NCBI GenBank assembly: GCA_916048095.2
Contig: OU696594.1
Location: 2,104,001-2,168,000 of the forward strand
Reading direction: 5' to 3'
Length of the DNA: 64,000 nucleotides
Source of the DNA: Sacculina carcini
Taxonomy: Eukaryota; Arthropoda; Thecostraca; Sacculinidae
Shown here: positions 1 through 64,000 of the stretch, one piece after another
Position numbering within the stretch: the first letter of the stretch is position 1
Layout: every line of letters begins with the position of its first letter
Position numbers and translations under genes: made by a program
Notes under the pieces: generated by a model
What the model was told of the DNA's origin: nothing
Databases searched by the model: none
The model's input: the letters and a program-made list of their open reading frames with translations, nothing else

Positions 1-147
1 TAGATTTAACACAGCGATCAATGGAGACAATGGCTGATCCAGGAATTTTGCAGGGGGGCTTAGCCTCTTTATCTTTATCTTGTAGAACACAAAATTATCT
101 ACACAGTAGTATATTCCTGTGTAATCGCAAGTGCGCATAATAGCTGT
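1..147 (-). repeat. Helitron internal monomer fragment
   Basis: From about 75 to 147 this is the reverse complement of the repeat unit that is tandemly arrayed in the plus-strand Helitrons (the stretch containing TTATGCGCACTTGCGATTAC). The first ~60 bases match nothing else I recognised. The fragment is joined directly to a LINE tail at 148, and the same junction exists in inverted orientation at 7934/7935. Confidence 0.7.
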
Positions 148-334
148 GCCCTTTGTGCTTGTGCTTGCTATTTACCAATTTTGGTTGTTTTGTGACTTCT
201 CTTTCTTTTACTTGCTCATTTCTCCCATATTCTTTACAATTGTCGTTTTATCTCAATTGATGTTTTCCCTTTTTCGCGCTTGTGTTTTACCGGCGCTATA
301 GCAAATACACGTTGTTGTTGTTGTTGTTGTTATT
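148..334 (+). mobile_element. LINE 3' end with (GTT)n tail
   Basis: The segment ends with a GCGCTATA-type motif followed by about seven GTT units. The same kind of tail ends the LINE fragments at 20715 and 57672. Only untranslated 3' sequence remains. It truncates the gypsy-like pol pseudogene that follows. An inverted copy is at 7748-7934. Confidence 0.6.
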
Positions 335-338
335 GCAG

Positions 339-2606
339 CGGGATGATGAGAAAGTGCGACCTGTGTTGGACTATAGATAATCGAACGGGCACCTAAATCT
401 ACATACAGCCGACGCAGATGTTTGTGCAGATAAACTGAGCGAATGGCGTCGTCGAGGAGACAACGTGTCATTAGTTGATTTAAAAGACGCGTATCTGCAG
501 CTCAGAGTTGATGAATCATTGTGGAGCTTTCAAACAGTTGAATATCGTTGAACGAGATATTGTTTAACCAGGCTGGGGTATGGGCTTTCAATAGCACCCT
601 TGGTTATGAAGTCTGTGTTGGCTGCCGTATTGCGACTGAGAGACGATGTCTTCAGAGGAACAGTCCCATATGTAGATGACATTTTGGTCGATGAAACTGT
701 TGTCTCAGTGCAGGCGGTGATAGAACATTTGAAATAATTTGGATTGATCTGCAAGTCGCCTCAGCGCTTGAGCGAAGGGGCGAAGGCATTGGGAGTGCAA
801 GTAAGAAGTGAGAATGGAAATATCATTTGGAGAAGAGCTAAAGAAATTCTTCCTGTGTCCAGATTGAGCAGAAGAGTGGTGTTTTCATGGTGCGACCAAA
901 TTACCGGACATTTGCCTGTTTGCGCGTATTTGAGACCGGCAGCTTCATATTTGAAACGTAGGGTCGCTGCAATAACTAATAATTGGGATGATGAGATTAC
1001 TGATGAAGGTTTACGTTCAATGTTAGGGGATGTCTATCAGAGGTGGAAAAAGAACGATCCCTCGAAAGGAAGGTGGAGTGTGCTGGGCGATGAAGCGGTG
1101 GTTTGGGTGGACGCTAGTTCACTGGCAGTAGGGGTGGCTTTAGAGGTAGACGGCAGTATTATTGAAGATTGTTGTTGGTTACGCAAGGACTGTGACTCAC
1201 ATATCAACATCGCTGAGCTGGATGCGGTGCTAAAAGGCATGAATTTGGCGGCTGCATGGAAGATGGAAAGTATTCGACTAATGACAGATTCGATATCAGT
1301 GTTTCATTGGCTGAGTGACTCACTCTCCGGAAGAGCAAGACTGCGTACCAAGGCGTCAAGCGAATTGTTAATCAGGAGACGGATCTCAACCTTTCAGACC
1401 ATAGTGCAAGAATATGCCTTGTCGGTTAGTGTTCATTGTGTGGGTTCGGCTTTTAATCGTGCAGATGCTTCGACAAGAGTGCCGCAAATGTGGTTGCGAA
1501 GAGAAGTCTGCTCGGGAGGTGGAAAAACAGCGTCACCTGCATCAGTTGCGTGTGCTGTGGGAGACGTCGAGCCTTTGAGAGAAAAGCTGCACCGCGAGAC
1601 TGGTCATCCGGGCGTCAGACGCACGCTGTATTTCACCAAGCGGGCAAAACTACCGGCAACCAAGCGTCAAGTTTTGTCTGTTGTGTCCCGGTGTCAGGAG
1701 TGCCAGTCCATTAATCCTGCACCGGTTAAATGGAATCACGGAGGCCTTGGTGTAACAAAGGCATGGCAACGAGTGGGAGTTGACATCCCTTATGTGAGAG
1801 GCGAGCATTTTCTCACGATGATTGACCATGGCCCGTCACGCTATGCAATATGGCGGAAATTGAGATTCCAGAGTATACCGTATATCGTGCAGCAGTTGGA
1901 GGATGTATTTTTTGAGCGTGGAGCACCAGAACAGCTACTACTAGACAACGACACTGCATTTCGTAGTCAAAGATTCATGGCATTTGCTCGTCAATGTCAG
2001 ATACATTTACGGTTTAGGTGCGCGTATCAACCATCTGGTCAAGGAATAGCTGAACGCTGCCACCGCACTGTAAAGTCAATAGCGGCTAAGAAGAACTGTA
2101 CAATCGCTGAGGCCGTCTATCGATACAACGTGGCGCCCAGGGACAGGCCAGAGTTAACGTTATCTCCTGCAGATGCTCTTTTTAGGTACCAGGTTAAAAT
2201 TCGAGACGTTGACAGCGCAAATCAAGAGTTGAGTGAAGATATAGGAGGTAAATATCGGTATTCAATTGGTGATGCTGTATGGGTGCGACCGTCGGGAGCC
2301 AGGTGCAATGAACGGTACGAGAAAGGGCTTGTGACTGGAATAGTATCAGAGAACGCTGTCGAAGTTGGTGGTGTGCCGCGCCACGTGCGTGATCTAAGAC
2401 CCAGGACAGAAGGAGAAGATGGTCAGCATGCCAACGTTGCTAATATGAACAAAGACAGACTGTTTATCACTTTGGATCATTCCGATGAAGGTGTGAATGA
2501 CCACGTGGAAGAACCAGTGCTGAGACGTTCCGGGAGGGAAAGGCGTTCTCCTCCTATGAATTGCTCCGCACAACGGGCGGGTATAATGCTAGTATTATAT
2601 AAATAA
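339..2606 (+). pseudogene. Ty3/gypsy-like pol: RT, RNase H, integrase
   Basis: One reading frame runs from about 339 to 2606 with three in-frame stops (378 TAA, 549 TGA, 735 TAA); the last 620 codons are open. The order is as in Ty3/gypsy Pol. RT palm: LVDLKDAYLQLRV, and YVDD near 670. RNase H: acidic residues near 1111 (WVDAS), 1212 (IAELD), 1281 (LMTDS) and 1462 (NRADAS). A zinc-binding integrase N-domain follows near 1570-1710. The integrase core has D near 1783, D in LLLDND near 1945 and E near 2054, so D-x35-E. In life it would copy element RNA and insert the cDNA. The 5' part (gag, protease, RT fingers) is replaced by a LINE tail. The last ~16 codons are read through a Helitron 3' terminus, so the natural C-terminus is lost or replaced. 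The family assignment is from motifs and is confident; the clade is not resolved. Confidence 0.88.
2556..2592 (+). mobile_element. Helitron 3' terminus (hairpin plus CTAG)
   Basis: It contains CCGCACAACGGGCGGG, a short CCGC/GCGG hairpin, then an AT-rich spacer and CTAG, followed by T. This is the Helitron 3' signature (hairpin about 10 nt before CTRR, insertion before T). The upstream pol ORF reads straight through it. Confidence 0.8.
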
Positions 2607-3134
2607 AATAAATATTGTTTTAATAAAAGCAAACAAATACAAATTTAAATAGAAAAATGTAAACAAACAACAACTATTTACCAATAGAAAAGTCTAAATA
2701 TTTGAATGTTTATATTTTAGATTTTTAGCTAGATTTTGTCCTGAACGCTAGCGCCCTACGTTTTGTATACTCCAATTATTACGTATTGTATACTCAAATT
2801 ATTGAATTGTTGATTAACAATCAACAATGCAATAATTTGAGTATACAATTCCGTCAAGTGTTTGGATACAGATGCAGCCAATGAAGTTCTTCATCATAAT
2901 CAGAAGCACAAAGAAAAACATAGAAAGAAAAAGTCCGGATGATTTGGCAGAAATATTGATGAGTATCTGAGCGTTTACCTACGACTCGCATTCACAAAGA
3001 TACCGAGAAATCAGCAGCTGCAGTGGACAATTGAAACAATGAGCGCTTCAACAGGTCATTCATGCAATCCTTTAAGCTATTGCTATTGCTTTAAGCTATT
3101 TTAGCATGTTTGTCACAGACAATTCACTGGCTAG

Positions 3135-3137
<3 letters not shown>
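2593..3137. repeat. Helitron scrap and palindrome-bearing repeat
   Basis: 2606-2740 resembles minus-oriented Helitron 3' modules. 2785-2849 is a near-perfect palindrome of about 32-bp arms (ATTGTATACTCAAATTATTG and its complement). The sequence from about 2830 to 3137 recurs inverted at 52811-53128. I see no coding potential and cannot name the element. Confidence 0.55.

Positions 3138-3203
<66 letters not shown>
3138..3203. repeat. (TA)n microsatellite
   Basis: About 65 bp of uninterrupted TA dinucleotides at a boundary between two repeat fragments. Confidence 0.95.
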
Positions 3204-3206
<3 letters not shown>

Positions 3207-3597
3207 CTTAAACTTTACTATGGGCTTACTTTTATTTTTCAATTTGCATTCCTTTTCTTTTATTAATTGAATAAGAATTTTATTTTATGAACTGTTCCGC
3301 ACGACGGACGGACTTAAATGTCTCTATAAAGTGTGGGCTTGAATGATAGTGAGGTATATGATATTTTACTAGCAGTAAATATTCTAGCGATAAAAGTAGA
3401 ATAGATCTTAAGCAAATTATGCTGGATAATGATGTGAACCTTTAAATATATCTTGCAATATGATGATAAATGTACTAGGAATATTACGTAGCGTAAGATA
3501 GATTGCAAAAGGACTTTAATATCGGTGTAATCCAAAAATAAGAACTTTATGAATATGATGCATTAGCGGAAGCATTAACCGGGAATTATAGACATGA
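3203..3597 (+). mobile_element. Helitron 3'-type module, target of later insertion
   Basis: Plus-oriented Helitron 3' module with the hairpin core at about 3296. It continues at 6434 after the inserted Helitron 3598-6433. The same sequence runs without interruption at about 48371-48800. Confidence 0.7.
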
Positions 3598-4054
3598 CTA
3601 GCATTAAAACCCGCCCGTTGTGCGGAACAATTCTTAAAATGAAATTCATGTTTAATTCATAAAAAATATAGAAAAGTTAAATATGAAAAAGGGCACACTC
3701 ATAAAATTGTAATCAATTGAAAAGTCTAAGTTTAATCATTTTTTCTATTTTTTAGCAAAATATTTTCCCTCAATCCGCCTCATATTTAAACCCGCCCGAC
3801 GCGCGGAATAATTCAGATCTCGAACGCGATCCGTTCTGGATCTTGAAGTCAAATCCGTTAGTTTTGTATATGAATTCATTCTATACGGTTAAATTGAACG
3901 TCATGTTGTCTATAGTTGCTACCCGCGGGACATTTTTATTTCATACACATGATCCATCGCTTCGTTTACGTTTGAAGCCCCTGATCTATACCATTGAGCC
4001 CGCGCAATTATGCCGCCTCATATTCAAGCATACATACACACTGGCAGACTGATA

Positions 4055-4122
<68 letters not shown>

Positions 4123-6433
4123 TTTGAACCCACCCGTCGTGCGGAACAATTCATAAAGTAAAATTCATATTCAATCCATAAAATAAACTGAATACAAATA
4201 AAAAAGCAAAAAATATAACCTGTATATACGTTCACCAATAAAAAACTCTAAATCTGAATATTTTTATCTTAAATTTGACAAAATATTATCCCTCATTCCG
4301 CCTCATATATGAACCTGCCCGTCGTGCGGAATAATTTAGAACACAACCACGTAACAAACAATGAAAATGCTAGCATGTAAACCCGCCCGTCGTGCGGAAC
4401 AATTCATACTATGAAATTTGTATTCAATTCATAAGATAAAAGGAATATGAATTAAAAATGAATGGAGTAAACCCATATAAAGTCTAAATTTCTATATTTT
4501 TATATTATTTTGACAAAATAGTTTGCCTAAATCGCCTCATATTTAGACCTGCCCGTCGTGCTGAATAATTCAGAACTCAGACTCAAAACAATGAAAAGTA
4601 ACTAAACTTTTGTATCATAATGTTTTCAAAATATATTTATAACTTAATATCACCATCTAGCATCAAAACCCGCCAGTTGTGCAGAACAATAAATAAAGTA
4701 AAATAAATATTGAATTAATAAATAACGATTAGAAATAAAAAAATAAAAAGTAAACCCATAAAAAGTCTTAAACAATAGAAAAGTCTAAATATGAATGTTT
4801 TTATTTTAGATGTGGCAAAATGTTTTCCCTCAAACAGCCTCGTATTTAAACCCGCCCGTCGTGCGGAACTATTAATAAAATATAATGAATCAAAAAGCAA
4901 AAAGCTTATCCAATATAAAAATATAAATGTGTAAATTCTTGTTTTAATTATTGACGAATTTTTTTCCCCCAAAACTGCTCAAATTCACACCCGTCCTTCA
5001 TGTGTAGTAATTCAGAAGTGTAACACTGTCAAAACAATGCAACTTTCTGTCATCTCTATAATTCCAGATTAATGCTTCCGCTAAAACAGCATATACATAT
5101 AGTTGGTATTACATGATATTGCAACCCATATCCTTATGCAACTTATGCTTATGCAACTTGAAATTAAACCAATTAAATTACACAGTTAAATTCAGTAGTT
5201 TACATTGTTCTCAGTAGCATTTTACATGCCCGTCGTGCGGAACGTTATTGAGGACAATAAAGCCTTTATATTCAGTATGGTGTAGCATTAATTAAACTGT
5301 ACCCAACAAAACCACACCATCCATGCTTGGAGCTAATATGATGCATTCTTAAATGTGATTGGGCTTCAGTGAAATTTAATCGGTGTATATTCCTGTGTAA
5401 TCGCAAGTGCGCATAATAGCTGTCAAATTGGTAATATGTCCTTTTGAATTTACACCGCCGTAACTTCCTTCAGATACCCTTTGGAAAATTACAAATTATA
5501 CCGTATTGTAGAAAACAAAATTTCTAGCACGATGGTATAAATTATTTTTATATATAACAAATAGTTACTGAGAAATAGTAGAAAAATGAATTAATTTTAG
5601 TCACCCGGTGCTCAAGTGTAATTTTGGATGCATTTGAGAACTTTGCCAATTTTACACGTTTTTTGTATCATTTGTGGGTATAAATTATAACTTTTCTTGT
5701 AGAACACAAAATTATCTACACAATAGTATATTTTTTATAGCTGCACCATTGCTGGTTTATGAGGAATAGATAGCGGAATATTAACCAAAATATTCACGTT
5801 TTTGTGTGCTAATTTTGTCTTTTTGACTTTGTCATTTACACTTCACACCGCCGTAACTTTTTTTTAATACACTTTGGAAAATTAACAATTATACCTTGTT
5901 GTAGCAAAAAAAATTCCCAGCATGATGGCATTATTTATTTAGATGTGTGATAATTAGTTTTCGAGAAATAGAGAAAAAAGTATAGAAAATCGGACGCGTG
6001 GAGTTTAAATAAAATTTTGAATGTAGATTGAATTTTTTTCCATTTTACATGTTTTTTACTCAATTTGTGGGTTTAAATTTTAATTTGTTGAGTAGAACAG
6101 GAAATGTTATACACAGTGGTATAATTTTTATAGTTGTACCATTGCTGGTTTAGGAGGAGTAGTCTTCAGAAAATTGACCAAAATTTTCGCATTTTTCAGG
6201 GTTCATTTTGTATTTTCACCGCTATAACTTTTTTTGGTTTTATTTTTGAAATATAAAATTTAATCTAAAGTGTAGACAAGAAAATTTCCAACGTGATGGT
6301 ATATATTGTTAGCGTTTACGCCAAGTGATGGCCGAGTATTAGCTGATAGAAAATGGACCAAGGATGGTGAACACACAGACACACACACACACACACACAC
6401 AGACACACAGAGGATCTCTTTTATATATATAGA
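3598..6433 (-). mobile_element. Complete non-autonomous Helitron
   Basis: On the minus strand it starts TCTATATATATAAAAGAGAT at 6433 and ends with the CCGC/GCGG hairpin and CTAG at 3598. It sits between A (3597) and T (6434) with no target duplication. The locus without it is at 48776/48777, which proves both ends. It carries a (CA)n run near 6368-6408, one inverted 341-bp-type monomer (about 5390-5760), a diverged monomer (about 5830-6320), and about eight degenerate hairpin modules between 3600 and 5250. No Rep/helicase ORF is present, so it depended on proteins in trans. Confidence 0.88.
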
Positions 6434-6887
6434 TATAATATTTTACAAATTTCATTGTTTTTATTTTGTGTTTAATGTTTAAATTAATCCTGCCGACGGC
6501 CGGGCTTAAGTATGAGGCGGGTTGACTGAATAATATTTCATCCATTATATTGAAAAAGAATATGCAAGAATTCAGAACAAGAATGTTCTATTGGTTTAGA
6601 TTTTACAATTTAGAGTTTTCTATTAGACTGGCTTTTTGCTTTTAAATATGTATTAATTTTGTTATATTTATTGTTCCGCACGGCGGGCGGGCTTAAAAAC
6701 TCAATTTTACCGTGTAGAATGAGCTCATATACAAAACTCAACAACAACAACGACAACAAGCATGTATTAAATATTGCGCACAAGATAGTTACAAGCGCGC
6801 GACAAGCAAAATACCACTGGAGCAAGTGGGAAATTGGGTCAACTGCGCAGGCTGGGTGAAGTATAAACATGCAGCGCAGAACAGAAA
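6434..6887. repeat. Helitron module remnant and unidentified repeat
   Basis: It is nearly identical to 48777-49123 plus 49394-49500, apart from a solo LTR inserted in that other copy. It contains hairpin-module sequence near 6490 and 6670 and an (AAC)n run near 6738. No gene is seen. Confidence 0.6.
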
Positions 6888-7743
6888 CACAATCCTTGCA
6901 TAACCAACAACAATCTTCAACAATACTGCTGTCTACCTCTAAAGCCACCCCTACTGCCAGTGAACTAGCGTCCACCCAAACCACCGCTTCATCGCCCAGC
7001 ACACTCCACCTTCCTTTCGAGGGATCGTTCTTTTTCCACCTCTGATAGACATCCCCTAACATTGAACGTAAACCTTCATCAGTAATCTCATCATCCCAAT
7101 TATTAGTTATTGCAGCGACCCTACGTTTCAAATATGAAGCTGCCGGTCTCAAATACGCGCAAACAGGCAAATGTCCGGCAATTTGGTCGCACCATGAAAA
7201 CACCACTCTTCTGCTCAATCTGGACACAGGAAGAATTTCTTTAGCTCTTCTCCAAATGATATTTCCATTCTCACTTCTTACTTGCACTCCCAATGCCTTC
7301 GCCCCTTCGCTCAAGCGCTGAGGCGACTTGCAGATCAATCCAAATTATTTCAAATGTTCTATCACCGCCTGCACTGAGACAACAGTTTCATCGACCAAAA
7401 TGTCATCTACATATGGGACTGTTCCTCTGAAGACATCGTCTCTCAGTCGCAATACGGCAGCCAACACAGACTTCATAACCAAGGGTGCTATTGAAAGCCC
7501 ATACCCCAGCCTGGTTAAACAATATCTCGTTCAACGATATTCAACTGTTTGAAAGCTCCACAATGATTCATCAACTCTGAGCTGCAGATACGCGTCTTTT
7601 AAATCAACTAATGACACGTTGTCTCCTCGACGACGCCATTCGCTCAGTTTATCTGCACAAACATCTGCGTCGGCTGTATGTAGATTTAGGTGCCCGTTCG
7701 ATTATCTATAGTCCAACACAGGTCGCACTTTCTCATCATCCCG
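6888..7743 (-). pseudogene. Inverted truncated copy of the gypsy-like pol
   Basis: This is the reverse complement of 339-1194. It keeps the RT YVDD region and the start of RNase H, and stops at the first RNase H acidic block. The same in-frame stops are present (for example the TAA near 7345), so duplication happened after the gene had decayed. The two inverted arms (75-1194 and 6888-8007) align without indels. Confidence 0.85.
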
Positions 7744-7747
7744 CTGC

Positions 7748-7934
7748 AATAACAACAACAACAACAACAACGTGTATTTGCTATAGCGCCGGTAAAACAC
7801 AAGCGCGAAAAAGGGAAAACATCAATTGAGATAAAACGACAATTGTAAAGAATATGGGAGAAATGAGCAAGTAAAAGAAAGAGAAGTCACAAAACAACCA
7901 AAATTGGTAAATAGCAAGCACAAGCACAAAGGGC
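7748..7934 (-). mobile_element. LINE 3' end, inverted copy
   Basis: Reverse complement of 148-334, including the triplet tail (here AAC units). It belongs to the same inverted duplication as the adjoining pol fragment. Confidence 0.6.
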
Positions 7935-10900
7935 ACAGCTATTATGCGCACTTGCGATTACACAGGAATATACTACTGTGTAGATAATTTTGTGTTCTAC
8001 AAGATAAGGTATAATTTATACCCATGAATGATACAAAAAACGTGTAAAATTGGCAAAATTCTCAAATACATCCAAAATTGCACTTGACCACCGGGCGACT
8101 GAAATTAATTCCTTTTTCTACTATTTCTCAGTAAATATTTGTAACACAAAAAAATAAATTATACCATCGTGCTAGAAATCTGGTTTTCTACAATACGGTA
8201 TAATTTGTAATTTTCCAAAGTGTATCTGAAGGAAGTTACGGCGGTGTAAAGTCAAAAGAACATATTGCCAATTTGACAGCTATTATGCGCACTTGCGATT
8301 ACACAGGAGTATACTACTGTGTAGATAATTTTGTCTTCTACAAGATAAGTTATAATTTATACCCACAAATGATACAAAAAACGTGTACAAAAATCTTCAT
8401 TATTACGTGTTCAAGTTCTGAATATTTCCGTACGACGGGCAGACTTAAATATGACGCTATTTGAGGGAAACATTTTGTCCAAATATAAAAAAATATTAAC
8501 CTTCATACTTTTCTATTAGATAAGACTTTTAATGGGTTTACTTTTCTCTTTTTAATTTGTATCTCTTCTTTATAAATTGAATATTAGTTTTATTGTAGTA
8601 ATTGTTCCTCATGACGGGCGGGTTTAATGCTATAATGGGTAAAACGTGTTCCAATGGTTTTAATTTTCCAAAGTGTTCCTAAAGGAAGTTACGTCGGTGT
8701 AACGTCAAAATGACATGTTGTCAATTTGACAGCTATTATGCGCACTTGCGATTACACATGATTATACACTGATTTAATTTCGCTGAAGCCCAATCACAAT
8801 TAAGAATGCATCATATTAGCTCCAAGCATGGATGGTGTGGTCTTATTGGGTACAGTTTAATTAATGCTACACTATACTGAATAGAATGGCTTTATTGTCC
8901 TCAATATTTACACATGAATTGTTCCGCCCGACGGGCGGGTAAAATACTACTGGGAACAAAGTTAACTACTGAATTTTACTGTATAATTTAATTGGTTTAA
9001 TTTCAAGTTGCATAAGCTTAAGTTGCATAAGGATATGGGTTGTAATATCATGCAATGCCAACTATATGAATATGCTGTTTTAGCGGACGCATAAATCTGG
9101 AATTATAGAGATGACAGAAAGTTGCATTGTTTTGATAGTGTTACACTTCTGAATTACTACACACGAAGGATGGGTGTGAACTTGAGCAGTGTTGAGGAAA
9201 AAACATCGTCAATAATTAAAACAAGAATTTACAAATTTCACTTTTTCTGTTGGTTGTTTTTCATCAATTTTCTTTGTGTTTGTTTCGTGTTTGAGTTCTG
9301 AATTATTCCGCACGACGGGCAGCTTCAAATATGAGGCGGGTTGTGGAAAAACATGTTCTCTAAATTGAAACATAAATTTCACATTTAGACTTTTATATTG
9401 GCTAAACATTCCTATGGGTTTGTTTTTCTTTTTCAATTTTCACTAATTTTTTTATGAATTGAATATTAATTATATTTAATGAACTGTTCCGCACGACGGG
9501 CGGGCTTAAATGTATCTATAAAGAGTGGGTTTAAATGATAGCGAGGTATATGATATTTTGCTAGCAGTAAATATTCTAGCGATAAAAGTAGAATAGCTCT
9601 TAAGCAAATGATTTTGGAGAATGATGTGAACCTTTAAATATATTTTGCGATCTGATGATATAAGTATAAGGAATAATACGTAGCAGAATATAGATTGCAT
9701 AATATAATATCGGCTGTAATATCAAGGGCTTTAATATCGGTGTAATCCAAAAAATAACAACTGTATGAATATGATGCATTAGTGGAAGCATTAACCGGAA
9801 ATTATGAGATAATATGATAATGGTGTACAATTATATCGCTTTATGCAACAAATGTGAATTCAGCTGCCTTACAGTTTGGTTCCGATACTATATTGGCGGG
9901 TTGAGAGATAAGTATTTGTGGGCCGCGTGTTTGGGACCCCTGGGGTAGATAATCTCAGTCTTCTGATTACAAATTATGATCGCATCAGTATATTTTGTGA
10001 TCACAAACTAATAAGTTAAATCACCTCAGACTAGGCTGAGTGCGGTCAAGATTGGATGGTTGGGTTGGGTTGGGTAGGTTTGACTCAGGTTATATTGGCT
10101 TTTAATGATAGCGGAAAAAATATAAATTTTAGCAATAAATATTATAGCGGTAAAAGTAAAATAGTACTTAAGCAAATGATATTGGGGAATGATGTTAAGT
10201 AATAAATATAGTTTGGAAACATTCTGATGAGAAGATTTCATCATCTTTCATTGTTTGTTTCTTGTTTGTGTTCTGAATTATACCACACGACGGGCAGATT
10301 TATATATCAGGCGGGTTGAGGGATAATATTTGTCCAAATAAGAACAAAAATATTCACATTTAGATTTTTCTATTGGTTAAGATATTTATAGGTTACATTT
10401 TTTGGTTTTCAATTCGTATTCAATATATTTTATGGATTTGACATGAATTTTATTGTATGAATTGTTCCGCACGTCGGGCGGGTTTAAAAAAAGTGTTTTT
10501 AGTTCATTTTTTCAAATGGTTCATTTAAAAAGGTAGTTTTTTAATATAAAAATGCTCCGCGATCAGCAACTATAGACAATAGAACGTTCAATTTCCCCTG
10601 TATAATTAATCCATACACAAAACCAATGGATTTGACTTCAAATATGAATTTTATTGTATGAATTGTTCCGCACGAGGGGTTTAAAAAAGTGCTTCTATTT
10701 TTTAGTTCATTTTTTCAAATGGTTCATTTAAAAAAAGGTATTCTTTTTAATAAAAAAAACTCCGCGGGCAGCAACTATAGACAATAGACGTTCAATTTAC
10801 CCTGTAGAATTAATCCATACACAAAACCAATGGATTTGACTTCAAGATCCAGAACGGATCGTGTTCGAGTTCTGAATTATTCAGCACGACGGGCGGGTTT

Positions 10901-11538
10901 AAAAATGACTCAGGCGGACTGAGGGGAAATATTTTGTCGAAATAAAAATAATTAAACTTATAATTTTCAATAGATGAATATTTTTATGAGTGTACCCTAT
11001 TTCATTTTTATTTTTCCATATTTTTTATGAATTGAATATGAATTTCATGTTATGAATTGCTACTCACAACGGGCGGGTTTTAATGCTATATATATACATA
11101 AAGAAGAAATTATCTGTCTGTCTGTGTATGTATGCTTGAATATGAGGTGACATAATTGCGCTGGTTCATGGTTCGCTGGTTCAATGATCAGGGGCTTCAA
11201 ACGCAAACGAAGCGATGGCTCATTTTTATGAAATAAAAATGTCCCGCGGGCAGCAATAAAACGTTCAATTTCACCGTGTAGAATGAATTCATATACAAAA
11301 CTAATGGATTTGACTTCAAGAACCAGAACGGATGGTGTTCGAGTTCTGAATTATTCCGCACGTCCGCCGGGCTTAAATATGAGGCGGGCTGAGTGAAAAT
11401 ATTTTGTCAAAATAAAATTAAAAATAATGAAATTTAGACTTTTTAATTGATTAAGGTTTTTATGAGTTTGCCTTATTTGTTTTTAATTTGCAATATTTTT
11501 ATGAATTGCTCCGCACAACGGGCGGGTTTTAATGCTAG
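7935..11538 (+). mobile_element. Helitron, 5' truncated, ends CTAG
   Basis: It contains two 341-bp-type monomers (anchors near 8275 and 8728), the conserved spacer near 8760-8880 (ATGGATGGTGTGG), then about ten hairpin modules. It terminates with hairpin, TTTTAATG and CTAG at 11538. The next base begins another Helitron. No protein gene is seen. Confidence 0.82.
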
Positions 11539-12997
11539 TCTATATATATAAAACAGATCCTCTGTCTGTCTGTGTCTGTTTGTCTGTCCCACCCTCCTTG
11601 GTCCATTTTCAGCAAGCTGCTACTCGGTAACAATTTGGTGTACCCGCCAACAATTTATACCATTACGTTGGAAATGTTCTTGTCTACACGATAAAATAAT
11701 TATAAAATTGTAAAAATAAAACCAAAAAAAGTTATCGCGGTGAAAATACAAAATGAACCCTGAAAAATGCGAAAATTTTGGTCAATATTCCTGCATCTAC
11801 TCCTCATAAACCAGAAATGGTACAGCCAAACAGATTATACCACTGTGTAGAAAATATTCTGTTCTACTCGGTAGGTTATGATTCATATCCAAAAATTAAA
11901 TATAAAAAATGTAAAAATGACAAAATTTCAGTCTACATTCAAAATTATATTTAAGCTCGACGCGTCCGACTTTCTGTACTTTTTTCTCTATTTCTCAGCA
12001 ACTCACTATGACACATCTACATAAATATTACCATCATGCTGGGAATTTTGTTTTCTACAGCACGGTATAATTTTTAATTTTCCAGAGTGTATTAAAAAGT
12101 TACGGTGGTATGAAGTCAAAATGACAAAGTCAAAAAGGCAAAATTAGCACTGGAAACCGTGAATATTTTGGTAAATATTCCGCTATCTATTCCTCATAAA
12201 CCAGCAATGGTACAGCTAGAAAAAATATACTATTGTGTAGATAATTTTGTGTTCTACAAGAAAAATTATAATTAATACCCACAAATGATACAAAAAACGT
12301 GTAAAATTGGCAAAATTCTCAAATACATCCAAAATTACACTTGAACACCGGGCGTCTAAAAAAATTCATTGTTCTACTATTTCTCAGTAACTATTTGTTA
12401 CACATTAAAATAAATTATACCATCGTGCTAGAAATTTTGTTTTCTACAATACGGTATAATGTTTAAATTTCCAAAGTGTATCTGAAGGAAGTTACGGGGA
12501 TGTAAAGTCAAAAGGACATATTGCCAATTTGACAGCTATTATGCGCACTTGCGATTACACAGGAATATACACCGATTAAGTTTCACTGAAGCCCAATCAC
12601 AATTAAGAATGCATCATATTAGCTCCAAGCATGGATGGTGTGGTTTTATTGGGTACAGTTTAATTAATTAACTATACTGAATAGAAAGGCTTTATTGTCC
12701 TCAATATTTACACATGAATTGTTCCGCCCGACGGGCGGGTAAAATATTACTGGGAACAAAGTTTACTACTGAATTTTACTGTATAATTTAATTGGTTTAA
12801 TTTCAAGTTCCATACGCTTGAGTTGCATAAGGATACGGATTGTAATATCATGCAATGCCAACTATATGCATCTGCTGTTTTAGCGGAAGCATTAATCTGG
12901 AATTATAGAGATGACAGAAAGTTTCATTGTTTTGTTTACTTCTGAATTACACTTCTGTGTTACACTTCTGAATTACTACACACGAAGGACGATAATT

Positions 12998-14180
12998 ATA
13001 ATTATACAGAAATTATACCATCGTGCTAGAAATGTTGTTTTCTACAATTCGAAATAATTTGTAATTTTCCAAAGTGTATCTAAAGGAAGTTACGGCGGTG
13101 TAAATTCAAAAGGACATATTGCCAATTTGACAGCTATTATGCGCACTTGCGATTACACAGGAATATACTACTGTGTAGATAATTTTGTGTTCTACAAGAT
13201 AAGTTATAATTTATACCCACAAATGATACAAAAAACGTGTAAAATTGGCAAAATTCGCAAATACATCCAAAATTACACTTGAACACCGGGTGACTAAAAT
13301 TTATTCATTTTTCTACTATTTCTCAGTAACTGTTTGTTATACATAAAAATAAATTATACTATCGTGCTAGAAATTTTGTTTTCTACAATACGGTATAATG
13401 TTTAAATTTCCAAAGTATATCTGAAGGAAGTTACGGCGGTGTAAGTCAAAAGGACATATTGCCAATTTGACAGCTATTATGCGCACTTGCGATTACACAG
13501 GAATATACTACTGTGTAGAGAATCTTGTGTTCTACAAGAAAAGGTATAATTTATACCCACAAATGTTACAAAAAAACGTGTAAAATTGGCAAAATTCTCA
13601 AATACATCCAAAATTACACTTGAACACCGGGCGAATATAATTAATTCATTTTTCTACTATTTCTCAGTAACTATTTGTTACACATAAAAATAAATTATAC
13701 CATCGTGCTAAAAATCTTGTTTTCTACAATTCGGTATAATATGTAATTTTACAAAGTATATCTGAAGGAAGTTACGGCGGTGTAAGTCAAAAGGACATAT
13801 TGCCAATTTGACAGCTATTATGCGCACTTGCGATTACACAGGAATATACTACTGTGTAGAGAATCTTGTGTTCTACAAGAAAAGGTATAATTTATACCCA
13901 CAAATGTTACAAAAAAACGTGTAAAATTGGCAAAATTCTCAAATACATCCAAAATTACACTTGAACACCGGGCGACTAAAATAAATTAATTTTTCTACTA
14001 TTTCAAAGTAACTATTTGTTACACGTAGAAATAAATTATACCATCGTGCTAGAAATCTCGTTTTCTACAATACGGTATAATTTGTAATTTTCCAAAGTGT
14101 ATCTGAAGGAAGTTACAGCGGTGTAAATTCAAAAGCACATATTTCCAATTTGACAGCTATTATGCGCACTTGCGATTACA
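12998..14180 (+). repeat. 341-bp tandem monomers inside Helitron
   Basis: The anchor TTATGCGCACTTGCGATTAC recurs near 13127, 13468, 13811 and 14150, a period of about 341-343 bp. Each monomer holds two imperfect hairpins: one framed by ATTATACC/GGTATAAT, the other by GTGTAGA/TTCTACA. Confidence 0.88.
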
Positions 14181-15002
14181 CAGGAATATACACCGATTAA
14201 ATTTCACTGAAGCCCAATCGCAATTCAGAATGCATCATATTAGCTCCATGCATGAATGGTGTGGTTTCATTGGGTACAGTTTAATTAATGCTACACTATA
14301 CTGAATAGAAAGGCTTTATTGTCCTCAATATTTACACATGAATTGTTTCGCCCGACGGGCGGGTAAAATACTACTGGGAAAAAAGTTAACTACTCAAGTT
14401 GCATAAGGATATGGGTTGTAATATCATGCAATGCCAACTATATGAATATGCTGTGTTAGCGGACGCATAAATCTGGAATTATAGAGATGACAGAAGGTTA
14501 CATTGTTTTGATAGTGTTACACTTCTGAATTACTACACACGAAGGATGGGTGTGAACTTGAGCAGTGCTGAGGAAAAAAACTTCGTCAATAATTAAAACA
14601 AGAATTTACAAATTTATATTTTTCTATTGGATAAGCTTTTTGCTTTTTGATTCATTATATTGTATTTATAGTTCCGCACGACGGGCGGGTTTAAATACGA
14701 GGCAGTTCGAGGGAAAATATTTTGCCACATCTAAAATAAAAACATTCACATTTAGACTTTTCTATTGGTTAAGACTTTTTATGGGTCTAAGCCAGTGATT
14801 CTCAAACCCGCGGCACGCGTGCCGCATGCGGCACAGTAAGGGTCTGAGTGCGGCACAGCTAGCACCAACCGATCAGCCAGTTGAAAAATTTACTTCATAA
14901 AACAAGACGATAGCATTATTAATATGGAATTGATGAAAAAACATTCAGAATATCAATACTGCAAAATGGCTATAAAAAAGATAAAGTAAAAAATTAGAAA
15001 AA

Positions 15003-15075
15003 TGCTGGACTCGAACCCTAAACCTCGCAAGATGATGACAGCGACTAGCAACTGCGCTACAATCGCAGACGACAG
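15003..15075 (-). other. tRNA-like sequence inside the hAT
   Basis: On the minus strand there is an A-box-like stretch (15042-15059) and a B box GGTTCGAGTCC (15007-15017) at tRNA spacing. The stems are imperfect, so it is more likely a tRNA-derived SINE head or relic than a working tRNA gene. Confidence 0.45.
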
Positions 15076-15297
15076 AGTATGTTTATGCATTGATTCATGG
15101 GAGTGCGATAATTTTGGTAAGAAAATTATTTTAGCATGCTAGCACGATAATCTGGGTTTGCGATTCTGGCAACGTTGCAATCCACACGGCAGTTGGGCGT
15201 TAGCCGGTGTAGTAGTGGGATGTGTCTATAATTGCTCCTGCATGATTCCCTGCTGCACACACTGTTAACTCATATTGTTCTTTTTTTGTCATTCATT

Positions 15298-16056
15298 ATG
15301 GGTACATATTGTGAGTACAACAGTATGTCTGGCCATACTAAGAAGAGAAAGATCGCCGAGGAGAACCGCGGATTCAAAGAGTGCTGGACCAACGAATTCT
15401 TTTTCGTGGAAGACAGAGGCAACATATTCTGCTTGATCTGCAATGAGAAGGTGTCCTGGCCCAAAAGAGATTGTATCAAGAGGCACTACGAAGCCAAGCA
15501 CAGCAATGACTACAATGGTCTGGTGGGACCGCAGCGCGTGGATAAGGGCCAAGGAGCTGATGGACCAGCTCGGCAGTCAACAGAAGCATTTCGTCAAGCC
15601 GGGCAATACCAATGAAGCTGCCACGGAGGCCAGCTTCAAGGTAGCCGCGATCATTGCGAGGCGTATGAAGCCTTTCTCAGATGGAGAGCTTGTCAAGGAG
15701 TGCATGATGGCTGCCCTCGAAGTCATGTGCCCTGAGAAGGTCGCCGTCATCAACAAGATCAGTCTGAGCAATGACACAGTGACGAGGAGGATCGAAAACT
15801 GGTTGACTTCTACAAGAGCCTGCCCCGAGCCATTTTTCCCAACCTGACCAAGAATGCTCAGAAGTTCATTTCTTTGTTTGGTTCCAACTATTGTGCAGAG
15901 CAGTTCTTCTCAAAGATGAAGAACACCAAGACAAACAAGAAAATTGCTCTCACGGACGCCCACTTGTTGGCTTCTCTCAAGATCGCGTCGACGCATCTGC
16001 AGCCGGACTTCAAGGCCACCATGAATGAGCAGAAGGAGTTTCAATCATCGCACTGA
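15298..16056 (+). pseudogene. hAT transposase with BED zinc finger, broken
   Basis: The N-terminal part has a BED-type finger: CLICNEKVSW followed by RHYEAKH, preceded by a basic stretch KKRK. This resembles transposases related to the GTF2IRD2/ZBED group. The frame then shifts near 15530 and again near 15830. The C-terminal piece (LFGSNYCAEQFFSKMK) is the hAT dimerisation region. Most of the catalytic RNase H-like core is missing, so the ~250 codons left cannot encode an active enzyme. The start is uncertain; ATGs occur at 15298 and 15325. The neighbouring TIRs show it is the element's own gene. Confidence 0.82.
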
Positions 16057-16638
16057 TAATCTTTGCGATGATTGTGGTGTGGTACACTGCCATGTAAAAA
16101 TGTTTGTATGTGACACAAGATAATAAAACGTTGAGAAACACTGTTTTAGACAAAAGTCTCGAGACAAAATTTGATGACCTTTTTTAGACAAATGTCCGGA
16201 GGGTGCGGCACACTCAGTCTAAAATGTTCCAATTTGGCACAGTGGGTCAAAAAGGTTGAGAAACACTGGTCTACGCCATGAACAAATCAACTACGCTAAT
16301 CACAATGTTTTCGCTCAATTATTTACAGCAGCCATTTGGCGATGCAATTGTTACTGAAACTCTTTGCCGATGAAAACTTGTGTTTGAGCAAAAACATTTT
16401 CGAGCACGACCTTGGTTGTTTTTTATATTTATTTTTATATTAATTAACGTGTGTATATACCTTTTTGAGCACCAGAAACGAAACCAATTTCAAACCTCAT
16501 TATTCCGTGTGTGCCCTAAAGTGACTACAACAAAAAACAGCTGACATATAATATATTCATGTAAAATAGGTGTTTTCTGTATATATAAATGTGCTGTGTT
16601 TTTACACTACGCCACAAAAGATTCTATTTTTAGACGCA

Positions 16639-16797
16639 GTGGCTTGGAAATACCTGGAAAAAAACATCAAAACAACTGTGTGTGGAAGTCATGTGCTTAG
16701 CACTTGTGTGCAGCTGCAGCTTGCAAAATTCACGTGCCAAGCACATGACTTCCACACACAGTTGTTTTGATGTTTTTTGCAGGTATTTCCAAGCCAC
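16639..16797. repeat. Long inverted repeat, ~60-bp arms
   Basis: Arms 16639-16698 and 16739-16797 are complementary apart from one indel/mismatch, with a 40-bp spacer. The paralogous copy 33686-33843 has perfectly matching 59-bp arms. It could be a foldback element or a hairpin RNA source. No TIR or TSD was resolved. Confidence 0.85.
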
Positions 16798-17789
16798 CGC
16801 GTTACGTCTTTACGTCAAAAATAATCACTAGCTTGGGGTTGAGTTTGTGTCGGGTTGAGTTTGTGTGTGAGGTACTAGAAAATAAAAGCATTATAACTTT
16901 TTGCTATGTGTATCTTCTGGTCCCAAGTTATTTCATCATTTTGCTTCTTCTTTATCCTCTTATGTAATCTGTCCATAATGTGTAGTTGGTTTAGGATATC
17001 AAGGCCAAATTGGGGGTATGCAGCTTTGGATCTGGTTTGTGGCCAGACAAAGCCGCACGTCTACTTAATTTTGTGGTTAGACCATTTTTGGCAGAGTGCT
17101 CTGGGCTATTTTCCAAAAAATTCCACAAGTGTCAAATTTGAAACTTTGACGTTTTCGAAAAAAGAATGAATATGTTTTGCAAATAAATTCATGTGAAACG
17201 AAACATGCAAGCATGTATTGGACTGTCTGTAAAATTGCGGTCTTTTTCAGTTTCTGAACTTTTCACACTCAACAGAATTTGCTAGGATACAAAACCGGTT
17301 TAAAGCCTGGCTGTCCCATGTGTACATGAATTAAATACGATACAGCTAAATACGAACAAGCTAACTCACATATATTATACATCGATGCTCTAAATAGTAT
17401 ACACAATATATATATATATATATAATTGTTAACTGGGAGTTCATTCTTATCATAAATACTTTTCAACATGTAAAAGAGCTTGAAAATATTATTATATTTT
17501 GCGTGTGTTCTCGAATTGCTGTCCGTTTTGCTGTAGACTCGAAACACAATGAAATTATTCGTACATTCACGTTGAATGCCTGTACTCAACTACTGACTGA
17601 GTGCTGCAGGCTTCAGTGCGTGAACTGTGTCTTTTAGGCATCCCCATAAATATAAGTGTTAAAATCAGCTATATATATCTATATATATATATAAAACAGA
17701 TCCTCTGTGTGTGTGTCTGTCTGTTTGTCTGTCCCACCCTCCTTGGTCCATTTTCTGCAAGCTGCTTCTCGGTAACCACTTGGTGTACC

Positions 17790-18473
17790 TGTAACGGTAT
17801 TAATAATAATAATATGTTGTTATGTTGATCTTCGTTCGGCTGATCGTGAAGTCTTGATAGTTCCTCTTGATGTTGTGGTCCGCGATAACAAGTAATAGTC
17901 ACCATTCGAAGTTGAATTGTGTATTCAGGGCAACCAGTCAAATCTACTCTTAACACTTAATAAAGTCCTGAACCTAATGCTCTAATGACGACTTAATAAT
18001 GGTGAGTCCTACATCGCACGTCGACAGTCCAACCAAAACTAACTGACCCACCAACAAGCACAGCCAAAGTACCCCCCTATTCTCATTAAACCCCGGGTTA
18101 TATACCTACGAACACACGTCGTTGGCACCATATTTCGCAAGCAATTGCCAGCTGGCCAAACTGCTCGAACTACACAACCGGGACACAAGCTATTTCTAAA
18201 CGCGATTTTACAGTACACAGGCGTGTTGCCTCGAGATGATCAGCCAAGTCAAACGTACAAAAAAGGGTCATTAATCACTGTCACACATACTCCGCTAGAG
18301 CCAAACATACCAGGCGCCGTGTATACTGGCGTCGCTCTAACACATAAATTAGCCTAACGACAGCTGCACAAGCAAGCTGCGAAAGAACGAGAACGTAAAC
18401 TGAGAAAGAGAGAGAGAAAGAAAACTGAGTAGACTGACAGATAGAAAACTGGTCTGATTATAACTTTGTTATA
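17790..18473 (-). repeat. LTR (3' LTR of minus-strand element)
   Basis: 684 bp, beginning TGTAACGGTATT and ending GTTATA on the plus strand; on the sense strand it runs TATAAC...GTTACA. A leftward TATATAA box is near 18100. It differs from the partner LTR at only a few bases. Confidence 0.88.
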
Positions 18474-20259
18474 TCACAGCTGCGAGGTCTTTTAAACGAA
18501 TGTGAACACTAGACACAATCACGGCCATCAAAGCCAACGGCTCTACTGAATCGTGATAGTTGCCATTATAGCAGACTGCCAGTCATTATTTGCAGAGTTT
18601 CCACTTCAGGGTAGGACTGAGGCATAATTCTGATCAGTGATTATACAGCGCCATTTCTCACCACACACACATACTCCATGAGTAAGTGCATGCAGCATTG
18701 TGAGTCTGTAATAATCAACTGTCACATCGAGTCGACAGGGCCGTACATAAAACACAGGAACATCCTGTGTCACCAGTCAATTGCTGGTGAATTCTGGCAC
18801 ATTAACTGTCTTTTGTCGATGTTTGCCTCATCCCAATAGTTTTGTGGTATTCCGGCAGCATCAATAACTGACAGCTCCAGCATCCAGTAATAGTCCAAAA
18901 TACTCGACAGCTTGATCAAAAGTAAGGTTTTAAAATTATTCAGACCAGTAATCTTTACATTTTCATTAAAAATTATTAGTTATAACCCTAACTAGTCATT
19001 ACAACCCCTTTCACCTAAATATTCAAGTGTGTATATCAAAGTACTTAAACACAATTATACAATGAAACAAAATTCTAGATTAGCGCATGTCTATGTCTAT
19101 CGCATACATTAATCGCAACTAACACAGTAACTTAAAATCTAGAACAACACGAATCTATATCTCACGAATCTACATGAGAAACTAACTTAGTTGTAATTAA
19201 CACACGGTTATGGACATAAGGTTACGGACACCTGGTTACAATTAATTCTAACTAGCTCAACACATTATACATATAAAATGAGCGATATATCGTGTTAATA
19301 AAACCATTCAACCATGTGTTGCCGACCACGAACGCGTCCACGGCTCGATCCAAGCAGGCGGTGTTGAATCACATCAGGCAGAAGACGTACACCGGCGGGG
19401 TATACTGTGTCGACTCGTAGTCCACGCGCTGCTTCACCAGTCAACCAGCTGCTGTCGTCGTTGTGTTCAAACACCTGCAGCACTTCGCTGTGAATGTCGT
19501 AGATCCGACCGTCTTCCATGATTACTCGTCCCCATCTTTATCGCAGTTGTCTTTCAGGTTGATTGGTGAACCGCTGGAGTTGTCTCGGCTCGTGTTGATG
19601 ATGATTTTGGCAATGGCTTATCTCAGTCCGCTATTTGTTTTCGTTTTCGTTGTTAGTAGACTGTCAGTTCAGCACACGGTTGATCAGGGGGTTCAGCACA
19701 CTGTTGACTCAATCTCGCCTCTTCAGACCGAGAAACGGACAATTTTCGCCAGTGACTCATTGTTCTGTGTCGGTGTGGTAGCAGGATTGAGACAGGGAAT
19801 TGAATGAAAACGCATGCAATCTCCATTTGGAAATACGAAACTAATTTACCACGAGGTAGGAAAACAGGGGCTGCATCATGAGAGGAAAATAGACAATTAA
19901 TAGGAGACAATAAATAGGATACAATTAATAGGAGCAATATCCAGAGCCGTTTTACTTTTAATCATTATGAAATATTATTGTATTTATATATTCTGGCTAG
20001 ATCCAATTTCACTTTATTATTGTTAAGTTAACATATATTTATCTAGTTTTAAGAATATATTTTACACACTTACAGAGTAATGTTTCGTCTTTTGTAACTT
20101 TTAGTGCACACATACTTCTGCGTATATTCTCCATGATAATTACAATCTACTCTATTGGTTGTTAATTGATGTCATAGCATACTTCTGTGTATGCTTCCAG
20201 TTTGAACTAACAGACTTAGTCAACAAAGTAATTGCTTCAATTACTCCGCTTGTTTATTA
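18474..20259. other. Internal region of LTR element, no intact gene
   Basis: AT-rich sequence without a convincing protein. A 74-codon minus-strand ORF at 19295-19519 shows no motif I recognise; it could be the tail of an old polyprotein. Confidence 0.5.
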
Positions 20260-20715
20260 AGTAGCATGTTTAATTCTTACGACTTTAATTCTCGTGTTCA
20301 TCGTCCTTTATCCTGTCCTCGCGCTATCAACGAGTCACCTTGGTCCGCAAAATCCTTTTCTTTCTATGCGCCTCGGGTCTACAATGATCTTCCTTCCTCA
20401 ATCACTTCCTCTTCATCCTTTAGTAGGTTTTCCTCCTCACTTCGTAAATATCTTTTTGCTAAATCTTTTGATCCCACTTCTCGCACTCTTACACCTTACG
20501 CTTCCCTATGACTCTAATTTACAATTACTTATGTTTTTACTTATTTTCATTTTATTTATCTCCATTATTATTGGAAAAAAATTTCCTTTCTGTGAATTTT
20601 CTACCTCTTTTCTCACATCTTGATGTCGTGTACTGTTGTTTCTAATTGTTGTCTCTTTCGCGCTTGTTTCTGTGTGAGCGCTATAAAAATACATTGTTGT
20701 TGTTGTTGTTGTTGT
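20260..20715 (+). pseudogene. LINE ORF C-terminus and 3' tail
   Basis: The frame near 20266-20511 encodes the C-terminal signature of CR1/L2-type ORF2 (WSAKSFSFYAPRVYNDLP). It is followed by a short 3' UTR, GCGCTATAAA and a (GTT)n tail ending about 20715. It is 5' truncated, as is usual for LINE insertions, and nested inside the LTR element. Confidence 0.78.
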
Positions 20716-21919
20716 ATGTTAAATGCTTTCAACTAAATGTCTTCTGTATTTTCACCGTTAGACGGTTGACACAAGCCTCTTCTCTTTTGACACCATGTGT
20801 GCCTCGTACATTATTTTGTTGCTAAATATTTAACGCATTCATATATCCATCAGTTAAGTCTATGGAACTTTCCTCGATATCCGTTTCCTATTTTATAACA
20901 CCTCTTACACTCTCATTCTCTGGTATGAGATCCACAGTGTCTACACCAACATCTACTTCATCTGGTCATTTAGTCATATAGTCATCAGTCATTTAGTTAT
21001 TTAGTCATCCTTCATTTATTTATTTAGTCATCAGCGGCATATCGTGCCCTGACGTTCCAATGCATCTTATATGCGTTGCTATACATACTTTAAACGTATG
21101 TTCTTAAATATCTGTCACTTTTGACAGATAGTTTTACATTTCATTTCAAACATTTCAACATCTCGTTCTGATTAAAAAAAGTATTTGTGAGTGATTGTCT
21201 TCTCATATTTCTCAGTCGTATATAGTACATGTTTTGACATTGTAATAAAAATATCAAAGTCCAATTGTACACCTTAATAATTATACAAATAATTAAACAG
21301 ATCCCAGCCTAATATCCAACTGTCCTTTAATTTCGTGTCCTCTAATAGAATATTTAGTGTCAAAATTCACAAAAGACACCGATCATTTAATAAGTGCAAT
21401 ATTGTTTAATCTTGTCCCCTTTATACTAGTCAAACACATCCTACAAGACATGCAACTTAGCTTCTTCACGCAATATTTCGATATTATTCATACATCACAC
21501 CCAGCATCTACTAAAATATTGATTGGAGGTCCTCCTATATTTACGTAACATATTGATTTTTAACATTAGCAGCAAAATTGTTCTGGGTTTTGCTTTCTGA
21601 ACCACATACTCGCCATATTCAGTGGTGGTTTTAGTTCATTTTTTCATACTTAATATCACTGATATTTCCTGATCTATATTTGCTCCATATTTCATCCAAA
21701 TATATTTCTTATATTTCCTAATTTTATTCTGAGTAAGGCTCTGGATGCTGACAAGGCTTAAGGAAAATTGAGATAAAACTCACCTCACAGTTCATTGAGC
21801 CACCGGTGTGATCGACCGAACATTCGACACGATGATGCTATTCAGCAATAATTCTGTAGTTGTCTGGTCACTGCATCAATTTGTAGTCGTACGGGTTGTC
21901 ATGGCTTCAATCAGTAGCT
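20716..21919. other. Internal region of LTR element, nothing recognised
   Basis: AT-rich, with short direct repeats near 20960-21030 (GTCATTTAGT variants). No coding sequence or RNA gene is seen. Confidence 0.5.
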
Positions 21920-21939
21920 ATCCGGGTCACGGCACCAAA
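21920..21939 (-). promoter_or_regulatory. Candidate tRNA primer binding site
   Basis: On the minus strand, directly inside the 5' LTR, the sequence contains TGGTGCCGTGACCCGG. It begins with TGG as tRNA 3' ends require, and similar sites are typical of BEL-like elements. This sets the element's orientation. Confidence 0.7.
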
Positions 21940-22624
21940 TGTAACGGTATTGATAATAATAATATGTTGTTATGTTGATCTTCGTTCGGCTGATCGTGAA
22001 GTCTTGATAGTTCCTCTTGATGTTGTGGTCCGCGATAACAAGTAATAGTCACCCAGTCGAAGTTGAATTGTGTATTCAGGGCAACCAGTCAAATCTACTC
22101 TTAACACTTAATAAAGTCCTGAACCTAATGCTCTAATGACGACTTAATAATGGTGAGTCCTACATCGCACGTCGACAGTCCAACCAAAACTAACTGACCC
22201 ACCAACAAGCACAGCCAAAGTACCCCCCTATTCTCATAAAACCCCGGGTTATATACCTACGAACACATGTCGTTGGCACCATATTTCGCAAGCAATGGCC
22301 AGCTGGCCAAACTGCTCGAACTACACAACCGGGACACAAGCTATTTCTAAACGCGATTTGACAGTACACAGGCGTGTTGCCTCGAGATGATCAGCCAAGT
22401 CAAACGTACAAAAAAGGGTCATTAATCACTGTCACACATACTCCGCTAGAGCCAAACATACCAGGCGCCGTGTATACTGGCGTCGCTCTAACACATAAAT
22501 TAGCCTAACGACAGCTGCACAAGCAAGCTGCGAAAGAACGAGAACGTAAACTGAGAAAGAGAGAGAGAAAGAAAACTGAGTAAACTGACAGATAGAAAAC
22601 TGGTCTGATTATAACTTTGTTATA
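21940..22624 (-). repeat. LTR (5' LTR of minus-strand element)
   Basis: 685 bp, same ends and near-identical sequence to 17790-18473. High similarity of the two LTRs implies a recent insertion. Confidence 0.88.
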
Positions 22625-25453
22625 GTACCCGCTAACAATTTATACCATTACGTTGCAAATTTTCTTGGCTACACGATAGGCTACATTTAAGCTACATTAC
22701 CACTGTGTAAAAAATATTCTTTTCTACTCGGTAGGCTATAATTCATATTAAAAAATTAAATATAAAATACGTAAATATGACAAAATTTCAGTCTACATTC
22801 AAAAATATATTTAAACTCGACGCGTCCGATTTTCTATACTTTTTTCTCTATTTCTCAACAACTAACTATGACACGTCTAAACCAATTATATCATCATACT
22901 GGAAATTTTGTCATCTACAACACGGTATAATTTTTAATTTTCCAAAGTGTATTAAAAAAATTACGGCCGTGTGAAGTCAAAATGACAAAGTCAAAAATGC
23001 AAAATTAGCACTGAAAAACGCGAATATTTTGGTCAATATTCCGCTATCTATTTCTCAAAAACCAGCAATGGTACAGCTATAAAATTTTAACTATTGTGTA
23101 GATAATTTTGTGTCCTACAAGAAAAGTTATAATTTATACCCACAAGTGATACAAAAAACGTGTAAAATTGGCAAAATTCTCAAATGCATCCAAAATTACA
23201 CTTGAACACCGGGTGACTAAAATTTATTCATTTTTCTACTATTTCTCAGTAACTATTTGTCACACATCAAAATTAATTATACCATCGTGCTAGAAATTTT
23301 GTTGTCTACAATACGGTATAATTCTAAATTTTCCAAAGTGTATCTGAAGGAAGTGAAGGCGGTGTAAAATCAAAAGAACATATTGCCAATTTGACAGCTA
23401 TTATGCGCACTTGCGATTACACAGGAATATACTACTGTGTAGAGAATCTTGTGTTCTACAAGAAAAGGTATAATTTATACCCACAAATGATACAAAAAAA
23501 CGTGTAATATTGGCAAAATTCTCAAATACATCCAAAATTACACTTGAACACCGGGCGAGTATAATTAATTCATTTTTCTACTATTTCTCGGTAATGATTT
23601 GTTACACATAAGAATAAATTATACCATCGTGCTAGAAATCTTGTTTTCTACGATACGGTATAATTTTTAATTTTCCAAAGTGTATCTGAAGGAAGTTACG
23701 GCGGTGTAAAGTCAAAAGGACATATTGCCAATTTGACAGCTATTATGCGCACTTGCGATTACACAGGAATATACACCGATTAAGTTTCACTGAAGCCCAA
23801 TCACAATTAAGAATGCATCATATTAGCTCCAAGCATGGATGGTGTGGTTTTATTGGGTACAGTTTAATTAATTAACTATACTGAATAGAAAAACTTTATT
23901 GTCCTCAATATTTACACATGAATTGTTCCGCCCGACGGGCGGGTAAAATATTACTGGGAACAAAGTTTACTACTGAATTTTACTGTATAATTTAATTGGT
24001 TTAATTTCAAGTTCCATACGTTTGAGTTGCATAAGGATACGGATTGTAATATCATGCAATGCCAACTATATGCATCTGCTGTTTTAGCGAAAGCATTAAT
24101 CTGGAATTATAGAGATGACAGAAAGTTTCATTGTTTTGTTAGTGTTACACTTCTGAATTAGTACACACGAAGGACGGGTGAGAATTTGAGCAGTGTTGAG
24201 GGAAAAAACATCGCCAATAATTAAAACAAGAATTTACAAATTTGACTTTTTCTATTGGTTGTTTTTCATCAATTTTCTTTGTGTTTGTTTCGTGTTTGAG
24301 TTCTGAATTATTCCGCACGACGGGCAGCTTTAAATATGAGGCGGGTTGTGGAAAAACATGTTTTCTAAATTGAAACATAAATTTCACATTTAGACTTTTA
24401 TATTGGCTAAGACTTTCCTATGGGTTTGTTTTTCTTTTTCAATTTTCACTAATTTTTTTGTTTATCGAGTATTAATTATATTTTAATAACTGTTCCGCAC
24501 AACGGGCGGGCTCAAATGTATCTATAAAGAGTGGGTTTAAATGATAGCGAGGTATATGATATTTTGCCAGCAGTAAATTCTATTCTAGCGAAAAAAGTAG
24601 AATAGCTCTTGAGCAAATGATTTTGGAGAATGATGTGAACCTTTAAATATATTTTGCGATCTGATGATATCATATATGTATTAGGAATAATACGTAGCAG
24701 AATATAGATTGCATAATATAATATCGGCTGTAATATCAAGGGCTGTAATATCGGTGTAATCCAAAAAATGATAACTGTATGAATATGATGCATTAGTGGA
24801 AGCATTAACCGGGAATTATGAGATAATATGATAATAGTGTATAATTATATCGCATTATGCAACAAATGTGAATTTAGCTGCCTTACAGTTTGGTCCCGAT
24901 ACTATATTGGCGGGTTGAGAGAAAAGTATTGGTGGGCCGCGTGTTTGGGACCCCTGGGGTAGATAATCTCAGTCTTCTGATTACAAATTATGATCGCATC
25001 AGTATATTTTGTGATCACAAACTAATAAGTTAAATCACCTCAGACTAGGCTGAGAGCGGTCAAGATTGGATGGTTGGGTAGGTTTGACCCAGGTTATATT
25101 GGGTTTTAGTGATAGCGGAAAATATATAAATTTTAACAATAAATATGATAGCGGTAAAAGTGAAATAGTACTTAAGCAAATGATATTAGGGAATGATGTT
25201 AAGTAATAAATATAGTTTGGAAACATTCTGATGAAAACATTTCATCATATTTCATTGTTTGTTTCGTGTTTGTGTTCTGAATTATACCACACGACGGGCA
25301 GATTTATATACCAGTCGGGTTGAGGGATAATATTTGTCAAAATAAGAACAAAAATATTCACATTTAAACTTTTCTATTGGTTAAGATATTTATAGGTTAC
25401 ATTTTTTTGTTTCCAATTTGTATTCATTATATTTTATGGATTTGATATGATTT

Positions 25454-25878
25454 TGTGGTGTAATCGTGTGTAGTGAGAGAGAGTGTGTGTGTGTGTGAAA
25501 GATTGTGAGTGCGTGAACGTGTGTCTATGTGTGATCGTGTATAGTTGAATTGTATATTGCGTGCGAGAGTGTGTGAGCGAGTGTGTCTAGTTGTTTCGGT
25601 GTGTGTGTGCAGTTGTTTCGGTGTGTGTGTGTGTATGCGTTTGTCGAGTATGCATGTCCCGCGGCGGCGAGCGATTGACCGGCTCGCCGCTGATTGGTTG
25701 TTGCGGCGGGTGAGGACTGTGCGTGTGTGTGTGTGTGTGTGTGCTCCCGTGTGTCACGGTGTGAGCTTGGAGTCGTGTTTGTGGTGCGATCGGAGGGTGA
25801 CGTCCTGTAGGCGCGCGTGGGGCGGTGATGCTCACGCGCGCCTGTCTGTAATATATTTTAGTTTCTGGTTTTGTTACA
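25454..25878 (+). repeat. TRIM 5' LTR
   Basis: 425 bp with GT microsatellite runs, a CCCGCGGCGGCGAGCG block and the ending TGGTTTTGTTACA. Related sequence survives at 54241-55464. Confidence 0.85.
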
Positions 25879-26586
25879 AGCTATTTCGGCCTTTTTGTTT
25901 TGGAATTATTTTTGTCTGCGACCCGGCTTCAGCAGCGGAGATGGTGCCTTCCAGCATCAGTAGCGGCCTACCAGCGGAGAACAGCGGTGGAGGTGCTCGG
26001 TGGCGTGTCAGGCTGGTGTGCAGGGGGACGGCAGTGCAGCATGATGCCGGCGGGAGGCAGCTGAGGAGCTGTGGCCGAGGGATGCTGGTCGTCTCGCCTG
26101 CACTGGTGTAAGGCACGTCGCCGGGCAACTACAGGATTGTCGGTGGAGGCGACGATCGCTCGTGGAGCATGCTGGTGCTGGACGGCAGGTGACAGAGAGG
26201 GGCTGCTGAAGCCGGAAGAAAACATGACGAACGACGGCGTCGGCGTGGCCTGTGTGAGCGGCGACGTCCCGGCTGTTTGCGGCAGGGTGCTGAAGAGCAC
26301 TAGAGTCGACGGGAGCATAGTGGGTGCTGGGGTCGAAGTGTTGTGCCCTGTCGCGGCAGCCGGTGATGAAGAGGACGGCAGGCTGCGGCGGAGCACTGAA
26401 GAGCACGGGCGGAGGCGGGAGCGTGGTGGACGCTGGGGCCTGACGTGTTGTGTTTCGCCGCAGCCAAGGTGTGTGCATCTGGTGGAGGCCGTCGTCTAAT
26501 TAGATTTTGGTTATTGGTTCATTTTTCCTGGCTTGCTTGGTTCGCGGTTTTTTGTTGATTTATGTTTCTTTAAAAACAGGTGGAGG

Positions 26587-27023
26587 TGTGGTTTAATCGT
26601 GTGTAGTGAGAGAGAGTGTGTGTGTGTGAAAGATTGTGAGTGCGTGAACGTGTTAGTGTGTCTATGTGTGATCGTGTATAGTTGAATTGTATATTGCGTG
26701 CGAGAGTGTGTGAGCGAGAGTGTCTAGTTGTTTCGGTGTGTGTGTGCAGTTGTTTCGGTGTGTGTGTGTGTGTGTGTGTGTATGCGTTTGTCGAGTATGC
26801 ATGTCCCGCGGCGGCGAGCGATTGACCGGCTCGCCGCTGATTGGTTGTTGCGGCGGGTGAGGATTGTGCGTGTGTGTGTGTGTGTGTGCTCCCGTGTGTC
26901 ACGGTGTGAGCTTGGAGTCGTGTTTGTGGTGCGATCGGAGGGTGACGTCCTGTAGGCGCGCGTGGGGCGGTGATGCCCACGCGCGCCTGTCTGTAATATA
27001 TTTTAGTTTCTGGTTTTGTTACA
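26587..27023 (+). repeat. TRIM 3' LTR
   Basis: 437 bp, nearly identical to the 5' LTR except for microsatellite length. Confidence 0.85.
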
Positions 27024-27570
27024 GATTTTTATTGTATCAATTGTTCCGCACGACGGGTGGATTTAAAAAAAGTGTTTTTTAGATCATTTTTTCAAATGGT
27101 TCATTTAAAAAAGGTAATATTTTTAAAAATAAAAATGTTTCGCGGGCAGCAACTATAGACAACAGAACGTTCAATTTCCCCTGTAGAATTAATCCATACA
27201 CAAAACCAATGGATTTGACTTCAAATATGAATTTTATTGTATGAATTGTTCCGCACGACGGGCGGGTGTAAAAAAAGTGTTTCCATTTTTTAGTTCATTT
27301 TTTCAAATGGTTCATTTGAAAAAAAAAAAATTTAAAAATAAAAATGGTGTTCGAGTTCTGAATCATTCCTCACGTCGGGCGGGTTTAAATATGAGGCGGG
27401 TTGAGTGAAAATATTTTGTCAAAATAAAATTAAAAATAATGAAATTTAGACCTTTTAATTGATTAAGGTTTTCATGACTTTGCCTTATTTATTTTTAATT
27501 TGCAATTTTTTTATGAATTGCTCCGCACAACGGGCGGGTTTTAATGCTAGTCTATATATATAAAAGAGAT

Positions 27571-27946
27571 TGTAACGCTTAGACTCCACAAGTATACAAA
27601 CACCGGCCACGGCGTGGAACAGAATAAGAATGTATTGCATTTCCTGCGGGCTTATATAGGGTCGGTCAGGTAATGTCGTGTCATCAGTTGATTGGTCCAC
27701 GTCAGCAGTAACACGGTCACACATACAGGACAAATCCGTCAATACACAAAGCGCGTAACATTACATTAATTTACAAACATTAATTAAGGCGATGATTCAT
27801 AAAAACATAATATTCAAACGTAACTAAATTAAATGATCACAAATCAATTCATAAAAAGAAACAACAAACAACCGCAGCTCACACACTCTCGATGAGGGAT
27901 GCCAATTGAGACCAATCTGGGTCACAAATTGTTGCCACTCACTATA
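27571..27946 (-). mobile_element. Solo LTR in Helitron head
   Basis: 376 bp with ends TGTAACGC...ACTATA on the plus strand, flanked by AGAT duplications (27567-27570 and 27947-27950). It splits the Helitron head motif that is intact at 11539 and 35896. A leftward TATATAAGCC promoter box near 27655 fits minus orientation, like the BEL-like LTRs. Confidence 0.72.
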
Positions 27947-28799
27947 AGATCCTCTGTGTGTGGGTGTGTGTGTCTGTGTGTCTGTGTGTCTGTCCAACCC
28001 TCCTTGGTCCATATTCTATTAGCTATTATTTGGCCAAATATAGGCCTACCCGCTAACAATTTATACCATCACGTTGAAAATTTTCTTGTCTACACTTTTG
28101 ATTAAGTTTTAAATTTCAAAAATGAAATCAAAAAAAGTTATAGCGGTGAAAAGACCAAATGAACCCTGAAAAATGCGAAAATTTTGGTCAATTTTCTGAA
28201 GACTACTCCTCCTAAACCAGCAATGGTACAACTATACAAATTATACAACTGTGTAGAAAATTTCTGTTCTACTCAACAAAGTATAATTTATACCCAAAAA
28301 TTAAATACAAAACAAGTAAAATTGAAAAAAAATCAATCTACATTCAAAATTTTATTTGAACTCCACCCGTCCGATTTTCTATACTTTTTTCTCTATTTCT
28401 CAAAAATTAATAATCACACATCTAAATAAATAATACCATCATGCTGGGAATTTTGTTTGCTACCACACGGTATAATTTTTCATTTTCCAAAGGGCATTAA
28501 AAAAAGTTACGGCGGTGTGAAGTGTAAATGACAAAAAAGCAAAAAGGCAAAATTAGCACAAAAAACGTGAATATTTTGGTCAATATTCCGCTATCTATTC
28601 TTCATAAACCAGCAATGGTAAAGCTATACAAATTATACTATTGTGTAGATAACTTTGTGTTCTACAAGAAATGTTATAATTTATACCCACAAATGATACA
28701 AAAAACGTGTACAATTGGCAAAATTCTCAAATACATCCAAAATTACACTTGAACACCGGGTGATTAAAATTAAATTATTTTTCTACCCATTTCTCAGGA

Positions 28800-31700
28800 A
28801 CTATTTGTCACACATTACAAGAAATTATACCATCGTGCTAGAAATGTTGTTTTCTACAATTCGAAATATTTGTAATTTTCCAAAGTGTATCTAAAGGAAG
28901 TTACGGCGGTGTAAATTCAGAAGGACATATTGCCAATTTGACAGCTATTATGCGCACTTGCGATTACACAGGAATATACTACTGTGTAGATAATTTTGTG
29001 TTCTACAAGAAAAGTTATAATTTATACCCACAAGTGATACAAAAAACGTGTAAAATTGGCAAAATTCGCAAATACATCCAAAATTACACTTGAACACCGG
29101 GTGACTAAAATTTATTCATTTTTCTACTATTTCTCAGTAACTGTTTGTTATAAATAAAAATAAATTATACTATCGTGCTAGAAATCTTGTTTTCTATAAT
29201 TCGGTATAATTTGTAATTTTACAAAGTATATCTGAAGGAAGTTACGGCGGTGTAAGTCAAAAGGACATATTGCCAATTTGACAGCTATTATGCGCACTTG
29301 CGATTACACAGGAATATACTACTGTGTAGATAATTTTGTGTTCTACAAGAAAAGTTATAATTTATACCCGCAAGTGATACAAAAAACGTGTAAAATTGGC
29401 AAAATTCGCAAATACATCCAAAATTACACTTGAACACCGGGTGACTAAAATTTATTCATTTTTCTACTATTTCTCAGTAACTGTTTGTTATACATAAAAA
29501 TAAATTATACTATCGTGCTAGAAATCTTGTTTTCTACAATTCGGTATAATTTGTAATTTTACAAAGTATATCTGAAGGAAGTTACGGCGGTGTAAGTCAA
29601 AAGGACATATTGCCAATTTGACAGCTATTATGCGCACTTGCGATTACACAGGAATATACTACTGTGTAGATAATTTTGTGTTCTACAAGAAAAGTTATAA
29701 TTTATACCCACAAATGATACAAAAAACGTGTAAAATTGGCAAAATTATCAAATACATCCAAAACTACACTTGAACACCGGCGACTAAAATAAATTAATTT
29801 TTTTACCATTTCACAGTAACTATTTGTTACACGTAGAAATAAATTATACCATCGTGCTAGAAATCTCGTTTTCTACAATGCGGTATAATTTGTAATTTTC
29901 CAAAGTGTATCTGAAGGAAGTTACAGCGGTGTAAAGTCAAAAGCACATATTTCGAATTTGACAGCTATTATGCGCACTTGCGATTACACAGGAATATACA
30001 CCGATTTAATTTCACTGAAGCGCAATTCAGAAAATTTCTGTTTTACTCAACAAAGTATAATTTATACCCAAAAATTAAATATAAAACATGTAAAATGGAA
30101 AAAAAATCAATCTACATTCAAAATTTTATTTGAACTCCACCCGTCCGATTTCCTATACTTTTTTCTCTATTTCTCAAAAATTAATAATCACACATCTAAA
30201 TAAATAATACCATCATGCTGGGAATTTTGTTTGCTACAACACGGTATAATTTTTCATTTTCCAAAGTGTATTAAAAAAGTTACGGCGGTGTGAAGTGTAA
30301 ATGACAAAAAAGCAAAAAGGCAAAATTAGCACAAAAACGTGAATATTTTGGTCAATATTCCGCTATCTATTCCTCATAAACCAGCAATGGTACAGCTATA
30401 AAAATTATACTATTGTGTAGATAACTTTGTGTTCTACAAGAAAAGTTATAATTTATACCCACAAATGATACAAAAAACGTGTACAATTGGCAAAATTCTC
30501 AAATACATCCAAAATTACACTTGAACACCGGGTGATTAAAATTAAATTATTTTTCTACCCATTTCTCAGGAACTATTTGTCACACATTACAAGAAATTAT
30601 ACCATCGTGCTAGAAATGTTGTTTTCTACAATTCGAAATAATTTGTAATTTTCCAAAGTGTATCTAAAGGAAGTTACGGCGGTGTAAATTCAAAAGGACA
30701 TATTGCCAATTTGACAGCTATTATGCGCACTTGCGATTACACAGGAATATACTACTGTGTAGATAATTTTGTGTTCTACAAGAAAAGTTATAATTTATAC
30801 CCACAAGTGATACAAAAAACGTGTAAAATTGGCAAAATTCGCAAATACATCCAAAATTACACTTGAACACCGGGTGACTAAAATTTATTCATTTTTCTAC
30901 TATTTCTCAGTAACTGTTTGTTATACATAAAAATAAATTATACTATCGTGCTAGAAATCTTGTTTTCTACAATTCGGTATAATTTGTAATTTTACAAAGT
31001 ATATCTGAAGGAAGTTACGGCGGTGTAAGTCAAAAGGACATATTGCCAATTTGACAGCTATTATGCGCACTTGCGATTACACAGGAATATACTACTGTGT
31101 AGATAATTTTGTGTTCTACAAGAAAAGTTATAATTTATACCCACAAATGATACAAAAAACGTGTAAAATTGGCAAAATTATCAAATACATCCAAAACTAC
31201 ACTTGAACACCGGCGACTAAAATAAATTAAATTTTTTACTCTTTCACAGTAACTATTTGTTACACGTAGAAATAAATTATACCATCGTGCTAGAAATCTC
31301 GTTTTCTACAATGCGGTATAATTTGTAATTTTCCAAAGTGTATCTGAAGGAAGTTACAGCGGTGTAAAGTCAAAAGCACATATTTCGAATTTGACAGCTA
31401 TTATGCGCACTTGCGATTACACAGGAATATACACCGATTTAATTTCACTGAAGCGCAATTCAACAAATTTCTGTTTTACTCAACAAAGTATAATTTATAC
31501 CCAAAAATTAAATATAAAACATGTAAAATGGAAAAAAAATCAATCTACATTCAAAATTTTATTTGAACTCCACCCGTCCGATTTCCTATACTTTTTTCTC
31601 TATTTCTCAAAAATTAATAATCACACATCTAAATAAATAATACCATCATGCTGGGAATTTTGTTTGCTACAACACGGTATATTTTTTCATTTTCCAAAGT

Positions 31701-32530
31701 GTATTAAAAAAGTTACGGCGGTGTGAAGTGTAAATGACAAAAAAGCAAAAAGGCAAAATTAGCACAAAAACGTGAATATTTTGGTCAATATTCCGCTATC
31801 TATTCCTCATAAACCAGCAATGGTACAGCTATAAAAATTATACTATTGTGTAGATAACTTTGTGTTCTACAAGAAAAGTTATAATTTATACCCACAAATG
31901 ATACAAAAAACGTGTACAATTGGCAAAATTCTCAAATACATCCAAAATTACACTTGAACACCGGGTGATTAAAATTAATTTATTTTTCTACCCATTTCTC
32001 CGGAAATATTTGTCACACATTACAATAAATTATACCATCGTGCTAGAAATCTTGTTTTCTACAATACGGTATAATTTTTAATTTTCCAAAGTGTATCTAA
32101 AGGAAGTTACGGCGGTGTAAAGTCAAAAGGACATATTGCCAATTTGACAGCTATTATGCGCACTTGCGATTACACAGGAATATACTACTGTGTAGATAAT
32201 TTTGTGTTCTACAAGATAAGTTATAATTTATACCCACAAATGATACAAAACACGTGTAAAATTGGCAAAATTCTCAAATACATCCAAAACTACACTTGAA
32301 AACCGGGCGACTAAAATAAATTAATTTTTCTACTATTTCACAGTAACTATTTGTTACACGAGGAAATAAATTATACCATCGTGCTAGAAATCTCGTTTTC
32401 TACAATACGGTATAATTTGTAATTTTCCAAAGTGTATCTGAAGGAAGTTACAGCGGTGTAAAGTCAAAAGCACATATTTCCAATTTGACAGCTATTATGC
32501 GCACTTGCGATTACACAGGAATATACACCG
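28800..32530 (+). repeat. 341-bp monomers in a higher-order array
   Basis: Anchors near 28938, 29279, 29619, 29959, 30713, 31054, 31395, 32147 and 32487. Runs of 340-341-bp spacing alternate with ~753-bp gaps that contain a diverged monomer. The block from about 29958 repeats at about 31391, a higher-order period of about 1433 bp. Confidence 0.85.
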
Positions 32531-33127
32531 ATTAAATTTCACTGAAGCTCAATCGCAATTCAGAATGCATCATATTAGCTCCAAGCATGGATGGTATGGT
32601 TTTATTGGGTACAGTTTAATTAATGCTACTCTATACTGAATAGAAAGGCATTATTGTCCTCAATATTTACACATGAATTGTTTCGCCCGACGGGCGGGTA
32701 AAATACTACTGGGAAAAAAGTTAACTACTCAAGTTGCATAAGGATATGGGTTGTAATATCATGCAATGCCAACTATATGAATATGCTGTGTTAGCGGACG
32801 CATAAATCTGGAATTATAGAGATGACAGAAGGTTTCATTGTTCTGATAGTGTTACACTTCTGAATTACTACACACGAAGGATGGGTGTGAACTTGAGCAG
32901 TGTTGAGGAAAAAAACTTCGTCAATAATTAAAACAAGAATTTACAAATTTATATTTTTCTATTGGATAAGCTTTTTGCTTTTTGATTCATTATATTCTAT
33001 TTATAGTTCCGCACGACGGGCGGGTTTAAATACGAGGCAGTTCGAGGGAAAATATTTTGCCACATCTAAAATAAAAACATTCACATTTAGACTTTTCTAT
33101 TGGTTAAGACTTTTTATGGGTCTAAGC

Positions 33128-33382
33128 CAGTGAATCTCAAACCCGCGGCACGCGTGCCGCATGCGGCACAGTAAGGGTCTGAGTGCGGCACAGCTAGCAC
33201 CAACCGATCAGCCAGTTGAAAAATATACTTCATAAAACAAGACGATAGCATTATTAATATGGAATTGATGAAAAAACATTCAGAATATCAATACTGCAAA
33301 ATGGCTATAAAAACGATAAAGTAAAAAATTAGAAAAATGCTGGACTCGAACCCTAAACCTCGCAAGATGATGACAGCGACTA
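33128..33382 (+). mobile_element. hAT deletion derivative (left end only)
   Basis: It matches 14793-15046 from the TIR (CAGTGAATCTCAA) onward, then jumps to sequence matching beyond 16347. The transposase, the right TIR and some flank are gone, so the deletion happened after insertion. Confidence 0.82.
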
Positions 33383-33685
33383 AACTGAAACTGACAACTA
33401 CTGAAACTCTTTGCCGATGAAAACTTGTGTTTGAGCAAAAACATTTTCGAGCACGACCTTGGTTGTTTTTTATATTTATTTTTATATTAATTAACGTGTG
33501 TATATACCTTTTTGAGCACCAGAAAGGAAACCAATTTCAAACCTCATTATTCCATGTGTGCCCTAAAGTGACTACAACAAAAAACAGCTGACATATAATA
33601 TATTCATGTAAAATAGGTGTTTTCTGTATATATAAATGTGCTGTGTTTTTACACTACGCCACAAAAGATTCTATTTTTAGACGCA

Positions 33686-33843
33686 GTGGCTTGGAAATAC
33701 CTGGAAAAAACATCAAAACAACTGTGTGTGGAAGTCATGTGCTTAGCACTTGTGTGCAGCTGCAGCTTGCAAAATTCACGTGCCAAGCACATGACTTCCA
33801 CACACAGTTGTTTTGATGTTTTTTCCAGGTATTTCCAAGCCAC
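33686..33843. repeat. Long perfect inverted repeat
   Basis: Arms 33686-33744 and 33785-33843 are exact complements (59 bp) around a 40-bp spacer. Paralogue of 16639-16797. Confidence 0.88.
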
Positions 33844-34436
33844 CGCGTTACGTCTTTACTTAAAAAATAATCACTAGCTTGGGGTTGAGTTTGTGTCGGG
33901 TTGAGTTTGTGTGTGAGGTACTAGAAAATATAAGCATTATAAGTGTTTGCTATGTGTATCTTCTGGTCCCAAGTTATTTCATCATTTTGCTTCTTCTTTA
34001 CCCTCTTATGTAATCTGTCCATAATGTGTAGTTGGTTTAGGATATAAAGGCCGAATTGGGGGTATGCAGCTTTGGATCTGGTTTGTGGCCAGACAAAGCT
34101 GCACGTCTACTTAATTTTGTGGTTAGACCATTTTTGGCAGAGAGTGATCTGGGCTATTTTCCAAAAAAATTCCACACGTGTCAAATTTGAAACTTTGACG
34201 CTTTCGAAAAAGAATGAATATGTTTTGCAAATAAATTCATGTGAAACGAAACATGCAAGCATGTATTGGACTGTCTGTAAAATTGCGGTCTTTTTCAGTT
34301 TCTGAACTTTTCACACTCAACAGAATTTGCTAGGATACAAAACCGGTTTAAAGCCTGGCTGTCCCATGTGTACATGAATTAAATACGATATAAGCTAACT
34401 CACATATATTATACATCGATGTTCTAAATAGTATAC

Positions 34437-34484
<48 letters not shown>

Positions 34485-34488
<4 letters not shown>

Positions 34489-35641
34489 ACTGCGAACAAT
34501 ACAATGTGGAGTGCCCCAGGGTTCTGTATTAGGTCCTACTCTCTTCTTGATATATATAAATGATATCTTCAGTGTGGCAAAAAATTGCTAAATAATAGTA
34601 TTCGCTGACGATACAAATTTGTTTTCCAAGGACAAATGTGCCAATAATTTGTACGGAAAAATCAATTCAGAAGTAGCAAGCATACACAATTGGTTCATCT
34701 CCAACAAACTCACAGTGAACATTGCAAAATCCTGTCATGTATTATTCAATAGAAGGGCTCGCTGTCAAGTCGGTACCGTAAAATTAGGGAGCTCAGTCAT
34801 CGAGAAGAGTGAAAAAACAAAATTTCTAGGAGTCATCCTTGACAGCTCTCTGAACTGGAAAGAACAAATACATAAAGTGTCTTCCAATCTGAGCAAAATT
34901 AATTTTATATTGAGTAAAACTAGGAATATATTCGATAAAAAAATAAATATACAGTTATACAACACGCTGTTTAAACCACATATGCAATACTGTTGCGAAA
35001 CATGGGGAAATACGTTCACAACAAACTTGGAACCAATAAGAATCGCCCAAAGAAGAGCATTGAGAATAATAATGAATAAACACTTACATGAGCGTTCTAC
35101 TCCATTGTTCAAACAACTGAACATTATGAAATTTGACGACCTGATCAAATACAATACTTTAATGAAAATGTTCAATGCATTCCAAACTCGTCTTCCGAAG
35201 AATATACAAAATAACTTCGAAGTAAATCCCAGGCATGTGGACAAATTTGCGGTTCCTTTTGCACGCACAAAAACAAGAGACCTGACACTTTTTCATCAAG
35301 GAATCCGACTTTGGAACCAATTAGCAAGTCCAATCAAAATGTCCCAATCGATGTCAGCTTTCAAGAAAATAGTAAGAACACAATATATTCAAACTTATTA
35401 TTGATACACATGCTGCTTATGCGTATGGGAACATCTTAACAGTGTGGCATGATGAAAAAGCTTTCATTTTTATTATTAGTTGTATATGTTATATATGTTA
35501 ATGTATATTGTATGTTGAAAAGGGGCAGTACAAGCCTCCAGGCTTCATATGCCCAGCCATCCTACATTGCAACTTATCAGGTATTTTGTGAGTGAATGTT
35601 TGTGTTATGTTGGGTTTGGCAAATATATGATGATGATGATG
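34485..35641 (+). mobile_element. 5'-truncated LINE with (ATG)n tail
   Basis: It begins inside a (TA)n run and ends with an ATGATGATG tail at 35641. The same site without it is seen at about 17400-17430, so both borders are defined. The element holds the last third of an ORF2. Confidence 0.85.
34490..35404 (+). pseudogene. LINE reverse transcriptase, C-terminal part
   Basis: RT motifs in order: [11 protein letters not shown] (34505), then FADDTN near 34600, then a thumb-type block (KFLGVILDSSLNW), and the C-terminal region (GIRLWNQLASPIKMS). A single in-frame TAA at 34589 separates the first block from FADD; from 34619 the frame is open for 261 codons. This type of RT primes cDNA at the nicked target. 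It looks like a CR1/jockey-group enzyme of a different family from the LINEs at 50 and 57 kb. The endonuclease and most RT fingers are absent through 5' truncation. Confidence 0.85.
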
Positions 35642-35895
35642 AATTGTTAACTGGGCGTTCATTCTTATCATAAATACTTTTCAACATGTAAAAGAGCTTA
35701 AAAATATTATTATATTTTGCGTGTGTTCTCGAATTGCTGTCCGTTTTGCTGTAGACTCGAAACACAATGAAATTATTCGTACATTCACGTTGAATGCCTG
35801 TACTCAACTACTGACTGAGTGCTGCAGGCTTCAGTGCGTGAACTGTGTCTTTTAGGCATCCCCATAAATATAAGTGTTAAAATCAGCTATATATA

Positions 35896-37385
35896 TCTAT
35901 ATATATAAAACAGATCCTCTGTGTGTGTGTCTGTCTGATTGTCTGTCCCACCCTCCTTGGTCCATTTTCTGCAAGCTGCTTCTCGGTAACCACTTGGTGT
36001 ACCCGCTAACAATTGATACCATTACGTTGCAAATTTTCTTGGCTACACGATAGGCTACATTTAAGCTACATTACCACTGTGTAGAAAATATTCTTTTCTA
36101 CTCGGTAGGCTATAATTCATATTCAAAAATTAAATATAAACTACGTAAATATGACAAAATTTCAGTCTACATTCAAAAATATATTCAAACTCGACGCGTC
36201 CGATTTTCTATACTTTTTTCCCTATTTCTCAACAACTAACTATGACACGTCTAAACCAATTATATCATCATACTGGAAATTTTGTCATCTACAACACGGT
36301 ATAAATTTTAATTTTCCAAAGTGTATTAAAAAAATTTAAGGCCGTGTGAAGTCAAAATGACAAAGTCAAAAATGCAAAATTAGCACTGAAAAACGCGAAT
36401 ATTTTGGTCAATATTCCGCTATCTATTTCTCATAAACCAGCAATGGTACAGCTATAAAAATTATACTATTGTGTAGATAATTTTGTGTTCTACAAGAAAA
36501 GTTATAATTTATACCCACAAGTGATACAAAAAACGTGTAAAATTGGCAAAATTCTCAAATACATCCAAAGTTACACTTGAACACCGGGTGACTAAAATTA
36601 ATTCATTTTTCTACTATTTCTCAGTAACTATTTGTCACACATCAAAATTAATTATACCATCGTGCTAGAAATTTTGTTGTCTACAATACGGTATAATTCT
36701 AAATTTTCCAAAGTGTATCTGAAGGAAGTTACGGCGGTGTAAAGTCAAAAGAACATATTGCCAATTTGACAGCTATTATGCGCACTTGCGATTACACAGG
36801 AATATACTACTGTGTAGAGAATCTTGTGTTCTACAAGAAAAGTTATCATTTATACCCACAAATGATACAGAACACGTGTAAAATTGGCGAAATTCTCAAA
36901 TACATCCAAAATTACACTTGAACACCGGGCGAATATAATTAATTCATTTTTCTACTATTTCTCAGTAACTATTTGTTACACGTAGAAATAAATTATACCA
37001 TCGTGCTAGAAATCTCGTTTTCTACAATACGGTATAATTTGTAATTTTCCAAAGTGTATCTGAAGGAAGTTACAGCGGTGAAAAGTCAAAAGCACATATT
37101 TCCAATTTGACAGCTATTATGAGCACTTGCGATTACACAGGAATATACACCGATTAAATTTCACTGAAGCCCAATCGCAATTCAGAATGCATCATATTAG
37201 CTCCAAGCATGGATGGTGTGGTTTTATTGGGTACAGTTTAATTAATGCTACACTATACTGAATAGAAAGGCTTTATTGTCCTCAATATTTACACATGAAT
37301 TGTATCGCCAGACGGGCGGGTAAAATACTACCGGGAAAAAAGTTAACTACTCAAGTTGCATAAGGATATGGGTTGTAATATCATG
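35896..37385 (+). mobile_element. Helitron 5' part, truncated
   Basis: It starts TC at 35896 and matches 17678 onward without the LTR insertions. Monomer anchors are near 36768 and 37108. It is cut near 37385, where Helitron sequence continues in inverted orientation. Confidence 0.75.
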
Positions 37386-38250
37386 CCATGCCATGTCAAA
37401 TCGGCAATATGTCCTTTTGACTTTACACCGCCGTAACTTCCTTTAGATACACTTTGGAAAATTACAAATTATACCGTATTGTAAAAAACAAGATTTCTAG
37501 CACGATGGTATAATTAATTTTATGTGTAACAAATAGTTATTGAGAAATGGTAGAAAAATGAATTAATTTTAGTCGCCCGGTGTTCAAGTGTAATTTTGGA
37601 TGTATTTGAGAATTTTGCCAATTTTACACGTTTTTTGTATCATTTGTGGGTATAAATTATAACTTTTCTTGTAGAACACAAAATTATCTACACAATAGTA
37701 TAATTTTTATAGCTGTATTTTTTTTTTGACTTTGTCATTTACACTTCACACCGCCGTAACTTTTTTAATACACTTTGTAAAATTAAAAATTATACCGTGT
37801 TGTATCAAACTAAATTTCCAGCATGATGGTAATTTATTTAGTTGTGTGATAATTAGTTTTTGAAAAATACAGAAAAAAGTATAGAAAATCGGACGCTTGG
37901 AGTTTAAATATTATTTTGAATGTAGATTGAATTTGTTTTGATTTGACTCGTTTTATATTCATTTTTGGGTATCAATTACTGTTTGTTGAGTAGAACAGGA
38001 AACTTTCTACACAGTGGTATATTTTTTATAGTTGTACCATTGCTGGTTTAGGAGGAGTAGTCTTCATAAAATTGACCAAAATGTTTGCATTTTTCAGGGT
38101 TCATTTTGTTTTTTCACCGCTATAACTTTTTTTGGTTTTGTTTTTAAAGTTTAAAATTTAGCATATCGTGTAGACAAGAACATTTACAACGTAATGGTAT
38201 AAATTTTTAGCGAGTAGATTGAGTGGTGGTTGACAATTAGTTGATAGAAA
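37386..38250 (-). mobile_element. Helitron 5' part, inverted
   Basis: Reverse complement of Helitron monomers and the region just inside the Helitron head. It is interrupted at 38250 by the retroelement stack, and a further monomer piece follows that stack at 43276. Confidence 0.7.
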
Positions 38251-38298
38251 ATGTTATCGTTCAATAAAAACAAGCCTGGAATAATAAAAAAAAAAAAA
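38251..38298 (+). mobile_element. Retroelement R0: 48-bp 3' end with poly(A)
   Basis: It matches the last ~35 bp of the element at 40288-43224, including AATAAA, then about 13 A. It is the most 5'-truncated copy of the stack. It is followed by a spacer with two CGTTTGA units (38299-38316). Confidence 0.85.
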
Positions 38299-38316
38299 AC
38301 GTTTGACGTTTGACGT

Positions 38317-39914
38317 ATTTTTTTTTTTTTTATTCCAGGCTTGTTTTTATTGAACGATAACATATGAGCCAACTGGCAACGGTATTCACATAACACATGA
38401 GCCAACGGGCAATGAGGTTCATACTGAATATACATGAGCATTGAGCATAGAGAACACATAACACTATAAGTAGAAATATACATTATGTGTGCATAGGTGT
38501 GCGTGTAACATAGGTGAGTTTCTGTAGTAGCGACGTATCACGGTGGATGTCATCGTTCGCATGGTCGTCTGACACGCTCAAGTACTGGAACCTGACTGAC
38601 GCCACTCCGTTGGCGGGCCAACGGCCTACCGCCACTGAGTGGCGTAGTTGTTGAAGGTCGTGACGGGGCGTCAGCCGGGTTCCAAGCGGTCGGGACGTAA
38701 GCCATGCGAAATGGCCGCTGAAAGGCGAAACGGTTGAGTATCGGTAGTAGAGCGGGACTGACTCGTCGCCGGCTCAGATTATAAAGTACTGCAACGTTGT
38801 CCGTGAGTAATAACGGCATCTGATATCCGCTGAGGAAGGCTGCGGCTAAGCCCCAAAGGGCTGCACGCTGCTCCGCGTCGTATATATGCGGACTGTCGTG
38901 GTGAAGACGCGTCCATTGCTGATGTGGTGTGGCCAAGCCTAATGCATGTTGCGAGGCGTCAGTGGCGATAATACAGTCCACTGGAGGCGCAGGCGTTACT
39001 GGTTGTAAGTTTTCGAGCATCGGAGCTGCGCTCGCGAGCCTTGTTGGTTGGTAGAGTGCTAGTGCTGCGTACGTTGTTGGTAGGCGCATGGTGCGGCACA
39101 GGAACGAGATGTACCCCGCTAATCGTCGTCGCCACACGTAGGGTTGTTGTGGCGCGAGAGTACATGCTTGCATGAGTTGTCGTTTCGTCACCGGGTTGAT
39201 GTCGATGCTGGTTGTCGATCCTTGACAGATGCGAAACCCCAAAAAGTCGATGGTTGAGGTTGGTGTCCAACAGCTCTTCGCATGATTGATTTGTACTTGC
39301 CAACGATCAAGCAGCGGCCGAATCTTGCACAGTTGAACCGGTGGTCCCACAGCCAAAAAATCATCCAGGTAGGCGACGCAGTGAATGTTCAGCTGGTCTT
39401 GTAGCGCTTGTGCAATAGCAGTTGTCACGGTTTGCATCAAAGCGGGCGCTGATGCGAGTCCCATTGGTAGCCGGGTCCATTGGTATATTTGTCCGCGGTA
39501 CGATACATTGAGTAGAGCTGATAAGCCTTTATGGAGAGGGAGTTGAAAAAATCCGTGCCTAAGATCGAACTTCACCATTTTCCATTGTGGGTGAGCCGCC
39601 AGGTGTTGTAGACACACCGTGGGGCGAGGCAACTTGATTGTGTAATGCGCCAATTGGTCGGTCAATGGAGATAGGTCGTATAAAATACGAGCCGTTCCGT
39701 TGGGCTTTGCTATCGCGAAAAGGCGGAATACTGGCCCGTGTCGGGCGTCCGTTGGTCGTAATAGATCAGCTTGGACCAGGGCTGGTACTAGCGCGTCAAG
39801 AAATGACGTGGGTTTCGTTGGCTGCCATGTAGTACGAGCTGTTTTTGGTATGTGTGTGCGGAGGCCGTGTGTCAGCATATTACGCACCTGTGGCGGATAT
39901 TGATCTTGTGCTGT
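38317..39914 (-). mobile_element. Retroelement R1: inverted, 5'-truncated copy
   Basis: It begins with poly(T) and reads leftward as RT-RNase H ORF, 3' UTR and poly(A). It is nearly identical to 41627-43224 (a few substitutions seen). At 39914 it meets a 23-bp filler and then a sense copy. Confidence 0.9.
38550..39914 (-). CDS. RT-RNase H, C-terminal two-thirds (partial)
   Basis: The frame is open from the truncation to the stop and matches residues from about 206 to 664 of the protein at 41011-43005, with isolated substitutions. RT (YLDD) and all four RNase H acidic residues are kept. It lacks the N-terminal domain and the upstream capsid-like gene, so it is a dead-on-arrival fragment despite its open frame. 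Confidence 0.85.
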   Translation of the reverse strand, partial: TAQDQYPPQVRNMLTHGLRTHIPKTARTTWQPTKPTSFLDALVPALVQADLLRPTDARHGPVFRLFAIAKPNGTARILYDLSPLTDQLAHYTIKLPRPTVCLQHLAAHPQWKMVKFDLRHGFFQLPLHKGLSALLNVSYRGQIYQWTRLPMGLASAPALMQTVTTAIAQALQDQLNIHCVAYLDDFLAVGPPVQLCKIRPLLDRWQVQINHAKSCWTPTSTIDFLGFRICQGSTTSIDINPVTKRQLMQACTLAPQQPYVWRRRLAGYISFLCRTMRLPTTYAALALYQPTRLASAAPMLENLQPVTPAPPVDCIIATDASQHALGLATPHQQWTRLHHDSPHIYDAEQRAALWGLAAAFLSGYQMPLLLTDNVAVLYNLSRRRVSPALLPILNRFAFQRPFRMAYVPTAWNPADAPSRPSTTTPLSGGRPLARQRSGVSQVPVLERVRRPCER

Positions 39915-39937
39915 GTGATCTATGTGATCTTGATCTT

Positions 39938-40287
39938 GTCACGACCTTCAACAACTACGCCACTCAGTGGCGGTAGGCCGTTGGCCCGCCAACGGAGTGG
40001 CGTCAGTCAGGTTCCAGTACTTGAGCGTGTCAGACGGCCATGCGAACGATGGCATCCACCGTGATACGTCGCTACTACAGAAACTCACCTATGTTACACG
40101 CACACCTATGCACACATAATGTATATTTCTACTTATAGTGTTATGTGTTCTCTATGCTCAATGCTCATGTATATTCAGTATGAACCTCATTGCCCGTTGG
40201 CTCATGTGTTATGTGAATACCGTTGCCAGTTGGCTCATATGTTATCGTTCAATAAAAACAAGCCTGGAATAATAAAAAAAAAAAAAA
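39938..40287 (+). mobile_element. Retroelement R2: sense 3' fragment with poly(A)
   Basis: It matches 42879 onward: the last ~40 codons of the RT-RNase H ORF, the 3' UTR, AATAAA and poly(A). Its 5' border lies just before the structured hairpin. It abuts R1 head to head through the filler 39915-39937, which is made of TGATCT-like pieces. Confidence 0.88.
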
Positions 40288-40367
40288 TAGACTATTACGT
40301 CACGCTCCGCCACTCACAGCTACACACACAGGAACACCTGTAGTGTGTGCTCTCTCTGCCCCCAGGC

Positions 40368-41177
40368 ATGCCGGGTGGAGAGTTTGGCGGGACGTCAGGC
40401 ACGTCCATTTCCTTCGGAGCCGCCAGTGCGAGCGCTACAGCCACATCGCCAATCACAGCTGCGCCTTCACGTTCTTCCCCGCTGCCGCCGCCGACGCCGA
40501 CCACGCAGCGGGCACGTGCGAAGCCGCCGGCCTGGGCCGCGGCCCTGACCGAGAAGATCGACTTCGTAATGAGTCGCTTGCAGCTGGACGCCACAGCCCC
40601 ACTGCCAAGCCGCTCAAGTCGCCCTGCAACTGCAGAGGACATACCGGGTCTCGCGGAGGACCCAGAGTATCCCGACGACGCCGACGAACAGCCCTATGCA
40701 CGCGAGGTAAGAGCTCACGACGCAGTCAGTGAAGCTTCGCTTCCATCTACCCTACCTACGTGCGACGCCGTGCAGCAGTGGTCTCGCCGTCTCAACGAGT
40801 ACGTGGACACCAACCGTACAAAGTTGAAACAACGTGAGCTACACGAATACAGGGCGATACTTACCCTGGCAAGGGTGTACGATCAATTGCCAAGCGAGGA
40901 CCAGCACTGGTTCAAGGCCCGCCTACAAACTCTGTTAACGGCGGCGCTTTACGGCTGGTCCGTCGCGATCAAAAGCGAACAGACAGACGAAGCACGGCTT
41001 CTGAATCTAAATGCGGCGGAAAGTCATCTCCAACGTCAACAGCAACAACAGCCAACCTCGCGTCGTTTCGCCACACGACGACGACAACGCTCAGAGACAC
41101 GACGTCCTACGGTGGGACGCGGCCGCGGGGGCATCAAGCCCAGCGCGCGACCGCGCCTCTCCCCGGGCCGACAGTAG
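40368..41177 (+). CDS. Capsid-like protein (ORF1), basic C-terminus
   Basis: 269 codons from the ATG at 40368 (the frame is also open a little upstream). The first ~90 residues are Gly/Ser/Ala/Pro-rich and low in complexity. Residues ~115-210 look helical, with many charged and aromatic positions. A polyglutamine patch is followed by an Arg/Ser-rich tail (SRRFATRRRQRS and GRGRGG). Basic tails of this sort bind nucleic acid in gag or capsid proteins. There is no zinc knuckle. It overlaps the RT ORF by 167 bp in another frame. I recognise no family, so capsid/gag is inferred from position, size and the basic tail. It could instead be an ORF1-type RNA chaperone. Confidence 0.7.
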   Translation: MPGGEFGGTSGTSISFGAASASATATSPITAAPSRSSPLPPPTPTTQRARAKPPAWAAALTEKIDFVMSRLQLDATAPLPSRSSRPATAEDIPGLAEDPEYPDDADEQPYAREVRAHDAVSEASLPSTLPTCDAVQQWSRRLNEYVDTNRTKLKQRELHEYRAILTLARVYDQLPSEDQHWFKARLQTLLTAALYGWSVAIKSEQTDEARLLNLNAAESHLQRQQQQQPTSRRFATRRRQRSETRRPTVGRGRGGIKPSARPRLSPGRQ

Positions 41178-43005
41178 TCCCGTATGGGACTCCCTGGCCG
41201 AGCTCGCGCCATCAGCCGACGCTCGGCCCGACTGCCAGCCAGAGACCTATCTGCTGCGCAATGCTTCTCCTCGCCAGTACGCCGAACTTCAACCGATTAC
41301 TCCCGACTGGCTCGACGAACTCTTGGATACAACGCTCTCCGACGACGCGGTTCATATGGCGGCCGACGCTCTCGAAATGCTTGCGCCCGATGAGATTCCT
41401 CTTCCTGACTCTGCGCGCGACCGTGCGGTCACGGATCACGGGGCCATCATGTCAATGCAATGGCATGAGCTCCAGGACGACGCCAACCAAAGGATGGCTC
41501 GCTCCCCCACACCTACCGTCAATGCAACCGACCAAAACGACGCCTCGCTCCTGCCGTGCCTTCGGCCCTCGACAGCGCGGCAATGGCGCCAGTTAACGCT
41601 CCCAGACATGGCCAACCTTCATGTGCTGCCAGCACAAGATCAATATCCGCCACAGGTGCGTAATATGCTGACACACGGCCTCCGCACACACATACCAAAA
41701 ACAGCTCGTACTACATGGCAGCCAACGAAACCCACGTCATTTCTTGACGCGCTAGTACCAGCCCTGGTCCAAGCTGATCTATTACGACCAACGGACGCCC
41801 GACACGGGCCAGTATTCCGCCTTTTCGCGATAGCAAAGCCCAACGGAACGGCTCGTATTTTATACGACCTATCTCCGTTGACCGACCAATTGGCGCACTA
41901 CACAATCAAGTTGCCTCGCCCCACGGTGTGTCTACAACACCTGGCGGCTCACCCACAATGGAAAATGGTGAAGTTCGATCTTAGGCACGGATTTTTTCAA
42001 CTCCCTCTCCATAAAGGCTTATCAGCTCTACTCAATGTATCGTACCGCGGACAAATATACCAATGGACCCGGCTACCAATGGGACTCGCATCAGCGCCCG
42101 CTTTGATGCAAACCGTGACAACTGCTATTGCACAAGCGCTACAAGACCAGCTGAACATTCACTGCGTCGCCTACCTGGATGATTTTTTGGCTGTGGGACC
42201 ACCGGTTCAACTGTGCAAGATTCGGCCGCTGCTTGATCGTTGGCAAGTACAAATCAATCATGCGAAGAGCTGTTGGACACCAACCTCAACCATCGACTTT
42301 TTGGGGTTTCGCATCTGTCAAGGATCGACAACCAGCATCGACATCAACCCGGTGACAAAACGACAACTCATGCAAGCATGTACTCTCGCGCCACAACAAC
42401 CCTACGTGTGGCGACGACGATTAGCGGGGTACATCTCGTTCCTGTGCCGCACCATGCGCCTACCAACAACGTACGCAGCACTAGCACTCTACCAACCAAC
42501 AAGGCTCGCGAGCGCAGCTCCGATGCTCGAAAACTTACAACCAGTAACGCCTGCGCCTCCAGTGGACTGTATTATCGCCACTGACGCCTCGCAACATGCA
42601 TTAGGCTTGGCCACACCACATCAGCAATGGACGCGTCTTCACCACGACAGTCCGCATATATACGACGCGGAGCAGCGTGCAGCCCTTTGGGGCTTAGCCG
42701 CAGCCTTCCTCAGCGGATATCAGATGCCGTTATTACTCACGGACAACGTTGCAGTACTTTATAATCTGAGCCGGCGACGAGTCAGTCCCGCTCTACTACC
42801 GATACTCAACCGTTTCGCCTTTCAGCGGCCATTTCGCATGGCTTACGTCCCGACCGCTTGGAACCCGGCTGACGCCCCGTCACGACCTTCAACAACTACG
42901 CCACTCAGTGGCGGTAGGCCGTTGGCCCGCCAACGGAGTGGCGTCAGTCAGGTTCCAGTACTTGAGCGTGTCAGACGGCCATGCGAACGATGGCATCCAC
43001 CGTGA
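41011..43005 (+). CDS. Reverse transcriptase-RNase H protein (ORF2)
   Basis: 664 codons. Residues 1-230 are an unassigned N-terminal region, acidic and Asp-rich in part. RT palm follows: motif A FDLRHGFFQLPL (D323), motif B LPMGLASAP (~355-363), motif C YLDD (388-391), then a CWTPTSTIDFLGF block. RNase H has D525 (ATDAS), E554, D578 (TDNVAVL) and D621 within WNPADAPSR. A ~40-residue Arg/Pro-rich tail ends the protein. It would copy element RNA and degrade the template. RNase H lying directly after RT, with no integrase or protease, together with an overlapping capsid-like ORF, recalls DIRS-like and hepadnavirus-like polymerases rather than LINEs. Placement is my inference; a profile search is needed. 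The start could be a little upstream by frameshift or reinitiation from ORF1. Confidence 0.87.
   Translation: MRRKVISNVNSNNSQPRVVSPHDDDNAQRHDVLRWDAAAGASSPARDRASPRADSSPVWDSLAELAPSADARPDCQPETYLLRNASPRQYAELQPITPDWLDELLDTTLSDDAVHMAADALEMLAPDEIPLPDSARDRAVTDHGAIMSMQWHELQDDANQRMARSPTPTVNATDQNDASLLPCLRPSTARQWRQLTLPDMANLHVLPAQDQYPPQVRNMLTHGLRTHIPKTARTTWQPTKPTSFLDALVPALVQADLLRPTDARHGPVFRLFAIAKPNGTARILYDLSPLTDQLAHYTIKLPRPTVCLQHLAAHPQWKMVKFDLRHGFFQLPLHKGLSALLNVSYRGQIYQWTRLPMGLASAPALMQTVTTAIAQALQDQLNIHCVAYLDDFLAVGPPVQLCKIRPLLDRWQVQINHAKSCWTPTSTIDFLGFRICQGSTTSIDINPVTKRQLMQACTLAPQQPYVWRRRLAGYISFLCRTMRLPTTYAALALYQPTRLASAAPMLENLQPVTPAPPVDCIIATDASQHALGLATPHQQWTRLHHDSPHIYDAEQRAALWGLAAAFLSGYQMPLLLTDNVAVLYNLSRRRVSPALLPILNRFAFQRPFRMAYVPTAWNPADAPSRPSTTTPLSGGRPLARQRSGVSQVPVLERVRRPCERWHPP
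42899..42943 (+). other. Stem-bulge-stem RNA hairpin at end of ORF2
   Basis: Lower stem CGCCACT/AGTGGCG (42899-42905, 42937-42943), upper stem CCGTTGG/CCAACGG (42919-42925, 42930-42936), loop CCCG, and a 13-nt bulge on the 5' side. All 14 pairs are Watson-Crick. It is present in R1, R2 and R3. It could be a packaging or priming structure; function unproven. Confidence 0.7.
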
Positions 43006-43224
43006 TACGTCGCTACTACAGAAACTCACCTATGTTACACGCACACCTATGCACACATAATGTATATTTCTACTTATAGTGTTATGTGTTCTCTATGCTC
43101 AATGCTCATGTATATTCAGTATGAACCTCATTGCCCGTTGGCTCATGTGTTATGTGAATACCGTTGCCAGTTGGCTCATATGTTATCGTTCAATAAAAAC
43201 AAGCCTGGAATAATAAAAAAAAAA
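43006..43224 (+). terminator. 3' UTR, poly(A) signal and tail of R3
   Basis: AATAAA at 43192-43197 is followed about 17 bp later by a genomic A-run. Identical 3' ends close R0, R1 and R2, showing that polyadenylated RNA was the template. Confidence 0.85.
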
Positions 43225-43275
43225 ATAACTACGTCTTTATTACGTCTTAACTACGTCTTTACGTTCCGACGTTAA
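43225..43275 (+). repeat. Short TACGTCTT-type repeats after poly(A)
   Basis: Three to four copies of TACGTCTTTA-like units follow the R3 tail. Similar ACGTC motifs follow R0/R1 (38299-38316) and R2 (about 40293). Confidence 0.7.
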
Positions 43276-43365
43276 ATTATACCATCGTGCTAGAAATCTT
43301 GTTTTCTACAATACGGTATACTTTGTAATTTTCCATCAATCTGAAGGAAGTCACGGCGGTGTAAA
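43276..43365 (+). repeat. Helitron monomer fragment
   Basis: It matches the ATTATACCATCGTGCTAGAAA hairpin part of the 341-bp monomer and breaks off near 43365. Confidence 0.75.
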
Positions 43366-43830
43366 GTCTCTGACTAACCCTCGCTGAGTGTGCACGTGCT
43401 TACCGTCGCTCGTTCGCGCCCGGCTGTCTACGCCTCGCTGACGCTCACCGACGACAGATCCTGCTTTCTGCTAACGCTGAGTGTTCCTTGAGTTATATTT
43501 CAGTAGTTTTGTTTTATTATTATATTTGATTTAGCGTTACGTTGATTTTGCATTACTCGTTTTGTTCATTGATAATATTTGCCTTTTTAAAGGCGGATAT
43601 TTTCTTGCGAGCTAATTCATTTACTTCTAAGACTTTTTTAAGTCAATTAATCTTTCTTTCGTTTCAGGTTCTAATCTTTTCTTTTGTTGAATAATACGTA
43701 AGCACCCAGGTACTCGATATTGCACTATCGAGTACTCGATTCCAGCGGTACACACAATACGCATAGAGAACAGCGTCTTCCAGCACCGCTATTGTCAATT
43801 ACCGTCTCCTCGCTTGTTGACATACTAAGT
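43366..43830. other. No gene; possible LTR-type sequence
   Basis: A GC-richer start followed by T-rich sequence. An 8-bp inverted repeat TACTCGAT/ATCGAGTA lies at 43711-43734. It may be 5' sequence of the gypsy element that follows; nothing proves this. Confidence 0.35.
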
Positions 43831-43995
43831 ACGTTTGTGTTTACTATTTCCTTGTGTTTGTTAACGTTACATTTAACGATCACATGCGTTCTCACTTAAT
43901 GTATATCTGTTTGTTTGTTTATGTATATCGGTTTGCAGCGAATATCATTCTCTATCGGCAATACAGACATTCCGTGTGAAGATATCTTTTGATCA
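43831..43995 (+). repeat. Direct repeat, left copy
   Basis: About 165 bp nearly identical to 45387-45552, flanking the gypsy fragment. It lacks clear TG...CA ends, so it is either part of old LTRs or a duplication made during insertion. Confidence 0.65.
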
Positions 43996-44089
43996 TGATA
44001 TTCGTTGTTGAGTAATAACGACTAAAGGTCCAGCGGTCCAATGCGGTCATCGTTGATGCCATAGCCGAAGGTGTTGAAATATTCTATCC

Positions 44090-45385
44090 ACACCGCCGAA
44101 CGTGCCTCAACCCCGACTGGTCTCAGACAGGGGTGGGTACTGGCTACGCCAGAAGCACTGTCACTGTCATTCCAAAGTCCCAGGATGCTGCCCAGACAGA
44201 TGGCGGTTGACACTGGCGGGATCACGATTTTTGCGACCAGCTGAAGCCCGGTACGCCCCCATCGAAGGCGAGGCGCTCGCGGTGGCGTGGGCTCTCGAGG
44301 ATAGCCGCTTTATCACTCTAGAGTGCCGCGACCTCGTGGTCACCACCGACCACAAACCACTGGTCAAGATATTGTCCGACAGAGCTCTGGACGAGATAGC
44401 TAATCCTCGGCTATTTCGTCTAAAGCAACGGACACTCATGTGGAGATACCGCATCATATACGTTCCGGGAAAGGACATCCCTGCAGCAGACGCCACCTCA
44501 CGCAACCCAGCGTCATGTCAAGAGGACACGGGTGACACAAGACTTCCCAGCGACCTCTCGGCGTTTCGGGTGCACACAACCGCAAGTGATATCGACGCAC
44601 CCATGGTGGCGTGAGCCAAGCGCGCCACGGGCAAACTCGGCGCAATCACGTGGGACCGAGTCAAGAACGTCACAGCATCGGACGGGGCCATGACGAAGCT
44701 GACATCATACATACGGTGCGGATTCCCTACATCGAGAGACGATGTGCCCGAAGAGCTCCAGCCGTATTGGCAGCACCGGAACGAGCTGTACACTGTGGAT
44801 GACGTGCCAATGCTCGGCGGATGAATCGTGGTACCTCCGTCGCTACGCAACGAGGTCCTCCGCGTCCTTCTTGCTGCTCATCAGGGTTATAGCAGGATGT
44901 ACAGCAGAGCCCAGCACACGGTCTTCTGGCCCGGCCTAACAAAAGACATTGAAAGCACTCGTCACAGATGCTGCGACTGCTGGCGGACCTCGCCGTCACA
45001 ACCACGCATGCTGCCTGCCACACCAACAGTCCCGTCCCGCCCCTTCGAGGCAATCGCAGCCGACTTCTTCACCACAAAAGGCGTCGGGTATCTGGTGATC
45101 GTCGACCGATTCAGTGGCTGGCCACACATCGTGGCCTCGGCATCAGGCTCCAGGGGCTTCAAGAGAGCCCTCGTGAACTACTTCGCCACCTTTGGCGTTC
45201 CCCAGGAGCTGAGTACCGACGGCGGCCCCGAGTTTACAGCCGGCGAAAAAACAGACCTACTGACGCGATGGGGAGTCCGTCATCGGCTGTCGTCTGCGTA
45301 CCAAGCAGTGTCGAATGGCCGCGCTGAAGTCGCCGTCAAATTTATGAAGCGCCTCCTGATGGCTCTGGATGACACCGACGTGTGA
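44090..45385 (+). pseudogene. Ty3/gypsy RNase H-integrase fragment
   Basis: One frame from 44102 to 45385 with two TGA stops (44612 and 44822). RNase H: FLRPAEARYAPIEGEALAV, VVTTDHKPL, and YVPGKDIPAADATSR. The integrase follows with a zinc-binding region (HQGYSRMY ... CCDC near 44960), core D in AADFF, D in STDGGPEF and E in NGRAEVAVK, giving D-x35-E. The RT, gag and integrase C-domain are missing. Both stops are TGA at positions where CGA would restore arginine, consistent with CpG decay. The family differs from the element at 339-2606. Confidence 0.88.
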
Positions 45386-45386
45386 C

Positions 45387-45552
45387 ACGTTTGTGTTTAT
45401 TATTTCCTTGTGTTTGTTAACGTTACATTTAACGATCATATGCGTTCTCACTTAATGTATATCTGTTTATTTTGTTTATGTATATCTGTTTGCAGCGAAT
45501 ATCATTCTCTATCGGCAATACAGGCGTTCCGTGTGAGGATATCTTTTGATCA
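45387..45552 (+). repeat. Direct repeat, right copy
   Basis: Partner of 43831-43995. It begins two bases after the gypsy frame ends, so the coding fragment is bracketed. Confidence 0.65.
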
Positions 45553-45964
45553 ATTATATATTTGAATTTTTTTATGTTTTGTTTCTGAATGTGATTGAGA
45601 ATCAGGGTTCGCAGCCATAGTTGCTTCGAAATCTTCCTGCTGAATTCTCTCATCACATTCTTTTTCGTCACTTTTCAGTAAAGTTTGTATACTATTTAAT
45701 TTAACTTTGTCTATAAATATAAGTGCTGTTCATGGATATATGAATTATTTTCTGCTTCATGTCTGCTGTGTTGATCAGGCGGGCTGAAAATCGTAGCCCC
45801 GCCCCGACGGCTAACGGCCGGTTTTCCCGCTTTCCGTCAGCGCCCAGCTCTCTCCTCGCACTGAGGTGCCAAATAATTCTGTGTTGCTCTCATACTCTGT
45901 CTTTGTTGTCGCCCATTGGACATTTTGCCTTGCGATATGTGTTTAACAATGAGCTCTGAATAAA
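45553..45964 (+). other. Probable 5' UTR of the CR1-type LINE
   Basis: From about 45753 the sequence is GC-richer and leads into the LINE ORF without a break; the part before that is AT-rich and unassigned. The exact 5' end of the LINE is not resolved. Confidence 0.4.
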
Positions 45965-47290
45965 TTGTTCTCACATGTGTTTTCTAGTGTTTTTCTTGTT
46001 GTGTGTGTATTTGTGTGTATGTTTTCTTTGTATTGTGTGTGCTGTATGCTTGTTTTTGTTGTGACATTTCGTATGCATGTGTTATGTGTTGTGTTTTTGT
46101 GCTCGCATGCGTCGTGCATTATGTGTTTATTTGTATGTTTGCTTTGCGTTGTGTGTGTGCCTTCTCACACCGTGGATTTGTCGTTTCTGCTGATGATGTG
46201 TGGCGATGTTGAAATGAATCCCGGTCCTGTTCGATCACAAAAACGATTTTCAAATATACTTTTCGCCAACATAAGAGGCTTGTATAAGAACATCAGATAT
46301 TTGACAGCAGCCAGTCGCTCCAAGGACATCGTTATCTGTGCCGAAACGCTTGTGTCCGATTATCGGGACCAATCTGAGCTCTTGATGCCAGGTTTCAGTA
46401 AGCAATTGCTAATCAAACGCGACTCAAAAAACAGGCGGCGTGGCATGGCAGTGTACGTACGCAAAGGCTTTTCAGCAAAGAGAATTACAACGCACGACTG
46501 CACTTGTCATGAAGTTATGCTGCTGCGTGTCAACATCGCCTTGATGAATTTGTACATCTTTGGAGCCTACCGAAATCCAGACAGTAACGACTCTATCTAC
46601 GAATGTCTCTTGTCAGCCATGTCAACAATTCAGGAGAAGGACACCAAGTCAGCATTTGTATTTGTGGGAGACATGAACGCCCATCACCGTGAGTGGCTCT
46701 TGTCGACATTTCCTACAGACGCTCATGGTAGAGCAGCATTTGATTTCTGCAGCATTTCTGGCTGCTCCCAAATGGTGTCCGGTCCCACACATCAAGCGGG
46801 AAACTGTTTGGACTTGGTTATGACAGACGTCTAAGATATCGTGAGTGTAAACGTGGAAGCTCCAATAGGAAGTTCAGATCACTCGTCGCTGTCCGTGAAG
46901 TTGACATTGAGACAGAAGGTTTCTCCTTGCACGATTTCAAGGCTCGTGCACATGAAGAACAATGTTGACTGGGTGAAGGTGAATGATGAATTGAAAGCAA
47001 TTAAAGTTGCAAAGCTGCAGCAGAAGGAATGCCCCATCGATGCATTGAACAACTACATTACCGATGCCATCTCAAGGAGAGTGCCTACTAAAAACTACGT
47101 TTTCGCTCTGATGACAAAGCCTGGTTCACCAAAGAATGTCGCAGCGCACGTGAATCCAAGCAGGAGGCTTACCACAAGTGGCTTCAATCACGCTCAGCCG
47201 ATTCATGGAACGTCTACACTGAGGCCAGACGGCATGCTGAGCATGTGTATTCAGAAGCTGAAACATGTCACTCAAAAAAACTTGCGTAAA
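45965..47290 (+). pseudogene. CR1-type LINE ORF2, 5' half with 2A peptide
   Basis: The first 79 residues are strongly hydrophobic and Cys/Val-rich, like a signal or membrane segment. Then comes the ribosome-skipping 2A motif GDVEMNPGP (residues 80-88). The AP-type endonuclease follows: NILFANIRGL, RRGMAVYVRKG, FVGDMNAHH, NCLDLVMTDV, GSSDHSSL. It would nick target DNA for cDNA priming. One TAA (46832) and a frameshift near 47105 break it; the shifted frame continues with a linker (AWFTKECRSA). The RT is missing: the copy ends near 47290 in Helitron sequence. 2A peptides are known in CR1-like LINEs of several marine invertebrates. Confidence 0.87.
46202..46228 (+). other. 2A ribosome-skipping motif
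   Basis: Codes for GDVEMNPGP and matches the D-[VI]-E-x-N-P-G-P consensus. Translation would release the hydrophobic leader after Gly87 and restart at Pro88. Confidence 0.88.
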
Positions 47291-48164
47291 ATATATATAT
47301 CAGGCGGGTTGAGGGATACTATTTGTCAAAATAAGAACAAAAATATTCACATTTAGACTTTTCTATTGGTTCATTTAGACTTTTCTATTGGTTCATTTAG
47401 ACTTTTATATTTCTTTTTATAGCTATGCTAGCTATTTATATATATATAGCTAACTATTTATATATATATATATATATATTTAGCTATTTATACATATAGC
47501 TATTTATATATATGCTAGCTATTTATATATAGCTAGCTATTTATGCGCACGCGACCGGGGCTCCTGTGATAATGTGTCGTGTAGCTATTGTTATATATAT
47601 CTATGTTGTACGATGCTTCTAAAAACCACGTAGTGGATGAGTGTCGCAATAAATGAAATAGCTGAAATTTTTTGCTTTTCAATTTTTATCAATTATATTT
47701 TATGGATTGAATATGAATTTTTTTGTATGAATTGTTCCGCACCACGGGCGGGTATAAAAATAAGTGTTTCCATTTTTAAGTTCATTTTTTTAAAATGGTT
47801 CCTTTAAAAAAGGTATTTTTTTAATAAAAATGCTCCGCGGGCAGCTACTAGAGACAACAGAACGTTCAATTTCCTCTGTAGAATTAATTCATACACAAAA
47901 CCAATGGATTTGACTTCAAGATCCAGAACGGATCGTGTTCGAGTTCTGAATTATTCAGCACGACAGGCGGATGTAAAAATTACTAAGGCGGACTGAGGGG
48001 AAATATTTTGTCGAAATAAAAAGAATTGAACTTGAAATTTTCAATTGATTAATATTTTTATGAGTGTACCCTACTTCATTTTTAATTTTCCATATTTTTT
48101 TATGAATTGAATATTAATTTCATGTTATTAATTGCTCCGCACAACGGGCGGGTTTTAATGCTAG
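47291..48164 (+). mobile_element. Helitron 3' part ending CTAG
   Basis: Hairpin modules near 47735, 47960 and 48137, ending with hairpin, TTTTAATG and CTAG at 48164, then T. A TA-rich minisatellite built on TAGCTATTTATATA lies at 47420-47545. The same sequence appears inverted at 63638-64000. Confidence 0.75.
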
Positions 48165-48370
48165 TATATATATATATTTTATGTCAGATATCCAATTAAT
48201 GTATGATCACGTGTTTTAACATATTTTTGTGAATTTGGTTCCTTACAATGGTTGACGATGTGTTATCACTGCTTGATAAAGCCGTAAGGCGAAAAGTTGT
48301 GGTAAAAAATACATACTTGTGTCTGAAGAAGTTCAACCTCATCTTATATCATATATATATATATATATAT
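48165..48370. other. Unassigned stretch with TA runs
   Basis: Short sequence of unknown origin between two Helitron parts; (TA)n at about 48348-48376. No gene. Confidence 0.4.
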
Positions 48371-49123
48371 ATATATAGATATTGGCTTAAACTTTACTAT
48401 GGGCTTACTTTTATTTTTCAATTTGCATTCCTTTTCTTTTATTAATTGAATAAGAATTTTATTTTATGAACTGTTCCGCACGACGGACGGGCTTAAATGT
48501 CTCTATAAAGTGTGGGCTTGAATGCTAGTGAGGTATATGATATTTTACTAGCAGTAAATATTCTAGCGATAAAAGTAGAATAGATCTTAAGCAAATGATG
48601 TTGGATAATGATGTGAACCTTTAAATATATCTTGCAATCTGATGATAAATGTACTAGGAATATTACGTAGCGTAAGATAGATTGCAAAAGGACTTTAATA
48701 TCGGTGTAATCCAAAAATAAGAACATTATGAATATGATGCATTAGCGGAAGCATTAACCGGGAATTATAGACATGATATAATATTTTACAAATTTCATTG
48801 TTTTTATTTTGTGTTTAATGTTTAAATTAATCCTGCCGACGGCCGGGCTTAAGTATGAGGCGGGTTGACTGAATAATATTTCATCCATTATATTGAAAAA
48901 GAATATGCAAATTCAGAACAAGAGTGTTCTATTGGTTTAGATTTTACAATTTAGAGTTTTCTATTAGACTGGCTTTTTGCTTTTAAATATGTATTAATTT
49001 TGTTATATTTATTGTTCCGCACGGCGGGCGGGCTTAAAAACTCAATTTTTTCCGTGTATAATGAGCTCATATACAAAACTCAACAACAACAACGACAACA
49101 AACATGTATTTAATATTGCGCAC
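48371..49123 (+). mobile_element. Helitron modules with empty insertion site
   Basis: Paralogue of 3203-3597 joined to 6434-6780. The bases A (48776) and T (48777) are adjacent here, whereas a 2.8-kb Helitron separates them in the other copy. Confidence 0.82.
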
Positions 49124-49388
49124 TGTAGTATAGAGCTATAAGGCGCCACCTATTGGACCCTGTAAATGTCAGTGTGATTGTGCACTATAGGATCGCAATG
49201 GGTTGGGCGTTACCGGTAGCGAGCGAATGGTCTATTGCCGGTAGGCATGATTGGTTGTGTGCATTAACTAACCGAGGGTATATAACTGGGTCGCTCTAGG
49301 TTTGTAGGTCACTTGTGGTGAGAGCTTTGACGTGTGCATATATTGTTTCTCGTGTGTATCGTGTCTCTTCGGCCCGCTCGATATTACA
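49124..49388 (+). mobile_element. Solo LTR with CGCAC duplication
   Basis: 265 bp, ends TGTAGTAT...ATATTACA, flanked by CGCAC (49119-49123, 49389-49393). The paralogous site near 6780 lacks it. A TATATAA box near 49279 reads rightward. Confidence 0.85.
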
Positions 49389-49504
49389 CGCACAAAATAG
49401 TTACAAGCGCGCGACAAGCAAAATACGACTGGAGCAAGTGGGAAATTGGGTCAACTGCGCAGGCTGGGTGAAGTATAAACATGCAGCGCAGAACAGAAAC
49501 ACAA

Positions 49505-52336
49505 ACATGTAGCAATTATGAGTCCCGAATATGTAAATAAATGTGCAAAAAAGAGATAAATTATTAAATAAAAGGAAAGACGGATTAAATCAATATCAAT
49601 GGGAAGAATAAATCCATTATAACATTGCAAACAAGTAGACTTAAGAAGACTCTGAGGCCAAAGATAGGAAATCTTGTGGAGTTCAGAGGAGCAAGGTGAG
49701 TAGGATTTCATTCGGAGGAGGCGAGGAGAAAGTGAATTATAAATGCGGGGTGCAGAAAAAAAGAATGATTTCGCAGACCAAGTGGACTGGTTCAACGCAG
49801 GGGACAGATTAGAGGAGTAGGATGGCGACGTGAACCAGAAGTACTCTCTTGAACCAGAAGTAGTGAGCGTAGATAGGACGGGGGTGAAGGGCAGTGAAGG
49901 TTTTTGTATACCAAACAGCAAATTTTGTACCGAATTCGGAAATGAGCAGTGAGCCAACCAAAGCGGTGAAGGTGAGCTGAATTTGGCGTTTTGGGAGGAA
50001 GTTTAAGATCGAAGCGACAGGCAAGGTTGATAATGGATAATGAATTGTAGATGGCGGATATTTTTGAGGGGAAGGTGAAAAAACAAGGAGTTGCAGTAAT
50101 CTAGGCGAGTGAAAATGTAAGAATTGACGAGAATAACAGCCGAAGATTCGTCCAAAAGAGTACGTATGGGATATAATTTTCTCAGAATGAAGCGGCAAGA
50201 GCGAGTGATTTGAGAAATGTGTTGAGAAAATGATATTGTCTGATCAAATGTAATGCCATGGTTGCAAATTTGAGAAGCTAGAGGCAAGGAGACAGTGGTA
50301 GGGGTTATCCTTGGAGGATGAAAAACTAAGTAGACTGTTTTGTCGTGATTAAGAAGGAGGTGTCTGGAGGCAGCCCATGACGAAATATGGGAAAGAAGTT
50401 TAGATACCAAAGTAGAATTATGTAAAGATAGGGCAAAGTAAATTTGTACATCGTCAGCATAGACATGAAAGGAAATAGGGTTTTCTCTGAGGACATAACA
50501 AAGGGACCAGACGTAGAGGTTGAAAAGGAGTGGTCCCAGGAGAGAACCCTGTGGGAAGTCAACGGAAGATTGACAGACATCCGGGAATCACAGCGGGCAG
50601 AAAAAGAACGCTTATGAAGGTAGGAAGAAGCAAGAGAAAGAGCTTAGGAAGAAAAGCCAATAGGGGCAAGATCTTCACAAAGAATTGAATGATTGACGAG
50701 ATCAGAGGCAGATGAAAAATCTAATGATATTAGCAGAGCAGATTTGCCGAAGGAAAAGTTGGAAAAAAGTCATTAGTGAGGCGAATAAGAAGAGTTTCAG
50801 TTGAATGATTTGACATAAAACCTGATTGACAAGGATCAAGGACCGGAGTAATAATCGGACGAAGCTGTTCAATGATAGCGTGTTCAAGAAGTTTAGAAGG
50901 AAGCGTAAGCATAGATATAGGACGATAGTTCGAGGGGATGGCAGGACCAACATTAGGCTTCTTCAGGATGGGTGTGATTATAGCATGCTTAGAAGCTAGA
51001 AATTGACCATGAAGAAAGCAAGAATTAACCATATGGGTGGGAATAGGAGCAAGGAGGAGGATCGAATCAGAGAGAGTGGAAAAATTAATAGGATCCGAGG
51101 GGCTTCTTCTGTTGCGGAGTTTTAGGAGTAAACGAGATGTTTTATAGGGAAAAATTGGTACGAAGGCCAAAATTGAATATGAGGAGGTAGGAAATGATAG
51201 AAGAAAATGACTTTTTGGAATATTTGAGAGTATTGTATCAATTTTTTCAGTGAAAAAAGAGGAAAATTGATCAGCTGAAATCATAATTGGACTCCGGGAG
51301 GCACTACCAGTTATTGAATCCAGAATGGACCACCGAGAGTACGAACCCTTTCCCAGTGAGGATAGGTGAGAGGTGAAATAAATGGATTTGGCGGAAGTAA
51401 GAGAGGCGAGGAAGGAATTTCGAGCCGAGCAAAAAGGTTGACCAGGACGAACGAGAGCGAAAGCGCCCCAGAGCGCTCCGTAAGACGGCATTTGGAGCGC
51501 AGGAGGCGCAGATCTGAGGACCACCAAGGAGGGGTTGGAGATTCACAGATAACTTTGATTTCACGGAGTGGAAAGATAAGATCATTTATATTTTAGAGGC
51601 AATCTGAGATGAAGCTTGGGAGTGATAGAGGACTGAGGAAAACATAACTAAGAGGATATAGGAAGCGTTCTACAACAGAGAAGAAGTGAGAAGAAAAAAA
51701 TTATTGTAGTTGCGTGAAAGAATAAACCTAGAGGAAGATTTGGGAGAACAAGGGAAGAAAGTTGGAATGTGATAAGGCTATGGTCAGAAAAGAGAGGATC
51801 TGGGTGGTGGCTGAGTATGTCTGGGGAACGAGTTTCGAAGAAGTCGGAGTAGAAATAATGAGATCCAGCGTATGACCAGAAGTATGGGTAGCACCTGAGT
51901 TTAAGATGAGAAGATCCCAAGAGTCGAGCAGAGAAATAAAATCACGTATGAGAGTTTGAGACGAAGGGAGATCAGCCCAGATGTTGAAGTCGCCTAGCAG
52001 AATATAGTTATCAGAGAAATGTTGGGAAAGTAGTGAGATGAATTCGTCAAAGTCAGACAGGAAAAGTGAGGCGGTACCAGAATTATTATGACGGTATACC
52101 ACTATAATACCCAGGGTGGGAAGTGCTGGTAGAGACAGACATAGTACTACAAATTCGAAAGCGGGAGATGTAAAATTGAATTACTTGAGGGTGGAGAGGG
52201 AAAGCGAGGCATTGAAAATGACGCCAACTCCACCGCCCGAAGGTTTCAATTATGAAGAAAGAGATCGACAGGCATGTAAGAAATTAAAAGACGGGGGAAG
52301 ATGAGCTCTAAACGTGGGAACGCCGTCTCCAGGAGC
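49505..52336 (-). pseudogene. CR1/L2-type LINE ORF2, decayed
   Basis: Reading leftward: end of the AP endonuclease (YILLGDFNIWADLP near 51970, HTLDLIIS near 51850), a linker, and RT (NYRPISMLTLPSKLLEH near 50900, GSLLGPLLFNLY near 50530, YADDVQIYF near 50450). Then LGVxFD-type thumb sequence (50240), LDYCNSLFFHLPLKNI (50090) and the C-terminal WSAKSFFFSAPRIYNSL near 49760. Several frameshifts and stops interrupt it. The 5' end is truncated inside the endonuclease; no clear tail is seen at 49505. It is the same broad family as the LINE at 56690-57672. Confidence 0.85.
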
Positions 52337-52700
52337 CGGTGCTAGACGGTGATGTTGAGTTATAAATATATTTTGGAATATTCAGGATAATGCTTCCTCT
52401 GAAGCAGCATATGCATATAGTTGGCATTACATGATATTGCAGCCCATATGCATATGCAACTTGTAATTAAACCAATTACATTACACAGTTATATTCAGTA
52501 GTTTACTTTGTTGCCAGTAGCATTTTTCCCGCCCTTAGTGCGGAACAATTCATGTGTAAATATTGAGGACAATATAACCTTTCTATTCAGTATAGTGTAG
52601 GATTAATTAAAACGTACGCAATAAAACCACACCATCAATGATTGGAGCTAATAATATGCATTCTTAAAAGTAATTGCACTTCAGTGGAATTAAATCCGTG
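52337..52700 (-). repeat. Helitron 3' module fragment, inverted
   Basis: It matches minus-oriented sequence near 5050-5390, with a hairpin core near 52535. The start CGGTGATGTTGAG recurs at 59338 and, reverse complemented, at about 4650. Confidence 0.65.
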
Positions 52701-52810
52701 TACAGCGGACACTGTGTTCATGTGTACATGTGGACAGCGGTATAATCAGTATACATGTGGACAGCGGTTCGCTTCTTGATGCGCTCCAACAATTTCTTCC
52801 TCTGACAAAA

Positions 52811-53128
52811 CCTAGCCAGTGAATTGTCTGTGACAAACATGCTAAAATAGCTTAAAGCAATAGCAATAGCTTAAAGGATTGCATGAATGACCTGTTGAAG
52901 CGCTCATTGTTTCAATTGTCCACTGCAGCTGCTGATTTCTCGGTATCTTTGTGAATGCGAGTCGTAGGTAAACGCTCAGATACTCATCAATATTTCTGCC
53001 AAATCATCCGGACTTTTTCTTTCTTTGTTTTTCTTTGTGCTTCTGATTATGATGAAGAACTTCATTGGCTGCATCTGTATCCAAACACTTGACGGAATTG
53101 TATACTCAAATTATTGCATTGTTGATTG
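52811..53128 (-). repeat. Inverted copy of 2830-3137 repeat
   Basis: Reverse complement of 2830-3137, ending in the same ATACTCAAATTATTGCATTGT half-palindrome. Unknown element. Confidence 0.75.
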
Positions 53129-54060
53129 TTAATCAAGTATTGGTACTTTTGTCCAAAACAACATTTTCAACCACAAACATTTCAATTGGATATTGGAAAC
53201 ATACACTGATTAGACCCAAACTTGTACGATCTCTGAGATGAATGACAAACTACTTGAGGATATATCAGCGTGCACACCATTACATGCATTGAACGAGGAT
53301 TGAATGTCAACTGGAAAACGTAATCTGTGCTATTTCACATTATGAGTGTTTATTGAGAAACGGCTGACTGTCACGACAGTTTAATCCATTTGGACATGGT
53401 TGAGATGACGTTTTTGCCTCGAGCAGAGTATGTCAGTATGTCGAAAACGGCAAGCGAAAAATTCCTTTCTAAGTCATCAGCAATGCTTGGAAAAGTAAAC
53501 GGCCCATGCACGAATGCTAGCAAAACACTACTTGCAAATGAGAACAGAAGGGCAATGCTTAAAAGTCAAATCAATCAAGATGATTTAGGGATGGCTTCTT
53601 TGAAGCTCCTCTGTTTGTCAGTGCCCCCTGTTTGCTTAATCCGCCAGCACGTGGACAGCACACTGCACAAACACACACGCACAAACATGGTGTGCATGAG
53701 CCGCCGCCCTGCAGCGTTTGTTGCAGAGTGCAAAAAAACAACGACTCAAAACAAAACGCCCAAAACAGGCGATGCAGCCGGCACCAGGGCGTGCGTCATA
53801 CCACTTCTGTGCTGAACAGCCAAACAAACGTGCCTCAACACGAAAACACACACATGTTATTCATAGACAATTTCAAATTGTTATTGAACTTTATTTAATC
53901 TAAGATACTTTCTTGCCAAATTTCAACTAAATGTCGTGCTGGTAAATTCACTGATACAATGAAACGTTTTAAAAATTTGCTCTTAGGAAGAGCGTTATTT
54001 ATAAAAAAAAACCGTAACATTCCCGACCCCACCAATGACATTGATAGCCCAAATTAGTTG
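53129..54060. other. Unassigned; one doubtful 141-codon ORF
   Basis: An open frame lies at 53390-53815 (plus) with no recognised domain or supporting signals, and competing frames are also open. I do not call it a gene. The rest shows no repeat I could match. Confidence 0.3.
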
Positions 54061-54078
54061 TTCTGTGATTGTCTATGG

Positions 54079-54083
<5 letters not shown>

Positions 54084-54141
<58 letters not shown>

Positions 54142-54158
54142 TGTGTGTGTGTGTGTAT
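54084..54158. repeat. (GT)n microsatellite
   Basis: About 75 bp of GT with one interruption. Confidence 0.95.
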
Positions 54159-54240
54159 GATTTGCATTTGCGCTTTGTGTAGTTTACTGTGTCTATGAGC
54201 GTGTGTTTGTATGTGTTTGTATGTGTGTGCGCGTGTCATG

Positions 54241-55464
54241 CTGTTAGGTGTTCATGCCCCGCGGGGGCAAGCACTTGACTAGCTCGTGGATGATTGGTTG
54301 TTAAAGTTGTGTGTCACTGTGCATGTGTGTGTGTGTGTGTTTGAGTGTGTGTGTGTGTGCTTAATTGTGTAAATGCGTGAATGTGTTGCTTCTGCTTATT
54401 TATTCATTCTACCCTTATTCTATGTAAGCCCTCATATTTATTTGGACTTCTGTCTTTAAAAACATTTACTCGTTCACTTAGATCATCTGATGATTCTCTT
54501 CTCTTAGTGGAACCTGCTTTTCCCTCTAGACAATCTCATTATAATCGCTGTCTATCTATCTCATGACCCCGTCTTTACAATAAGCATTCCCCAACACTGC
54601 GTTCTATCACTTCTATCCCTCTTTTCAAAAAACACTCGAATATATTTTTCTGTTGAAGTCCTATTATATCTTAGATAACATTGCTTATACTAGTGATGAA
54701 TATAAGGTGTGATTTTCTCTAAGCTCTCTCCCTATCTCTTCATCCTTTACCTTGTGAATGTATGCGTTTGTGTGTGTGTGTGTGCGTGCGTGTGTGTGTA
54801 TGTGTGTGTACAGCGCCTTAGAGACCCTCCAGGTGTAGGGCGCTATATACATTTTTACATAATGTAATGTAATGTGTACGTGTATATGTGTGTGTGTGTG
54901 TGTGTGTTTGTGTTTGTGTGTGTGTGTGCTGTTGTGTTGAGCTTTGTTATCTGTGTATGTGTGTCTCTTGTGTGGTGTTCTCTTTGTATTTGTTTGAATG
55001 TATGTCTTTTTGTGTCTGTTATGTTGTGTTTTCTTGTTTGTATTTGTGTGCCAATTGTGTTTTGATTTGTCAATCTGAGTGTATGTCGTTGTATGCCTGC
55101 TGTGTTGTCTTAATGTGTTGTATGTTGTGTTGCCTTCTGTGCTTTATGTCTGCTGTGCTATCCTAATCAATATGTATGTGTGTGTGATTGTGTACCTTTT
55201 TTGTTTTTGAGTATATAAACGTGAGTTTATGTTTGTGTTTGTGCGTATATGTACTTACCTGTTTTGTGTGTGTTTGCGTGTGTGTGTATGTGAGTGTCTG
55301 TGTTTGTGTATGTGAGTGTGTGTGTGTGTGTGTGTGCGTGCGTGCTCCCTCATTTGACGATTGATGCGTGTTGAAGAGTCTTGTTCATGTTTTGGTGGTG
55401 GCGTGTGGTCTTGCCCACGCGCGCCTGTGTGTAAATACAGTTTTAATTTTCTGTTCTCGTTACA
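54241..55464 (+). mobile_element. LTR remnant related to the TRIM LTR, split
   Basis: 54245-54340 (CCCCGCGGGGGC, TGATTGGTTGTT) and 55370-55464 (CCCACGCGCGCCTGTGTGTAA, ending TTCTCGTTACA) match the middle and end of the TRIM LTRs, but are diverged. A LINE fragment (54375-54868) and expanded TG-rich sequence separate them. No TSD found. Confidence 0.5.
54375..54868 (+). mobile_element. LINE 3' fragment with (TAATG)n tail
   Basis: Frames around 54380-54660 resemble the C-terminal end of CR1-group ORF2 (SSDDSLLLVEPAFPSRQ). The UTR has GGGCGCTATATACATTTTTA and ends in three TAATG-like units. Confidence 0.6.
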
Positions 55465-55667
55465 GCAGCACATAAATTTTTCGGCATTATGGCTCGGTCA
55501 ATATAAATTATATATTGGTAAAACTTTTTCGTTAATTGTTTGTTTAATTGATTTTTCCTTTGCCGAATTTCCATGTGAGCCACAGCAGTTGTCAACATTA
55601 TCACAAGAGTGCGTGTTGAAAATCATAGCACAGCCTTTTTTCAGAAGCCAGACTTCAAATTGTTATC

Positions 55668-55866
55668 CTAGCTCCCGAGTAGCTCAGTGGTTAGGCGCTG
55701 GACTCTCGTGTCAGAGGTTCGCGGTTCGAATCCTGGCCTGGATTTGTTCATCAACACCTCTGCTTGAGTCTACCGGGAGTAACCACTGTAGATGGGCGCA
55801 CAGTGCGGCGCGCCATATAGTCTCAACTGGCTGGTGCGCGCTTAAAACACCAATAACAACAACAAC
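55668..55866 (+). mobile_element. tRNA-derived SINE
   Basis: Pol III A box TAGCTCAGTGGTTAGGCG (55680-55697) and B box GGTTCGAATCC (55723-55733) sit in a tRNA-like head. A ~100-bp body follows and the tail is (AAC)n. Flanking duplications AAATTGTTATC (55657-55667) and AAATCGTTATC (55867-55877) show insertion by a LINE machinery. The family is not recognised. Confidence 0.85.
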
Positions 55867-55877
55867 AAATCGTTATC

Positions 55878-56690
55878 GGAGATAACTCCACCACAATACC
55901 CCAACACCACACAAACAAAGACGAAACGTTAAAATTTGGACGTTCGGGTCGAAGTGTACCTCTTTCGTCTCATATTATTGAAGTAGCCAGTGAATGAAGA
56001 AATTCAAGAAATTCGCGTGGCTAACCTTGGAACATATGGATCATAAATTTATCGATAGTCCAATGGATCATAAGTCCTATGGATTGTTTGATCATTTATC
56101 AATCTCAACTTTTCTTATGTTTTTGCAATATTGTGTCGTACCCATTTCATTGCATGCATTGTAAAATATACTAATAGTAATATTTGATATTATTTGTCCT
56201 TCGTTTCTGATTAATTTCAATTTCAAACTGAGACTAGTCAATATCTAATTTAGATTAATCAACCTCAAAATTACAATGCTCTATATACTGTATCTTATCA
56301 AATATTTTATATTTTTCTTGAAATGACGTCATACAAGCAACCACGTGCACATCACGTGATAAACACGTGCACATCACGTGATAAACACGCGCACATCACG
56401 TGATAAAAACGTGAGTGTATGCTGCAAAAAAAGCACACAGACACACATCCAAGTGCAAGCGTGTAAACGCCTACTGGACTTTGAATTTCATATACACAGA
56501 CGCACACACACTCCTAGCGAAGGGAAGCGCAAATAAAATAATTTAACATTCGACGCATATATGCATATGTATTTAATAAGTATGTATTAAATAAGTACAC
56601 GACTATTGCTTATTTTCTTACAGGTTCAAATGCATTCTACGCGTTTCACCTTCTGTTAGGGAAGTATATTTCGTGCAAATATATTTCCCT
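55878..56690. other. Unassigned, with CACGTG tandem repeat
   Basis: No gene found. 56341-56411 holds three 22-bp repeats, each with palindromic TCACGTGA (56352, 56374, 56396); a TGACGTCA site is at 56324-56331. Confidence 0.55.
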
Positions 56691-57672
56691 ATCTCACATA
56701 CTTCCTCCTCTCTTGTTCATGACCTAATCTCGCACATCTCATCCTGGCCTCATCAAGGCGGCTCCTTTTGAACCCGGACAAGACTGAGTTCATGGTATTT
56801 CATCCCCCCAGGCTGACTCATCCAAATCTCAATTTATCACTCGCCTCACACATTCGGAACCTGGGTGTAGTATTTGACCCCACGCTCTCTTTCTCCCGAA
56901 ATTTTTCACTCATCACTCGCTCTTGTCGCTTTGCTCTAGGAAATTTTTTCCATCCGGTCTCTCATCGATGAATCATCTGCAATGCTTCTCGTTAACGCCT
57001 ATATCTTCTCTTGTCTGGACTGCTGTAATTCTTTATTTCTTCACTTGCCTCTCAAGACGATTCGCCAGCTTCAATATGTCAATAATCTTGCATGCCGCTT
57101 TGTTATGAGACTTCCTCCAAGAACGCCGACCTCCTCTTACATCCGTCAACTTGGCTGGCTCCCTGCTCCCCTCAGAATTCGCTACAAAATTTGCTGTTTA
57201 GTTTTCAAAATGAGTAAGTCTCCATCTTTCCCATCTTACATACGTGAACTCCTGTCACCTCAAGTACGACCCTCATATCGATACCCTGTCCCACTGTTCT
57301 GTCCTCCCGCCATCAACGAGTCCACCTGGTCAGCCAAGTCCTTCTACTTTTCTGCCCCTCGCCTCTACAACTCTCTACCTCCTCAGCTTCATCAAATTAG
57401 TTCCTTTGCTTCCTTTTTCATCTGCTCTCCACAAACATCTTCCTGCTTATTCTTCTGAATAAATGCGTTTCTTGTACTCTTTGCTGTTTTTTATGTTGTT
57501 ACCTCTGATTGCTCTTGTTTTTTCATGTTGTTCACGGTATGTCTTTCCTTGTGCGTGCTGTTTTACTTTTGTTTTTTCCGCTAGCTTTTATCTTTTATCA
57601 TGTTTTTCGCGCCTTTGCATTTTATCCTGCGCTTTATTAAATATAAGTTGTTGTTGTTGTTGTTGTTGTTAT
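56690..57672 (+). pseudogene. CR1/L2-type LINE, RT C-terminal half and tail
   Basis: Frames in series encode NPDKTEFMVFHPPRL and LGVVFDPTLSF (56770-56900), then FSCLDCCNSLFLHLPLK, IRQLGWLPAPLRIRYK and WSAKSFYFSAPRLYNSLP (to about 57400). A frameshift near 56970 separates the two parts. The 3' UTR ends with GCGCTTTATTAAATATAA and (GTT)n at about 57672. The catalytic YADD and everything upstream are missing. Confidence 0.85.
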
Positions 57673-58618
57673 GTATGGATGTGGGTGTGTTTTGTGTGCA
57701 TGTGTGCTTGTTGTGATATGATTGCATATCTACGTATGATTGATTTTTGAATGCTTGAATTTGATTGGTGAGTGCCTGCGTGCTATTTGTGTGTGCACGT
57801 GTCCCTGTGTGTATGTGTGATATTGTGTGACTGTATAATATGCTTACTGAACTGTTTGTGGCTTTGTTTAGTTATTTTCAGATTCTCTTTGTACTGCAGG
57901 ATCATTCATTTTTCCTGTGGACCGACGGGCGCGTCCTCACCGGCTCACTCCGCTCGTGGTGGCGCACTGTGATATTGTATTCTACTTGTGATCTCACATT
58001 TTGTCCTTTTTCCGCTGTTTTCATTGTAATTATGTCCTGGTCGTGTGATATGTGAGGAACTCCTTTGTGTGAGCTCACGTATGTTTATTTCTTGAGTTTA
58101 TTGAGGCGAATGTCTTTCCGGATGTTCCGGCGTACTTTCGCGCCATTTGTCGTCGTTTGTTGTGAGTGTCTCATGCTTTTGAATGTGTTGAATGGATAAA
58201 TGATGCACCTTGTCTGATTGAGTGATTGTATGAATGATGCGAATGTGAGTTCTACTGTATGCTTGAGGTGTATGAATGTTCTGCGAGTGTGAATGTGTGT
58301 GAAAGTGTTTTGCCACTGTTTAATTTCATGTGCCCGGAGTGTTGATGTGATTCCTGTGTTTGGAACGTGCTTGCGTCCTTCTCTTCGGATACTGTATCAC
58401 GCTTCATTTGCTGTTCCATACACCTCCATTCATTATGGTTAACCGTTACTTCCTGCTCCTGTATTGGTGTTCGTCATAACGCGCTACTATTGTCGCCTAA
58501 TCCGTGTTTTCTTTTGTTTCAGATGTAGAGTCAGATTATTTTTAGAAATCTACGGATGATCTCGTGATGTTCGCAGTGAATTTCTCAGCTACATGCTCCA
58601 CATCTGGCGGGGGAGTGT
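57673..58618. other. No gene; possible gypsy 3' region
   Basis: T/G-rich sequence without a convincing ORF. It ends with CTGGCGGGGGAGTG just before TGTAGCGCC, which looks like a polypurine tract next to an LTR start at about 58619. The LTR end was not found. Confidence 0.35.
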
Positions 58619-58830
58619 TGTAGCGCCTGCATCGTCTTGATTTTATTATATTTTCTTTTGTCTTAGTTCGCGCGTTATTCGAAATTGTTTATTATTTGTT
58701 TCCTTTTCCTCGTTTTCCAGTATTAATTCCTTTCCACCCAAAACAGTAATATTCTTGTGGGGCAGAATTTGAATATTTTGTTATAAATTTAGGTGTCGCA
58801 GCAAAATTTCTGGGGCATACATTGTTTATC

Positions 58831-59147
58831 CAATTCGGCCAGAAGGGCCGAATTGATGGTATTTTTTTTGGCCCTGCACTGATTGCAAATTTTCTAAATG
58901 TCTGTTTGTATCCTATCTCCTCCTAAACCACTGGACCGATTTTGATGAAACTTGGTCTCTAGGTGTAAAATGGATGCAAAAAGGTCATAGGTTAAGTTTT
59001 GTTGACCTCCAAGGTCATTTTCAATGTCATTGAGGTCATTTGTGTCTGTTTACCCTATCTCCTCCTAGACCACTGGACCGATTTTGATTAAACTTGGTCC
59101 CTAGGAGTAAAATGGATGTAAGAAGGGCATAGGCTAGGTTGTGTTGC
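58831..59147 (+). repeat. 10-bp hairpin and two ~105-bp tandem repeats
   Basis: Hairpin CAATTCGGCC/GGCCGAATTG (58831-58855, 5-nt loop). Two diverged repeats (58899-59010, 59044-59147) share CTATCTCCTCCTA and CACTGGACCGATTTTGAT. Confidence 0.7.
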
Positions 59148-59185
59148 GTATATACCAGCATATAAACCCGATGATAATCAAAACG

Positions 59186-59337
59186 TTATTCTGTCTGTGT
59201 GTGTGCACAAACGAGTTTTTCACATTTTTGGGATTTTATGCCACGTATATAAATTTGTATTTGTTTTCTTTTATGAATTCAATATATATTTAATTAATAT
59301 AATATTTGTTCCGCACAACGGGCGGGTTTCAATGCTA
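59186..59337 (+). mobile_element. Short Helitron 3' fragment
   Basis: It ends with CCGCACAACGGGCGGG, TTTCAATG and CTAG at 59337. The base after CTAG is A, and the same junction is seen at about 4650 on the other strand, so this is part of an older nested arrangement. Confidence 0.65.
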
Positions 59338-59606
59338 GATGGTGATGTTAAGTTATAAATATATTTTGGAAACATTATGATGAAAAATGTTTGGTCATTT
59401 TTCATTGTTTCGTGTCTGAGTTCTGAAATATTCAGCACGACGGTCAGGTTTGAATATGAGGCAGTTTATGAGGCAGGCACATTCACAACATCATCATATA
59501 TACATACATACGCAACATATACACATATATAATAACTCAAAAGGTTTGTGTGAATGAAATTTTCCAGTTGTGTTCGTGACAAAGTGTGTCTTCATGTAAA
59601 TGTTCC

Positions 59607-59665
<59 letters not shown>
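59607..59665. repeat. (TA)n microsatellite
   Basis: About 58 bp of TA dinucleotides. Confidence 0.95.
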
Positions 59666-59671
<6 letters not shown>

Positions 59672-59819
59672 TGATGTTGGTGTAGCCAGGCAGTAAATTT
59701 TCGCGCCTGCAAACGAGATTAAACTAGGTTGCTATATCACATTTAGCAATTTTCTTTTTGGTCGATTCCATGTCTCTAGCCAATTTCTGATCGCTTCTAT
59801 TCAGACAATTCAACAACGT

Positions 59820-59872
59820 CCCTATATTACGTAACGTTTCGGAGTTACCAGACCCCATCATCAGACACAAAT
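59820..59872 (-). ncRNA. Hammerhead-ribozyme-like motif
   Basis: On the minus strand: CTGATGA (59858-59864), stem II GGGGT/ACTCC with a 6-nt loop, GAAAC, a 2-bp stem III CG-TTA-CG, the cleavage-type TA, and then a short stem I pairing TGTGT with ATATA. One extra T beside stem II departs from the consensus. Such ribozymes occur in Penelope-like and other retroelements. Activity is doubtful. Confidence 0.45.
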
Positions 59873-60228
59873 CACATGAGAACACAATAAGAATGCAAAT
59901 ACCAACACACAATCACTACAACATTCAAACAATTATTCACATGCTACTTATGCCAGCAGCCAGGTGTCACTCCTAGGTGTCATTGTCTGGTAGGTGTGAA
60001 AGTGGTGTTGGCTGGCTGTCGCAGGGGCGCGTCGAGTTTCGTTCCAACGGGGGGGCTCGGTGAGTTGGCAGAATACCGTATTCCTCGAGTTTACCGTTTT
60101 CTTACTCTGCCAACTGAATATACAACTCGAGGAAAACGGTATTCATTCATTCAAACGGTATTCGAATTCATTCTCCTAATGAAGGGGTAATGTTGCAAAA
60201 AACGGATAATTCAGGGCGCGAACCCTGA

Positions 60229-60320
60229 AAATGATTGAATGATTGAATGATTGATGATTGATGATTGAATGATTGATGATTGATTGATGAATGATTGATG
60301 AATGATGAAATGATGAATGA
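60229..60320. repeat. Simple repeat of GATTGAAT/GATTGAT units
   Basis: Imperfect 7-8-bp tandem units. Confidence 0.9.
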
Positions 60321-60400
60321 TTTCGGATAATATATTTTCCTTTTGATTTTCCAATTGGTTTTCACATTGGTTGTTTTTTTCGATTGAAACCAACTAATTA

Positions 60401-61353
60401 CAGGGTGCTCCAAAAATAATGTAACTACTTTAATCGACTGTAATAAATCTGTTGGGCGCGCACGGACTTTTCATTCTGAGGTTACATAGTCAATTAGGTT
60501 GGATTTTTTTATATGTCTTTGTTTTTAATATTTCATGCAAAATGTACACGCTAGAGCAGAAGTTGAAAATCGTCCAGCTCTGGTATGAAACAAAGTCACC
60601 TACAGAAGTAGGCCGTCGGTTCAACACACACCAGGGATACAAATTCAAGTCTGATTGTGCAGCACTTACAAATTTGGAAATACAGAGAATCGTGCTGCAT
60701 TTTGAAAAGGAAAAGACCCTGGATAACGTCAACAAGCGAAGAAGTGGCCGGCGATCGATCATCACTCCTGAGAAGCGGGAGCAAGTCCGTGAGTCGGTGG
60801 TTAACAGTCCAAGGAAATCTTACCGAACCAGCGCTCAAGAATTGTCGCTCTCTCCAACTACGCTTTTGAGAGTTATGAAGAAGGACCAGAATCTGTTCCC
60901 ATTTAGCATTACAACTCACCATGTACTGCAGGAACAGGACAAAGAGAGGAGAATCGAGATGTGCGATTGGCTGAATGAAAAGCTCGAGCAAACTCCCAAC
61001 TGGCTCAATGACATTTGGTTTAGTGATGAAGCGCTCTTTCATCTTAATGGGGCTGTTAATAACCACAACAATGTGTCTTGGGGAGAAGAGAAGCCAGAAG
61101 AAATGAGTGAGAAGCGCCTAAAAGGTCCGAAGGTCACTGCATTTCAAAAGTCGGCCAGAATTTCTGCATTCGCGTGAAAGCATGTTTTAATAGAAACGGT
61201 GCTCATATCGAACAGGTGGGCTACTAGAAGTTTGCTCAACTTTCAAACATAATCCAAACTTGTTGACTTTAAGAATCTCGCGTATTAAGCTGGTCATTCA
61301 AAATCTGTTTGAATAAAGACCAATGAAAGTAGTTACATTTTTGGAGCACCCTG
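60401..61353 (+). mobile_element. Tc1/mariner-type element, internally deleted
   Basis: Inverted ends share CAGGGTGCTCCAAAAAT and GTAACTACTTT, with a small indel between them. TA flanks both sides (60399-60400, 61354-61355). The length is 953 bp and includes a truncated transposase frame. Confidence 0.9.
60542..61177 (+). pseudogene. Mariner-type transposase, truncated
   Basis: About 211 codons from ATG 60542 (an upstream in-frame ATG at 60452 gives an unlikely hydrophobic leader). Two helix-turn-helix parts are visible: TLEQKLKIVQLWYETKSPTE near the start, and SAQELSLSPTTLLRVMKK in the middle. The catalytic domain begins with IWFSDEALFHLNG, the first Asp of the triad. After GPKVTAFQ the frame is broken; a short match to the C-terminal end remains near 61190 (RNGAHIEQ). 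The second Asp and third acidic residue are deleted, so it is inactive. It resembles invertebrate transposases with a DUF4817-like N-terminus. Confidence 0.85.
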
Positions 61354-61375
61354 TATATCGTACATACACGTTTAT

Positions 61376-62140
61376 TCACACACACACACACACACGCTTT
61401 AATGTTGCATTGAATTGTGTATGTGAACACAGTTGACGCCCATCGTGCAGTGGTTCGTGAGGGATGGGACTGGAGGGAGGGGGGAATAGGCGCTTAATCC
61501 TACACGCGCACAAACAATGGGGGTAGACTGTGTGCGGTGGGGATGGCGGGGGTATTGCTGCAAAGAACACAAGCGTACACTGAAACACACACACTGAAAC
61601 ACACATACACTGAAACACACACACTGAAACACACATACTGAAACACACACACACACTGAAACACACACACTGAAACACACACACACACACACACACTGAA
61701 ACACACACACACACACACATACACACACTGAAACACACACACACACACATACACACTGAAACACACTCACACACACACACACTGAAACACACACACACAC
61801 ACACACACAATGAAACAAACACTGAAACACACACACACACACACACACAATGAAACAAACACTGAAACACACACACACACAATGAAACAAACACTGAAAC
61901 ACACACACACACACAATGAAACAAACACTGAAACACACACACACACACAATGAAACAAACACTGAAACACACACACACACACAAACTGAAACACAGACAC
62001 ACACACACACACACTGAAACAAACACACACACACACACTGAAACGCAGACACACATACATACGCACTGAAACAAACACACACACACACACTGAAACACAT
62101 ACACACATGCACATTTACATACTCACAAACACAAAAATGC
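61376..62140. repeat. (CA)n minisatellite with TGAAACA units
   Basis: From about 61578 to 62110 CA runs are regularly punctuated by TGAAACA, giving 16-40-bp units. The long open frames here are artefacts of the repeat and not genes. Confidence 0.92.
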
Positions 62141-62142
62141 AC

Positions 62143-62390
<248 letters not shown>

Positions 62391-62394
<4 letters not shown>

Positions 62395-62686
62395 CGAAAA
62401 GACAACACAGACACACAATACAACAGACATACAAGGATATACACTCGACAACAAACTGACAAAGAACACAACACAACAGACACACAAACACAAACAGCAG
62501 AACTCAACACAACAGACACAAACACAAACAGCAGAACTCAATATAACATACACACAAAGACACACATTCAAACAAACAGAAAGAGTAATAAACCCTACAG
62601 ACATACAAACACAAACAAAATAACTCAACACAACACATAGACAGCATATAATCCGAAAACATACAAACACAACACCAGAAAACACT

Positions 62687-62742
<56 letters not shown>

Positions 62743-62815
62743 AAACACACATGCACATAACAGAAAAAATTGCGAAACAATCAAACCTTATAATCACTAC
62801 TAATTCGCGTATATA
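62391..62815. repeat. CA-rich low-complexity sequence
   Basis: ACACA-rich sequence with a (CA)n run at about 62690-62741. No gene. Confidence 0.85.
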
Positions 62816-62839
62816 CAATATTATTAGACTATAATATGA

Positions 62840-63450
62840 CTTAGTTAGAAAAAGATTCTCAATATGTTCTTTTAAAAGAGGTAGAGATTTGATTGAGCGT
62901 ATTGAGGGCGAAAGCCTATTGTAGATACGTGGTCCAAAGATAAAGAAACAACGATTGTAGTGAGAATGCCTTGCTGAATATTACTGAAGATGAATGAGTT
63001 AACTGACTTGAAGGCAGCAGAGACAGTTGTATATCTACGAATGGAATAGATACGCCTGAGTTTAATTGTACAGCACCTGATAATGTCAGATATGTGTGAA
63101 TCAAAAGAAAGAGAGCTATCGAGTATGATACCAAGACTACGTACAGAGCAGGATAGATGTATACTAAGAGAAGTAGTAATATTAGAAGATGGAAAGATAA
63201 TATACTTAGTCTTATCAGGATTAAGTTTGAGATGACGAGTGAACGCTCAACTTTCTATACCAAATAGGACAGAACTGACTGAACAGTGAGAAATACACGC
63301 AGACGATAGAAGGATTTGAATGTCGTCAGCGAACATTTGGAAGGACAGATCGTGACGACGAATAACTTTCCCTATGGGGGTAAGATAGATATTGAAGAGG
63401 AGAGCGCCTAATACAAAACCTTGAGGTACACCACAAGTTAGTGGACAAGC
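62840..63450 (-). pseudogene. CR1/L2-type LINE RT fragment
   Basis: Reading leftward: CGVPQGFVLGALLFNIYL (about 63440), FADDIQILLS (about 63330), then a shifted frame with NPDKTKYIIFPSS, SLGIILDSSLSF and KLRRIYSIRRY. Both ends are lost; CA-rich sequence follows on the right. It gives the catalytic part that is missing from the related copy at 56690-57672. Confidence 0.82.
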
Positions 63451-63637
63451 CTACTACAAGAATCAGCGACAGACACACACGCACACACACATGCACACAA
63501 TCACACACTAACACGTACAGATACAATCACACACAATCACACATACACACATATATATACACATTACATTATGCAGCACACACATACACTTACAAACACA
63601 CATACACACACGTACAGAGGTTGTCTTTATATACATA

Positions 63638-64000
63638 CTAGCATTAAAACCCGCCCGTTGTGCCGAGCAATTAATAACATGAAATTCATATTCAATTCAT
63701 TGAAAAATATGGAAAATTTAAAATGAAATAGGGTACACTCAAAAAAATATTAATCAATTGAAAATTTCAAGTTCAATTATTTTTATTTCGACAAAATATT
63801 TCCCCTCAGTCCGCCTTAGTAATTTTTACATCCGCCTGTCGTGCTGAATAATTCAGAACTCGAACACGAGCCGTTCTGGATCTTGAAGTCAAATCCATTG
63901 GTCTTGTGTATGAATTAATTCTACAGAGGAAATTGAACGTTCTGTTGTCTCTAGTAGCTGCCTGCGGAGCATTTTTTATTAAAAAATACCTTTTTTAAAG
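63638..64000 (-). mobile_element. Helitron 3' end, continues past window
   Basis: On the minus strand it ends with hairpin and CTAG at 63638, preceded on the plus strand by A. It matches 47800-48164 inverted. The 5' part lies beyond the window. Confidence 0.8.

What the first reader, a model, noticed from the sequence alone, without database searches (positions are those of the whole stretch)
40288..43224. LTR-less, poly(A)-tailed retroelement with capsid-like and RT-RNase H ORFs overlapping
Seen: two intact overlapping ORFs (40368-41177, 41011-43005) in different frames, a YLDD reverse transcriptase followed directly by RNase H with all four acidic residues, AATAAA and poly(A), and no LTR, protease, integrase or endonuclease. 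Known: LINEs usually carry an endonuclease; LTR elements carry integrase; DIRS elements carry a recombinase; hepadnaviruses and relatives combine an overlapping capsid and a polymerase of RT-RNase H type. Inference: this may be an undescribed retroelement lineage, or an endogenised pararetrovirus-like element, that spreads through genomic poly(A) insertion.
Basis: partly seen in the sequence, partly recalled or inferred. Interest (0 to 1): 0.88.

Follow-up and report, generated by a model that had tools for sequence, protein, structure and literature searches.

The report
Poly(A)-tailed hepadnavirus-related retroelement with repeated promoter
A small jumping gene whose enzyme resembles that of hepatitis B-type viruses appears to insert into chromosomes through its poly(A) tail and carries a second copy of its own promoter, a possible in-between of the two main kinds of retrotransposon.

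Summary
Window 40297-43223 holds an intact two-ORF, poly(A)-tailed element with an RT-RNase H protein and no detected LTR, integrase, recombinase or endonuclease; three further pieces lie at 38251-40287. The window's genome gives at least 68 ORF2 matches (41-100% identity). The RNase H matches the hepadnaviral polymerase C-terminal family in 15 of 15 copies; the DIRS-like and Ty3 controls tested did not. Relatives include a barnacle "Protein P". The likely home is the HEART-like retroelements, whose mobilisation a 2025 paper calls unresolved; no HEART sequence was available, so membership is untested.

New: of 17 readable full-length 5' ends, 12 begin at (or within 2 nt of) one nucleotide, A(+1) of TCAGTC, with a DPE-like RGWYV at +28 to +32; five extend 53-59 nt further up. 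This 32-nt segment (R), in those five with the structured segment before it, recurs inside the end of ORF2. The two copies are almost always identical within an element and differ between families; synonymous change collapses there. Target duplications are scarce (11-13 nt in 3 of 22 loci). Best reading: target-primed insertion from capped poly(A) RNA, the 5' promoter leader sometimes renewed by strand transfer.

The parts
40297..43223 (+). retroelement copy D, lacking about the first 30-35 nt (the 5' R)
   Evidence: homology to L027 starts here; poly(A) at the 3' end
40368..41177 (+). ORF1: Pro-rich N-terminus, helical core, Arg-rich C-terminus; fold unidentified
   Evidence: pN/pS 0.12 against L027
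41011..43005 (+). ORF2: reverse transcriptase followed by RNase H
41935..42315 (+). RVT_1 match; YLDD at 42172-42183
   Evidence: PF00078 E=6e-17
42568..42888 (+). hepadnavirus-type RNase H domain
   Evidence: PF00336 E=2.8e-4 here (below cut-off); 15 of 15 aligned copies match at E<=0.1
42889..42945 (+). structured segment before R ('U3-like'), inside the ORF2 coding end
   Evidence: 42889-42976 folds with z=-3.5; two neighbouring stretches z=+0.65 and +0.26; synonymous suppression
42946..42977 (+). 3' copy of R: Inr-like TCAGTC at 42944-42949 (A+1 = 42946), RGWYV (AGACG) at 42973-42977
   Evidence: also the 5' end of L027
43192..43197 (+). AATAAA
43207..43225 (+). 3' terminus GGAATAATAA followed by poly(A)
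   Evidence: like terminus in other near copies
40293..40301 (.). candidate target-site duplication, left copy TATTACGTC, sharing ACGTC with the element end
   Evidence: 9 nt; 7 of 300 shuffles do as well
43238..43246 (.). candidate target-site duplication, right copy, 12 nt beyond the tail
38251..38299 (+). piece A: last ~50 nt of an element with poly(A)
38316..39913 (-). piece B: 5'-truncated copy, 99.6% identical to D, tail-to-tail with A across an 18-nt spacer (38300-38317)
39938..40287 (+). piece C: last 350 nt with its own poly(A), head-to-head with B across a short repeat-rich filler

Best explanation
This is an autonomous retroelement of a hepadnavirus-related (HEART-like) RT-RNase H lineage. 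Pol II starts at A(+1) of an Inr, directed by a DPE-like motif inside the transcript, so the promoter travels in the RNA. The capped, polyadenylated RNA is copied by ORF2 from a chromosomal 3' end that pairs with the poly(A) tail (target-primed). No endonuclease was found in it, so it probably uses nicks or breaks made by others; this would give the filler, the scarce duplications, and the head-to-head pairs in which both ends of a break prime a copy. When the cDNA reaches the 5' R, RNase H can free its end, which can re-anneal to the same R inside ORF2 and copy the structured segment upstream of it. This restores a longer 5' leader and keeps the two R copies alike, as in the first strand transfer of LTR elements. 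Shown from sequence: the ORFs and their selection, poly(A) ends, shared 5' ends, the duplicated R, its within-element identity, synonymous suppression, paired insertions. Inferred: active promoter, target priming, use of breaks, strand transfer.
For: Lineage: PF00336 in 15 of 15 own copies at E<=0.1, best 2e-10 and 6 of 6 relatives tested, P0011 below the curated cut-off and P0013 just at it; no PF00336 at E<=0.01 in 3 DIRS-like proteins, P0005 and the window's Ty3 RNase H, nor at E<=0.001 in two more Ty3 RNases H. RT+RH tree splits the clade from DIRS-like plus Ty3 at 100/100, RT alone 96.7/91. 5' ends: 12 independent insertions begin at A(+1) or within 2 nt; 10 begin exactly there, and 7 of these 10 have G just before it (p=0.0035 at 25% G), as if the cap had been copied. 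RGWYV at +28..+32 in 28 of 30 R copies listed; the other two, both L032, read GGACT. R pairs as exact repeats: 86 nt (L021), 34 (L002), 92 (L032), 90 (L053); between the three main near families 18-25 of 32. Synonymous differences 0.72 and 0.81 over ORF2 but 0.13 and 0.25 in the last ~40 codons. Structure z -2.4 to -3.5 in four families. Junction duplications of 12 nt (L002), 13 (L023) and 11 (L003), matched by 0, 0 and 1 of 300 shuffles. A head-to-tail junction at R without the 3' UTR (L016/L029) fits a cDNA end that jumped to the 3' R region.
Against: No transcript, protein activity or new insertion was observed. 18 of 22 loci showed no usable duplication (one of them an array artefact), and several flanks are nested copies or have uncertain left ends. 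Only 5 insertions carry the structured leader (L021 a and b, L029a/L017b, L032, L053); 12 lack it, so renewal cannot be needed at every round. Within family 2 the R core is the same in many elements, so identity there says little; L026's 5' R matches other elements (32 of 32) better than its own 3' R (31 of 32). TCAGTC overlaps codons V-S-R, so part of its conservation may be protein-level. L042's flank also matches the bases before A(+1), and L021c's flank is A-rich, so their exact starts are ambiguous. L044 has lost the RGWYV through a deletion. Distant copies (e.g. L032) end at AATAAA with little or no A tail. Trees lacked hepadnavirus and HEART members.
Confidence: 0.55

Rival explanations
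1. The element's RNAs are copied in trans by the endonuclease-bearing LINEs of the host, like processed pseudogenes; its own RT acts elsewhere, for example in a virus-like particle.
For: Poly(A) tails, 11-13-nt duplications and 5' G are LINE-like; LINE pieces with an Exo_endo_phos match lie in the same window.
Against: ORF1 and ORF2 stay under purifying selection between copies in one genome, and no other integrated form was seen in the copies examined. This would need a separate replicating form. It does not explain the matching R pairs.
Confidence: 0.2
2. It is an exogenous, hepadnavirus-like agent whose pregenomic RNA is repeatedly captured in the genome; R is the terminal redundancy of that RNA.
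For: Hepadnavirus-type RNase H; a ~33-nt terminal redundancy is reported for a proto-nackednavirus pregenomic RNA (PMC12691608, part 1).
Against: RNA read round a circle must have the same sequence after both R copies; here 5' R runs into the ORF1 leader and 3' R into the ORF2 end and 3' UTR. Near copies end in poly(A) well beyond the 3' R.
Confidence: 0.1
3. Two transcription starts (A+1 and about -55) with DNA-level gene conversion between the 5' and 3' copies, and no strand transfer.
For: Two classes of 5' end exist; the longer class starts at about -53 (L021) and at -59 in both L032 and L053.
Against: Copies with the same 5' region (three C30 rows at 100%) differ in having or lacking the leader, and identity is complete over 86-92 nt in different families.
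Confidence: 0.15

Closest known systems
HEART retroelements (Gong and Han 2018; paper not held, known here from PMC12691608, PMC12440569, PMC11551314)
   Same: Invertebrate retroelements with RT related to Blubervirales; mobilisation described as not yet resolved (PMC12440569 passage)
   Different: No HEART sequence or map could be read here, so no feature was compared directly
Hepadnaviridae / nackedna- and proto-nackednaviruses
   Same: RNase H family PF00336; two overlapping ORFs; RNA redundancy near both ends; Arg-rich end on ORF1 (the likeness to the core protein is recalled)
   Different: No TP family match; integrated with poly(A); sequences after the two R copies differ, so not a circular genome
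HeT-A and TART of Drosophila telomeres
   Same: Promoter in the 3' region (HeT-A, TAHRE), perfect non-terminal repeats (TART), oligo(A) tail; HeT-A called a non-LTR/LTR intermediate (PMC5537684 passages)
   Different: They are telomeric non-LTR elements; here the RT-RH is of LTR/hepadnavirus type, without EN, and copies lie on many contigs
Internal-promoter non-LTR elements (insect elements; trypanosomatid L1Tc Pr77)
   Same: Promoter in the first nucleotides of the transcript with a downstream element; +28 to +32 stated for insect elements (PMC4748587 passages)
   Different: L1Tc encodes an endonuclease (same passages); a second promoter copy inside the coding end is not known to me for these
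DIRS/PAT/Ngaro/VIPER
   Same: RT-RH without aspartic protease or DDE integrase; PAT-like, Ngaro and VIPER have split direct repeats (PMC6681497 passages)
   Different: They encode a tyrosine recombinase; no PF00589 match in this genome; no poly(A) insertion known to me

Membership tests
HEART-like, Blubervirales-related retroelements | RT clusters with HEART and Blubervirales | not testable with these tools
   Gong and Han 2018 not held; supplementary files capped at 0; no protein named HEART or hepadnavirus among the hits
HEART-like, Blubervirales-related retroelements | hepadnavirus-type RNase H | tested here: met
   PF00336 in 15 of 15 at E<=0.1, 120 places in the genome at E<=1; absent in 3 DIRS-like and 4 Ty3 controls
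Hepadnaviridae (Blubervirales) | terminal protein domain at the polymerase N-terminus | tested here: not met
   no PF00242 match among the 4 families listed for 15 members at E<=0.1; a divergent TP could be missed
Hepadnaviridae (Blubervirales) | RNA redundancy consistent with a circular genome | tested here: not met
   sequences after 5' R and 3' R differ in the pairs examined
LINE / non-LTR | poly(A)-type 3' end and TSD | tested here: inconclusive
   A-rich end in 26 of 30 near loci; duplications of 11-13 nt in 3 of 22 loci, 9 nt in the window copy
LINE / non-LTR | non-LTR RT with endonuclease | tested here: not met
   RT profile matches pararetrovirus, Ty3, foamy and MMLV-type RTs in PDB; no LINE RT named among 19 hits; no EN family in ORF1 or ORF2
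DIRS | tyrosine recombinase | tested here: not met
   none in ORF1 or ORF2; PF00589 0 matches in the genome, though a divergent YR could be missed
DIRS | RT groups with DIRS | tested here: not met
   separate from three DIRS-like proteins (named so by recall) at 100/100 in RT+RH, 96.7/91 in RT
Ty3/LTR retrotransposon | LTRs, protease, integrase | tested here: not met
   ends shared by many copies without LTR; no PF00665; one of 15 members has a Peptidase_A4 match at E=0.043, read as chance

The most novel reading that the evidence does not exclude
A living intermediate between non-LTR and LTR replication, in the lineage next to hepadnaviruses: poly(A)-primed insertion at chromosome breaks combined with an R-mediated strand transfer that rebuilds the promoter leader from a copy hidden in the polymerase gene. 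The structured segment plus R would be a forerunner of LTR R/U3 or of the hepadnaviral epsilon/DR1 redundancy.
Probability: 0.35. Interest if true: 0.9.

Novelty: new variant of a known kind. Interest (0 to 1): 0.74.

Why it matters
How HEART elements move is stated to be unresolved (PMC12440569), and an ancient HEART element is the proposed source of the hepadnavirus line (PMC12691608). This genome offers many diverged copies, some nearly identical and with open frames, with defined ends, which turns that question into testable predictions: start site, priming site, strand transfer. It also gives a concrete model of how an element without LTRs could come to carry a redundant promoter.

Tried and rejected
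DIRS with a lost or distant recombinase: disfavoured by the element ends, no PF00589 match and the tree. LTR remnant: disfavoured, no LTR and shared non-LTR ends. PAT-style split direct repeats: a 5'/3' pair exists, but no second pair flanking it was found. A self-cleaving ribozyme in the structured segment: Rfam at permissive thresholds gave only weak, unrelated matches (best E 0.26) in two stretches; the gathering scan of the window gave 0. Many short R-to-poly(A) copies, expected if the 3' R were a strong promoter feeding insertion: not seen; of 42 DNA matches to the 3' region, 36 cover little beyond the coding end. Structure: ORF1 core modelled at pLDDT 70 but no fold match at E<=0.001; ORF2 single-sequence model unusable (pLDDT 37). 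Relatives in IMG/VR: none confirmed; in genome contigs one weak fragment. Host phylum by COX1, other RTs by PF00078 and co-location with endogenous mononegavirus genes: not obtained, the server did not complete. My first search for target duplications looked only at the first 1,000 nt of each locus and so missed the left junction of 5'-truncated copies; it was redone, which added L003. In one search the numbers for L032 and L053 against other families are one base out of register and were not used.
Full report
CHECK OF THE OBSERVATION. In front of it lie a 1,598-nt minus-strand copy (38316-39913) and a 50-nt tail piece (38251-38299). The minus copy and the 350-nt piece are head-to-head, each with its own poly(A) facing outward; the 50-nt piece and the minus copy are tail-to-tail, 18 nt apart.

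COPIES IN THE SAME GENOME. A search of the window's own assembly (264 Mb, 43 contigs) gave 68 ORF2 matches at 41-100% identity, a lower bound. I read 30 of them with 1.5-kb flanks (L001-L030), nine stretches around more distant ones (L031-L039), ten short junction stretches (L041-L050) and four further distant copies (L051-L054). Pairs that share flanks (L008/L009, L011/L012, L023/L024, L044/L045, L026/L046) were counted once.

3' ENDS. 26 of the 30 near loci show GGAATAA followed by an A-rich tail of varied length, 200-260 nt after the ORF2 stop where the stop was in the match (in L002, L004, L007 and L025 read by eye from the printed tail). L010, L028, L029 and L030 show none. Distant copies end near AATAAA with short or no A tail.

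5' ENDS. Of 35 rows for the family-2 5' region, 12 are 31-nt matches to 3' R copies; of the other 23, 16 reach query position 1, which is A(+1), and three of those 16 continue further up. Two of the seven that do not reach it are family-1 copies that this query cannot follow. Reading the junctions gave 12 independent insertions beginning at this A or within 2 nt: L002, L015, L016/L029b, L021c, L023, L026, L027 (2 nt short), L030, L041 (1 nt short), L042, L043, L044. Seven of the ten that begin exactly at A have G before it, which would fit copying of the RNA cap; the sample is small, and L042 and L021c have ambiguous starts. Five insertions extend about 53-59 nt further up and include the structured segment: L021 a and b, L029a (the same as in L017), L032 and L053. 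Other copies, among them the window copy and L025, start within or past R, or in the ORFs.

THE PROMOTER-LIKE SEGMENT R. A(+1) sits in TCAGTC, the arthropod-type Inr (consensus recalled); in the 3' copies listed 16 of 17 have TC before the A, L023 has TA. RGWYV lies at +28 to +32 in all 28 near-family R copies listed, 11 at the 5' end and 17 inside ORF2; L032 has GGACT in both. L053 has AGACG and AGACC (read by eye). L044 has a deletion that removes it. These copies are related, so 28 is not 28 independent tests. A paper on L1Tc states that in insect retrotransposons the DPE lies at +28 to +32 (PMC4748587, passages).

TWO MATCHING COPIES. The same R, with the structured segment before it in the longer class, lies at the end of ORF2 after the RNase H. 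Within an element the exact repeat is 86 nt (L021), 34 nt (L002), 92 nt (L032) and 90 nt (L053); L015 and L023 match 32 of 32, L026 31 of 32, L027 30 of the 30 bases that belong to it. Between the three main near families (L027/window, L002, L015) the core matches at 18-25 of 32, between closer sub-families at 27-31, and within family 2 many elements share the same core, so the informative cases are L002, L027, L032 and L053. L031 and L037, relatives of L032, differ from it at several R positions. The two copies thus appear to be renewed together. No such pair was found in L031, L034-L037, L051, L052 and L054; L038 and L039 show only array-type repeats. I take most of these to be 5'-truncated; that was not checked for each.

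NUCLEOTIDE-LEVEL CONSTRAINT. Between the window copy and L002 or L015 synonymous sites are near saturation over ORF2 (0.72, 0.81) but differ at only 0.13 and 0.25 in the last 38 and 37 codons compared, which hold the structured segment and R. As RNA this segment folds with z -3.5, -3.0, -2.4 and -2.9 in four families, against +0.65 and +0.26 for two neighbouring stretches in the window.

INSERTION SITES. Of 22 loci tested with the left junction taken, three have duplications of 12 nt (L002), 13 nt (L023, 83 nt of filler on the left) and 11 nt (L003, 25 nt of filler on the right), matched by 0, 0 and 1 of 300 shuffles; the window copy has 9 nt (7 of 300), overlapping its own end by 5 nt; L014's match is the array unit; the other 17 have none, several of them nested or with an uncertain left end. 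L021 is part of a head-to-head pair, L015 of a tail-to-tail pair. At C30 a full unit runs from ORF2 directly into the R of the next unit without the 3' UTR, as expected if a cDNA end jumped to the 3' R region.

LINEAGE. RVT_1 and PF00336 (hepadnaviral polymerase C-terminus, RNase H) match 15 of 15 ORF2 proteins; no terminal-protein family. In the genome PF00336 gives 120 places at E<=1, many of them at ORF2 matches; the others were not examined except L051-L054. Some rows match only profile positions 22-115 (E from 0.011 up) and were not identified. Database searches found relatives: P0003, P0004, P0010 ('Protein P', Amphibalanus amphitrite), P0014 ('polyprotein', same species), P0011-P0013, P0015, P0016 and, for ORF1, P0001 and P0002. 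P0007, P0017 and P0018 look like DIRS RTs (my recall) and do not match PF00336 at E<=0.01. In a tree of 24 sequences the 11 own-genome elements and six relatives are separated from three DIRS-like plus four Ty3 with 100/100 (RT+RH) and 96.7/91 (RT). No hepadnavirus or HEART sequence was available, so the position relative to them is open.

MECHANISM. See best explanation. The steps I regard as shown by sequence are the ends, the duplicated and co-evolving R, the selection and the paired insertions. Promoter activity, target priming, use of breaks and strand transfer are inference. LINE trans-mobilisation is the main rival for the integration step; it does not explain the R pair.

LITERATURE. 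PMC12691608: parts 1-2 of 3 read. PMC12440569, PMC6681497, PMC11551314, PMC10848233, PMC5537684, PMC4748587: passages only. Gong and Han 2018: not held, known through citations. Searches that could have shown a published mechanism of HEART or a duplicated promoter of this kind; none seen in the listings, which exclude most subscription papers.

Noticed in passing
L032 (oriented 2451-5088 and 7981-9900): This element copy lies next to an endogenous mononegavirus-like polymerase gene: PF00946 E=1.4e-83, best PDB matches are L proteins of 1711-1756 aa. The right flank ORF had no match, so whether it continues the viral gene is open.
   Followed up: partly
L052 (both flanks): Another copy is flanked on the right by a viral RdRp (RdRP_4 E=1.3e-13); the left flank ORF is open but unmatched. 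With L032 this hints at a link between these elements and endogenous RNA-virus genes.
   Followed up: partly
contig C35 of the genome (the window's contig): C35 holds 15 of the first 61 of 120 PF00336 rows against 1.7 expected by length; duplicated stretches inflate this.
   Followed up: no
window 38300-38317, 39914-39937, 43226-43262: Junction fillers are built of short repeated motifs (ACGT-rich; GATCTTGATCTTGT), like the templated filler of error-prone end joining.
   Followed up: no
window 13010-14191, 28634-32526, 36462-38036 and others: Arrays of a ~340-bp satellite; its fragments flank the element (43273 on) and, by eye, one other insertion (C36, L042).
   Followed up: partly
window 44078-45382 (+): Ty3-type RNase H and integrase remnant directly downstream of the element.
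   Followed up: no
window 50006-52180 (-): LINE-like pieces with RVT_1 and, sub-cut-off, Exo_endo_phos matches, a possible trans-mobiliser.
   Followed up: no
window 738-2603 (+) and 6613-7344 (-): A 622-codon ORF with DUF7047 and a weak rve match, and an inverted shorter ORF with nearly the same start.
   Followed up: no
C37:6308635, 6311044, 6313453 and C21:5169085-5191247: Regular tandem arrays of element copies (2,409-bp and about 5.5-kb periods), probably unequal crossing-over.
   Followed up: no
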